A DNA stretch of 47,806 nucleotides from Planctomycetia bacterium (GTDB lineage Bacteria > Planctomycetota > Phycisphaerae > FEN-1346), in the NCBI GenBank assembly GCA_003170085.1, contig PMZT01000103.1:1-47806 (forward strand). Direction: 5' to 3'. Both the position numbers and the translations under genes were made by a program. Positions 1 to 47,806 of this stretch are shown one piece after another. How positions within the stretch are numbered: position 1 is the stretch's first letter; each line of letters starts with the position of its first letter. The notes under the pieces are model-generated. The model did no database searches, was not told where the DNA came from, and saw only the letters and a list, made by a program, of their open reading frames with translations.

Positions 1-2
1 CG

Positions 3-161
3 CCGCCTCAGCCGGCGCCTCAACAATCTGCGGCACAGCCGGCCGCGCCTCGGAGGAAACTGTTGTGGATTGTTGTCCTCTTGGCGGCCGAGGCCGCCGC
101 GGGGGGAATAGCGATCGCCCTGTGGTCGGTACGGGACGTTGTGCTTCGCCTATTTCATTGA
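3..161 (+). CDS. C-terminal tail of a membrane protein (partial, enters from left edge)
   Basis: An open frame enters from the left edge (first full codon at base 3) and ends at a TGA at 159-161. It encodes about 52 residues. A Pro/Gln/Ala-rich linker is followed by a basic RRK, then one hydrophobic helix (LLWIVVLLAAEAAAGGIAIA) and a short basic tail ending VLRLFH. This looks like the C-terminal membrane anchor of a larger protein, probably with its bulk in the cytoplasm, since the basic residues precede the helix. The stop lies 19 bases before the next start and that gap carries the next gene's ribosome binding site, so the two are probably co-transcribed. No family can be named from the fragment. 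The hydrophobic pattern in one frame, absent in the other two, is the main evidence that it is real. Confidence 0.6.
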   Translation, partial: PPQPAPQQSAAQPAAPRRKLLWIVVLLAAEAAAGGIAIALWSVRDVVLRLFH

Positions 162-180
162 GAATAGGAGTAGCGTAACC

Positions 181-3100
181 ATGAGCCTGGCGCAAGGCCT
201 ACGGCTGGCGAACGTGGCGGCGTGTGCCCTGGCGTGTTGCCTGCTTGCCCCGGCCGCGACCATGGGCCAGTGGCTGTCCTTTCCGAAAGAGGATGAGATC
301 AAGACGGCGAGCGGCACGCTTCGGCGCGGGGCGATCATTGATCTGACGGCGGAACAGGTCCTCTTCCAGACTTCGGGGGAGGCCTCGCCGGTGCGCTGGC
401 CGAGAGAGTCGTTAACCATCGTCCGCTGGGCGGGGGTTACCGACGCTCCCCAGCGCGTCAGCCAAAGTCGCGGAGTGTTCACGGCAGCGAGTTCGACCCT
501 GGGAAACCTTGCCGGTGCGCCGGGCGCCGACTTGGGCAGCCTGGCGCAGAAGGTGGACGATGCCCTCTCGTGCCTCGAAGTCATTCACCCGGTTGCGACC
601 GATCCGTTCAACAATCAGGACTCGGTGAACGAGGCTAATGCCCTGTCCGGAAAGTTAAAGATTGTGGCGGCAGAACTGGCTCGCGTGCGCGCTGCCCAGC
701 CTTCCATCCTGCGATGCCTTGACTTGGTGCAAAGAGCCAAGGCCGCCATTCAGAAGGGTGGTCTTGCATCGGCTTCCGCCTTCCTGGCCGACGCCCGGCG
801 CGACCTGGGGGCAGTTGAGCCGGTCATCCGGAAGCGGTTTGGCCTGGAGTCCCTTCCGGAAGACCTGGCGGCAGCGGCGGCGACGTTGGCGGGACTTAAC
901 GGAGCCGTCTTGGAAGATCGCGTCGTTCCCAAGACGTTGTCCGATCTGGAACCACTCCGCGATCTGGTGGCCGCGAGCATGAAGCACATGAACTCCGGCC
1001 TGCCGATTTGTGTGGCGCCGTTGGAATGGCAGGAGACCGTCCGCAGGCGTTTGCAGGCCCGCGCCGAGGCAGTCGCCGGTGCCCTCCGGCAGACCGAGGT
1101 GATTCGCACAACCGTGATCAATATCGAGAGGCAACTTGCGCTTCTGGCGTCCCGGGCGGATACCAAGGACGATGCATGGCAACCCCTTGCCGCCCAGGTG
1201 GAGGCGGATTTTGCGGCGGCCTCGAATGTCAAAGTTGCTCCCGACGTTGCCCCGCTGGTGCTCGCCACACTTGCAGACCTGCGCCAGCGGTTCGAAAGGG
1301 TTAAGACATTCGGTGCCGTCCGGGCGATGGCCGGGCATATCAGCCGTGTGAGTGAGACCGACGCGCGGCTGCTGGCGGCTTACCAACAGCTCCTGGCAAA
1401 CCTCGGCGACGGTGCGAGCCAGGAGACCCTGAAATCGACCCGCGAGGGCGTGGCGGCGATTAAGAAAGACCTGGCCGCCCATGAGGAAGACCTGCGGGCC
1501 GTTCCCGACGTGAAGGGCGCGGCCGCGGACGCGCTTCAGGCGCTTCGCGCCACGGCACAGGGGACTCGGCAGAAGGTCGACCGGTTGGAAGAACTCATCG
1601 ACCTTGGCGAGGGCATCTTCAAGGCGCGCGCCGCCCTGGAGGACGAGGGCGAAGCGGTTAGCAAGATAGGCGAGAACACCAAGCGAATCCAGGATCGCCT
1701 GACGGCACTTAGGGCGGAACGGGATATGGCCTTGGCGAGCCTGGTCGACGGCATGGCGGACCAGGTCCGGCAGACCCTTCGGCGGGTGGAGTACGTGGCC
1801 GGTTGCCGTGAAGCCGAACGGCTGCAAGCATCAATCGAGACTAAGATATCGGCCGGCCAACTGGATGAGGCGCGAGCGGAACAGCAGAAGCACCGGGAAT
1901 GGGTCCGGCGCATCCAGGAGTTGGACGCGGAACCAGGGGGCGCCCATGTTTCAGAATTTCAGAGCCAGCAACGCCGGTTGGCGGCGCAACTGGATCGGGC
2001 CATTATGGCCCGTCGCAAGCAGGCGGGATGGCTCGAGCCGTTTCCGACGGAGCCGGAACTGGTGCCGCCGCTGATGTGGAACCGTTGGGGAGTGGTGTGG
2101 CTGGCGATGGGGGGCGGTCGCGGGAGCGGTGCGGAGGCCGCCTTGGCGGCGCTGAAACAATCGCCCGAATCTGACCGGAAAGAGTGGGCCGCACGCTTGG
2201 CGGAGGCCCGCGCCTTCATCTGCCTCCGCCGAGGCATCGAGGCGCTGGATCTGCGCGATAGCCCGGAGGCCCGCCGTTTCTTCAAGGAAGGGGTGGCCGA
2301 GGCGCCGGCCAGTTCTGCTGCCAAGGCCGCACAGGTGGAACTGATCCGGTTGGACGAAGCTGAATGGAGGGCCGCCTCTCGCCAGATGCAGCGGCAGGCG
2401 CTGCTGGCAGCCACGGGCGCCCTGGCGGTGCTGGTGCCTCTGGTGGGCGCTGTGGTCTGGTCGCGTCGGCCACCCCGCCAGCGTCGGAAAGCCGCCAGGC
2501 TCCTCGCCATGGCCACCGCGGCGGCCTCACAAGGGAATGGGCGTCAAGTGGCCGTTCGGGTTGCCCGTGCCCAACGTATTCTGAAACGGTTACGCACCGA
2601 CACCGCCGAGGATGCGGATCTGCGCCTGAAGGCCGCCCGCCTCCTGGAAGTCAAACCTCGTGACCTTCGCAAGGAAATCCGCCAGCGCATCGACGACTCC
2701 GGTGACGAAGCCGAATGGGTCAGGCGCATCGCGGCGGGCACATCCTACCGACCCGAGGCGGTGGAACTGTGCCTTAACTGGTTGCGAAAGCATCCGGCGC
2801 ACGGCTCCAAGGGCGCCGCCGGTCCGGCCGTCCAGGTTCGCAATTGGCTTGTGGCTGCGCTTGCCGCTTCGCCCGGCGAGGGGGCCGCGGGGGCTTCTTG
2901 GCGCGAGCCGCAGGCGGAGCAGGCGGTTGAGATCGTTGCGACATCTCCGGACCTGTGGCTGTGCCTGGCTGACAACGCGAGGGCCTTGTCCCACCACGAA
3001 AAGGCCCAGACGGCCTACCGCAGCGCCCTGCCGCACTGCCGAGACGGCGATCGCGCTTTGCGGGCGGTCATCGGCCTGGCGCGAACGTTCCTTGATCAAG

Positions 3101-3342
3101 GGCGGTCGGTGGAAGCCGCGCGGCTGCTTCGCGGCGTGCAGAGAAAACAACTGGTCCTCCCCGACGTTCCGCCGGCCGACGCAACGGTGCTTCATGACGA
3201 GTTGGTGCGCGAGAATGCGATGCCGGAAATCCGGCTATGGCACGGTGTGGCTATCGGGACGGCGCTGAAGGACGGGCGCGTCCAGAACCCCGCTGCCGCC
3301 CGAGCGGCCCTGCCGATGCTGTTCCCGGAGGAGGAGTCCTGA
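181..3342 (+). CDS. Exported, single-pass membrane protein with long helical region and TPR-like C-terminus
   Basis: 1053 residues from the ATG at 181, chosen because AGGAG lies at 166-170 and the protein then opens with a signal peptide (CALACCLLAPAATMGQ, about residues 12-30). Upstream in-frame starts lack both. A small beta-rich segment (about 35-85, alternating LRRGAIIDL and VLFQT strands) is followed by about 650 residues of Ala/Leu/Glu/Arg-rich helix with coiled-coil character. A transmembrane helix lies at about 740-760, followed by a strongly basic stop-transfer stretch (RRPPRQRRK). The last 290 residues are helical repeats resembling TPRs and should be cytoplasmic. The topology suggests an envelope-spanning scaffold that passes a periplasmic signal or anchor to a cytoplasmic partner. 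No family is recognised. It converges on the CHAT protease gene with about 20 bases between stops. Confidence 0.85.
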   Translation: MSLAQGLRLANVAACALACCLLAPAATMGQWLSFPKEDEIKTASGTLRRGAIIDLTAEQVLFQTSGEASPVRWPRESLTIVRWAGVTDAPQRVSQSRGVFTAASSTLGNLAGAPGADLGSLAQKVDDALSCLEVIHPVATDPFNNQDSVNEANALSGKLKIVAAELARVRAAQPSILRCLDLVQRAKAAIQKGGLASASAFLADARRDLGAVEPVIRKRFGLESLPEDLAAAAATLAGLNGAVLEDRVVPKTLSDLEPLRDLVAASMKHMNSGLPICVAPLEWQETVRRRLQARAEAVAGALRQTEVIRTTVINIERQLALLASRADTKDDAWQPLAAQVEADFAAASNVKVAPDVAPLVLATLADLRQRFERVKTFGAVRAMAGHISRVSETDARLLAAYQQLLANLGDGASQETLKSTREGVAAIKKDLAAHEEDLRAVPDVKGAAADALQALRATAQGTRQKVDRLEELIDLGEGIFKARAALEDEGEAVSKIGENTKRIQDRLTALRAERDMALASLVDGMADQVRQTLRRVEYVAGCREAERLQASIETKISAGQLDEARAEQQKHREWVRRIQELDAEPGGAHVSEFQSQQRRLAAQLDRAIMARRKQAGWLEPFPTEPELVPPLMWNRWGVVWLAMGGGRGSGAEAALAALKQSPESDRKEWAARLAEARAFICLRRGIEALDLRDSPEARRFFKEGVAEAPASSAAKAAQVELIRLDEAEWRAASRQMQRQALLAATGALAVLVPLVGAVVWSRRPPRQRRKAARLLAMATAAASQGNGRQVAVRVARAQRILKRLRTDTAEDADLRLKAARLLEVKPRDLRKEIRQRIDDSGDEAEWVRRIAAGTSYRPEAVELCLNWLRKHPAHGSKGAAGPAVQVRNWLVAALAASPGEGAAGASWREPQAEQAVEIVATSPDLWLCLADNARALSHHEKAQTAYRSALPHCRDGDRALRAVIGLARTFLDQGRSVEAARLLRGVQRKQLVLPDVPPADATVLHDELVRENAMPEIRLWHGVAIGTALKDGRVQNPAAARAALPMLFPEEES

Positions 3343-3362
3343 CGGAAGGTTGTCGGGCGGCG

Positions 3363-5762
3363 CTAACGGGTTGACTCAATCAGACGCTCGATGTCGACGC
3401 CCAACTTCAGCAACTGCTTGATGCAGAAACTCTCCTTGTCGGTCAGCACGGCCCGGATGAAGTCCTGCAAGGTCACTTGCGGATGTCCGGCCGCTGTGGC
3501 GATCGCCCGTGCCGACCGTAGGATTCGCATCGCGGGATCGCTGGCAAATTCGCGGTGCCACCTGGGTCTGTTGATCGTTGCTCGTGGCGGCTTTCCGATC
3601 GCTTGATAGAAGGCGTCCAGGAGTCGCATCGTCGGCAGCCCCATCTGCTCCAGGGTGGGGGCCACGCGGTTGTTCTCGGATTGAAGCAGCGCGAGGAACA
3701 GATGCGGACTGCGAATCTCTTCCCAGTGGGTCTTCACGGCGACTTCTATCGCGGTGTCGAGGAGGTCTCGGCATTCCGGCGAAAACAGGTCCAGGTTCAT
3801 GTCGCCCGCCGGCAGGAAAAGGTCCGGGACAACCGCGCCTTGGATGACGGAACCCTCTGTCGAGTTGGCGCCGCCCTGGGTCGTCTCCGGGTCGGCCGGG
3901 CGGCCGCAAAGGGCAGTTCCATCAGATGCCGAGGCGGTAACCTCTTGGCCGTCGGACGCTGTGGCATCGGCGTCCGATGCGGCATGTTCCTCAAGGGCAG
4001 CCGACCGCGATTCCGCCGCCTCCCCGGACGGCGCGGGCGAAGGTGCCGGTGGCATCGCCAGTTGCTGTCGCAACTCCGATAGTCTTACCTTCAGGCGATC
4101 GAGGATCAGTATCGCACTGCACGTCGGCCGGTCCAGGGCGGCCAGCAGCACGTGACGCTCGGTGACTTCGGCGGCAGTTTCCTCGGCCGCGATTCGCTTG
4201 GCGGTGGCCAGGATATCGCGCAGATTGCCGCTGATGCTGAACCCGACGGCGTGGCTGCCCTTGCCTTCCTGCTTCAGGAGGTTGCGCATGGTACGCCGCG
4301 CGAGCGTCGGGTCAATGCCTCGATCCAGCAGCGCCCGGCTGACCAGCCCCTTGTCGATGTAGGTCAGACCCAGCAGCAGGTGCAGCGTGCTAAGGCTGGG
4401 CCAATTCATGGCTACCATCGCTGCCATGGAACCCAGCAGGGCGATGCGCATGTTGTCGCTCCAGGGGAGTCCCCCGGAAAGCTCGGACAGGATGTCGGCC
4501 GCCTGCGGTTCGCCGGGCCCGGCCTTGTCTGCCGGGCGACCCTCGGCCTGCGGCGGCGGAGACCCCGGCGGAACAATGGGAGCAATACGCTTCTGGGCCT
4601 CCCGGTCGGGCGCAGGGGCGGCGGCGGCCTGCGGCGAAGCGCCGGGCGCCGTCGAAGCCGCCGGAGCCGCCGCGGCGGTCGGCAGCAGTGCGATCATCGG
4701 GTCGCCGAACAGGACATAGCAGCTCCACAGCGCCGGGTCCTTCTGGCTCTTGGCGGTGCTCGAGCGCGCGCGCCACAGCGAATCGCCCACGCTTTGCCCT
4801 CGAAGGAGCAGTTCGTAGAATTGCTTCGCCATGCCGCGCGCCACGTCGTCTTTGACCCACCACATCGAGCCGATCACCGCCCTGGCGCGGCCCAGGCGAT
4901 TCCCGTGCGCAAACGCCTGCACCATGGTCCGGACGTTCTTGGGGCCGGCGTGTTCCGGCGCCGAGGTTTGTGTCGACAGGAGGCTGCTATGGCAGGCGTT
5001 CAGAAACACGAGCGGGCTGCCGACGAGGCTGCGGCAGATATCCTCGGCCATCAGGCGCTTGCCGCCCTCCAGCAGAATGGCGCTGGTCTGTTGCTCGGTC
5101 ATGTAGCAGGTGTGCCCGGCGAAATGGATGATGTCGTACGGCGTCTTCAACAGCGTGGCCATGATATTGAAGTACTGGCATTGGGCCGGCCCGATAAGGT
5201 GGTCGCAGAACATATGGCGATGATCGAACAGTGCCAGGAGTTCCTCGGCCTCGCAAACGGCTTCCGGCAGGTCGCCCGCGGGGTCGGCGATGATCAGCGC
5301 CCGCGGCTCCTCAGGGGTAGCGGGGGCGGGCGCCGGGCCGAACAGCCGGTCGGCCAGGGAGTAGGCGGGAGGCAGCCGGGACAAGGCGTGCTCCAGCGCC
5401 AGGTACTTTGTCCCGTCATGCAGCAGTTCCCACGGAAGCGCCAGGTCCTCCGTGGCGAAGACGATCGGGCCGGAGTGCTGCAGGAGGGTATCGTGGATTT
5501 CCGGCGGCATGGCCATCCGAAACAGCAGTTGGCCAAATTGCGCGAAGGCCTCCGGGGCGGTTCTCTGGTTCGGACTGGTCAACTGGCTCAGCGCGACGGA
5601 CAGATGATCCTGTGTATTAAGGTCGAGACGTATGCTTGCGTGCGGCACCAGCATTCCGCGCTGGTTGTCCGTGGCGCTGAAGTGAAAGACGCGCCCCGAT
5701 TCGCCGAAGATGTTCAGCCAAAGAATCCGCTGGTCGCCGCAAACGTGGCTCCAGGCCTTCAT
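3363..5762 (-). CDS. CHAT-domain (caspase-like) protease fused to two Clp-N-like domains
   Basis: 799 residues. The N-terminal about 365 residues form a CHAT domain of the caspase/separase (clan CD) cysteine peptidases. The catalytic His is H217 in HFAGH and the nucleophile is C257 in FLNACHSS, both in the expected strand-end contexts; the domain also has the usual LPWELLHD motif near residue 110. After a Pro/Ala linker (about 365-425) come two helical repeats like the ClpA/ClpB N-domain (about 425-570 and 655-799, with LLLGL and HLFLALLQSENN signatures), separated by another linker. CHAT proteases are known effectors in bacterial conflict systems. The Clp-N-like domains match the type found in the Clp ATPase at 13590, so docking between the two is plausible. 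No signal peptide is present, so it is probably cytosolic. It is divergent from a LysR gene with a 153-base gap. Confidence 0.88.
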   Translation of the reverse strand: MKAWSHVCGDQRILWLNIFGESGRVFHFSATDNQRGMLVPHASIRLDLNTQDHLSVALSQLTSPNQRTAPEAFAQFGQLLFRMAMPPEIHDTLLQHSGPIVFATEDLALPWELLHDGTKYLALEHALSRLPPAYSLADRLFGPAPAPATPEEPRALIIADPAGDLPEAVCEAEELLALFDHRHMFCDHLIGPAQCQYFNIMATLLKTPYDIIHFAGHTCYMTEQQTSAILLEGGKRLMAEDICRSLVGSPLVFLNACHSSLLSTQTSAPEHAGPKNVRTMVQAFAHGNRLGRARAVIGSMWWVKDDVARGMAKQFYELLLRGQSVGDSLWRARSSTAKSQKDPALWSCYVLFGDPMIALLPTAAAAPAASTAPGASPQAAAAPAPDREAQKRIAPIVPPGSPPPQAEGRPADKAGPGEPQAADILSELSGGLPWSDNMRIALLGSMAAMVAMNWPSLSTLHLLLGLTYIDKGLVSRALLDRGIDPTLARRTMRNLLKQEGKGSHAVGFSISGNLRDILATAKRIAAEETAAEVTERHVLLAALDRPTCSAILILDRLKVRLSELRQQLAMPPAPSPAPSGEAAESRSAALEEHAASDADATASDGQEVTASASDGTALCGRPADPETTQGGANSTEGSVIQGAVVPDLFLPAGDMNLDLFSPECRDLLDTAIEVAVKTHWEEIRSPHLFLALLQSENNRVAPTLEQMGLPTMRLLDAFYQAIGKPPRATINRPRWHREFASDPAMRILRSARAIATAAGHPQVTLQDFIRAVLTDKESFCIKQLLKLGVDIERLIESTR

Positions 5763-5821
5763 GGATCACCCCCCATTCTTTTGAGCGGTCTCCGGGGCGG
5801 GCTCGGACCGCAAGACAACGC

Positions 5822-5850
5822 TTGCCTCGTGACTGGGCTGGGGATATGAT
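5822..5850 (+). promoter_or_regulatory. Predicted sigma-70-type promoter of the LysR gene, in the divergent intergenic region
   Basis: TTGCCT (5822-5827) and TATGAT (5845-5850) are separated by exactly 17 bases, matching 4 of 6 and 5 of 6 consensus positions. The LysR start is 66 bases downstream, with AAAGGA as ribosome binding site at 5903-5908. A short dyad (CGCCG-N5-CGGCG, 5853-5867) lies where transcription would start and could be an operator. I found no convincing -35/-10 pair for the opposing CHAT gene. This is a pattern match only, not mapped. Confidence 0.4.
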
Positions 5851-5915
5851 ACCGCCGTCTTGCGGCGTGGGCAAGTCATCGGCGGATATCTCTTCCGATT
5901 CGAAAGGATCATGGA

Positions 5916-6860
5916 ATGCCGCGGGACGTCATCTCGCTGGAGTCATGCCGCGCGTTCCTGGCGGTCGTCCGGACCGGCGGTTTTGCCCGCGCCGAGGCCG
6001 AACTGAACCTGACCCAATCCGCCATCAGCAAACGCGTCCTTGCTCTCGAAAAAGCCCTCGGCACTTCCCTGTTCGAACGACGCGGGCCGCGCCCTGTGGC
6101 GCTGACGGAGGCCGGTCGGCAACTGCAGGAGGTCCTCGAGCCCCTGGTCGATGCCATCGACGACCTGCCTTCGCTTCTGGAGCGGCGTTTAGCGGGTAAA
6201 GCCGGCATGCTCCGGGTGCTGGCCGGCCAGAGCGATGCCCTGCATGTGCTTCCGGGGGTGGTCGCGTCTTTCATTCAGACGCACGCCCGGGTCCAGATGC
6301 AGGTGCGCGTCGCCCGCAGCGAGGTCCTGATGAGGGCCGTGCTCGAGGGAAAAGCCGACGTGGGCGTGACCTCGCGGCGGCCCGGCTTGGGCACGGACTT
6401 GATGTTCCTGCCGCTGGCGTCGTCGCCCCTCGTGGCGATCGTTGCGGTGGGGCATCCGTTGACGGACCTGCGAAGCGTGAGCCCGGAAATCCTGAGCCGC
6501 TATGGGCTTGTCCTGCCGGACAGCGAAAGCGCGCTCCGGTCGGCCATCCGGGCGGCGTTTCATTCGCGAGGGCTGGTGCCCAAGGTGGTCGTGGAGGCCG
6601 GCGGATGGGACGTCATTCGGACTTATGTCGCACTGGGTTGTGGCATAGGATTGGTTCCTGTCCGGCATGTGCCGGCGAACGACCGCTCGGTGGTGGCCTT
6701 GCCGGTGGACCCGCCGCTGCCCCCATCCGAAACGGGCGTGGTTCTGCGCGAGGCGATGCTTCAGGATCCCGGGGTTCGGGACTTCCTGAAGCTCCTGTAT
6801 CGCAGTTTCGGCAGCCCCGTGCCGCCGGTCTTGATGCGTGCGGCCGGGAGGCGTTCCTGA
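5916..6860 (+). CDS. LysR-family transcriptional regulator
   Basis: 314 residues, the usual family length. The N-terminal 65 residues are the winged helix-turn-helix (LESCRAFLAVVRTGGFARAE followed by LNLTQSAISKRVLALEKALG and LFERRG), and the rest is the two-lobed periplasmic-binding-protein-like effector domain (RVLAGQS, GKADVGV, SPLVAIVAVGHPL, GCGIGLVPV). These proteins bind a small-molecule inducer and act as tetramers at promoters. The gene is transcribed away from the CHAT protease across a 153-base gap, the classic layout in which a LysR protein controls its divergent neighbour and itself. It also lies just upstream of the long plus-strand operon. The ATG at 5916 has a good ribosome binding site (AAAGGA). 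The inducer cannot be inferred. Confidence 0.95.
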   Translation: MPRDVISLESCRAFLAVVRTGGFARAEAELNLTQSAISKRVLALEKALGTSLFERRGPRPVALTEAGRQLQEVLEPLVDAIDDLPSLLERRLAGKAGMLRVLAGQSDALHVLPGVVASFIQTHARVQMQVRVARSEVLMRAVLEGKADVGVTSRRPGLGTDLMFLPLASSPLVAIVAVGHPLTDLRSVSPEILSRYGLVLPDSESALRSAIRAAFHSRGLVPKVVVEAGGWDVIRTYVALGCGIGLVPVRHVPANDRSVVALPVDPPLPPSETGVVLREAMLQDPGVRDFLKLLYRSFGSPVPPVLMRAAGRRS

Positions 6861-6894
6861 TTCCCCTGTCGCATGGCAGGATTCTTCAAGTGAA

Positions 6895-6923
6895 TGGACG
6901 TAGGCGCATTCCGACGGTATAGT
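6895..6923 (+). promoter_or_regulatory. Predicted sigma-70-type promoter for the long operon
   Basis: TGGACG (6895-6900) and TATAGT (6918-6923) are separated by 17 bases, with 4 of 6 and 5 of 6 consensus matches. The site lies in the 197-base gap after the LysR gene, giving a leader of about 128 bases before the GTG at 7058. That leader has no clear terminator or riboswitch fold that I can see. If active, it would start the 26-kb run of plus-strand genes. Sequence match only. Confidence 0.4.
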
Positions 6924-7057
6924 ACGCTGGCAAGGTAAGTGGGCTGTTAAAGCCGGCACTCTGGAACATCCGGCGGGCGCAAGACCGCGGCAACAAAGGG
7001 GGCCCGCCACGGTAGTCTTGGAGTGGGGTCGGATTCGATGACGGTTGGGGGGCGCAC

Positions 7058-8665
7058 GTGTCTGATAGGATACCGGCCGTTCTCTTGGATATGCCGAGAA
7101 GCCTCCAGCCGCTTGCCGAGCGGTTGCTCGAGGCGGAACAGATCCGCTGGCGGAGGCTGGAAGGGCGCAAACGGCTGGCTGCCGGGGCAACCATGCTGCC
7201 CGGCAGCGAGTTGGAGTTGGGGTTCTGCGTCGACCAGAGTCCGCTACGATGGCTCGACGGCTCCGACATGGACGCTCTCCCCGTATGGACCGAAGGCGAA
7301 GCCCCTGGCGCCAAGCACGGTGCGGCGACCGGCGGCAACCTCGCCCCCACCAAGATTCTTCCAGAGAGCCTCTCCGGCGAGACGGGATTGACCGATCTGG
7401 GGCGGCAGGTTCTCCATGAGTTTGATCGCCTCATGAAGACCGATGCCGCACTTGCTTGTGTTTCCGACATTTACAAGGTCGGCCTCCCGGCATGGGTTTT
7501 CGAGCAATCGGCGGACGCCGAGCGGCGCGTCTCGCCATCGCTGTCCGTGCGGCCCTACGTCAAGCCGACCCGCTCGTTTGATGAGCAGGCCCAGCACCTG
7601 GCCCGCTTGTGCAAGCATGACAAGAGCATGGCCCTTTTCTTCGTGCCCATGGCCGGCCTTCGGATTGACGGTCAGCACTGCCTCTGCATCATGCCGTTCA
7701 TGGAGAAGTTCGTCACGCTGCACGACGTGCTGTGCTCGGTGATGCCGGACGAATGGAGGCTTCCCGCGGCCGGAGTGGTGCGGAATGAGACGGAGTTGAA
7801 GTTCGTTCTCGAGCGCGTCGCTCAGGTGCTGGGCAAGTTTCTTCGGAAGGCGTCCTGTCCGCCTACGGAAGCAATCTCTCCGGATAATCTGATTCTGGAC
7901 AAGATCAAGCGGCTTCGCGATAGCCCTACGCCGATCCTCGTCGGCAGCCGCCTCTTCGGCAAGGCGCAGCAGCGCGCGGTCGGGATAATCGCGGACCGGG
8001 CCCACGCCTTGTACGGCTCACGGGAAACTCGGGCGCCGACCTGGGGACACGGCGATCTGAATGCCACCAACATCCTTGTGGGCATCGCGCGCAGCCAGGA
8101 CGGCGGCATCCGCGACGTGTGTGTCCGCCTCATTGATCCGAACCCGTCGGGCGCCATCGGCGATGCCGTCTTCGAAATCGGGCGGTTGGCCCACTGGATC
8201 GAGATGGGCGTGCCCTTAAGCCTGGCGGTGCCCCTGCGTTCCGCCGGGGAATCGCCGTTTGTCGTCAACTACCATCGCACCCCCTCATCGGGAGACTTCC
8301 TTAACGAGCCCCCCGACCTGCGGCTTGCCCCCGTGATCAACGAGCGGCTCGCCCCCGCTTACCGCCACCTGATGGATTGTCTGGAGCGTGAGGTGGACGG
8401 TTTACGCCCCATGCGGGATGAAAAGGAACCTTTCCTCGCCCGGCAGAAACTGTCTTTGGCGGTGGCGGTACACAACCTCGTGGGGACTGCCTGGTGGCCC
8501 GAGAACTTGGCACGAACGGCCTTGTTTGTGGCCGCCGTCGACGAACTCTTGTTCCTCCAGCCTGACCCGCGGTCCGCGCCGCTGGTCGGATCCTGCGACG
8601 GCTTGTGGGAGGTTCGACGGGAGAGGATGCGGCGACGCGGCATTAGAAAATCTTACTTGCAGTAG
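7058..8665 (+). CDS. APH-like phosphotransferase (kinase) domain protein
   Basis: 535 residues from a GTG at 7058 preceded by a G-rich stretch; an ATG at 7091 is an alternative start. The centre holds the hallmark of aminoglycoside/choline-kinase-type phosphotransferases: HGDLNATN with catalytic D333 (H331, N338), then LIDPN with metal-binding D360, followed by the family's G..GD motif (AIGDAVFEIGRLAHWI). No glycine-rich loop is obvious and the N-terminal 200 residues look specific to this protein. Small-molecule and protein kinases both occur in this fold, so the substrate is open. As first gene of the operon, with a true Ser/Thr kinase downstream, it may phosphorylate a system component rather than an antibiotic; that is inference. 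No membrane segment is seen. Confidence 0.8.
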   Translation: MSDRIPAVLLDMPRSLQPLAERLLEAEQIRWRRLEGRKRLAAGATMLPGSELELGFCVDQSPLRWLDGSDMDALPVWTEGEAPGAKHGAATGGNLAPTKILPESLSGETGLTDLGRQVLHEFDRLMKTDAALACVSDIYKVGLPAWVFEQSADAERRVSPSLSVRPYVKPTRSFDEQAQHLARLCKHDKSMALFFVPMAGLRIDGQHCLCIMPFMEKFVTLHDVLCSVMPDEWRLPAAGVVRNETELKFVLERVAQVLGKFLRKASCPPTEAISPDNLILDKIKRLRDSPTPILVGSRLFGKAQQRAVGIIADRAHALYGSRETRAPTWGHGDLNATNILVGIARSQDGGIRDVCVRLIDPNPSGAIGDAVFEIGRLAHWIEMGVPLSLAVPLRSAGESPFVVNYHRTPSSGDFLNEPPDLRLAPVINERLAPAYRHLMDCLEREVDGLRPMRDEKEPFLARQKLSLAVAVHNLVGTAWWPENLARTALFVAAVDELLFLQPDPRSAPLVGSCDGLWEVRRERMRRRGIRKSYLQ

Positions 8666-8740
8666 GTTGACCACACACAAGGCGGGTGGAGTCTTCGGCA
8701 TGCCCCCTCTTGTTGGGCGTTGGGGTCGAAAGGCACGGGA

Positions 8741-11700
8741 ATGGCGCAGGCAACAGACTCTACCTCGGGTGGCTCCGTCTACGGACGCCGCTCTCTTCAG
8801 GTACTGGCCGAACTGCGCGACCTCCGACGCGAGCCGCTGGTTGTCCCCGAGTTGGATGAACTCGAACGACTTCGCGGCGAAGGGCAGCCCCTGCGAGCCC
8901 TTCACAAAACGCAGAAAATCATCGATACCCTTGCCGGCGCCGGCCAGATTGATGACATCCACCGCCTCCTCTGGATCCGTGGGCACAAGCAGGTCCTGGA
9001 GTGCTTGGCGGATCTGAGGCAGGTGGCCGACGTTCAGCCGACGCTTCGGCGATTCCTCCGCGGTGTGCGTTCCCCCGAGTGGAAGGCCTGGCGGAAAGAT
9101 GTCGGCGTTCAGTACAAGCGGCTGATCGCCCTCGACGCGGACCTCGGCCAGTTCGAGGAAGCCCTCGATGTATACGCCGAGGGCCGGGACATGCTCGAAC
9201 TCGACGCAGGAATCCTGCGCCAGTTGGCAACGGCGGCCGCCGGCCTTCACCGCGAGGACGACGGCACCGTCGAACTGTACCTGACGTGCCTGGAATCGGC
9301 CAAGGGGGCCGACGATCTGCGGCGGGGAAGTATCCCGGATGCACTCCGCGCAGCCATCGTCATTGACTTCGATCGCCCGTCCCCTAAGCGTCTGCGGAAG
9401 ATGATGAAGTTTAACCGCCGCGCGGTTCTCGCAGGCCAACTGTTCTGGGCGCGGGTCCACGAAGCGGTTGGTTTTGTGCGGTTAGGAGAAAAAGCCGAAG
9501 CCGATGGGGCCGTTAAGGCCTGTCTGCCCCTTGATGAGGCCGACGCTGAATCGCTGACGCTTCTTGGCGTCATTGCCTGTCACAGAGGCGAATGGCAGCG
9601 CGCCGTGGACCTGTTGGACAAGGCAGCGGCCGCGGGACGGCTCACGGCCGACGGCCGGTACTATGCGGCGCTGGCCGCTGCGAACCAGGCCTTGCTGGCC
9701 CCCGAGTCTTTTGTCAGTCCTGAGGCTTGCCGCGAGGCCTTGGCTAAGCGGCGTGAAGCCCTTGCCTCCCACATGCTTCAGGGAGTCAAAGCGCTGAACG
9801 GACCCTGGGTCCTCCTCCAGTTGGCGGTTGCGTGCGACGACACGCAGGCCATGGCGGGTTTCGTTCCGCCGGCCGATGGCCCGTTGCCCCGGTATCGCCA
9901 CGTGGCCGCGTGGGTGCATGCGCTCTGGATTTGCGGAGATCGCGCGCCACTCGACGCCTGGGCCGCGCGGATCGACATCGCCGACCGGCCGGCCTTGTTC
10001 TTGGCGAAGTCCGCCGAAGGCCTGTGGCACCTGCTGGACGGCGATGCCGATGCCGCACGTACGCCCATCCAGGTGGCCGTGGAACTGGCCGGCGATAAGC
10101 GGGTAGCGCAAGTCGACCCTGATGTGAGGCCGGCGGCCTCCGCCTTGAATCGAGAACTCCAGATGCTCTGTGGTGGCCGCGCAACCGCCGAGCCTGCTAC
10201 GGAAGGCAATGCGGCCGACGCGGGTACGCCGACGGTCGCCGCGCAGGTCGCACGTCTGACGGCCTGGGAAGCTATCCGTGATGGCCGCTTCGATGACGCG
10301 GCGGCCCGCATCGCTGAGCGCTGTCATGATGCCGGCCCTCCGTGGCTTGCCGACAGAATGCGGGTTGTGGTCGATGCCCATCGCGGCGAGCAGGCTGCCG
10401 CCGAGGAGCGCGTCGGCGCACTGTTGCAGCGTGCGCCCGACCGTCCGGTCCACCGGCTCCTGGCCGGCGCCTGGCATCTCGCCCGCAAGCGGTACGATGA
10501 AGCTGTTTCGGCGGTTTCGCCGGTCATGACGCATCCCGTTGCCCGCCGTGATGGGCCGGTGATCCTGGGCGAGGCCCTCTTGGCGCTCGGCCGGCACGAG
10601 GAGGCCCGATCCCTCTTGGCCACCGTTGAGGGGGATGCCCGTGGCGCCGTGCCTCCCCTGCCGCGCCTCTGGCGGCTCAAGATTCCGCCGGAGGACTGGC
10701 GGCTGGACCCAGCCCTCGGCGACGTGGCCGACCTGTGTCATCTAGCCGAACTGATGCTGGATGCCGATCTTCCGGACCAGACGATTCGATTGCTTCAAAA
10801 TGCCGACAGGCATCTGAAAGTCGAATCGGCGGCGGCCCGTGAGTGGGTCGGCGGTCTCCTGGATCGGGCGGCCCTGTGTCTGGTGAAGACCGGGCAGTTC
10901 ACGGAAGCCTGCCGCATGCGCGGCCTGGCGCGAGCGCGCCGAGGCCACGACGCCGCCTTTGCGGAATCGCTGGCCCGCGCGATCGCCGAGGAGCAGGCCC
11001 ACAAGGTTGACGTTCCGCTGACCTTGCCCGACGAGGTGCTTGAAGAGTTCGCCGTTTACGCAGCGGCATGGCAGGGCGATGACGCCGTCTTCGGAGATAC
11101 GGCGCCCGGCGCCGTGCTGATGAAAGGTCTGCGGATTGATGAGCAGCAGCCTGGCCCAGAGGCGGAACAGGCTCGCCGCATGGCCTGGACGCAGCGGTTC
11201 GCGGGTCTTCGCAAGGGATGGACCTGGCCCCATACCAATGCGGCGAGGGCCGAATTGCGGGCCAACGAGCCTGTGCGCTGCCTGGAATGCCTGGCGCATA
11301 TCCCGGACACGGCCAAGAGCGGCGAGGACTTTTGGATCCAGGGATCCGCCTGGGTTCGACAGGACGCATTGGATCGCGCCCGCGAGGCATTTGGCCTTGC
11401 AGCGACGGGGGGATTCCGCGCTCGCGAGGCGCGCGTGATGCACGGCTTCTGCCTTGTGGTCAACCTGTGGCGGACGCAGCCGGAGGCTGCCCTGGACGTG
11501 GAGGCGCTGCTGGCTGACTTTGCAGGGCACGGTCAGGCCGAGGAAGGGCTGGCAGAGGAGTTCGCCGAGTTGGCTCTCCTCTGCCGGGCGGCGGTCCTCC
11601 TGGTGGTTGGCCGGGCCGAGGAAGCCGCGCAACGGGTGGCCCCGTTCGAGCCCAAGGTCCAGCCGCCCGCGATGGTTGCGGTCATCGGCGGGCTGGCAGC

Positions 11701-13588
11701 GGTTCGCCTGGGTCGGCCCAACGACGCGGCGGCGGCGTGGCGGCAACTGGGTGAGGTTCTGCCGCCGAACGACGACCTGCGACTTCTGGCGCTCTGGTTA
11801 CACCTTGAGCAACCGGGCTTTGCGGTTCTTCCGGAGGTTGCCGAGGAACTGGAAGTGGTTCGCCGCTCGGGCCACGGGAATCGGCTGTTCCATTGGCTCG
11901 TGGCGGCGTATGAGTTCCGTCGCGGCCGGACGCAGGAAGCCGTCGCGGCGGTAGAAGCGGCGAAACGGGCGGCCCATGCGTGGCTCCGGCCCTTGATGAG
12001 CTTCATGAACGCTGAGGTGGACCGTCTGGGCCGGATTGTCGAAGCGTGGCGCACGCTTGCCGAGGGACGTTTTGCGGAGGCCGCTGGGGCCCTGGCGGCG
12101 GTCGAAAAACCATGGATTGGCGGGGGTTGGGCGAGCCTGTTGCAAGGCGTCGCCCATGCGCAAGGCGGCAACGTACGGGAAGCCAGGCGTCTGCTTGAGC
12201 CGGAAGCGGCGGACAACGTCGATGCCGCGGCCGTCTTGGCCCAGGTGGCTGTTCGTGAAGGCGATCTCGCGGCGGCGCGGAAGTGGCTGACGGCAGTTCA
12301 TCGGCGCGAGCAGGACCATCCGCTGGCACAACTCGTCGGGGCCGAAGTGGCGGAGGCTGACGGTCAGGTCGATCAGGCCTGCCATCTCTGGCAACAAGTG
12401 GCCGAGGCCGCCGATCATGTCCCCCCGCGGCTGCGTGCCGCGGCGCGAATGGCGCTCGGCCGTCGGGCGGAGGCCGCGGGGGACATGGCCGAGGCCGACC
12501 GGCAGTACGAAATGGCGATTGCGCTGGATTCCACTTGGTCCGCCGCCGCGGAACGGATCGCCTACCTGGCGGCCAAGGTGTCCGACGTTGATCAGGCCAA
12601 GGCCCAGAAGGCGATCGCCCTGCTCGAGGCCGTCCCGGTGCGGGATCGCGCCCTCGGGGCGTGGCTGGCGGCCGCCGTGCTGGCGGACCGGGCGAACCGG
12701 CCCGCGGACCTGGCAGAGGCGCTGGCCCAGGCGGTCCGGCATCCCGCCTACTCCGACTTGGGTGATGCCGAGCGCTCCACCGTGGCGCGATGGAGCGTCG
12801 CGGTCCAGTTGCGGCAGGAGGAGTTCTCCGAAGCCTCCGTGGCCATCAAGGCGATTCTGGTCAGTCAGGATTCGCCCGAATTGCGCGCGCTGCTCGTCAA
12901 CTGCCGCATGCTCGAAGCCGGCAAACTCCTGCGAGAGGGAGTTACGGAAGGACAGGTCCTGGACCAGGTGGCAGCCGCGGCGGACGACGTCCTGACACAG
13001 GAACCACGACATCCCATTGCGCTCCTGCTGGCCGCGACGGCCCGTGCCCTGAAGGGCGAGGCGCCGGGCCCCGCACACGCGGCGTTGGTGGAGCGGTTCA
13101 AGGACATCGACTGGGATTCGCCCGACCTGAAACTGCTGGCGGAAATCAACAAGGTGTTGGGGGGCTCCGGCGCCATTGCGCAAATGGACGTGCTCTTGGA
13201 TGCGGTGGGTGTCGACGCGGACGAACGGCGGTACCTTCAGATGCTGGCGGCCAACCAGGGGCGGAATGCCTCGCGGCTGGCCGAACTGGCCGGCCCGCTC
13301 GTGGCCGAATCGCCCCTCCGCGCCGAGTGCCTGCCGGTGGCGCCGCGCGAACTGGCGGTATTCATGGCCCGGCATCATCTGGAAGAGGGCAGGCCGGAAC
13401 TGGCCGAGGGCGTGCTGGCGCGTCTTCACAAAGCCGGCCTGGACGATGCGCAGACGCGCTGGCTCCAGGCACTGGCGATGGCCCGCAGTGCCACTCGATT
13501 GCTCGAAGAGAAAGAGTATGAGGCGGCGTGTACGCACCTGCGCCGGGCCGAGGGACTCCTGAAAGGCACACCAGCGGAAGGCGAGTGA
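8741..13588 (+). CDS. Giant TPR-like helical repeat protein
   Basis: 1615 residues from the ATG at 8741, which has GAAAGG at 8728-8733; the slightly longer in-frame TTG start lacks such a site. Almost the whole length is Ala/Leu/Glu/Arg-rich helix pairs of the TPR/SEL1-like type (for example ERAVDL-like, ALGRHEEARSLLATVEG, ALGRRAEAAGDMAEADRQYEMAIALD). No catalytic domain, signal peptide or membrane helix is seen. Such solenoids serve as scaffolds or peptide-binding sensors. The stop is one base before the start of the Clp ATPase, so the two are tightly co-translated and probably interact. At this size it is the largest protein of the cluster and a candidate for the organising platform or the specificity component. 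Confidence 0.88.
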   Translation: MAQATDSTSGGSVYGRRSLQVLAELRDLRREPLVVPELDELERLRGEGQPLRALHKTQKIIDTLAGAGQIDDIHRLLWIRGHKQVLECLADLRQVADVQPTLRRFLRGVRSPEWKAWRKDVGVQYKRLIALDADLGQFEEALDVYAEGRDMLELDAGILRQLATAAAGLHREDDGTVELYLTCLESAKGADDLRRGSIPDALRAAIVIDFDRPSPKRLRKMMKFNRRAVLAGQLFWARVHEAVGFVRLGEKAEADGAVKACLPLDEADAESLTLLGVIACHRGEWQRAVDLLDKAAAAGRLTADGRYYAALAAANQALLAPESFVSPEACREALAKRREALASHMLQGVKALNGPWVLLQLAVACDDTQAMAGFVPPADGPLPRYRHVAAWVHALWICGDRAPLDAWAARIDIADRPALFLAKSAEGLWHLLDGDADAARTPIQVAVELAGDKRVAQVDPDVRPAASALNRELQMLCGGRATAEPATEGNAADAGTPTVAAQVARLTAWEAIRDGRFDDAAARIAERCHDAGPPWLADRMRVVVDAHRGEQAAAEERVGALLQRAPDRPVHRLLAGAWHLARKRYDEAVSAVSPVMTHPVARRDGPVILGEALLALGRHEEARSLLATVEGDARGAVPPLPRLWRLKIPPEDWRLDPALGDVADLCHLAELMLDADLPDQTIRLLQNADRHLKVESAAAREWVGGLLDRAALCLVKTGQFTEACRMRGLARARRGHDAAFAESLARAIAEEQAHKVDVPLTLPDEVLEEFAVYAAAWQGDDAVFGDTAPGAVLMKGLRIDEQQPGPEAEQARRMAWTQRFAGLRKGWTWPHTNAARAELRANEPVRCLECLAHIPDTAKSGEDFWIQGSAWVRQDALDRAREAFGLAATGGFRAREARVMHGFCLVVNLWRTQPEAALDVEALLADFAGHGQAEEGLAEEFAELALLCRAAVLLVVGRAEEAAQRVAPFEPKVQPPAMVAVIGGLAAVRLGRPNDAAAAWRQLGEVLPPNDDLRLLALWLHLEQPGFAVLPEVAEELEVVRRSGHGNRLFHWLVAAYEFRRGRTQEAVAAVEAAKRAAHAWLRPLMSFMNAEVDRLGRIVEAWRTLAEGRFAEAAGALAAVEKPWIGGGWASLLQGVAHAQGGNVREARRLLEPEAADNVDAAAVLAQVAVREGDLAAARKWLTAVHRREQDHPLAQLVGAEVAEADGQVDQACHLWQQVAEAADHVPPRLRAAARMALGRRAEAAGDMAEADRQYEMAIALDSTWSAAAERIAYLAAKVSDVDQAKAQKAIALLEAVPVRDRALGAWLAAAVLADRANRPADLAEALAQAVRHPAYSDLGDAERSTVARWSVAVQLRQEEFSEASVAIKAILVSQDSPELRALLVNCRMLEAGKLLREGVTEGQVLDQVAAAADDVLTQEPRHPIALLLAATARALKGEAPGPAHAALVERFKDIDWDSPDLKLLAEINKVLGGSGAIAQMDVLLDAVGVDADERRYLQMLAANQGRNASRLAELAGPLVAESPLRAECLPVAPRELAVFMARHHLEEGRPELAEGVLARLHKAGLDDAQTRWLQALAMARSATRLLEEKEYEAACTHLRRAEGLLKGTPAEGE

Positions 13589-13589
13589 C

Positions 13590-15554
13590 ATGTTCGTCAG
13601 CGACAAAGGTTTGGAGTGCGGCGATTTTCAGCCGGAGGTGCTGGCCGCCACGGGCAACTTCCAGTCCGTGCTGGATGCGGTCAACCAGGCGGGCAGCCGC
13701 CAGGCATTGCCGGAGCATTTCCTGATCGCCCTGCTACCGTTCCGCGAGGGGAGCATCGCCTGCGCGTGTGCGGCGCACGGCATCGATCCCGCCCGAGTGG
13801 CCGAGACCGTGGTCGGCAACCTCCGGCGCGAGTTGGTGGAGCCGCGGCGGGAACTCTCCGCCGATGTGCTCTCCCCGGAAGTCGTGTCGATGTTGCAAGC
13901 GCTCGCTACGTTCTACGAGCATGGCCCCCTCCCGGACGGCCAGCACGAGCGGTTGCTATCGGCGGTGGTGCTCGAACACTGCGGCCCCAAGACTGCTCGG
14001 ATTTTTTCTTACGGAGGCATGGACGTCCACGAGATGGCGAAGGAATTCGCCATGCTCCCTCCGCCCAAGATGGAGATCTTCGAACCGGACGGCAGCCTGC
14101 GGGCGGCGTCTTTCGACCGGGGTGCCCTGCGGGTTCTGCAGCGCGCGGAGACGGAAGGCCGGTCGCTCGGCCTTGACTTCGTGGGTCCGCCGCTGCTGCT
14201 GTTCGCTCTGGTAGGGCAACCGGACGGCCTGATGGAAAAGGCCCTGCGGTCTCAGCAGGCTTCGCCCCAGCCGATTTACGAAGGATTGATGCTCCGGCTA
14301 CGGGCCCTGGGCCGCAAAAACCGCTTGAGCGAACTGCGATGGGTTCGTAGCCAGATGCAGGAGGTCGTGCAGGAAATCCTCGAGGAAGCCGCGCGGGATG
14401 CGCAGAAACAGCGTAGCCCCGAGATCCGCGAAGCCCACCTCCTGCGGGGGATCCTGAATCGTGACCAGATCTTCACGACGGCCATCCTGAATGAACACAA
14501 GATCAATGTCGACCAGTTGAAGGACTACGCGCTGCGGCACCAGGAACCGGCCGAGGAAGCCGCTACGACCGACACGCCGGCCACCGTGGAAGAGGTCGTC
14601 GCCAGTCTGCGGAGCCGGATCGTCGGGCAGGATCACGTCATGGCGGCCCTGCGGCCGATGCTTCAGCGGCTCCAGTTCCGCTACGCGCCGCCCAACAAGC
14701 CCATGGGCGTCTTTCTTTTCCTCGGACCCAGCGGCACGGGCAAGACCGAGACGGCCAAGGTCCTGGCCAAGTGCATCTATGGCGATGAGAACCAGTTGAT
14801 CTTCCTCGAGATGAACCAGTTCGGTAGCGAGCACGACAAGAGCATGTTCATCGGCGCTCCTCCCGGATACAAAGGGTTTGGCGAGGGGCAGTTGACCAAC
14901 GGTCTGCGCGACAAGCCCGAATGCGTCATCCTGTTTGACGAGGTCGAGAAGGCCGACAAGTCGGTTTTCGACGTCATCCTGCGGTTCCTCGACGAAGGCG
15001 TGATCATGGACCCGGCCGGGGCGGTCCGCGACGGCCGCAAGTGCCTCATGATCCTGACGAGCAACATGCTTCTGGACAACGCCCTGGACCTGCGATGGGT
15101 CGATTCCGAGAACCCCGGCCAGCCGCACCGGCCGACACTGAAGGAGTTGTACGCGATGGACCCGCACTCCCGGCAGGCGCGGATCCGCGAGGCGCTGAAG
15201 AGCATCGCCTTCTTCCGGCCGGAATTCATCAACCGCGTCGACGAGATCGTGCTCTTCAGGGGGCTTTCGCTGGAGGATTACCTCCAGATTACCCGGCTCC
15301 AGTTGGCGGCGGAAGCCGCCCGGTTCGACCAGATCAAGCAGCGCCGGGTGACGTTCGACGAGAGGTTGGAACAAGCGGTGGCCGAGCGGGCCTTCGCCCG
15401 GCGGGAAGAGGGCGCCCGGTCCGTCCGCAAGGTGATCGGCACGGACGTGGTGTCGCCCGTGATTGACTTTTTCGCGGCGCGGGAGAACGTGTCGTGCACG
15501 GCGGCGCGGCTAACGGTGGACCAGGCCGGCCGTACGGTCGTGACACGCGCCTGA
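13590..15554 (+). CDS. Clp/HSP100-family AAA+ unfoldase with N-terminal Clp-N-like repeats and one ATPase module
   Basis: 654 residues. The N-terminal 330 residues are Clp-N-like helical repeats, the second being clearest (about 160-320). A single AAA+ module of ClpA/B D2 type follows: Walker A GPSGTGKT (379-386, K385), Walker B LFDEVEKAD (D450, E451), sensor-1 TSN (N492), arginine finger in FRPEFINRVDE (R549), and a C-terminal small domain. Aromatic-glycine pore motifs (GAPPGYKGFGEG) are present. ClpA and ClpB have two ATPase modules, so this is a shortened form. I see no IGF/IGL loop after sensor 1, so docking to ClpP is doubtful. It probably forms a hexamer that unfolds or remodels clients; the CHAT protease carrying related N-domains is a candidate partner. 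Confidence 0.92.
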   Translation: MFVSDKGLECGDFQPEVLAATGNFQSVLDAVNQAGSRQALPEHFLIALLPFREGSIACACAAHGIDPARVAETVVGNLRRELVEPRRELSADVLSPEVVSMLQALATFYEHGPLPDGQHERLLSAVVLEHCGPKTARIFSYGGMDVHEMAKEFAMLPPPKMEIFEPDGSLRAASFDRGALRVLQRAETEGRSLGLDFVGPPLLLFALVGQPDGLMEKALRSQQASPQPIYEGLMLRLRALGRKNRLSELRWVRSQMQEVVQEILEEAARDAQKQRSPEIREAHLLRGILNRDQIFTTAILNEHKINVDQLKDYALRHQEPAEEAATTDTPATVEEVVASLRSRIVGQDHVMAALRPMLQRLQFRYAPPNKPMGVFLFLGPSGTGKTETAKVLAKCIYGDENQLIFLEMNQFGSEHDKSMFIGAPPGYKGFGEGQLTNGLRDKPECVILFDEVEKADKSVFDVILRFLDEGVIMDPAGAVRDGRKCLMILTSNMLLDNALDLRWVDSENPGQPHRPTLKELYAMDPHSRQARIREALKSIAFFRPEFINRVDEIVLFRGLSLEDYLQITRLQLAAEAARFDQIKQRRVTFDERLEQAVAERAFARREEGARSVRKVIGTDVVSPVIDFFAARENVSCTAARLTVDQAGRTVVTRA

Positions 15555-15562
15555 GGTGAATC

Positions 15563-16870
15563 ATGGTGCTCTGGGGCAGTCTCATCGACGATCGGTACCG
15601 CATCGAGGACGAACTCGGGCGGGGCGGCTTTGGCGCCGTGTACCGCGCCAAGCAGGTCGTCCTGGGCACCGACCTGCGCGACGTGGCCCTGAAACTGTTC
15701 CACGAGGGCGCGGTCGGCCCCGACAACCTGCTGGAAAAAATGAACGATGCCATCAGCCTGATCGGTGTTCTGAACCAAATCGACGACAGCACCGTCCGCC
15801 AGCACTTCATCGACGTCTACGACCTGGGCGCGACGCGCGGCGAGAAGCCCCAGGCCTTTGTCGCGATGGAACTCGTCCGCGGCGGATCGCTCCAGCGGCG
15901 GCTCCACTGTTTCGGCAAATTCAACGTTGAGCAGACACGCGACTATCTGATCCAGATTACGCGGGCCATCGGGTTCATGCACACGCTGCCCAAGCCCGTT
16001 CTGCATCGCGACCTGAAGCCCGACAACTTGTTGCTGGTGCGCCACGACGCCGGAGACGTGGTCAAGGTCGCGGACTTCGGCCTGGCCGGCGCGATGGACG
16101 GGGCGCTGGCCGTAGGACACGCCGCCGGGGCGCTGGAATACATGGCCCCGGAGGGGTTCGATTGGGACACGGCGGTGCCCGCCTCCGACGTGTATTCCAT
16201 CGGTCTGATCGCCTACGAGATGCTCTTCGGCGAGCATCCGTTTGCCGGCGTCGGCCGGGGCCTCAAGCACGATGACCCCAAGAGTTTTGGCGAATTGCGC
16301 GAGATGCACGGCAATCTGCGTCGCTACGGCGTCCAGATCACAAAGGAGAAGGCGGCGGAGGCCCTGGACCTGTCTACTGCGCCGGCAATGATCGAGATTC
16401 TCAACTCGGCGCTGGAGCACGATTTGCCCCGACGCTATCGCAACGCGCAGCAGATGCACGAGGAGCTGCGGCGCGAGTTTCCCGAAGGCCCAGGGGAGCC
16501 TCCCCCCCCGGGCGAGGTCCGAAAGCAGATGAAGGAGGAAGTCAACTACCACCTGCGTCACGGCGACTACGCCAAGGCCGAGAAGGCGGCCCGAAACATG
16601 ATCGCCGCCTACCCGACGCTGGCTGAGCCCTACCTGGTCCTGTCCTCCATCAGCAAGGTTCAGGGGGAGCAGTTCACCGACCCTCTCAAGGAAATGTTCC
16701 TTGCCCAGGCCGTAAGGGTCCTGCACGACCATATGGATAACGTGATGGCCTGCGAGCAGGAAGAGCTGATGACGGAACTGGCCGGTCTGTACCGTCAGAT
16801 GGGCAACTGGCCGGCTGCAAAGCAGTGGCAGGAGAAGGCGGACCATGCCCGAGGAGGGAACCGGCCATGA
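15563..16870 (+). CDS. Ser/Thr protein kinase (Hanks type) with C-terminal helical region
   Basis: 435 residues. The kinase domain (about 12-305) is complete: glycine loop GRGGFGAVY (19-27), ATP lysine K44 in VALK, catalytic loop HRDLKPDN (148-155, D150), DFG at 171-173 and APE ending at E197. All catalytic residues are present, so it should be active. The C-terminal 130 residues are helical and TPR-like (YHLRHGDYAKAEKAARNMIA), with no transmembrane helix and no PASTA domains, so it is soluble. It sits between the Clp unfoldase (8-base gap) and a TPR protein whose ATG overlaps its TGA (ATGA at 16867-16870). The likely role is to phosphorylate chaperone or scaffold components in response to a signal; the target is inferred from context only. 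Confidence 0.95.
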   Translation: MVLWGSLIDDRYRIEDELGRGGFGAVYRAKQVVLGTDLRDVALKLFHEGAVGPDNLLEKMNDAISLIGVLNQIDDSTVRQHFIDVYDLGATRGEKPQAFVAMELVRGGSLQRRLHCFGKFNVEQTRDYLIQITRAIGFMHTLPKPVLHRDLKPDNLLLVRHDAGDVVKVADFGLAGAMDGALAVGHAAGALEYMAPEGFDWDTAVPASDVYSIGLIAYEMLFGEHPFAGVGRGLKHDDPKSFGELREMHGNLRRYGVQITKEKAAEALDLSTAPAMIEILNSALEHDLPRRYRNAQQMHEELRREFPEGPGEPPPPGEVRKQMKEEVNYHLRHGDYAKAEKAARNMIAAYPTLAEPYLVLSSISKVQGEQFTDPLKEMFLAQAVRVLHDHMDNVMACEQEELMTELAGLYRQMGNWPAAKQWQEKADHARGGNRP

Positions 16871-18444
16871 CGTTACCGCCGATCGACGAGCCCCTGGCGC
16901 AGTTTGCGGACCGGGTGACCCGGGTGTTGTCGGAGTCGCCGCACGTCGTGGCCTATAACCGCATGCGTGCCGCCCAGGGGACGGACCGCGTTCTGAACGA
17001 GGACTCGGCTCGCCTCTGGGAAGAATATCTCAGGGCCCATCCGGATGACCCGATGGCCCTGCACCATCTGGCCGTCATTGCGCACGGCCGGGCCATCGAG
17101 GCGGAGCGGCAGGGCCTGTCCGACCCTGCTCAGCTCGCGGCGCTCTGGACGCGCGCCCTGGGTTACTGGTCGGCGCTGTGGAGGCAAGACACTTTCTGGG
17201 AAGGAGTCAAGCAGCGCTGGAAGGAGGCCCTTGAGCGCGGGGACGAGCCGTTGGCCGTCACGTTCGATCCTCAGGAATGGGATCGGTTCCGCCGCCGTTT
17301 GCCGGACTTCCTGCTCCCGATTCACTGCGACCGTGCCCGACAGGGCCTCCAGTCCGATCCGGCGGAGGCCAAACGCTGGTTGACCGTCATCAAGAAGAGC
17401 GGCTTCGATAAGACCGATATCAACCAGGTGCGTGGCGACCTGTACGCCCCGTTTCAGCCGCACGACATGGGGGTCAAGCAACAGGCCGGCTATGCAGAGG
17501 CGGTGAAACGGATCAAGGAGTACTTGGCGGCCGATCCGGACTATGCCGAGGCGCTGTGCGACCTGGCACGCATTTCGGGCCAGTGGATCGCCTACTTGGT
17601 GAACACTCAAACCGGCCACGAGGAGGAGCGGAAGAGCCTGGACGACATTGTCGAGGGAGGCCGGAAGGCGGCCCGCCACAAGGCCGCCCTTGCCTTGGCA
17701 AGAGAAGACAGCATGTCTTCGCAATCGCTGGCCGACTTCCATCTGGCCGTTCGGGAATATGCCTGGCAGAAAGCGGTCGCGGCGTACGAACGCGAGGATA
17801 TTGATGAACTCGACCGCTGGCTCGAGCGCGCCTGGCAGGCGGCCCGAGAAGCCATTCCGTTGGAGCGCACGGGCCAGTGCGCTCGGGACATCTTCTTCAG
17901 ACTGCTGGATCATGCCATCCGCTTGAAACTGGACCGCGTCCGCGGGCCGAATTCAAGCGAGTTCGAGAAGGCCAGGGAACTTGTCCAGGCAGGATGCGAG
18001 GAGGATCCCAAGGATCCGTACCTTCTGCGTCAGATGGCACGCATGGCGGCAGCCGAGCACAAACCAGACGAGTTCGCGCGCCTCCTGGAAGAAGCCGAAT
18101 CCGAGGCCCAGCAGCGCGGCAATACGGAGTTGGCCGGCGAGATCAACAGTCTGAGGCGCAACGGGCCGGATCGGGAAGTGGCGATGCGGCACCGGCGGGA
18201 GGGGATTGACCATCTCAAGGGCAACCGTCCGCACGAAGCCGTTCGCTGCCTCGAGAAAGCCTTGGCCCTGTGTCCGAACGAAGCCGATCTCGAGTTCCAC
18301 CTGGGGTATGCCTGCTTCCTCGACAGTCAGGTCTCGCGTGCTCGGCAACTCTTGGAAAAGGCTCGCACCCACGCGCTACAGCATGGGCCGCCAGACCTGC
18401 TGGAAGCGATTGACAAGGTCCTTGTGATGCTTCGGAGCGCATGA
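16867..18444 (+). CDS. TPR-containing protein coupled to the kinase
   Basis: 525 residues from the ATG at 16867, which overlaps the kinase stop in an ATGA. The protein is helical throughout. The clearest TPRs lie near the C-terminus (MRHRREGIDHLKGNRPHEAV and the following CLEKALALCPNEAD, about residues 438-480, then LEFHLGYACFLDSQ). An N-terminal segment (about 50-100: LWEEYLRAHPDDPMALHHLA) is also repeat-like. The middle (about 120-200) is tryptophan-rich and has no recognised family. There is no signal peptide or membrane helix. Translational coupling to the kinase suggests a stoichiometric partner, perhaps an adaptor or substrate. The next gene follows after 15 bases with a strong AGGAGG. 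Confidence 0.85.
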   Translation: MTLPPIDEPLAQFADRVTRVLSESPHVVAYNRMRAAQGTDRVLNEDSARLWEEYLRAHPDDPMALHHLAVIAHGRAIEAERQGLSDPAQLAALWTRALGYWSALWRQDTFWEGVKQRWKEALERGDEPLAVTFDPQEWDRFRRRLPDFLLPIHCDRARQGLQSDPAEAKRWLTVIKKSGFDKTDINQVRGDLYAPFQPHDMGVKQQAGYAEAVKRIKEYLAADPDYAEALCDLARISGQWIAYLVNTQTGHEEERKSLDDIVEGGRKAARHKAALALAREDSMSSQSLADFHLAVREYAWQKAVAAYEREDIDELDRWLERAWQAAREAIPLERTGQCARDIFFRLLDHAIRLKLDRVRGPNSSEFEKARELVQAGCEEDPKDPYLLRQMARMAAAEHKPDEFARLLEEAESEAQQRGNTELAGEINSLRRNGPDREVAMRHRREGIDHLKGNRPHEAVRCLEKALALCPNEADLEFHLGYACFLDSQVSRARQLLEKARTHALQHGPPDLLEAIDKVLVMLRSA

Positions 18445-18459
18445 AAGTAGGAGGTCATC

Positions 18460-18981
18460 ATGGCCAAGATCGGTGAGTCACACGACGGCCTCATCCAGAA
18501 CCCCTGGCGATGGAACGAAAGTCGCAATCCGTACCTGCACAACATCTTCACCCTCCTGGGCCTGGACGATCCTAACGTCTCCAGCGAAGAGTTCAACGAG
18601 CGCGTGGAGCGGCTCGATCAGCAGTTGGCCCTCCACATTGAGAGAAAAGTATTCGGGTACACTCCTACGGACACTGACCTGGCTACGGCCCAGGCCCTCC
18701 AGAAAGACACCAACCGCCTGACGATCGAACGGCTGCTGGTCCACAGGGTGCACCTGTTGGAGACACAGCAGTTCGAGGAGTACAGCCGGACCTTTGCCCA
18801 GACGGACCCCGGCCGCGCCCAGGACGTGCTTCCGCTACCGGTGGTGAATGTGGCCCCGATTGCGCGGCGGCTGCCGGCGCCGACCCGAATCGGCACGTCC
18901 CTTGTCCAGGCGCCGGACCTGGCACCGATACTTTCGCTCTTGGCGGCGGACCGTCGGCAGGAGTGGGTTCTTCCCTGGTAG
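18460..18981 (+). CDS. Small J-domain-like protein lacking HPD
   Basis: 173 residues with a strong AGGAGG at 18449-18454. Residues about 22-100 follow the layout of bacterial J-like proteins (NPYLHNIFTLLGLDDPNVSS, then EEFNERVERL, then a second helix ending LQKDTNRLTIERLL), but the HPD tripeptide that activates Hsp70 ATPase in true DnaJ proteins is absent. The C-terminal 70 residues are Pro/Leu-rich without a known domain. The gene lies directly before a GrpE-like gene and an Hsp70 gene, which makes a co-chaperone or targeting role likely. The J-like call rests on pattern and neighbours and is moderate; an unrelated small helical protein is the alternative. Confidence 0.6.
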   Translation: MAKIGESHDGLIQNPWRWNESRNPYLHNIFTLLGLDDPNVSSEEFNERVERLDQQLALHIERKVFGYTPTDTDLATAQALQKDTNRLTIERLLVHRVHLLETQQFEEYSRTFAQTDPGRAQDVLPLPVVNVAPIARRLPAPTRIGTSLVQAPDLAPILSLLAADRRQEWVLPW

Positions 18982-19000
18982 CCGAAGAAAGGAAGCGGCG

Positions 19001-19501
19001 ATGGCAGACGCGCTGGAGATTAACGAGCAGCCCCGTGACCTCAGGTACGGCGATTCCGTCCGAAGCCCCGTCGTACGACTGGTGGCGCAGGCCCGCGGGC
19101 ATCGCGAGGCGCAGAACGACCTGTTGGCGCGCCTCGCGCGAGAGAGATTCGAAATCGAGCAGGTGCTCAAGCAGGTGTCCGATCACGTCGAGGGCAACAC
19201 CGCCCACGAGTGGAACGCGGTCGGCATCATCCGTGATCGCCTGGGCGCGCTGCTGACCGATTTCGATGTAACCGTCGAAGATCCGAGCGGCCAGCCGTGG
19301 GTGGATACGATGCGCGAGGACTATGACGTGGGCGGCGTGGCGCAGCGCAGCGATGTGCCTGCGCCTTACGTGTTCCACCTCGAAAGGCCCCTGGTGCGCC
19401 GTTGGGGCCAGCGGGTCAGCAAGGGGAGAGTGCTGGTGCATGCCCCGGAATCCAAGCCCAACCAGCCGAGTCAGGACCAACCGGAAGGAAAAGGAGACTG
19501 A
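19001..19501 (+). CDS. GrpE-like nucleotide-exchange factor
   Basis: 166 residues from the ATG at 19001 (AAAGGA just upstream). An N-terminal helical segment (about 25-75, VVRLVAQARGHREAQ onward) leads into a beta-rich end resembling the GrpE head: VTVEDPSGQPW, VGGVAQRSD, LERPLVRRWGQRV and SKGRVLVHAP correspond to the PxGxP(Y/W), (L/I)RPGVRW-type and GxVxV elements of divergent GrpE proteins found beside variant Hsp70s. GrpE homologues release ADP from Hsp70. The stop (TGA 19499-19501) is two bases before the Hsp70 start. The family assignment is from recall of motifs and context, without a profile search. Confidence 0.68.
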   Translation: MADALEINEQPRDLRYGDSVRSPVVRLVAQARGHREAQNDLLARLARERFEIEQVLKQVSDHVEGNTAHEWNAVGIIRDRLGALLTDFDVTVEDPSGQPWVDTMREDYDVGGVAQRSDVPAPYVFHLERPLVRRWGQRVSKGRVLVHAPESKPNQPSQDQPEGKGD

Positions 19502-19503
19502 CC

Positions 19504-22053
19504 ATGGGTAAAGTAGTGGGCATTGACCTCGGGACCACGAACAGCGTCATTGCCGTGGTCGGCGATTATCCCAAGGCGCGCAAGTTTGGCCGCGTGTCGA
19601 TCCTGCCGGATCGCTTCGGGAGGGAACTCCACGTGTCAGCCGTCTGCGAGCAGGATGGCGGCATGGTCTTTGGCGAGGACGCCAAGCAACTGGCGGCCGT
19701 GGGGCTTGCCCCCGCCCGCTTCTGGAAGCGGTACATGGGCAAGGGGATCACCTATGATCTGATGGGAAAGTCCCTCCGTCCGCAGGACCTCAGCCGCGAA
19801 CTGCTGCTGTACATGAAGGGCGTGGCCAAGGACGCCATGGGCGAGGACGTTGCGGGGGCGGTCATCACGCATCCGGCCTACTTCGGCGGCGATGCCATTA
19901 CCGCCACACGCGAGGCGGGCGACGGCGCCGGCCTCAACGTGGGCGAGCGGCGGCTGGTGATGGAGCCCATCGCGGCCGCCATGGCCTACCTCCAAGACGA
20001 CGCCGATACCAAAAAAACCGTAAACGTCATGATCTACGACCTGGGCGGCGGAACGTTCGACATCACCGTTCTCCAGCGGGCAGGCGGCAAGTTCATTCCG
20101 CTGGCCTTCGGCGGCGACGCGGAACTGGGGGGCTACAATTTCGATAAGGCACTTGCCAATTATATGCTCGCCGAGCTTCGCCGCAAGGGCTACCAGTTGA
20201 AGATCGATCCCGACAAACCGGAGAAGGACGCCCGGTGGGCGCGGCTGATGCAACTGGCTGAGGAGGTCAAGTGGAACCTTAGCCGTGAAGGCCAGCGTGG
20301 CCTGAAAGCCGATATTTCCGAACCCCGCCTGTTCCTCGACGACGATCCGAAGACCGTGGTGCAACTCAAGATGAGCATTACCCGCGACCAGTTTGAGGAG
20401 ATGATCCGCAAGCACATCGATCACACCATCGCGTGTTGCCACGAGGTCCTCACCAAGGCCAAATTGGGGTTCGACCAGATTCACCGGCCGATCCTTGTGG
20501 GCGGGTCGACGCGCCTGCCGATCGTTCAATGGCGTCTCCAGGAGGAGTTTGGGCGCCCCTTTGAGTTCGACGGAAATATGGTCGACTTGTGCGTGGCCAT
20601 TGGGGCGGCCCTCGTCGCCGACGCGGAGCCGCGAACCGTCGCGGGCTTCCGGCTTATGCCCATTCCCGATGCGACGGAGAAAACCAGCATCGTGGTCGCC
20701 GGCGCCGCGGAGCCGAATCCCAAGGCGCCGGTTCTGGAGCAGTGCGTCGCGGTCCTCGCGCAGGAAGGCCAATCGCCGCAGAGCCAGAAACTTAACGCGG
20801 AGGGGAGTTTCTACTTCGAAGCGACGCTCGCGAGAGGCGCCACCCACCCATTCACCTTGAAAGCCCTGACGGCGGAGAACGTCGAGTTCGCCGGCTACGC
20901 GTTCACGGTTGTCCAAGGCAGAAGCAGCGGTCCGCCGCCGCCGCCGCTACCCCCGACGTATCTGGCCAAGTCGCTTTTCGTGGAGACGCGGAACCTTGGC
21001 ATGGTCGAAATCATACGAGAAGGTGCACCGCTGCCTGTCGACATCACCGTGGACGGGCTCGTGACCGCCAGCAAGGAGAGCACAAAGGTCAACGTCGAAC
21101 TTTACCAAGGTGAAGGTGAACTGCACTTGGCGACGGTGCCTCTGAAGGACTTCTCGAAGCCGGTGCCCGAGGGCACCAAGGTCATCCTGAAGGTCCACGT
21201 GGGGCGCGATTACTCGATGAGCGCGCGGGTGGACATCCCGATCAACGGCGCGTTCAAGACGATCGATGACATCAAGATCCCACAACCGCCTCGGCCCAAG
21301 GTCGAGGAACTTCAGCGCGAGTTCGCGCGGTGCAAACGCGAAGCGGATCAGTACCGGGATAACACGCCTGCCGGCGACAAGAAGATTCAGGTCTGCGGCC
21401 AGATTGACAAGATCGTCGACGAGGTGGAGACGCTTCTGAAGGACACCGAGGCGGATATCTATCGCATTCAACGCCTTCTGAAGAGCCTCGATCGCCTGAT
21501 CAAGCCGTCTCCCGCATCGGCCATGAGGCCCAGCCGCGAAGAGATGGGCGACCTGTTTGCCAAGGCCCGCGCCCTGCTGCCCGAGGCTGAGGCCAAGGAC
21601 CCAAGCGTGCGGTCCAGGGGCTACGCCAAGACGCTCGATCAACTGGCCGTGCAGGCCGACGAGGCCTATGCCAGGGAAGACGCACGCACCTGGGCTACGG
21701 TTGCGGCACACGTTAAAGAAATCATCGGAGCCTTCGACCGGCTGATCCTGCCGCCCCCGCCTCCTCCCAAGCCGGAGATCCTCTTGATGCAACTGCAGCA
21801 CGCCGTCCGGGAATTGGAGGCCGAGGGAAGAGCCGCCGGTTTGGCTGACAGGCCGGAGTTCACTGCCGCCCTGTCGCAGGCGCGCAACGATATCAAACAG
21901 GTCAACTTGGGCGCCCCGGACGCCCTCAACCAGGTTATCTCCATTATCCAGGGTTCTTACTCGCGCCTGGAGGCTGTTGTGAAAGGCATCCGGATTGACG
22001 ACAAGAAACCGGAGGATGGGACCATCAATGGGCCCATCGATTCGAAGCGTTAA
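19504..22053 (+). CDS. Divergent Hsp70 (DnaK-like) chaperone with inserted beta domain and helical C-terminus
   Basis: 849 residues, against about 640 for DnaK. The start at 19504 has AAGGAG at 19491-19496. The ATPase domain (1-375) is intact: phosphate-1 GIDLGTTNS, the KR(Y)MG lysine region, phosphate-2 DLGGGTFD (T184) and adenosine motif LVGGSTRLP. The canonical LLLDV interdomain linker and DVTPLSLG are missing. Instead about 100 residues of extra beta structure (380-475) and a PPPPPLPP hinge precede a recognisable substrate-binding beta domain (about 485-580: LGMVEIIREGAPLP, VELYQGEGELH). The remaining 255 residues are helical, longer than the DnaK lid. ATP-dependent binding of a dedicated client is likely, with altered allostery. 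It forms a unit with the J-like and GrpE-like genes upstream. Confidence 0.93.
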   Translation: MGKVVGIDLGTTNSVIAVVGDYPKARKFGRVSILPDRFGRELHVSAVCEQDGGMVFGEDAKQLAAVGLAPARFWKRYMGKGITYDLMGKSLRPQDLSRELLLYMKGVAKDAMGEDVAGAVITHPAYFGGDAITATREAGDGAGLNVGERRLVMEPIAAAMAYLQDDADTKKTVNVMIYDLGGGTFDITVLQRAGGKFIPLAFGGDAELGGYNFDKALANYMLAELRRKGYQLKIDPDKPEKDARWARLMQLAEEVKWNLSREGQRGLKADISEPRLFLDDDPKTVVQLKMSITRDQFEEMIRKHIDHTIACCHEVLTKAKLGFDQIHRPILVGGSTRLPIVQWRLQEEFGRPFEFDGNMVDLCVAIGAALVADAEPRTVAGFRLMPIPDATEKTSIVVAGAAEPNPKAPVLEQCVAVLAQEGQSPQSQKLNAEGSFYFEATLARGATHPFTLKALTAENVEFAGYAFTVVQGRSSGPPPPPLPPTYLAKSLFVETRNLGMVEIIREGAPLPVDITVDGLVTASKESTKVNVELYQGEGELHLATVPLKDFSKPVPEGTKVILKVHVGRDYSMSARVDIPINGAFKTIDDIKIPQPPRPKVEELQREFARCKREADQYRDNTPAGDKKIQVCGQIDKIVDEVETLLKDTEADIYRIQRLLKSLDRLIKPSPASAMRPSREEMGDLFAKARALLPEAEAKDPSVRSRGYAKTLDQLAVQADEAYAREDARTWATVAAHVKEIIGAFDRLILPPPPPPKPEILLMQLQHAVRELEAEGRAAGLADRPEFTAALSQARNDIKQVNLGAPDALNQVISIIQGSYSRLEAVVKGIRIDDKKPEDGTINGPIDSKR

Positions 22054-22138
22054 GGTCTGTCCGCCCGGGGATTACCTGCACGGGCAGTGGGATGGACCCA
22101 AGGCGGAAGGATAGGTCACGCTAAAGAAGGCGGTGGCA

Positions 22139-22537
22139 ATGGCTCCGAACGTAACGTACCTGTGTCCGACGTGCGACAACCGGATTCACCTGCACCTGCA
22201 ACAGTGTCCTCACTGCAAGGCGGACCTGACCCAGATTGCAGAGGCCGGGGAAGCGGCCGACGTGTGCTTCAACGTCGGGCTGGACGCCGCCCGCCGCCAG
22301 CAATGGGCCGATGCGCTGTGCTCCTTGGCGCTGGTCCTGCACTATCGGCCCGAGGATGCGGGGGCCTGGGTGCTCGCCGGCAAGGTCTATGCAAGGCTTG
22401 AGGCCAAGGACCGCGCGCGTTCGTGCTTTGCAGCGGCGTTGCGTCATGCGCCCCACGACGAGAAGGCTCAGGCAGCCCTGGAGGCGGTCGGCGGCGACCC
22501 GTCTCCAAGAAACACCTTGCGAGGGTTCCAAGCGTGA
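22139..22537 (+). CDS. Zinc-ribbon plus TPR small protein
   Basis: 132 residues from the ATG at 22139, preferred to the GTG six bases earlier because AGAAGG lies at 22125-22130. The N-terminus carries a treble-clef or ribbon pattern, C9-x2-C12 and C23-x2-C26 (CPTC, CPHC), expected to bind one zinc. Residues 40-115 form two or three TPR-like helix pairs (GLDAARRQQWADALCSLALV, LAGKVYARLEAKDRARSCFA). This pairing is common in adaptor proteins. An 85-base gap separates it from the Hsp70 gene, and its TGA overlaps the GTG of the next gene (GTGA at 22534-22537), so the following protein is translationally coupled to it. Confidence 0.82.
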   Translation: MAPNVTYLCPTCDNRIHLHLQQCPHCKADLTQIAEAGEAADVCFNVGLDAARRQQWADALCSLALVLHYRPEDAGAWVLAGKVYARLEAKDRARSCFAAALRHAPHDEKAQAALEAVGGDPSPRNTLRGFQA

Positions 22538-23883
22538 GCGTTTTCGGCCAATTCATGCAGGTATGTCAGGCAGAGAACCGCCGCCTGTGCGACTTGCTCG
22601 GCCAGTGGGCCACCGACCCGCGGCTGGGCGAACGCTCGGAACTGCCGCTGTGCCCCCCTCCCGCTCAGCCCTTCGCCTTGGCCCAGCACCTGCTGGACCT
22701 TAAGGCCGCGCTGCCGAACATCCAGCGTCCGTTCGTGACGCGGCGGGAGGTTGCTGCCGCACGGGCGGTACAGGCGGCACAGGCGGCGGCAACAGCCGAG
22801 GCAGACTCCTCCGAGAGCCCCCTTCGCCTGTCGTTCGCCTCCGAGGAACACGAGGCACCGCCGTCGGCGCCGGCCACGGCTGCCCCGGCGGCCGCTACGC
22901 CGGCCCAGGTCGGGCCGCGAGCCGAGCACCCAGGCGAGAAGTCGCGGAAACACATCAACGCGTTGTTGTCGCGCCTGGGAATCGAGATCGTCGCCCTTCA
23001 CGGAGGGCTCTTGGAGCGGTTGTCCGATATCGTCCTGGAGAGCCAGTTGCCGCGAGCCCTCCTTAGGGCCGGCGACAGTTTCCATGTCAGCGGCGTGTCG
23101 GTCATGGGCGCTTTGGCCCTGGCCAACCTGGCTTATCTCTGCGCGACGCGCCAGCGGATGGCCCCCGTGATCGACATGCCGATGAAAATCGCCCGCTTGC
23201 ACGCCGATCGTTTCGTCAACGGCGACCTGTTGTTCTGGGACCTGGCGGCCCGGTCGGCCGCCGCGGCACGCCGCGACAACGTCTTTGGCGACGAGAGCCA
23301 GGCCTTGCTGGACGAGTACTTTCCGGCGTTCTTGGCGCACAGCGTGGTGGCGAAACTGGACTTGGCGTTCGATTTCCCGATCGCGGTACTCGAGCGGGCA
23401 GACTATCGTACGTGGCCGGGCCTCAAGGCGCTGATGGTTCATCCAGGCGCCGAGTCCATCCGTTCCCGCGTCGTCGGTCGATTGGCCCTGCGCTGTGCCC
23501 AGAACCCGACGGTCGGCGTGGTCGTGGCGGGCCTCTGGATCCGTGCGATGTTCGGGCTTCCCGGGCTGGAGACTCATGCGGCGCTCCTGGCCGCCCGATG
23601 GTTGTGGGAACTGCTGGAAGCCAAGGAATCGGCCCTGCCGGAGATGATCCGCCAGGCCAAGGCCGCCGAGCCGCTTCGCAATGCCGTCAAACACATCGAG
23701 GCATTGCGTCAGAAGACCGCGCCCGAAGAGGAAGCGGGGCAGATGGACGCGCTGTCGTACTTGAAGGACGTGGCGTCCTGCCTGGACAGTTTCAAGGTGT
23801 ATCGCGGGTTATGCGAAATGAACCGCCTGGCTGCACCGGCCGAGGCGGCCAAGGTAACCGCTGCTGAGGAACCCCAATCATGA
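22534..23883 (+). CDS. Helical protein of unknown function
   Basis: 449 residues from the GTG at 22534, which overlaps the stop of the zinc-ribbon gene; the open frame extends further upstream but inside that gene. Residues 1-85 are helical, 85-140 form an Ala/Pro/Glu linker, and 140-430 form a compact helical domain with conserved-looking aromatic and His positions (IEIVALHGGLLERL, DRFVNGDLLFWDLAARS, LDEYFPAFLAHSVVAKLDLA). No signal peptide, clear membrane helix or catalytic motif is seen. Its ATGA overlap with the following MoxR gene (23880-23883) and position before the MoxR-vWA pair suggest that it belongs to that complex, in the slot occupied by third components in other MoxR-vWA systems. 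That role is inference; no family is recognised. Confidence 0.82.
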   Translation: MSVFGQFMQVCQAENRRLCDLLGQWATDPRLGERSELPLCPPPAQPFALAQHLLDLKAALPNIQRPFVTRREVAAARAVQAAQAAATAEADSSESPLRLSFASEEHEAPPSAPATAAPAAATPAQVGPRAEHPGEKSRKHINALLSRLGIEIVALHGGLLERLSDIVLESQLPRALLRAGDSFHVSGVSVMGALALANLAYLCATRQRMAPVIDMPMKIARLHADRFVNGDLLFWDLAARSAAAARRDNVFGDESQALLDEYFPAFLAHSVVAKLDLAFDFPIAVLERADYRTWPGLKALMVHPGAESIRSRVVGRLALRCAQNPTVGVVVAGLWIRAMFGLPGLETHAALLAARWLWELLEAKESALPEMIRQAKAAEPLRNAVKHIEALRQKTAPEEEAGQMDALSYLKDVASCLDSFKVYRGLCEMNRLAAPAEAAKVTAAEEPQS

Positions 23884-25475
23884 GCGAGACCCTCAAAGAC
23901 GTTCGCGCGGCATTGGCGGAAGGAAAGTGCCTGGTGGCCGTGTGTAGCGACGAGGCGTTTGGGTTGGTCCAGTCGTTCACCGACTCGGACCCGACGCCCG
24001 GCGCGGCCGGACGGCCCGTGTTTTACTGGGACCATCTTGATGGCCTGAGCGCGACCGGCGGAGCCAGTGTCCCGCCGAACACCGAGGAAGTGATGAACGC
24101 GCTGGACTACGCGGGCACCTTCAAGAAGCCGGCCCTCTTTGTGTTCAATCTGGACCAAGTGGGGGTTGCGGAGGCCGAAACCACGTTTCGCCGCGCGCTG
24201 CGGAACATGGCGGGGCACTTCATCCCGTCCGAACAGCGCGCTCTGGTCGTGGTGACGACCGAGCCGCTTCCCGAGCGAATCGCCGCCTTGTTCGCGCGCC
24301 TCGGGTATCCTGCGGCCCGCTCGGCCGTCGGAACGCGGGCGCGCACCGGCCCTGCGTGGCATGAGATGGCCCAACTGGAGAAGTTCGATACGGCCGCATG
24401 GCGCGAGCGGCTTGAGCACCTGACCGAGCAGGACATGGCGGAAATCGCCAGTGGGGGGTTCCACGGCGAAGCCGTTCGCCGTGTGCGCGACCTGCGCGAT
24501 GCGCTGAAGAGGCTCTATGCGCGGCGCGATGACGTGATCGACCTGATGACCTACGCCACGATCGCCCAGGTCCCGATGGTTCTCCTTGGCCCGCCGGGGA
24601 CCGCTAAGAGCCACCTGATCCGAAGTTTCTGCGAAGGGCTCGGCCTCGTATCCACCGGCCGCAAGCCCGCCGAATCGACGCCGGGCGATGAGGGCGGCAA
24701 CGGCAAGTCTACCGCCGGTTTCTTCGAGTACCTGTTTACACGGTATACCACGCCGGAGGAGATCTTCGGGCCGGTCCACATCCAAGACCTGATCGAGCGG
24801 CGTCTCTATCGCCGCGTGACGACCGGCCGGCTGCCGGAGGCGGAGGTGGCCTTCCTGGATGAGATCTTCAAGGCCTCCAGTGCGATCGTCAACACGTTGC
24901 TGGCGATCCTGAACGAACGAATCTTCCACAACGCGGACGTGATTCAGCGCGTGCCGCTGGTCATGATCTTCGCCGCCTCCAACGAGCCGCCGCAGGATGC
25001 GCAGTTGGCCGCCCTTTACGATCGCTTTCCGATCCGGGCAACGTGCGGTCGCGTGGAGGACGAACACGTCAACGAATTGTGGCAGCGCTCCTGGGAGATG
25101 AGTTTCGCCAAGCAGTTCCACCCGGAGGGGTTGACCTTGTCGCCGATCTCGTGCACCAACGATTTCCGGCTGTTGAACCGGATGGCGCTGTGCCAGTACG
25201 GGGGGCGGGGAACCTCCTCGGCCGGCGGGCCTGGGCACATCGACTTCAACGCGGAGTTTTTGCGGATTTTCCGGTCCCTGCGGCGGGACTACGACATTTC
25301 GGACCGGACGCTCCGACACCTGTATGCGCTCGCTCGCGCCACGGCCCTCGTGGAACGCCGCCCGCACCTGTCCGTCGAGGAGTTGAATGTGTTCCGTTAC
25401 GTCAGTTGGGATGAGACGGGTGCGGGCGAGTTGGCTCGCCTGGTCAATAACCTCAAGCGCGGAGTCAGCCTGTGA
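23880..25475 (+). CDS. MoxR/RavA-type AAA+ ATPase with an N-terminal Ycf46-like domain
   Basis: 531 residues. The C-terminal AAA+ module (about 205-531) is MoxR type: Walker A GPPGTAKS (237-244, K243), EIFGPVHI, Walker B VAFLDEIFKAS (D327, E328), NTLLAILNER and sensor-1 AASNEPP, then YDRF. The first 200 residues (LAEGKCLVAVCSDEAF, PVFYWDHLDGL, KPALFVFNLDQVG) resemble the non-catalytic N-domain of Ycf46-type ATPases, which is unusual for MoxR proteins. MoxR ATPases act as chaperones or remodellers with vWA-domain partners, and the next gene, overlapping by GTGA, encodes a vWA-like protein. The ATPase should be active. The N-domain assignment is by motif recall and less certain. Confidence 0.92.
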   Translation: MSETLKDVRAALAEGKCLVAVCSDEAFGLVQSFTDSDPTPGAAGRPVFYWDHLDGLSATGGASVPPNTEEVMNALDYAGTFKKPALFVFNLDQVGVAEAETTFRRALRNMAGHFIPSEQRALVVVTTEPLPERIAALFARLGYPAARSAVGTRARTGPAWHEMAQLEKFDTAAWRERLEHLTEQDMAEIASGGFHGEAVRRVRDLRDALKRLYARRDDVIDLMTYATIAQVPMVLLGPPGTAKSHLIRSFCEGLGLVSTGRKPAESTPGDEGGNGKSTAGFFEYLFTRYTTPEEIFGPVHIQDLIERRLYRRVTTGRLPEAEVAFLDEIFKASSAIVNTLLAILNERIFHNADVIQRVPLVMIFAASNEPPQDAQLAALYDRFPIRATCGRVEDEHVNELWQRSWEMSFAKQFHPEGLTLSPISCTNDFRLLNRMALCQYGGRGTSSAGGPGHIDFNAEFLRIFRSLRRDYDISDRTLRHLYALARATALVERRPHLSVEELNVFRYVSWDETGAGELARLVNNLKRGVSL

Positions 25476-27187
25476 ACTCACCCCCGCCCAAAGCCGACTT
25501 GTTGTCGTTTGCCCTGGGGTCGCTCCGCCTTGCGGGGACCCGGATCGAGAACTTCCGGGGTCCGTTGCTGCTTAGGGTCATCAACGACTACTACATGCCG
25601 TTCATCACCGCGGGCTGGACCGTGCCGCTGGCGTTTGTGCTGGATGTGTCTGCAATGCTCCTGTTCGGGGGGGTCGCGTACACGACGCGATGGAAGGATC
25701 CCCATCTGCCGCCCAAACTATCCGATCTGTCGCGCCGCTACTACCAGATGCTGCGTGAAATGCGCGGCAACCCGCTGTTCAGGCATGTGGCGCACTTGGT
25801 GAAGGGGGCTTCCAGCGACGCTCGTCGCAACGCCAGCATCCAGGTGTTCCTGCGGTTTCTATTGGCCGAGCTGTCGCACATTCCCAAGGTGGTGGCCTTC
25901 AACGCCCGCGATCTCCGGGTCCACGCCCTGCGCATGCGGACCGATTTCATCGAGAGCGCCTCGCTGACCATTGCCCAAAAGCGGACGAACGACGTTCCGC
26001 TGAACCTCGACTTGACGCGCGTGGACTTGGCCGATCCCAGCAACGAACTCCTGATCGACCTGATGGAATTCGTGGCGAAGTACTATTCGGAGCATCGCCT
26101 TGGGGAATTCATCAGCCCGGAAGAACTGTTCATGATCGAATACGCTGCGCGCAGCGACCGTTCCATCGAACGTATTGACTATCACCTGCTTCACCGTATC
26201 CTGACAGGGCCGGAGGTCGCCAAACCGGAAACGTGGCCGCCTTTGAACACGATGGTGGAGGAACAGATTCCGACCGAGAGCTATCAGCAGGATGGGCGGA
26301 TCGGCGGCTATGTCGACATCAACCGCAAGTGCCTGAGCGAGACGGTCAGCGAAATTCTGCCGGCCGAGTTTGCCCTCGCCCGGTTCCGGGAAGTCCTGTT
26401 CCACAAGCTGGTTAACGAAGGCGTGCTGCATTACATTCGCGAGGACATCGAACGAATCGAGCCCGAACTGCGAATCCTGTTCTATTTTGTCGTGGACTCG
26501 GGCTCGCTGATGCAGAAGCCGCCCGGAGAGGTCCACGCCCGTTTGGCGACCGGCATAACGCCCTGGGTGCTCGGCAAATCGCTCATGGTGGAGTTGCTCC
26601 GCGACTTGGCCCGCTATTTCCCGCGCAAGAACGTGCGCGCCGACGTCGTTTGGTACCTGTGGGGCCCCGATGAGTTCGGAAGCCCCGTGCCCGGCTATCG
26701 TGACAAGTTCGACCTGTTCGCCTGGGACGCCGAGCGGTCGGCCGATCGCTACGAGGTGGCCACGCGACTGGCCGAGGCGGCCCCCGCCTTCTTCTATCAC
26801 CACCTGAATCCGAGCGACCAGAACGAGTTCGTTCCGCTTGACCCGGATCCTTGGAGGAACTTCGAGGTTCTTAGCCAGAACCGTATGTACCATTGTCGGA
26901 ACCTGGTCTTGTTTACCTCGCCGATGACCCGTCGGGAATTCATGCCTGTCACCGACCTTGGCGTCAGCGGCGACGAGTACGGCCGCGACAGCATCTGTGT
27001 GGTGATACCCGATCCGTCGCGGCCCACGGTGGATATGGAGTGGCCGGCCTCTTTGACGGCCACCGCCTATGGCCGCGGAGGAACCCTTAGCGAGGAGCGC
27101 CTGCGGTCTCGTTTCCTGGAGACCGTGCTCTTGAAGGCGGCGGCGCGACGACCTCCGTCTGTTCAACCGGATATTGGAGACGCCTGA
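25472..27187 (+). CDS. vWA-like partner of the MoxR ATPase, degenerate MIDAS
   Basis: 571 residues from the GTG at 25472, which overlaps the preceding stop (GTGA). The N-terminal 300 residues are helical. From about 330 a Rossmann-like segment begins ILFYFVVDSGSLMQ (D342-S-G-S345), followed by a helix rich in LVELLRDLARYF and the strand ADVVWYLWGP, in the order expected for a von Willebrand A domain. The metal site reads DSGS rather than DxSxS, so metal binding may be lost or altered. MoxR genes are almost always next to vWA genes (RavA-ViaA type), which supports the call. No membrane helix is seen. It overlaps the next gene by TGATG at 27185-27189. Confidence 0.72.
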   Translation: MNSPPPKADLLSFALGSLRLAGTRIENFRGPLLLRVINDYYMPFITAGWTVPLAFVLDVSAMLLFGGVAYTTRWKDPHLPPKLSDLSRRYYQMLREMRGNPLFRHVAHLVKGASSDARRNASIQVFLRFLLAELSHIPKVVAFNARDLRVHALRMRTDFIESASLTIAQKRTNDVPLNLDLTRVDLADPSNELLIDLMEFVAKYYSEHRLGEFISPEELFMIEYAARSDRSIERIDYHLLHRILTGPEVAKPETWPPLNTMVEEQIPTESYQQDGRIGGYVDINRKCLSETVSEILPAEFALARFREVLFHKLVNEGVLHYIREDIERIEPELRILFYFVVDSGSLMQKPPGEVHARLATGITPWVLGKSLMVELLRDLARYFPRKNVRADVVWYLWGPDEFGSPVPGYRDKFDLFAWDAERSADRYEVATRLAEAAPAFFYHHLNPSDQNEFVPLDPDPWRNFEVLSQNRMYHCRNLVLFTSPMTRREFMPVTDLGVSGDEYGRDSICVVIPDPSRPTVDMEWPASLTATAYGRGGTLSEERLRSRFLETVLLKAAARRPPSVQPDIGDA

Positions 27188-29685
27188 TGGCCACGGCACG
27201 CACACACGCGGTTCAACGTGTTTCCCGGGCGCTGGAGTTTCGCTCCGCTTCGGAAGTGGGCAGTTTCCTTCTGACGTGCCTGGAGGTAGCGTCCCTGGCG
27301 CGCGGCACCCCTGTCTTTGACGAATGCTTGAACCGTATTCGCATCCGGAAACAGCCTCCTTATTGGGTGCACCTCCGGGTGATGGCTGACGTGGAGACCG
27401 TGGCCACGCTCATGCGTATCGCGGCCGCCAACGGAGGCACGGCCCACAAGCTCGAGGAAATGACCGCGGCGTACGAAGAGGTCGAACTGGCCAAGTTCCT
27501 CCGCCGCATCCGGCTGCAACCTCTTTCCGCCCAGGTGGCGTCCGATCGCCTGCTTCTGGCCCTGTGGGGATTCGATACGAAGCAATTGCGCGAGGCCCTC
27601 TTGGTGCTGAATGACATCGCTACGGCGCGCTGCGAGGTGGCGTTCATTGAAGCCGGCACGCCCGACATGCCGTCGTTCCTGATTCGCCTTCAGGGGTTGA
27701 CCCATCCGGACGCGGTTCTCAGTTGGGCTGCCGGCAGCAAGGGCAAGGTCGAGGTGTTTGTCCCGTACCAGGCGGAGGTCCATGCGGGGTTCTACGTGCG
27801 GCATGGCTACCGATTCCCGGTGGCCGGCCTGGACACGCTGGCGGACGTTCAGTCCGAACTGGTTCTGCTACGGCCGACCGAGAAGGGGGCCGCTCAGTGG
27901 GTTGTTTTTGCCGAGAAGCAACTGCACTTCTTCCGCAAAATGCACGAGGTGCTGGGCGCGGAGGTGAGCGCGACGGAATCCCCGCTGCTGGAATTGCGGG
28001 AAGGCCAGTGCGCCAACCGACTGCCTCTGGAACTCGCCCTTGTCGGCGACGGAGAAGGCACGCCCCTGCGCCTCTGGCAACTCGACAGAGTGATCGACCT
28101 CCAGCGTCAGAAACTCAACGAATTGGAGCGCCGCCGGCTTCGGTTGGCTTCCGGCAAGTTCGGCGATGTGTACTTCGCGTATCGGTTCGAGCAGCGTGGC
28201 GCAGACCGGCTGAATCCCCTGCTGATCCGTTTTCTCCAGCAGCGATTGGGCATCCTGGCCGAGTATGAGTACACCTGGTGCCAACCGGCCGATGGCCCCG
28301 GCTACCATCTGCTCGTGGCGCAGCGGACGGAGCGGCAACTCGGTTTCGGCGTTCAGTTGGCCGACGCGGTCTACTTCCAGCCCGAGGAATATCGCCGCTG
28401 GGGTGTTAACCTGTATTTGCCGGTCGGCCGGCGCCTTGTCCCGGGGCTGGGTGTCGATGATGCCGTTCCGCTCCTCCAGCAATTACTCGAGAAGACCCAG
28501 ACCCACGATGCCTCCGCGATTCTGTGGGATGACCTGGGAGCGGGCAAGGTCTTGGAAACCCGTGTTCTGGAAACCCAGCCGCTCCTGAGTCAGTTCCGTG
28601 TCCTGAACGCCTTCCAGCGGGCGGAGGCCCGCCAGGTGGCCGAGCAAACCCGGAAGACACTGATCGACCAATTGCGCCAGACTCGCGAGAGCCTGACCTT
28701 GTCCTGCCGCGATATCGAGCAGGACATCCTCACCTACATCGGTGCCCGTTGCGAGGAGATTGAAACAACCTACAAGGACCTCAACGAGAAGGTGGTGAAG
28801 GCCGAGAGCGAACTGGTCTGCTACGAGCCCGAGGTGGCCCGTGTCGCCGATTTCATCGAGCATATTCCGAACCTGTGGGCGGACTTCGTCCGAGCAGTCG
28901 TTGACCTGAACCGCCAGCTTGGCCGGGACCGGCAGGAGGCCTACGAGAATCTTCGCAACGAGTACGTGTACGAACATCGTCGGCTCCGGGCCATCGCCGC
29001 GTGCCATCGGGACCTGGCGGCCCAAATCCAACTGGCGGTGGACAAAGTGGCGATCGACCACGATGCCTTGGCCAAGGACTTGAGCCAGGCGGCCGAGACG
29101 CTCCGGCAGGGACGCGAGGTCAATGCCAAGCTCTTTGGAATCTGTGTCGAGATTCGCGACGCCTTCGAGAAACTGGCGGTTCGGCTCAAGGCCATCGCGG
29201 CGGTCCAGCAGAAGGCCGATCGCATCCAGACGGCGATCGACTCCGTCGATCAGCAGGAGCGAGAGGCCCGCGAACGTCTCAAACGCCTCGAAACCATCCG
29301 CGAACAGATGCGCGACCGCGAAGATAAACTCAAGCAGACCCAGGCCGAAGTCCAGGCCAAGGAGATCGACTCGGTCTCCAAGGCCGCCGAATTGACAAGG
29401 GCCGAGGATGCCCTGGTCCAACGCCTCCGCGATGCCGCCGCGAGGCTCCAGCGGCTCGAAGAGGACCTCCAGCGAATTGTCGCGGAGTCGCGGCAAACCG
29501 ACGAGCTATTCGCCGCCATCGATGAAGAGGCGGAGATGCTCAGGCGGAGGGCCGGCATCGTCGACCGCTGGCAGACGCATGCCGCCGCCTGGGCGGACTA
29601 TCTGAACGCCCAATACGGCGGTCTCCACCAAAAAGACGGCCAGGCCCGCGCGAAGGCCACGCCGGTGCCGCCTCCGAAGGGATAA
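27187..29685 (+). CDS. Large coiled-coil protein of unknown function
   Basis: 832 residues. The first 450 residues are mixed alpha/beta without a recognised family (for example PYWVHLRVMADVETVATLMR, LEVFVPYQ-like strands, ASGKFGDVYFAYRF near 320). Residues about 475-800 form a long coiled coil with heptad Leu and many Glu/Arg/Gln (QQEREARERLKRLETIREQM). The tail is Pro/Lys rich. There is no signal peptide or membrane helix. FGDVYFAY superficially resembles a kinase loop but no HRD or DFG follows. The start overlaps the vWA gene stop, so it is probably a subunit of the same assembly, perhaps a structural rod or bridge to the membrane protein at 30285. The function is not recognised. Confidence 0.85.
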   Translation: MATARTHAVQRVSRALEFRSASEVGSFLLTCLEVASLARGTPVFDECLNRIRIRKQPPYWVHLRVMADVETVATLMRIAAANGGTAHKLEEMTAAYEEVELAKFLRRIRLQPLSAQVASDRLLLALWGFDTKQLREALLVLNDIATARCEVAFIEAGTPDMPSFLIRLQGLTHPDAVLSWAAGSKGKVEVFVPYQAEVHAGFYVRHGYRFPVAGLDTLADVQSELVLLRPTEKGAAQWVVFAEKQLHFFRKMHEVLGAEVSATESPLLELREGQCANRLPLELALVGDGEGTPLRLWQLDRVIDLQRQKLNELERRRLRLASGKFGDVYFAYRFEQRGADRLNPLLIRFLQQRLGILAEYEYTWCQPADGPGYHLLVAQRTERQLGFGVQLADAVYFQPEEYRRWGVNLYLPVGRRLVPGLGVDDAVPLLQQLLEKTQTHDASAILWDDLGAGKVLETRVLETQPLLSQFRVLNAFQRAEARQVAEQTRKTLIDQLRQTRESLTLSCRDIEQDILTYIGARCEEIETTYKDLNEKVVKAESELVCYEPEVARVADFIEHIPNLWADFVRAVVDLNRQLGRDRQEAYENLRNEYVYEHRRLRAIAACHRDLAAQIQLAVDKVAIDHDALAKDLSQAAETLRQGREVNAKLFGICVEIRDAFEKLAVRLKAIAAVQQKADRIQTAIDSVDQQEREARERLKRLETIREQMRDREDKLKQTQAEVQAKEIDSVSKAAELTRAEDALVQRLRDAAARLQRLEEDLQRIVAESRQTDELFAAIDEEAEMLRRRAGIVDRWQTHAAAWADYLNAQYGGLHQKDGQARAKATPVPPPKG

Positions 29686-29691
29686 CGCTTG

Positions 29692-30288
29692 ATGCCATTG
29701 AACGATCATCCGAAGCCGCCGGCCGTGCCGGAGCAGCGAACGCCCGAGTTCCTGGCGGCACTGGATCTCCTCAGGAATCGCCTGGAAGCCTTGCCGGCGC
29801 TGGCGGCTGCCTTCGAGAAAGCCTTGCAGCCTGTCCGGACCCGCGTGGCGGCGATGGAAAAACAGGCGGCCACACTCCAAGCCATCGGTGAGGGCCGAGC
29901 GCCCGAGGTTCAGAAGGCCTTGACGCAGGGTAAGGCCGAATTCGACCGCCAGGCGGAACGGATCTGGGCGGCGGCGCACCGGATGACCGAGCGCAGGCAG
30001 CAGTTGCTCGCCCTGATGGGGGTCCAGCGTCTGGTGATTCGCGATTTCGTGGACGAGACCGCCAACCAGGATGCCCTGTGCACGTGCGGCCGAGCCATCG
30101 CCGCGGAGGGGACCGACGCGTACCTGAAGATGCGTCAGTGGATCGGTGGCCGGTTGGAGCGTTGGAGTCCGCGCCACCGAGGACCAGCGCCGGATGACTT
30201 GGGGAAAATCCTGGGGGTTCTGCCCGATCTGGAGCAGGCAGCGCCTTCCGTGCCGGCGCCGCCCGTGCCGGCTGAGGACACGCTGTGA
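29692..30288 (+). CDS. Small helical/coiled-coil protein
   Basis: 198 residues from the ATG at 29692, 6 bases after the previous stop. The N-terminal 130 residues are helical with coiled-coil character (FLAALDLLRNRLEALPALAA, MEKQAATLQAIGEG). A short cysteine pair (ALCTCGRAIAAEGTD) and a Pro-rich tail follow. No family is recognised. The TGA overlaps the GTG of the next gene (GTGA, 30285-30288), the third such GTGA coupling in this operon. It may be a partner of the larger coiled-coil protein before it or an adaptor for the membrane protein after it. Confidence 0.75.
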   Translation: MPLNDHPKPPAVPEQRTPEFLAALDLLRNRLEALPALAAAFEKALQPVRTRVAAMEKQAATLQAIGEGRAPEVQKALTQGKAEFDRQAERIWAAAHRMTERRQQLLALMGVQRLVIRDFVDETANQDALCTCGRAIAAEGTDAYLKMRQWIGGRLERWSPRHRGPAPDDLGKILGVLPDLEQAAPSVPAPPVPAEDTL

Positions 30289-32672
30289 TCTGGATATACG
30301 ACAATCTGATTCTTTATGCGGTTTTCGCCGTGTACTTCCAGGCGATCTGGCTCTGGATGCCGCCCCTGCTCGTTGCTGTTCTTCTGACGCCCCTGCACCG
30401 ATCCTCGGCCAAGGGCCTGACCTTGGGGCTTCTTCTCTGGCACGTGGTCTGCCTGTGTGCGTGGGACATGCACCGGTATGCCCCTGTGGCCGCGTGGGTT
30501 CTCGGCGGGGCGCTAATCCTTCGCCTCGCCGTGTGGGTCTGGTACGTGGCCCCTCACGGATGGTTCAGCACGGCGCTGATCCGCGCCAGCCTGTGGTTCG
30601 ATCCTGGTTGCAGTTACCTGTTTGACTTGGCGCGTGCGCGGCGGGGTTTGCCGGTCCTGCGGTCGCCTCGGCAGCGAAGAGACAACCTGCCCGCCATGGT
30701 CGCGCTGAAGACCCCATGCGGCCGCGTCTTCCTCGCGTTCGCTGCGATGTGCGACCTGGCGATCGGGCTTTACCCGCGATTGCCGGCCTATTGGCGGCTG
30801 GGACAAGGGACGGTCGATCTCGCCCAACCGCATGTGCGGGCCGTTCTGGAAAGCCAGCTTGCTCGCGTCCAGAACGAGGTGCGGCAAGCCTACCAAGACA
30901 CATCCTTGGGGACGTGGCTGAAACGGACGCCGCGGGAAAACGTGGAACAGGAACGCCTCGTTCGTCTGCACACGGAGCAACTGGCCCATCTTTACGAGGC
31001 CCTCGGAGAGTATGAGTACTTCCTGCGGCCGATGCCGAAGAAAGCCCGGCGGGACCTCCTCGGCGCGCATAATCAATTCCTGGAGGCGTGGCGCACCCGC
31101 TGTCGGTACGAGCACCTGTGGACCGAGGATGGCTTGGCGGCATTGGATGCGAGCGAACCGGCAACGCGGGCGGACGAGCCTGCGCCGGCCCCGTCGCCCG
31201 CGCCCGCCGGACCCATGAGCGACGAGGACCGTGCCTTGGCCGAGGAACTTCTTCAGTCGGAACTCGAAGGCCGGGCGGGACAGCCGGCAGGCGATACGAT
31301 TCTCGCCGATGAAGGCGCGGCGGAAGTCCGTGAGTCTCCCGCGGTATCGGCGAGCGTCCTGGTAACGGAGGAGGACCAGGCTTCTGAGAAGCCTGGTGGG
31401 ATCGAGGGCGACGCCGCTGCCGAAGAGCCCGCGGCGGCGGTTGCCACGGTCGTTCGCTCCAAAGACCGGCACGACGAAGCAGGGGTCGCGGCCCAAGACG
31501 GCGAACCGGGAGCCTCCATCGGTTCAGACGATCCCACGGGGGGGAAGGAAACAGGCGACACCGACGAACTGCTGTTTCGGACTGCCGCCGAGTTGGCCGG
31601 GGAGCGGCGGGCGTCCGCCCTCGGCAAAGACGGGGAACTGCCGACTGAGATGCTCGCGGATCATTGTCTGGCCGCACGCCACCGCGATGTCTGCGATGCC
31701 TGCGCCTGCATGGAAGTGACGCTGCATCTTGACCCGCCCGCCCACTTGGCACAGGCGGTTGCGCAGGCCCGGCCCTTCTTGCAGGACGAGCGTACGTGGG
31801 CGCCGGTTTTCCATCTGCTGGTCATGTACTGTGCGCGGTCCGACTGGACCGGTGAAGAGGCCGATCGCCTGCACATGGCGGTCATCAAGAGGCTGTGGAC
31901 CGACGTCTCCGACCGGGTTCAACGATTTCGGCCGGACTCCCCTCTGGACGAAAGAAGGGCGATTCTCAAAGCCAGGAGGGCCTTGGCGAGCCTGTTGCTG
32001 AGTCGTCGCGATTATGCTCTCATCCGTTCACTGTATCGGTCCTCCCAACTGACCCTCGTCGGCGAACTGGAAATCCTGGCCGAGGCGTGTGCGATGCTAT
32101 CCGAACAAGTCGGGGGCAATCAGGAACTGCGGAGCATCTTACGCTACGAGGCGATGGATCACTACTTCCGCGCGGGATACCGGGGCGTGTGGCGGCCCGA
32201 TGTATCGGAGCATCTGATTGGCCGTGTCGGTTCGCCGCGGCGCCAACTGGAGATCGTCAGGGAAAGCGCTCCGCCGGTTGCGGAAATCGCGCAGCCTCCC
32301 GCCGCCCCTCGCAAGAAGCCGCCCCAGGCGTCGGCCGTGTCGCCGGCTCCGGCGAACCAGAAACGCGTCGAAGGGGGGAAAGTGCGGAAGGATCCGGCGG
32401 CCAAGCAGGGACCGGAACTCCTCCAGGCCATCGCCGCCAGACTCGCCGGCACGTCGATCACCCTCAAGGCAAAGGCCAACGAACTCGGGAATCTGTACGA
32501 ACCGGTCACCGCGGAGCGCATCGCCAAGGCCCTGGCGACCGAAGGCTACAAGATCGCCCCAAAGCAGATCGCCATGGCAGGGCCGATCCGCACACTCAAC
32601 AAGTACCGCGTTCTGATCCGTCTGGCCCAGGGTATCGAGGCGGAAATCGGCGTATGGGTTGTGCCGGAGTAG
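30285..32672 (+). CDS. Membrane protein with C-terminal ribosomal-protein-L9-C-like domain
   Basis: 795 residues from the GTG at 30285. The N-terminus has three or four hydrophobic helices (about 8-35, 45-60, 66-88). A cytoplasmic stretch, an acidic Ala/Glu-rich disordered region (about 290-440), a Cys/His cluster near 460 (CLAARHRDVCDACAC) and a helical region (to about 640) follow. After a basic Pro/Lys linker, residues about 710-795 read like the C-terminal domain of ribosomal protein L9: ANELGNLYEPVTAERIAKAL, then KQIAMAGPIRTLNKYRV and a final EAEIGVWVV, matching L9's GKLFGSVT..DIA.AL / I.L..PIK.LG.Y.V / A...V.VV. There is no L9 N-domain. It could tether the complex to ribosomes or rRNA at the membrane, but that is speculation. 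Confidence 0.88.
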   Translation: MIWIYDNLILYAVFAVYFQAIWLWMPPLLVAVLLTPLHRSSAKGLTLGLLLWHVVCLCAWDMHRYAPVAAWVLGGALILRLAVWVWYVAPHGWFSTALIRASLWFDPGCSYLFDLARARRGLPVLRSPRQRRDNLPAMVALKTPCGRVFLAFAAMCDLAIGLYPRLPAYWRLGQGTVDLAQPHVRAVLESQLARVQNEVRQAYQDTSLGTWLKRTPRENVEQERLVRLHTEQLAHLYEALGEYEYFLRPMPKKARRDLLGAHNQFLEAWRTRCRYEHLWTEDGLAALDASEPATRADEPAPAPSPAPAGPMSDEDRALAEELLQSELEGRAGQPAGDTILADEGAAEVRESPAVSASVLVTEEDQASEKPGGIEGDAAAEEPAAAVATVVRSKDRHDEAGVAAQDGEPGASIGSDDPTGGKETGDTDELLFRTAAELAGERRASALGKDGELPTEMLADHCLAARHRDVCDACACMEVTLHLDPPAHLAQAVAQARPFLQDERTWAPVFHLLVMYCARSDWTGEEADRLHMAVIKRLWTDVSDRVQRFRPDSPLDERRAILKARRALASLLLSRRDYALIRSLYRSSQLTLVGELEILAEACAMLSEQVGGNQELRSILRYEAMDHYFRAGYRGVWRPDVSEHLIGRVGSPRRQLEIVRESAPPVAEIAQPPAAPRKKPPQASAVSPAPANQKRVEGGKVRKDPAAKQGPELLQAIAARLAGTSITLKAKANELGNLYEPVTAERIAKALATEGYKIAPKQIAMAGPIRTLNKYRVLIRLAQGIEAEIGVWVVPE

Positions 32673-32683
32673 GAGCGCTGACG

Positions 32684-32776
32684 ATGCGCCAGACTCGCCA
32701 GGAGCGGCTCGGGCAGAGGTCGGCCGGAGGCGAAGGCGAGGTCATCCTGATATCCGCCGGGCATCGGACCATTTGA
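32684..32776 (+). CDS. Possible 30-residue small protein
   Basis: An ATG at 32684 follows AGGAG at 32671-32675 with 8-base spacing, and the frame runs 30 codons to a TGA at 32774-32776. The peptide is basic and Gln/Arg/Gly rich, with no membrane helix. It occupies the 138-base gap between the L9-like membrane protein and the next gene, which has its own AGGAG. The ribosome binding site is the only support; it may be chance. Confidence 0.2.
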   Translation: MRQTRQERLGQRSAGGEGEVILISAGHRTI

Positions 32777-32810
32777 GGAAACCAGGGAAACCGAAGAAAA
32801 GGAGAAGGCC

Positions 32811-33473
32811 ATGGGGATTCTTGACTGGTTGCGTGAGAAGAAGACGCAAAGTGCCGCCTCGGGGGCCTCAGACGGCAAGGCCTACTCGGAACGCGACAAC
32901 CTCGGCACACGTCATGAAAATTTCGCGGAGGCCAGCACCTGGTGGGTGGTCAACCTGACGAAAGACAAGGGCGGTTTTGCCGTTTACACGTTTGGCAAAG
33001 AAAGCGATGCGCGCGAGGCCATGTTGGAGTTGGATTACATCCATCAGGCCAGGGACTCGGGCAAGCTGATCTCCACCGAGCCGATCATGTTCGGCGTCTA
33101 TCGCCGCGAGGATGGCGTGTGGGAGACGGAAATCGTGGGCAAGCCCGTAACGCGGACCATGTGGTTGGCCGCCTGCGCCGCCTTCGAGAAGCACGGCGGC
33201 AAACGCAAGGGGGTAAGCGATCCACCCCCGGAAGCTCCCGCTCGGAAAACTCCGGCAATCGACGATGGGGCCAAGGTTGAGTACGTGCGAGAGGACCGGC
33301 GGCAAGCGCCAACCGGCCAGACGATGATCTACAAGGTCTACAAAGGCCCCAGCGCAAGCGCCGCCAAGGCCTTCCTGACAAAGAACCCGGTCAGCAAGCC
33401 TCTGCTCTACCTCGTGGTGGAGACCCCGGAAGGCAACTTCTGCCGCGATATCCAAGGTATGTATCAGGAGTAA
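32811..33473 (+). CDS. Small soluble protein of unknown function, last gene of the operon
   Basis: 220 residues, with an AGGAG site just upstream of the ATG at 32811. Two small alpha/beta halves are joined by a Pro-rich linker (about 140-155). The first holds WWVVNLTKDKGGFAVYTFGK, a helix (DAREAMLELDYI) and a strand (MFGVYRRED). The second is MIYKVYKGPSASAAKAFLTK followed by LLYLVVETPEGNF. The halves share an outline of strand, helix and edge strands, so an internal duplication is possible. No family is recognised, and no signal peptide or membrane helix is present. The stop is 65 bases from the converging stop of the next minus-strand gene, and no clear terminator lies between them. Confidence 0.8.
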   Translation: MGILDWLREKKTQSAASGASDGKAYSERDNLGTRHENFAEASTWWVVNLTKDKGGFAVYTFGKESDAREAMLELDYIHQARDSGKLISTEPIMFGVYRREDGVWETEIVGKPVTRTMWLAACAAFEKHGGKRKGVSDPPPEAPARKTPAIDDGAKVEYVREDRRQAPTGQTMIYKVYKGPSASAAKAFLTKNPVSKPLLYLVVETPEGNFCRDIQGMYQE

Positions 33474-33538
33474 GCAATGACCGACCGAGAGTGCGACAAC
33501 ATGATGTCTCGGCAACGTCTTTCCGAATCTTTCCGGGC

Positions 33539-36500
33539 TCAGACCGCCCCCCGAACCTCCTCCCCCCTGGCGAGCCTGATCACGCGGGCGGTTGAGATAC
33601 TACGCGGGTAAGGCCATTTCAAGCCCAAAAGTCGGCCGTGTCGCCGCAGGGTGATAATGTCCGGTTTCTGCAAAGTAGAATTGTCTACTTCCGGAGTGGA
33701 TACGCCAGCAGGACTGCAAAAGAGTGGGTCATCGAGGCTTAAGAAGCCGGTTTCCGTTCTCCTGCCCGAGCTACCGACGGGAATCGGCACCCCGGTGGTG
33801 ATGAACTGCACTTCCAGCCACGGCAACGACCCCGCCTGTTCAACGGTCACGGTGACCCCGGCTTGGCCGGAGGGCATGGCGTAATCGGCTTTCTCGACGG
33901 GACACTCCGCAAACCAGTGCCAGTTCTCGTCATACACGATCGCCGTGTCGCCGCCGGTGTATTGCAGGAACTGGCCGCTCGCGACAACGCCGCGCACACG
34001 CAGTTGGCCTGTGCCGACGCGGACGACAGGGTTCCGCAGCGTCACGGGGATTTCGCCCAGCGCGGAGAGTTGCTCGACCTTGACGGTTGCTTTCGCGTGG
34101 GGCGGGAGTTCGCCGAAGCCGATCCTGACGCTGCGCACTTTCGAGTAGTCGGTGCTCTTGGTTTCCATTCGCCAGCCCCAGGCGCTGCTGGCCCAGGAAA
34201 CTTCGCCGTTGGGAATTTCGACGTACCGGCGGCCATTGAAATCAATCGGAAGCACATAATCGCGGCGGCCGAGCTCCACAAGCACGAGTGCGCCGCTGTT
34301 GTCGCCTGTCAGCCACAGACCCAGCCCGCGCCGCCGCGTCATGTCCACGGCGAGGTTCCACGACGGGAGTTGTTCGATCTCGCGCTGCATCCGGTCGCCC
34401 GGATTGAAGGCCGTAAGCACCAGCGTGTTGCCCTCGAGCCGGGCGCCAGTGGAACCGTCCGCGTGAATCGCCTGTGCGCCGGCAGGCTGGAGCAGAACGT
34501 TCTCCACGGCGGCGCTCCCGGCGGCAGCAGTGGCCGCCTTGCTCTCCGGGTTAAACGCGGGCAGAACATGGATAATGAACTGAAGCGGCTGCGCAGCCTC
34601 GGGGTTCTCGAGCAAAAGAGTCTCGCCCGGCCTGATGAACTGTCGCGGAGAGATCGGGCCGTGTTCCTGGCCGTGTTGCCAAGGGATGTCGCCGGCCTTG
34701 CGTATAAGAACGCGCGTGGGAACGACCTCGTAACGGCCGTCCACGCACCTGGCCACCGGCACCACGGGCGAGCAGAGATGGTGGTTGAACTGCGCCGAGG
34801 CGCCCTTGGGCCGGCTGAAAAAGGCGTCGATGCGTTCGCGCTGCTCTTCGGTCAGCAACGTGCTGACTTCCTTCCAGGTGGCGAGGGCCTCGAGGAATTG
34901 GCCGGTCAGGCCGTGCGCCTTGAGCACTTGCGGCGTCACGCCGAACATCGGCTCCGGTTTGCAGATGCCCAGCGCGCCGCCGAGGTTGCCCTGGCTGAGC
35001 GTGAAATGCGCATCGAGCAGCGTGGTCGCCGGGCGCGACGGCGTGGCCAGCGTCACCGGCACGCTGTAGTTGCCGTGGCTGTAGGCGCAACTGCCGCGCA
35101 TGAGCCGGCGGGAGGAATTCAACCGGTACTCGAACCAGGCGGCCGGCCTTCGCCCCGAGCTGTCGTGCGACGTCGTCGGGTGATCGAGCGCTTCGTAGAG
35201 GCGCGCGGCGAACTTGCGATAGCCCCAATCGCCCTCGTACCGATGAATCTCGGCGCCGTCGAATTCCGCGTGCTCAACGAGGCAACGATTCAACAAGCCG
35301 GCGTAGTTCCGCGCGATTTCGTCGAGCAACGTCGAGTCGTTGTCGGGAACGAAGTTCTGCCCGTACGCGACGAGCAGGCCGGCGGCCTCTTCCCCCTGGG
35401 GGTGGGCGGCCGCCTTCGTCGAGCCTTGGCCGCGCTGGCAACGCTTCAAGGTCCACGTGCCGTCCGGCGCCGGTTCGATCTCGCCGATTCGGACAAGCTC
35501 GTCTCCGAGGCGCAGCATGTTCCATTCGAAGAAACGCGGATAAATCGGCCGATGCTGCGCGGGCGGGACCACGCCGGGCGCGGGCTGGAGAATGAGCGTC
35601 GTGTCGGCGGCCCCGCCGTCGCGTGCAAGCCGCCCGCTACCCCACGTGGCGAGGCGACGGTCGGGTTTCAGGCCGACATAGAGCGGATCGCGCAGGCCGA
35701 TGCCGCCGCTCACGTAGTGCAGGGCAAGATACATGCCCTGGCTTCGCACGAACTCGGCGAACTCCCGCAGATCCGTTTCACCGCGCGGAAAGACCGTGCG
35801 GTTGACCGCCCAGTTGAGATCGGTGCTCGGCCAGAACGCGTCCGTCCGCCAGGTGTCCGTAAACAGGTAGATCTGCCTGATGCCCGCGCGGCGGGCGAAC
35901 TCCACGCCCTCGTGAAGTTCCGCGATGCTCCGGCCCGCCAGGATAAGCTGGCTGCGGTCGGCGAAGCGGCGCTGCCAATCGGCCATCCAGCGGCGGGCGC
36001 GCTCCTCGGTCCACGCGCCTTCCCCCTTCGGATGCGGCAACTTCTCTTCCACCCAGAGGCGCAGCAACGTCGCGTCCTCATCCTCATCGCCGGTCTTCTC
36101 GTAAATCGCAAACCCGCCGAGCGGATCCTGCGGCGAACGATGCCACAACTCCCGCCACTCCACGCGCACGCCCTCGGGGACGTTGTCCGCGTGCGTCATG
36201 TAATCCAGGTCCAGCACCCGCAGACTCGGATCGGCGTTCATCTCGAAATACAGCGTCTCGAACCGCTCCGGCGGCACCCCCTCGACTCGTTCAATGCGCA
36301 GCGCCACGTGCCGCCGCCCGCGCGCCACGCGAAAGAGAACCGTCTTCGCGCCGTCTTCGCTACGGGCCAAGAGCCGGCCATCAGGCTGCAGGGACAGATT
36401 CGTCAGCCGCACGGGTGCCGCCACGGCCGTCTTCAGATAGAAGCCTTGGCCGCCATTGCCGGCGCGCAGCAACTCCGCGCTATCGGCTTTGCGCCGGCAC

Positions 36501-36688
36501 GCGCCGGGCCGGCCGTCGGACGCAAAAGTCAGGGTGAACGAATCCGCCGACAATTCGATTCCGTCCGCGGCGCGGAGAGGCGGCGAGAGGAAACAAAGCG
36601 CGGACACCAGAAGGAGCGCCGGCCAACGCCACGACGGCGACGCCGGCAGCAAGGCGGTGACCTGTGTGAGCGTGTGTTTCACGGTCAT
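33539..36688 (-). CDS. Large secreted protein, possibly a glycoside-hydrolase-like TIM barrel
   Basis: 1049 residues. The ATG at 36688 is chosen because it overlaps the upstream gene's TGA (ATGA, minus strand) and is followed by a signal peptide (WPALLLVSALCFLSPPLRA). A beta-rich N-terminal domain (about 45-220) precedes a segment resembling a (beta/alpha)8 barrel (about 265-500): EFARRAGIRQIYLFTDTW, REFAEFVRSQGMYLALHYVS, and FDGAEIHRYEGDWGY with acidic residues where catalytic groups might sit. Several beta domains follow to the end. No glycoside hydrolase family is firmly recognised. It is co-transcribed with the secreted beta-propeller protein and lies near a sulfatase and GH127, which supports a polysaccharide-degrading role. 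Confidence 0.78.
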   Translation of the reverse strand: MTVKHTLTQVTALLPASPSWRWPALLLVSALCFLSPPLRAADGIELSADSFTLTFASDGRPGACRRKADSAELLRAGNGGQGFYLKTAVAAPVRLTNLSLQPDGRLLARSEDGAKTVLFRVARGRRHVALRIERVEGVPPERFETLYFEMNADPSLRVLDLDYMTHADNVPEGVRVEWRELWHRSPQDPLGGFAIYEKTGDEDEDATLLRLWVEEKLPHPKGEGAWTEERARRWMADWQRRFADRSQLILAGRSIAELHEGVEFARRAGIRQIYLFTDTWRTDAFWPSTDLNWAVNRTVFPRGETDLREFAEFVRSQGMYLALHYVSGGIGLRDPLYVGLKPDRRLATWGSGRLARDGGAADTTLILQPAPGVVPPAQHRPIYPRFFEWNMLRLGDELVRIGEIEPAPDGTWTLKRCQRGQGSTKAAAHPQGEEAAGLLVAYGQNFVPDNDSTLLDEIARNYAGLLNRCLVEHAEFDGAEIHRYEGDWGYRKFAARLYEALDHPTTSHDSSGRRPAAWFEYRLNSSRRLMRGSCAYSHGNYSVPVTLATPSRPATTLLDAHFTLSQGNLGGALGICKPEPMFGVTPQVLKAHGLTGQFLEALATWKEVSTLLTEEQRERIDAFFSRPKGASAQFNHHLCSPVVPVARCVDGRYEVVPTRVLIRKAGDIPWQHGQEHGPISPRQFIRPGETLLLENPEAAQPLQFIIHVLPAFNPESKAATAAAGSAAVENVLLQPAGAQAIHADGSTGARLEGNTLVLTAFNPGDRMQREIEQLPSWNLAVDMTRRRGLGLWLTGDNSGALVLVELGRRDYVLPIDFNGRRYVEIPNGEVSWASSAWGWRMETKSTDYSKVRSVRIGFGELPPHAKATVKVEQLSALGEIPVTLRNPVVRVGTGQLRVRGVVASGQFLQYTGGDTAIVYDENWHWFAECPVEKADYAMPSGQAGVTVTVEQAGSLPWLEVQFITTGVPIPVGSSGRRTETGFLSLDDPLFCSPAGVSTPEVDNSTLQKPDIITLRRHGRLLGLKWPYPRSISTARVIRLARGEEVRGAV

Positions 36689-38295
36689 TTCCCATGGAGC
36701 GAGTCGGCTGGCACGAGTCGTTGGAACTTGGCCAGCCAACAGTCGCCATTGCCCCAACCCGCGGGGAATTTACCGCCGTTGGGGACAGATCCGAACCCCG
36801 GGTCTCCGCCGTACTTGCCCTGCCAGGCGTTCTTCGTGGGAAAATCCCTGCTGGTGGTAACGCCACCCACATACAACATGCCGTCGGGACCCACGCAGCA
36901 GGCACGGGCCATGTCATCGCCGGTGCCGCCCAGGTAGCTCGAGTAGATCAATGTGCCCAGGTCGTTGGATAGCATGGACACCACCCCGTCATAAGGATAC
37001 TTTCCGCCGGCGTCGGCGTTGCGGGCCTGGAAGGCGCCTTCCGTCACGGGGTAGTCGGTGGAACTGGTGCTGCCGGCCACCACCACGCGGCCCTGCGCGT
37101 CCACCGCGATCTGGTCGGGACCGTTGGTCTCGTGGCCGTTGCCCCCGAGATAGGTGGCCGCCAGCAACTTGCCCGTGGGAGAGAACTTGGCCACGCCGAA
37201 GTCCTCAGGTCCGCCGCCGAATTTCGTCTGGAAGGCCCCCGGTGTCACCGGCCACCTCTTCGTGCAGGTGCAGATGAAGATATTGCCACGCGGGTCCAGC
37301 GCCATGTTGTGCGTCCGCGGAAAGGCATCGGCGAAGTACGTGCCGAAGATCAGCCCTGACCCGTCGGCCGACACCTTGCCCAGCCAGCCCTCGCTCGGAA
37401 CCTGGCTGTACGCGTCGGGCGTCGTCGGCATGTCCTTCGAGAATGTCCGCAGGAGCACGACCGGGCAGTCATCGGAACCCACGGCCAGGGAGGCCACCCA
37501 ATCATTCCCGGTGGAACCCCCTATCCACGTCGCCCAGATCACCTTCCCCTCGCCGGAAATCTTGATGACCCCCGCATCACACTTGCCGAAATGGTCTCCG
37601 CCGCCGTGGGGCGTCTTCTGAAAGGCATTCGCAAACCAACTGGCCGGCAGAACCTCTTTGCTAGCGGCAAAGTAATCCAGGACACAGTAGAGGTTGCCCT
37701 TGTCATCCATCGTCATGTCGCGGACCGCATAACCCGTGCCGACATAACTGGCCCATACCCAGCCCGAGGCGTCGGGCTTGAGCTTGCCGACGAAGCCGCA
37801 GGGGTGGGCGGCGGTCGGCTGGAACGCCCCGGGCGTGGTGGGAAACCCCGGACGCATCCGGCCGGCCACAAACACGTGGCCCGTGCGATCCACCTTGACG
37901 CTGTAGAAGTACTCGCCGGCGACGACCTTGGACCAGACGAGTGTGCCGGCGGGGCTGAACTTGGCCACCATGGCCCCGCCCGCGTCGGATTGCCCCGGAA
38001 TGACGCCGGGGGTCCTGGGAAAGTCGGGCGGGCCGGCGACGCCCGCGACGTAGATGTTGCCCTGGGCGTCCACCGTCATGTCGCGGAGGAGATCGCCGCC
38101 CGCGCCGCCGAAGTACGTGGAGAACTGTAACTGGTACGTCAGGACCGCGGCGGCGGTTGATTTCGTGGCGGCAGGCGGGGAAGCGGGAGAACCCGTCTCC
38201 TGACCCGCGACCGACCGCTCCTGCACCATCGCCACGGCGAGGCAGAGCGCCACCACCGCGCCAAGAAAACGGGAGAGCCGCGTCGCGCGAGTCAT
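36685..38295 (-). CDS. Secreted SBBP-type beta-propeller repeat protein
   Basis: 536 residues from the ATG at 38295, which has AAAGGAG as ribosome binding site (complement of 38302-38308) and opens with a signal peptide (FLGAVVALCLAVAMVQ). Seven repeats of the form (V/A)D.(Q/R)GN(I/V)(Y/F)V.G followed by (D/G)FP.TPGAFQ can be counted, consistent with a seven-bladed beta-propeller. Examples are MTVDAQGNIYVAG, MALDPRGNIFICT and IAVDAQGRVVVAGST. Such proteins are common in Planctomycetota and are usually exported binding or structural proteins. The TGA overlaps the start of the following gene, so the two form a translationally coupled pair. No catalytic residues are evident. Confidence 0.88.
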   Translation of the reverse strand: MTRATRLSRFLGAVVALCLAVAMVQERSVAGQETGSPASPPAATKSTAAAVLTYQLQFSTYFGGAGGDLLRDMTVDAQGNIYVAGVAGPPDFPRTPGVIPGQSDAGGAMVAKFSPAGTLVWSKVVAGEYFYSVKVDRTGHVFVAGRMRPGFPTTPGAFQPTAAHPCGFVGKLKPDASGWVWASYVGTGYAVRDMTMDDKGNLYCVLDYFAASKEVLPASWFANAFQKTPHGGGDHFGKCDAGVIKISGEGKVIWATWIGGSTGNDWVASLAVGSDDCPVVLLRTFSKDMPTTPDAYSQVPSEGWLGKVSADGSGLIFGTYFADAFPRTHNMALDPRGNIFICTCTKRWPVTPGAFQTKFGGGPEDFGVAKFSPTGKLLAATYLGGNGHETNGPDQIAVDAQGRVVVAGSTSSTDYPVTEGAFQARNADAGGKYPYDGVVSMLSNDLGTLIYSSYLGGTGDDMARACCVGPDGMLYVGGVTTSRDFPTKNAWQGKYGGDPGFGSVPNGGKFPAGWGNGDCWLAKFQRLVPADSLHGK

Positions 38296-38392
38296 GCGTA
38301 ACTCCTTTAAGGTTGGACCCGTATCTTTCACGTGAGCCTTCGCCCATGACCGTCGCGGACGTCCGACCTTCATTGTATTGAAGAATAACCCG

Positions 38393-38421
38393 TTGGTACA
38401 AGCCCGCGTGCGAGGTAGAAT
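38393..38421 (+). promoter_or_regulatory. Predicted sigma-70-type promoter of the sulfatase gene
   Basis: TTGGTA (38393-38398) and TAGAAT (38416-38421) are 17 bases apart, matching 4 of 6 and 5 of 6 consensus positions, in the divergent 208-base gap between the beta-propeller and sulfatase genes. The sulfatase ATG is about 82 bases downstream. On the opposite strand a TACAAT near 38372-38377 could serve the beta-propeller gene, but its -35 match is poor. Sequence match only. Confidence 0.35.
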
Positions 38422-38503
38422 CTTCGTCTAGGCTGGCGGCGGGCGCCGGCGGGCGTTCTCCGGCGCGTGCCGGGCAAACCCGTTTCATGGAAGGAGCCGG
38501 AAA

Positions 38504-39982
38504 ATGAATCGTCGTGATTTTCTGAAACTGGCCGGCCTGGGCGCCGCGGCCCTGGCGCTGCCCACTGGGTTGAATCGTCCGACGGCCTGGGCCGCCGACG
38601 CCCCCGCGGCCAAGTCGCTGCCCAACCTCGTCGTCATCCTCATCGACGACATGGGCTACGGCGACATCGAGCCGTACGGCTCGAAAGTCAACCGCACGCC
38701 GAACCTCGTCCGCATGGCCGCCGAGGGCATGAAGCTGACCAGCTTCTACGCGGCTCCCGTCTGCACGCCGTCGCGGGCGCAGATGATGACCGGCTGCTAC
38801 GCCAAGCGCGTCTCGCTGCCCAACGTCCTCGGTCCGGTGTCTCAGGTGGGCATCAGCGCCGGCGAGCGGACCGTGGCGGACCTCCTGAAGGCCCGCGGCT
38901 ATGCCACGATGTGCATCGGCAAGTGGCACCTGGGCGATCAGCCCGAGTATCTGCCCACGCATCACGGGTTTGACAAGTATCTCGGGCTGCCCTACTCCAA
39001 CGACATGGGCGGCGCGGGAAAGGCCGCGAAGAAGCCGAACGGCAAGGCCGACGGCCGCCCGCCGCTGCCGCTCGTGCGCGATGACAAGGTGATCGAGGCC
39101 CCGGCCGACCAGGACAAGCTCACCGCGCTCTACACCGCGGAGGCCGTGAAGTTCATCACCGCCAACAAGGACCAGCCGTTCTTCCTCTACCTGCCGCACA
39201 CCGCCGTCCACACGCCGATCCATCCAGGCCAGGCGTTCCAGGGCAAGTCGGCCAACGGGCGCTACGGCGATTGGGTGGAGGAAGTGGACTGGAGCGTCGG
39301 ACGCGTCCTCGATACGCTGCGCGAACTCAAGCTCGACTCGCGCACCCTGGTCCTCTTCACGAGCGACAACGGCCCGTGGCTGATCCAGGGCAAGGACGCC
39401 GGCGTGGCCGGCCCGCTGCGCAGCGGCAAGGGGACGACGTGGGAGGGCGGCGTGCGTGAGCCGACCATCGCCTGGTGGCCGGGCAAGATCGCCGCGGGCG
39501 CCGCGTGCGACGCGCCGGTCAGCGAGATGGACGTGCTGCCGACGCTGGTGAAGCTGGCCGGCGGCCAGGTGCCGGCCGACCGGGTCATCGACGGCAGGGA
39601 TATCTGGCCGCTGCTCTCGGGCCAGAGCAAGGAATCGCCCCACGAGGCCCTGTTCTACTTCCACGGGAACCGGCTGGAGGCCGTCCGGTCCGGCCCCTGG
39701 AAGCTCGCCATTGCGCACCAGGGCACGGGTATCAGGAACGCCACCCCCGCCGAGGCCGCGCAGCCGTTCACGCCGGTGCTCTACAACCTGGACACCGATA
39801 TCGGTGAGACGACCGACGTGGCGACGCAACATCCCGACGTGGTGAAGCGGTTGCAGGAGTACGTTGCCAAGATGGACGCCGACCTCGGCGTGAAGGGCAC
39901 CGGCCCCGGCGTGCGCGATAGCGGCCACGTCACCGCTCCCAAGGCGCTCGAGATGGTGCGCGTTGCGATGGAATATGACTGA
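38504..39982 (+). CDS. Exported sulfatase (formylglycine-dependent)
   Basis: 492 residues, with AAGGAG seven bases before the ATG. The leader is twin-arginine type (MNRRDFLKLAG, then a hydrophobic stretch and AWA), so the protein is probably exported folded. The mature part is a type I sulfatase: metal-binding VVILIDDMGYGD (D48, D49), active-site CTPSR (C87-R91, C87 being converted to formylglycine), GKWHLG, and LFTSDNGPW late in the domain. It hydrolyses sulfate esters, probably on polysaccharides. Maturation needs a sulfatase-modifying enzyme not seen in this window. The stop converges on the metallopeptidase gene 52 bases away. Confidence 0.95.
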   Translation: MNRRDFLKLAGLGAAALALPTGLNRPTAWAADAPAAKSLPNLVVILIDDMGYGDIEPYGSKVNRTPNLVRMAAEGMKLTSFYAAPVCTPSRAQMMTGCYAKRVSLPNVLGPVSQVGISAGERTVADLLKARGYATMCIGKWHLGDQPEYLPTHHGFDKYLGLPYSNDMGGAGKAAKKPNGKADGRPPLPLVRDDKVIEAPADQDKLTALYTAEAVKFITANKDQPFFLYLPHTAVHTPIHPGQAFQGKSANGRYGDWVEEVDWSVGRVLDTLRELKLDSRTLVLFTSDNGPWLIQGKDAGVAGPLRSGKGTTWEGGVREPTIAWWPGKIAAGAACDAPVSEMDVLPTLVKLAGGQVPADRVIDGRDIWPLLSGQSKESPHEALFYFHGNRLEAVRSGPWKLAIAHQGTGIRNATPAEAAQPFTPVLYNLDTDIGETTDVATQHPDVVKRLQEYVAKMDADLGVKGTGPGVRDSGHVTAPKALEMVRVAMEYD

Positions 39983-40016
39983 GCGGCGGGATTAGGGAAA
40001 GCGGCGCGGCCCGATC

Positions 40017-40033
40017 TCCCTCCAAGGAAGGGA
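40017..40033. terminator. Weak bidirectional terminator-like hairpin
   Basis: Between the converging sulfatase and metallopeptidase genes, TCCCT-CC-AA-GG-A-AGGGA can fold into a 7-bp stem with one bulge, followed by ATTATTT on the plus strand. The stem is short and the U-tract weak, so this is only a candidate. Confidence 0.22.
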
Positions 40034-40034
40034 A

Positions 40035-41126
40035 TTATTTCGCGGACGGAGCACCTGGCGTGCCCTCCGGCCCACGGATGACGGCGCGCCCTATCCCCTC
40101 CTCCGCCACGAAGATGCCGAGGACGGCCTTGTTCTGGCCCTCGATCAGCCACGCGTGCGTTGCGAACGTGCTGATGCTGTCCATGCCGCCGGGCCTGAGG
40201 GTGCCGTAACTCTTGCGTTTGCCGCCGAAATCGAGCCAGAACTTCTCGACGGGCTTATCCGTCTTGTTCACGAAGATAATCGTCGTTGGCCGCCGGCTAT
40301 CACCCGAGCGGGTCTTCGCCTCGGCCTCCGGCCCGAGCGGCGCGAGTTCCTTAACCTCGATCTTGCCCGGCTTCAGACGGCCGCTGTAGATCGCATCGAG
40401 AAGGTTATACGCCTCCGGATCATACGAGCGGAACCACCGCGGCCCGGGGCTGGGCGGCGGCTGGAGCTTCCCATAATCGCCGCGCGTGCCGAAGTACCAC
40501 ATCGTAAGCTCGGCAAAGAATTCCTGGTCGTTGGTGCCGGCGTACATCGTGGTCCACCTGCCGGCGGCAAGGGATGCCTTGCGCTGGGCCTCGACCTTGT
40601 CGCGGATGTCGCGCGTGACGCCGAACTCGAGGATACCGTGCGCGAACTCGTGAACGCAGATGTCGCGGTGGTCCGTCCACCGGTCACTCGGCAGCATGAG
40701 CAGGTTCTCCTCGCAGCAGGACGACGTGAGGCCGCCGAGGCCGCGGGCCCGCGCGTCAACGGTCTGCGTGCCTTCAAACGGTTTGCCCTTCATGTGGCGG
40801 TACTCCGGAAGGTCCGAGACCTCCTGTTTCTCGCCGATGATATGCAATTCCGCCCCCATCGCCGCCATGTTGGCTACGATCTCCGGGGCGCGCCCGAGCT
40901 GCCGGTCCAGCCGCCGCGCGGCCTCGTCAATGGCGGCGTCGCTGACGTCGGCGTGCGCGAGGATCCGGATGCCGCGCACCACGAATTCCTTGCTGTAGAA
41001 GCCCTGCTCGGGCGGGTCGATCTTCCGGATCTCGCCCGTGACCTGCCCGCGGGCCGGCGAAACGCAGAGAAGCCCCAGCATGAGCGCCGCCACGGCCGCG
41101 CACGGGCCTGCCGATGCAAGCTTCAT
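40035..41126 (-). CDS. Secreted zinc metallopeptidase-like protein with VHL-like beta domain
   Basis: 363 residues from the ATG at 41126, chosen because it starts a signal peptide (VAALMLGLLCVSPARG) and has a GAAGGGA site upstream. The catalytic region holds the zinc-peptidase motif HEFAH (H159-E160-x2-H163) with a likely third ligand in NDQEFFAE (E202 or E206). The C-terminal part (about 283-345) matches the von Hippel-Lindau beta-domain pattern: FVNKTDKPVEKFWLDFGGKR, then SYGTLRPG and a final WLI...GIFVAEE. In bacteria this domain occurs in planctomycete and related secreted proteins and is presumed to bind other proteins; here its function is unknown. It is the last gene of the minus-strand sugar cluster. 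Confidence 0.87.
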   Translation of the reverse strand: MKLASAGPCAAVAALMLGLLCVSPARGQVTGEIRKIDPPEQGFYSKEFVVRGIRILAHADVSDAAIDEAARRLDRQLGRAPEIVANMAAMGAELHIIGEKQEVSDLPEYRHMKGKPFEGTQTVDARARGLGGLTSSCCEENLLMLPSDRWTDHRDICVHEFAHGILEFGVTRDIRDKVEAQRKASLAAGRWTTMYAGTNDQEFFAELTMWYFGTRGDYGKLQPPPSPGPRWFRSYDPEAYNLLDAIYSGRLKPGKIEVKELAPLGPEAEAKTRSGDSRRPTTIIFVNKTDKPVEKFWLDFGGKRKSYGTLRPGGMDSISTFATHAWLIEGQNKAVLGIFVAEEGIGRAVIRGPEGTPGAPSAK

Positions 41127-41165
41127 TCGTGTTCCCTTCAAGTGGTGGGTAAACGCTGTTCTCGT

Positions 41166-41225
41166 GGGTGCCATGCTTTCGCGCCGTTGCGAAAGCATGT
41201 TCTCGCCCGCCGCGGCGGGGCACCC
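41166..41225. repeat. Palindromic element with two hairpins inside an outer inverted repeat
   Basis: Outer arms GGGTGCC (41166-41172) and GGCACCC (41219-41225) enclose a perfect 11-bp hairpin (CATGCTTTCGC, 6-base loop, GCGAAAGCATG; 41172-41199) and a perfect 14-bp palindrome (CCCGCCGCGGCGGG, 41206-41219). The element fills the gap between the GH127 and metallopeptidase genes and begins on the last base of the GH127 stop codon. It could stabilise the upstream mRNA end, attenuate transcription or be a non-autonomous mobile repeat. It has no U-tract, so it is not a typical intrinsic terminator. Confidence 0.75.
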
Positions 41226-43651
41226 TATTTCACCCGCCACTCATGAATCCCCGCGGCAAACTTGGGGGATAATTGGACCTTCAGACGCAGCCCCTCGGCC
41301 ACGACCGGGTCGAACGTGCAACGGTTATACTTGTCCTTTTCGATGCCGTAGCCGCTGGGATTCGCCACTGGCTGCCACTGGCCGTTGACCTTGGCCTCGA
41401 GCGTCCACGACGCCGGCAGGCGGCACTCGCCGATGCCCGTGTCGTCGAACCAGTACACCTCGACCTCGCTCACCCGCTCGGGCTTACTGAAATCGTACTG
41501 CACCCACTCCGCCGTTCCCTTGTGCGGCCACCAGTGGAAGAACGGGTTGGAATGGTCGATGGAGTTGCGCGGCTCAAGCTGGTCGGCCAGGGCCTCGCTC
41601 CCCGTGCCGCTGGAGACCGTGATCTTGCTGGTCGAGGCAATCGTGGGCGCGGGCAGCGGCTTGGCCGCCGCCGGTTCGCGGGCCAGCCACACGGCCATCT
41701 GCGACGGTTTGCGGTGGGCCCACGCGTAGTACGGAATCGCGGTCAGGTCCCGCTCCTCGCCGGCGGCAGGCGTGCCGTCTTCCTTGCGGCTGACGACGCG
41801 GGCCTTGCCCTGGATCACCTCGACGCCGCCGAGGAGGTCCTTGCGGAACTCGGCCCGTAGCGGCGCATCGTCGGGCAGCATGAGCGGCAGGACGCTGCCG
41901 TCCTTGTTGTCGATCCCCTCGGCGCAGAAGACGATCGGGCCGCGCTCCAGGGCCACGCGCCCGACATCATCCTTGACCTTCGGGTGGGCCAGCACGCGCC
42001 GGACCGGCATCGGCAGCGCCAGTTCGATCACGTCCCCCTCCTTCCACTCGCGCTGAAGCCGGGCAAAGCCGTTCTCGATGGCCAGCGTCTCCTCGCTGCC
42101 GTTGACCTTGAGCGTGACCTTGTCGGCCGACGGCTCGGCGTAGCGGTACAGGTCGCCGGGCACCGGCTGGTTCCGTGCCCACCCCGGAATGCGGACGAGC
42201 ACCGCAAAACCGGCCGCCTGCCCGGGGTCAACGGTGATCTTCACCGCGCCGTCCCACGGGTACCGCGTTTCCTGCGTCATGCGGACGGTGTTCTTGCCCA
42301 TCTGGACCTTCGCGCTGCCGCCGATGAAGAGGTTGACGAAGAGCATGCCGGTGGTCTCGGCGTACACATAGCCGGGGATGGATGGCACGAAGCGGACGAC
42401 GTTCGACGGGCAGCAGGCGCAATCGAACCACGGCGACCGCGCCGCCCCGCGCGACTCCAGCGGGTTCGGATAGAAGAACCGGTTGCCTTCCATCGAGACA
42501 CCCGCGAGGAAACCGTTGTAGAGGACGCGTTCCAGGACGTCGAGGTACTTCGCGTCGCCCTTGAGGAGGAACATGCGGTGGTTCCACAGGGCGTTGGCGA
42601 TTGCGGCACAGGTCTCGCAGTACGCCGTCCGGTTGGGCAACTCGTAGTCATCGCCAAACGCCTCGCCGCCGCCCCGCGCGCCGATGCCGCCGGTGATGTA
42701 CAGCTTCCGGGAGACGGCGCTTTCCCACAACCGATCAAGCGCACGGCCGTAGTCGGCGCTGCCGGTCATTGCGGTCACGTCGGCCATGCCCGAGTACACG
42801 TAGGCGGCGCGCACGGCGTGGCCCACGGCGTTGGTCTGCTCGGCAAGCGGCTTATGGTCCTGGGCGTACTCGCCGTAAAGGCGGCGGCCGCCGATCGGCT
42901 TGCCGCGGACATCGAGGAAGAACTTTGCCATCTCGATGTACTTCCGGTCGCCGGTCGCGCGGTAGAGCTTGCCAAGGCCGATCTCGACCTCCGGGTGGCC
43001 GCACGGGGCGCTCTTGCGGCCGGGGCCGAAGACGCTGCACACGAGGTCGGCGTTGCGGATGGCCACGTCGAGCAGCGTCCGCTTGCCCGTGGCCATGAAG
43101 TGGGCCACCGCCGCCTCGTACATGTGGCCCGCGCAGTACAACTCGTGCCCGCCGGCCAGGTCCGACCACCGCTCCTTGCCGCCGGGGGGCATCTTTTCGG
43201 GCGTCATGAGCGTGCGGGCCGTGTAAAGGTAGCCGTCCTTCTCCTGGGCCGCGGCGATCTTGGCGATCACCTCGTCAACGTACTTGTCGAGGGCCGGGTC
43301 GGGCGCGATCGCCAGGGCGTACGAGGCGCCCTCGATCACCTTGTACACATCGGAATCATTGAAGTAGATGCCGCGGAACTTCCCCTCCTTCAGCTTGCCC
43401 GCGACGGCGAAGTTGTCGATCCGCCCGGTCTCCTCGCACATCTTGAAGGCGTACGGAATGCTGACCGTGCGATTGGTCTCCATGCGCGGCGACCAGAACC
43501 CGTCGGCGATGTGGACCTTCGTGAACGGCACCGGCCGGATGGGGTAGTCCCTGGCCTCGGCGCCCGCGGCCGACTCGGCCCCAGCGCTCGCGGCCGATGC
43601 GCCCAGCCACACGGCTGCGGCAACCAGACCGGCAATCAGCGTTTCATGCAT
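41225..43651 (-). CDS. Secreted GH127 (DUF1680) glycoside hydrolase, beta-L-arabinofuranosidase type
   Basis: 808 residues from the ATG at 43651, where GAGAGGA and a signal peptide (LIAGLVAAAVWLGASAASAG) fit; the frame extends 18 codons further without them. The (alpha/alpha)6 domain shows the GH127 zinc-thiolate centre: E346 and C348 in AYCETCA, and C413-C414 in DCACCPSN, the equivalents of the Glu/Cys and Cys-Cys of characterised beta-L-arabinofuranosidases. A C-terminal beta-sandwich like F5/8-type carbohydrate-binding modules (WVQYDFSKPERVSEVEVYWF) precedes the end. The sugar specificity of GH127 relatives varies. The neighbouring RhaT and sugar kinase suggest the released sugar is imported and phosphorylated. 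Confidence 0.92.
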   Translation of the reverse strand: MHETLIAGLVAAAVWLGASAASAGAESAAGAEARDYPIRPVPFTKVHIADGFWSPRMETNRTVSIPYAFKMCEETGRIDNFAVAGKLKEGKFRGIYFNDSDVYKVIEGASYALAIAPDPALDKYVDEVIAKIAAAQEKDGYLYTARTLMTPEKMPPGGKERWSDLAGGHELYCAGHMYEAAVAHFMATGKRTLLDVAIRNADLVCSVFGPGRKSAPCGHPEVEIGLGKLYRATGDRKYIEMAKFFLDVRGKPIGGRRLYGEYAQDHKPLAEQTNAVGHAVRAAYVYSGMADVTAMTGSADYGRALDRLWESAVSRKLYITGGIGARGGGEAFGDDYELPNRTAYCETCAAIANALWNHRMFLLKGDAKYLDVLERVLYNGFLAGVSMEGNRFFYPNPLESRGAARSPWFDCACCPSNVVRFVPSIPGYVYAETTGMLFVNLFIGGSAKVQMGKNTVRMTQETRYPWDGAVKITVDPGQAAGFAVLVRIPGWARNQPVPGDLYRYAEPSADKVTLKVNGSEETLAIENGFARLQREWKEGDVIELALPMPVRRVLAHPKVKDDVGRVALERGPIVFCAEGIDNKDGSVLPLMLPDDAPLRAEFRKDLLGGVEVIQGKARVVSRKEDGTPAAGEERDLTAIPYYAWAHRKPSQMAVWLAREPAAAKPLPAPTIASTSKITVSSGTGSEALADQLEPRNSIDHSNPFFHWWPHKGTAEWVQYDFSKPERVSEVEVYWFDDTGIGECRLPASWTLEAKVNGQWQPVANPSGYGIEKDKYNRCTFDPVVAEGLRLKVQLSPKFAAGIHEWRVK

Positions 43652-43751
43652 GGTGTGTCCTCTCAACCCGTGTTCCCCGCTTGAACCCTTCCCGCCACAG
43701 ATCATGCTTTCCCGCCGCGCAGAAGCCGGAAAACCGCGCTGTCGCGCTAAA

Positions 43752-43856
43752 AAACTATCTCAGAACGGCCTTTGTTTGTGGCACAGCCGCCCTCGGCTGT
43801 GCTTTTCGCTCATTCGCACGCCCGAGGGCGGGCGTGCCACAGTTCTGAGATAGTTT
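43752..43856. repeat. Cloverleaf-like palindromic element (105 bp)
   Basis: A perfect 15-bp outer inverted repeat (AAACTATCTCAGAAC, 43752-43766; complement at 43842-43856) encloses a nested 8-bp pair (TGTGGCAC at 43777-43784, GTGCCACA at 43834-43841) and two perfect 8-bp hairpins with 4-base loops (CACAGCCG-CCCT-CGGCTGTG at 43782-43801; CACGCCCG-AGGG-CGGGCGTG at 43817-43836). It begins on the last base of the kinase stop codon and lies between kinase and GH127. No open reading frame or transposase is inside. The features suggest a MITE- or REP-like element or a structured mRNA end. Confidence 0.85.
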
Positions 43857-45397
43857 CAAGAAAACGCCCGGCCGGCCAGCGCCGTGTGAATCTCGCGGAG
43901 CGCCGGATACATCTGCCGATAGAGCGCGAAGCCCTCGGCATACGACTGCGCGAGCGCCGCGCGCGGCTCGTACACGCGGCCCGGCCGGCAGACCTTTTCG
44001 TACGCGTCCTGCTCATCCTTGTAGAGGCCCGCGCCGATGCCCGCCAGGATCGCCGCCCCCAGCGGCGTGGCCTCGCGGACGGCCGGCACCTCGATCGTCT
44101 TGCCGACCACGTCGGCCTTGTTCTGCATCCAAAACTCGTTCTGAATCGCGCCGCCGACGGCGATGATCCGCTCGGCCTTCGTGCCCAGGCCCGCCTCGAA
44201 CGAGGTCAGCATGTCGAGGAACTGGTAGTCAAGCCCCTCGATGATCGCGCGGACCATGTCGCCCAGCGTCGTCACGCTTCGCAGGCCCACGAAGCTGCCG
44301 CGCGAGTGCGGATCGACCACCGGGCACGTGCTGCCCGAGAGGTGCGGCAGGAAGAGGACGCCGCCCGCGCCCGGCGGCGACTTTGCCGCAGCCGCCATGA
44401 GCGTGCCCCAGTCGGCCGGCGCGTCGGCGGCGGCGGTGCGATCCGCCGCGAACTGCCTGCGGAACCACTCGAGCGATTCCGCCGCCGGCGTGCTCGCCCA
44501 TGCCGCATGAACGCCCCGCGCCACGTGCGCCTGAATCGTGAGGCCCGCGCGGTGGACCTGCGGCGTCAGAACAGGCCGCGCGATGGACGTCGAAACGATC
44601 TCCCACGTGCCCGTGACGTCGAGCACCACGCCCGGCCGGAACCCGCCCACCGGCAGCGCCCCGCACAGGTGATCGTGCCCGCCCAGCACCACCGGCGTGC
44701 CCTCGGCAAGCCCCGTGGCCTGCGCCGCCGCGGGCGTCACCTGGCCCAGGACCGTGCCCGCCGGGAAGGCGTCGGGCATCAGCCGCCGGTCGATGCCCGC
44801 CAGGCCCAGCATCTCGTCGGACCACGCCAGCCGTTTCTGGTCGAAGAGCAGCGTGCATGAGGCCATGCTGTAATCGGTTGCGCGGCGGCCGCAGAGCATG
44901 AAGTTCAGGAAGTCCTCGATCAGAAGCCACTTGTCGGTGCGCTCGAGGATCGCCGGCTCGTGCTCTTTCATCCACAGAATGCGCAGGGCCGAGTTGATGG
45001 CCCAGAGCGGGTTGCCGCCCACCGAGAACACCTTCTCGGCGCCGATGTGCGACTTCCACCACTCAAGTTGCGGCGCGGTGCGCGGGTCGAGCCAACTGAT
45101 GAACGGGTAGAGCCAGCGGCCGCCGGCGTCGATCGGTACGCCGTCCATGCCCATGCCGGTGACGGCCACGGCGCGGATCGCCACGGGGCCGCCGATCTTC
45201 GCGACGGCCTCGCGCAGGGCGTCGGCCGTACCGCCCCAGATCTGCTCGGGCTGCCACACGGTCCAGTCGGGGTGCGCGGGATCGGGGTGAAACCGCTCGG
45301 TGGGCCGGCTGCCCATGGCCACCAGGTTGCCGCCGAGGTCGTAGATCGCCGCCTTCAGGCGGGTCGATCCCAGGTCGATGCCCACAAGGTAGTCCAT
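43856..45397 (-). CDS. FGGY-family carbohydrate kinase
   Basis: 513 residues, usual family length. The N-terminal ATPase lobe begins LVGIDLGSTRLKAAIYD. The catalytic Asp is D242 in LGGHDHLCGALP, and the C-terminal lobe has the GGAIQNEFWMQNKADV and EATPLGAAILAGIG signatures of FGGY_C. These enzymes phosphorylate imported sugars or sugar alcohols (xylulose, ribulose, rhamnulose, gluconate); the exact sugar cannot be read from the sequence. The ribosome binding site GAGGA and an 11-base gap after the URO-D gene indicate one operon with it and RhaT. Its stop codon shares one base with the palindromic element. Confidence 0.92.
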   Translation of the reverse strand: MDYLVGIDLGSTRLKAAIYDLGGNLVAMGSRPTERFHPDPAHPDWTVWQPEQIWGGTADALREAVAKIGGPVAIRAVAVTGMGMDGVPIDAGGRWLYPFISWLDPRTAPQLEWWKSHIGAEKVFSVGGNPLWAINSALRILWMKEHEPAILERTDKWLLIEDFLNFMLCGRRATDYSMASCTLLFDQKRLAWSDEMLGLAGIDRRLMPDAFPAGTVLGQVTPAAAQATGLAEGTPVVLGGHDHLCGALPVGGFRPGVVLDVTGTWEIVSTSIARPVLTPQVHRAGLTIQAHVARGVHAAWASTPAAESLEWFRRQFAADRTAAADAPADWGTLMAAAAKSPPGAGGVLFLPHLSGSTCPVVDPHSRGSFVGLRSVTTLGDMVRAIIEGLDYQFLDMLTSFEAGLGTKAERIIAVGGAIQNEFWMQNKADVVGKTIEVPAVREATPLGAAILAGIGAGLYKDEQDAYEKVCRPGRVYEPRAALAQSYAEGFALYRQMYPALREIHTALAGRAFS

Positions 45398-45407
45398 CGC
45401 GTCGTCC

Positions 45408-46445
45408 TCACAGGGAGAGGGGGTAGCGACCGAATTGCCTGAGCGTTTCGAGCATCACGCGGTAATTCTCGGGCTTGACGGCCGAGTGAATCGAGTTGCT
45501 CGACGAGCAGATGTACCCGCCGCCGGGCATGCCCTTGCGTAGCGCCGCCCGCGTCTCGGCCACCACTTCCTCGGGCGTGCCGCTCGTGAGCGTCCGGGCG
45601 CAATCGACGTTGCCCTTGACGGCTACACGGTCGCCGTAGCGGGCCTTGACCGCCGCCAGGTCCATGCCGCCCTGCGGGTCGATCGGATCGAGGCAACTGA
45701 TGCCGGCGTCGACCATCATGTCGCTGATCGGCCAGATATTCCCGTCGCAATGCTTTATGAACGGAAGGCCCAGCTCCTTGAACCCCTGCGCCACCCGCCG
45801 CAGGCCGGGGTAGAAAAGCGTGCGGAAATGGGCGGGCGACATCAGCGGCCCGGCGTTGCCGGCGTAGTCGTCGCCGGTCCAGACGAAATCCGCCCCGCGC
45901 GCCGCCACCTCCCTGACCATCTTCAGGTTCGTCTCGACCGAGAGATTGACGAGGGCCGCAATAAGCTCGGGCTCGCACGCAATGGCCATCAGCAGGCTCT
46001 GCATGCCCATCAGGTATCGCGGAATCGAGAACACGTCGTTCAGGTGCACGCCGATGGCCATCTTGCCCTTGAACTCGCGCACGGCCTTTTCGAGAGTGGC
46101 GTAGCGGCCGGGGGCGAGGGGGTCGGGCGGCGCGTAACGCTCGAAGTCGGCCATCGACTGGATCGGCGACTCGACCTCAACGCCGTGCTCCTCCTGCCCA
46201 TACTCGACCACGTAACCCCACTCGGTCCGCCACCGCGTGGGGCTTACCTGCGTCTTCGTGAAGTCGGGATCGACCAGGATCGCATCGTGCCCCATGCGCA
46301 CCGCGAACTCGTTGTGGCTCTTGCAGCCGGGGCACAGGGCCTCGCGTACCTTCTTCGCGATAAGCCACTCGAACGTGGGCACCCGGTCCGGTTCCTGCCG
46401 CGCCAAGGCCCGCATGACACGCTCGCGACTGGTCATTTCAGCCAT
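45408..46445 (-). CDS. Uroporphyrinogen decarboxylase (URO-D) family protein
   Basis: 345 residues, family length. It opens with SRERVMRALARQEPDRVP and has the URO-D/MtaA-type landmarks LPFIKHCDGNIWPISD, DPIDPQGGMDLAAVK, VKGNVDCARTLTSGT and a C-terminal GGGYICSSSNSIHSAVKPEN. In sugar clusters of Planctomycetota these paralogues are common and their substrate is unknown; heme synthesis is unlikely because no heme genes are nearby and the sequence belongs to the methyltransferase-like branch. It is 23 bases after the RhaT stop and 10 before the kinase start, hence operonic. The reaction in this context is not known. Confidence 0.88.
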   Translation of the reverse strand: MAEMTSRERVMRALARQEPDRVPTFEWLIAKKVREALCPGCKSHNEFAVRMGHDAILVDPDFTKTQVSPTRWRTEWGYVVEYGQEEHGVEVESPIQSMADFERYAPPDPLAPGRYATLEKAVREFKGKMAIGVHLNDVFSIPRYLMGMQSLLMAIACEPELIAALVNLSVETNLKMVREVAARGADFVWTGDDYAGNAGPLMSPAHFRTLFYPGLRRVAQGFKELGLPFIKHCDGNIWPISDMMVDAGISCLDPIDPQGGMDLAAVKARYGDRVAVKGNVDCARTLTSGTPEEVVAETRAALRKGMPGGGYICSSSNSIHSAVKPENYRVMLETLRQFGRYPLSL

Positions 46446-46468
46446 AGGATGGGGTTTCCGTTTCTGAG

Positions 46469-47509
46469 CTACACCTTTGCCATTGCGTTACCATGCCCCA
46501 GGATGCAGACGCCGAGGATAAGAACGATGATGCCGGCGACGATCCACGCGATGCTCCGGCGGCTGGCGCCCTTCCACTCGCCGCTGCGGAACCCATGCAC
46601 GTTGCCCACGATGATCGCGAACGACATGAACGCCGCATACCCGACCGAAACGCCCAGGTCGCCCAGCCTCGACGCCCCCAGGCCCCAGAAAAGAATCGCC
46701 GCATCGTGCAGCACCGCCATCACCGCCGCCAGGAGCAGGATGCGCCCCGTGCCGGGCCGGCCGAAGTTCTTCCACGTCTTGTTCCGCGTAAGCTGGAAGA
46801 CGCAGTAGAGGCACGCCGAAAGCGCGCCGCCCCACAGCACCAGCGCCGTGACCACAAACGTGGACCGCCACGCGGCGTTGCTGAACTGCTGCTGCGACAC
46901 CGTCATCACGTCGCCGCCGAAGCTGAACGCGATAGCGTAGCACGCACAGAACACGCCCGAGACGAACGCCAGGAGCAGCCCCAGGAACATTTTGGGCTTC
47001 TTCGCCCCCGACTCCGCCTTGACCGCGCCGCCGCCGCTCAGGCTGCGGTCCTTCAGGATACCCGCCCGGCCCGCGATCACCACACCGACGAGGCACACCG
47101 CCACGCCCGCCAGGATCACGCCGCCGCGCAGCGTCGGGATCTGGTCGGCATTGTGGATAGCCATGGGCAGAATCGAGCCGCACGCAATCTGCGCCCCATA
47201 GTTGATCGAGTAGGCGAGCGACAGGCCGACGAACGCGAAACTCATCCCGAGCGTCATCGAGCCGAGGCCCCACAGGAACCCGAAGACCAGCACGGGCACG
47301 ATCGCCGCAATCCCAACCGCCGGAAGCGTCGCGAAAAGGCCGTCCACCGCCAGCGGACCCAGCGTTACGGGAATCAGCACCGTCACGAAAAGGAAGAACG
47401 GCCCCCACAGGTTCTCCCACGGGGTGTCTTTGGAGGCGTACTTGCTGGGCAGTCCGAATGAGCCGCCGCAGATGGCCCCCACGAGCACGAAAAGGAATCC
47501 CCAGATCAT
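46469..47509 (-). CDS. rhaT: L-rhamnose/proton symporter-like transporter (RhaT family)
   Basis: 346 residues, against 344 for E. coli RhaT. The ATG at 47509 is chosen because AGGAG lies 6 bases upstream (complement of 47516-47520); the open frame continues further but with unlikely sequence. The protein has about ten hydrophobic helices and the family's N-terminal WGFLFVLVGAICGGSFGLPS, plus WENLWGPFFLF and LGMSFAFVGLSLAYSINYGA. It imports L-rhamnose or a related deoxysugar with protons across the inner membrane. It is the first gene of the minus-strand run to 40035, so uptake, URO-D paralogue, kinase and GH127 are probably co-regulated. Substrate by family; other sugars are possible. Confidence 0.9.
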   Translation of the reverse strand: MIWGFLFVLVGAICGGSFGLPSKYASKDTPWENLWGPFFLFVTVLIPVTLGPLAVDGLFATLPAVGIAAIVPVLVFGFLWGLGSMTLGMSFAFVGLSLAYSINYGAQIACGSILPMAIHNADQIPTLRGGVILAGVAVCLVGVVIAGRAGILKDRSLSGGGAVKAESGAKKPKMFLGLLLAFVSGVFCACYAIAFSFGGDVMTVSQQQFSNAAWRSTFVVTALVLWGGALSACLYCVFQLTRNKTWKNFGRPGTGRILLLAAVMAVLHDAAILFWGLGASRLGDLGVSVGYAAFMSFAIIVGNVHGFRSGEWKGASRRSIAWIVAGIIVLILGVCILGHGNAMAKV

Positions 47510-47639
47510 CGGCGGCTCCTTGTGGCAAGAGTTCCCGAATGCGTCGCCGGAGAAGGCCGTATCGGCGGCGGCATTATAGACCGCGCAGCCCGACCACGCC
47601 AGAATCATCGCCGGCCGGTGGCACCGTGGACCAGGAACC

Positions 47640-47760
47640 TTTGGCCTTAGACTTTGGACTTTGAACTTTCTTGCCGTCCCTCCTCATCTCAGATTTGAAA
47701 TTCTTAGATTTGAGATCTCAAATTTGAAATCTTCAGATTTCAGATTCTCAGATTTTTTCC
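47640..47760. repeat. AT-rich degenerate repeat tract upstream of rhaT
   Basis: The 297 bases upstream of the transporter start contain no gene. From about 47640 the base composition changes sharply from GC-rich to AT-rich. The tract repeats degenerate units of CTTTGGAC/GACTTTGAAC and then AGATTTGA, AGATTTCAGATT and AAATTTGAAATC. A perfect 16-bp palindrome, ATTTGAGATCTCAAAT, lies at 47708-47723. Such tracts occur between genes in planctomycetes; here the position suggests the promoter region of the sugar operon. No clean -35/-10 pair was found. Confidence 0.6.
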
Positions 47761-47778
47761 GTTTTGTCGTGCAAAATA

Positions 47779-47798
47779 TTTTTCGGAATCCCGAAAAA
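47779..47798. promoter_or_regulatory. Perfect inverted repeat, candidate operator or terminator
   Basis: TTTTTCGG-AATC-CCGAAAAA is a perfect 8-bp inverted repeat with a 4-base centre near the right edge. Its size and symmetry fit a dimeric repressor operator for the divergent or downstream sugar genes; the flanking A/T runs also fit a bidirectional terminator of a gene beyond the edge. The sequence alone does not decide. Confidence 0.4.
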
Positions 47799-47806
47799 CG
47801 CCCGTG

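Follow-up and report, generated by a model that had tools for sequence, protein, structure and literature searches.

Within the window, the whole stretch of 47,806 nucleotides analysed here, a tightly packed operon ends in a gene for a 795-aa protein that we call TM-L9C (Table 1). The preceding genes encode an uncharacterised 486-aa protein, a MoxR ATPase, a vWA-like protein, a coiled-coil protein and a 199-aa protein. At most junctions the stop codon of one gene overlaps the start codon of the next, and the start of TM-L9C shares a GTGA with the stop of the 199-aa gene. These overlaps, together with a gene order that is conserved elsewhere, link TM-L9C to MoxR and bear out the initial annotation, which had made the protein part of a complex or operon. 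The MoxR system has HSP70, Clp AAA and kinase genes of its own beside it; Clp-type AAA+, Ser/Thr kinase and TPR proteins are encoded upstream of HSP70 on the same strand. PADLOC had no model for TM-L9C, and its kinase and Clp matches were generic domain matches (the ClpB-like protein to PDC-M37B and DolB).

Table 1. Coordinates of the operon, the chaperone-type genes upstream of it and the parts of TM-L9C. G434 and G592 denote the genomes with related operons.
Feature	Coordinates	Strand	Remarks
ClpB-like AAA+ protein with Clp_N	13590–15554	+	Clp_N plus a single AAA_2 ATPase domain
Ser/Thr protein kinase with TPR	15563–16870	+	Domain match
HSP70, extended at length on the C-terminal side of the ATPase part	19402–22053	+	Likely start downstream at MGKVVGIDLGTTNS
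486-aa protein directly upstream of MoxR	22423–23883	+	ORF; ATGA overlap
MoxR AAA+ ATPase	23880–25475	+	PF20030 bpMoxR, E = 5e-55; P-loop GPPGTAKS
571-aa vWA-like protein, N-terminal helical part	25472–27187	+	VVDSGS motif
832-aa coiled-coil protein	27187–29685	+	Distant homologue in G434 (27% over 271 aa); same slot in G592
199-aa protein	29689–30288	+	ORF; overlaps TM-L9C start
TM-L9C, 795 aa	30285–32672	+	GTG start; contains the L9 motifs quoted in the initial annotation
N-terminal membrane module, residues 1–164	30285–30776	+	~3 predicted transmembrane segments; homologous to N-terminus of G592 4208-aa protein
Strongly acidic low-complexity region, residues 291–440	31155–31604	+	Net charge −26
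Residues 441–655	31605–32249	+	Helical by appearance; no detectable homologue
Remnant of bL9 linker helix, residues 684–713	32334–32423	+	5 Gly/Pro per 30-residue linker
Ribosomal L9 C-terminal domain, residues 714–793	32424–32663	+	PF03948 match, fold
Tip loop, corresponding to residues 83–93 of E. coli bL9	32472–32504	+	K83 kept, K89→N, F91→Y, G92→E, S93→P

The vWA-like protein combines its motif with an alpha/beta (strand/helix) order suggestive of a vWA domain. It had no Pfam vWA match even at E ≤ 10, and its AlphaFold model was too poor to use (pLDDT 38). The protein ends about 240 aa past the VVDSGS motif and matched no propeller family. Pfam likewise found no TPR or propeller match in TM-L9C, in which a membrane module is present. 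Residues 16–34 and 68–86 are hydrophobic and score as transmembrane, and a third segment is plausible at about residues 45–62, so the N-terminal membrane helices of the initial annotation stand as two clear segments and one probable one. An Arg-rich stretch comes after the third membrane segment, and the positive-inside rule predicts that the C-terminus, some 700 residues with the L9 domain among them, lies in the cytoplasm.

Several other genes lie outside the operon. A CHAT protease-like domain fused to Clp_N (3363–5762, − strand; PF12770, E = 9e-29; PF02861, E = 1e-15) is encoded on the strand opposite to the chaperone operon and looks like a caspase-like protein of a conflict system. A 535-aa protein (7058–8665, +) weakly matches TCAD9, ternary complex associated domain 9 (PF19974, E = 0.0026). 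Convergent with the operon are genes for a large unannotated protein that weakly matches Rcc01698_C (33539–36757, −) and for a protein with SBBP beta-propeller repeats (36685–38373, −). Beyond these lie a sulfatase (38504–39982, +) and sugar-utilisation genes (41225–47608, −) for a GH127 beta-L-arabinofuranosidase with an F5/8 domain, an FGGY kinase, a URO-D-like protein and a RhaT symporter.

The L9 C-terminal domain of TM-L9C and its rarity

Pfam Ribosomal_L9_C (PF03948) matched residues 714–793 of TM-L9C with 60.2 bits (E = 2.7e-16; cut-off 23.2 bits), and a sequence search of the PDB with the protein returned bL9 chains only (best E = 4e-7). In an AlphaFold2 model of the tail, built with 14 bL9 relatives, the C-domain reached a pLDDT of about 84–91, with about 89 for the predicted fold, and most of the linker stayed below 50. 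Foldseek searches with this model found only bL9 at E < 1e-3 (e.g. 1div and 6y69_H, TM-score by target 0.82, rmsd 1.5). The initial annotation had recognised an L9 C-domain pattern and proposed a profile search and a structural superposition; both agree with it. It had assigned the last 85 residues to the pattern, which needs correction: homology begins earlier, at about residue 684, inside the bL9 linker (PAPANQKRVE in TM-L9C, PTPVNLKRVE in bL9).

The whole-protein model TIGR00158 aligned solely at model positions 46–148 and reached 35.5 bits, below the whole-length equivalog cut-off of 58.6 bits. Since the match starts at position 46, the 23S-binding L9 N-domain is absent, as had been noted from the sequence. 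We rejected TM-L9C as a bL9 in its own right: it has no N-domain, no whole-length score and no rigid connecting helix. What it shares with bL9 is the domain itself, by sequence and by fold. The architecture, a membrane protein carrying an L9 C-domain, is established at the level of sequence.

This architecture was a singleton among the genomes searched when such proteins were counted. A second L9_C match occurred only in this genome, one in 416 genomes having an L9 C-domain. In the phylum sample of 392 genomes, each L9_C-positive genome has exactly one, except this genome with two, and among the 47 genomes with the nearest MoxR loci, 46 have one and the 47th has none. In three further genomes (G314, G298 and G425), long frames that carry one L9_C proved to be ordinary bL9 genes with a stop-free upstream frame. 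For residues 1–672, a search of 298 genomes of the class gave no credible relative, its one marginal match covering 69 aa (E = 7e-4), and short patterns scanned across GTDB gave none either. With the fusion in one genome alone, there is no way to show that the architecture as such is conserved.

The initial annotation knew of no earlier description of such a membrane protein, which is not strictly right. The NCBIfam family NF011110 (PRK14538), named "putative bifunctional signaling protein/50S ribosomal protein L9", is, like TM-L9C, a long non-ribosomal protein ending in an L9 C-domain; we take its members to be GdpP-type membrane proteins. Unlike TM-L9C, NF011110 appears by its length to hold a whole L9 and probably serves as the cell's L9. 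TM-L9C scored 14.5 bits against this model (cut-off 707), with no whole-length match.

Origin and remodelling of the tail

The genome of the window (4.47 Mb, 88.9% complete), placed in the phylum Planctomycetota by its kinship with G434, encodes a separate complete bL9 on another contig. Linker and C-domain of the TM-L9C tail are about 56–61% identical to bL9 of its own family, and residues 677–795 are 56% identical to the genome's own bL9. In an IQ-TREE phylogeny of 34 sequences, the tail grouped among bL9 of the same family (support 91/87) within an order-level clade (98/94), on a long branch (0.55 vs 0.08–0.31). An NG86 comparison of the tail with the genome's own bL9 gave 0.234/0.661, a dN/dS of about 0.35; the estimate is rough, but a neutral tail would be expected to lie clearly higher, and bL9 orthologue pairs of the family gave 0.27–0.37. 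As judged by these codon comparisons, the tail shows purifying selection. From the same-family branching, the homology in the linker and the dN/dS, we read the tail as a recent in-house copy of the linker and C-domain of the host bL9, kept under constraint, and not as an ancient architecture. A cross-species assembly chimera is unlikely, given that the tail belongs with same-family bL9 and is encoded in one uninterrupted frame.

The copy has been remodelled. Planctomycete bL9 has 23 columns conserved at 80% or more; the tail is identical in 19 of them, and it keeps the lysine at position 83. Position 89, an asparagine, is variable in the phylum; the tyrosine at position 91 keeps an aromatic residue and is also common in bL9. 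The near-invariant Gly92-Ser93, in contrast, has become Glu-Pro, states present in none of the 33 bL9 compared. The net charge of the C-domain is +3, against −11 to 0 in the 33 bL9 C-domains, and the 30 linker positions hold five Gly/Pro, against none or one in all bL9. With the linker helix broken by these five residues, the linker is probably a flexible tether, as far as sequence and model allow. TM-L9C thus differs from bL9 in having no 23S anchor, in its non-rigid linker and its altered, more positively charged domain, and in being attached to a membrane. In these alignments, what was a rigid bL9 arm appears as a flexible basic tether, the domain surface has turned basic, and the rRNA-contact tip is partly kept and partly remodelled.

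Related operons and MoxR ternary systems

Two related operons place TM-L9C in a wider context. In G434 (VGYV01000361.1), a planctomycete of the same phylum, homologues of MoxR (43%), the vWA-like protein and the coiled-coil protein follow each other in the same order, and the contig ends before the TM-L9C slot. In G592, likewise a planctomycete, the same gene order is followed by a 359-aa gene and then, in the TM-L9C slot, by a gene for a 4208-aa membrane protein, in which no L9 domain was found. Each of the two genomes has one L9_C. The membrane modules of TM-L9C and the G592 protein gave a Smith-Waterman score of 92, which none of 3000 shuffles reached (maximum 83), including shuffles that kept local composition; by this comparison the two modules are homologous. 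Homology between residues 441–655 and the G592 protein was unsupported by shuffling. A profile of the membrane module matched, among 27 genomes tested, only TM-L9C and the G592 protein.

Past the module, the G592 protein continues with another membrane segment and then about 3300 aa with blade-like motifs, where TM-L9C instead has the acidic stretch, the helical region and the L9 domain. The blade-like region has a weak period near 38–39 and no Pfam propeller match in the parts scanned; it may form a beta-propeller. RHS-repeat proteins adjoin both related operons: a 2192-aa protein in G592 (L048:3624-10130, contig C683; PF05593, E = 3e-34) and an ORF in G434 (L050:7366-8793) with RHS-like motifs by eye.

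The locus resembles the MoxR-vWA beta-propeller ternary systems (subsystem 4, PMC7159879), which are present in planctomycetes and use a bpMoxR ATPase. The 2020 eLife paper describes a GxxxTAKS P-loop in the beta-propeller and the FtsH ternary conflict systems (PMC7159879), and the MoxR protein of the window has both this P-loop and the PF20030 match. Further likenesses are the neighbouring degenerate vWA-like gene, the membrane-anchored third component and a precedent for ribosomal-protein domains: in Bacteroidetes, the vWA component of these systems was reported to carry L12/ClpS insertions, as yet unexplained (PMC7159879). Unlike those systems, the window has no propeller detectable in the vWA-like or membrane protein and carries HSP70, kinase and Clp-type AAA genes just upstream, and its ribosomal domain is L9 rather than L12 and sits on a different subunit. 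Because no propeller was found on the vWA-like protein and its vWA domain is unproven, we regard the operon, on its gene content, as related to the beta-propeller ternary systems and do not file it as one. It is a rare chaperone-type operon, probably of a conflict or defence system.

Possible roles of the L9 domain

The reading that we tentatively prefer, although its chances fall somewhat short of even, is that TM-L9C is a membrane-tethered module for docking to ribosomes or RNA that was captured by the MoxR-centred chaperone system. TM-L9C would be the membrane-anchored component of a planctomycete operon related to the beta-propeller ternary (conflict) systems, its cytoplasmic C-terminus having captured a copy of the host bL9 C-domain on a flexible basic tether. 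The captured domain would keep ribosomes, polysomes or structured RNA in contact with the membrane complex and could block access of elongation factors when the MoxR/HSP70/Clp machinery rearranges that complex.

Tethering of this kind, suggested in the initial annotation, is plausible because in E. coli the tip of the bL9 C-domain docks onto a neighbouring ribosome: in that queueing ribosome, K83, K89 and F91 stack into the groove of 16S h5/h15, and the docked tip blocks the factor-binding site (PMC10897467). Two of these three contacts, K83 and an aromatic residue at position 91, are kept in TM-L9C, and the basic shift of the domain is what an RNA-docking role would favour. Docking to 16S rRNA could be weakened by the change of Gly92-Ser93 to Glu-Pro, since S93F, the hop-1 mutation, causes a loss of fidelity (PMC4399890). 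It also counts against this reading that the fusion occurs in one genome, that the vWA partner could not be confirmed and that the C-domain alone did not complement the loss of L9 in E. coli (PMC4399890). In its strongest form, the docking reading would make the domain an elongation-blocking effector. In the most far-reaching version, which we consider distinctly unlikely, an immunity-like conflict system would have turned the host ribosome-collision spacer into an effector that MoxR/HSP70/Clp releases or presents, that docks at the 30S factor-binding site and that stops or captures ribosomes at the membrane.

In this locus a membrane chaperone or conflict operon appears to have taken a modern ribosomal-protein domain from the host bL9, with measurable remodelling in the lost rigid arm, the gained positive charge and the altered tip. 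Given the factor-site block by the bL9 tip (PMC10897467), the fusion predicts a membrane protein able to grip or stall ribosomes, and the parallel to the L12/ClpS insertions (PMC7159879) hints at ribosome contact as a theme of ternary systems.

The same tip can be read differently. Its new Glu-Pro would suit a stable small alpha/beta domain that binds MoxR, the vWA-like protein, the 199-aa protein or HSP70 and has no role at the ribosome, and the related slot in G592 holds a long, presumably propeller-like region, an interaction module, instead. Such protein-protein docking is unlikely, if still worth serious consideration; a surface more basic than in any bL9 compared and the retained K83 and aromatic at position 91 speak against it. 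That a recent copy of the host's own domain, with fold and core conserved, sits on a component of a conflict-related operon could also mean that TM-L9C displays it as a decoy, binding invader factors that attack or bind ribosomes at the L9/factor-binding region and so tripping the chaperone-gated complex. A bait surface should be kept, whereas here the most exposed loop is what changed, and no invader factor directed at the bL9 C-domain is known to us; we consider this reading improbable.

The net basic domain and tether might bind another RNA (mRNA, tRNA or phage RNA) rather than the ribosome, and in P. aeruginosa binding of bL9 to the exsA 5′ UTR has been reported (PMC10931766); we give this quite a low probability. 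Least probable of all is a non-functional gene fusion tolerated at the C-terminus. Its presence in a single genome and the long branch of the tail would fit such an accident, but the selection signal disfavours it: the dN/dS is within the range of bL9 pairs, the tail has no stop or frameshift, and fold-critical residues are kept though dS is about 0.66.
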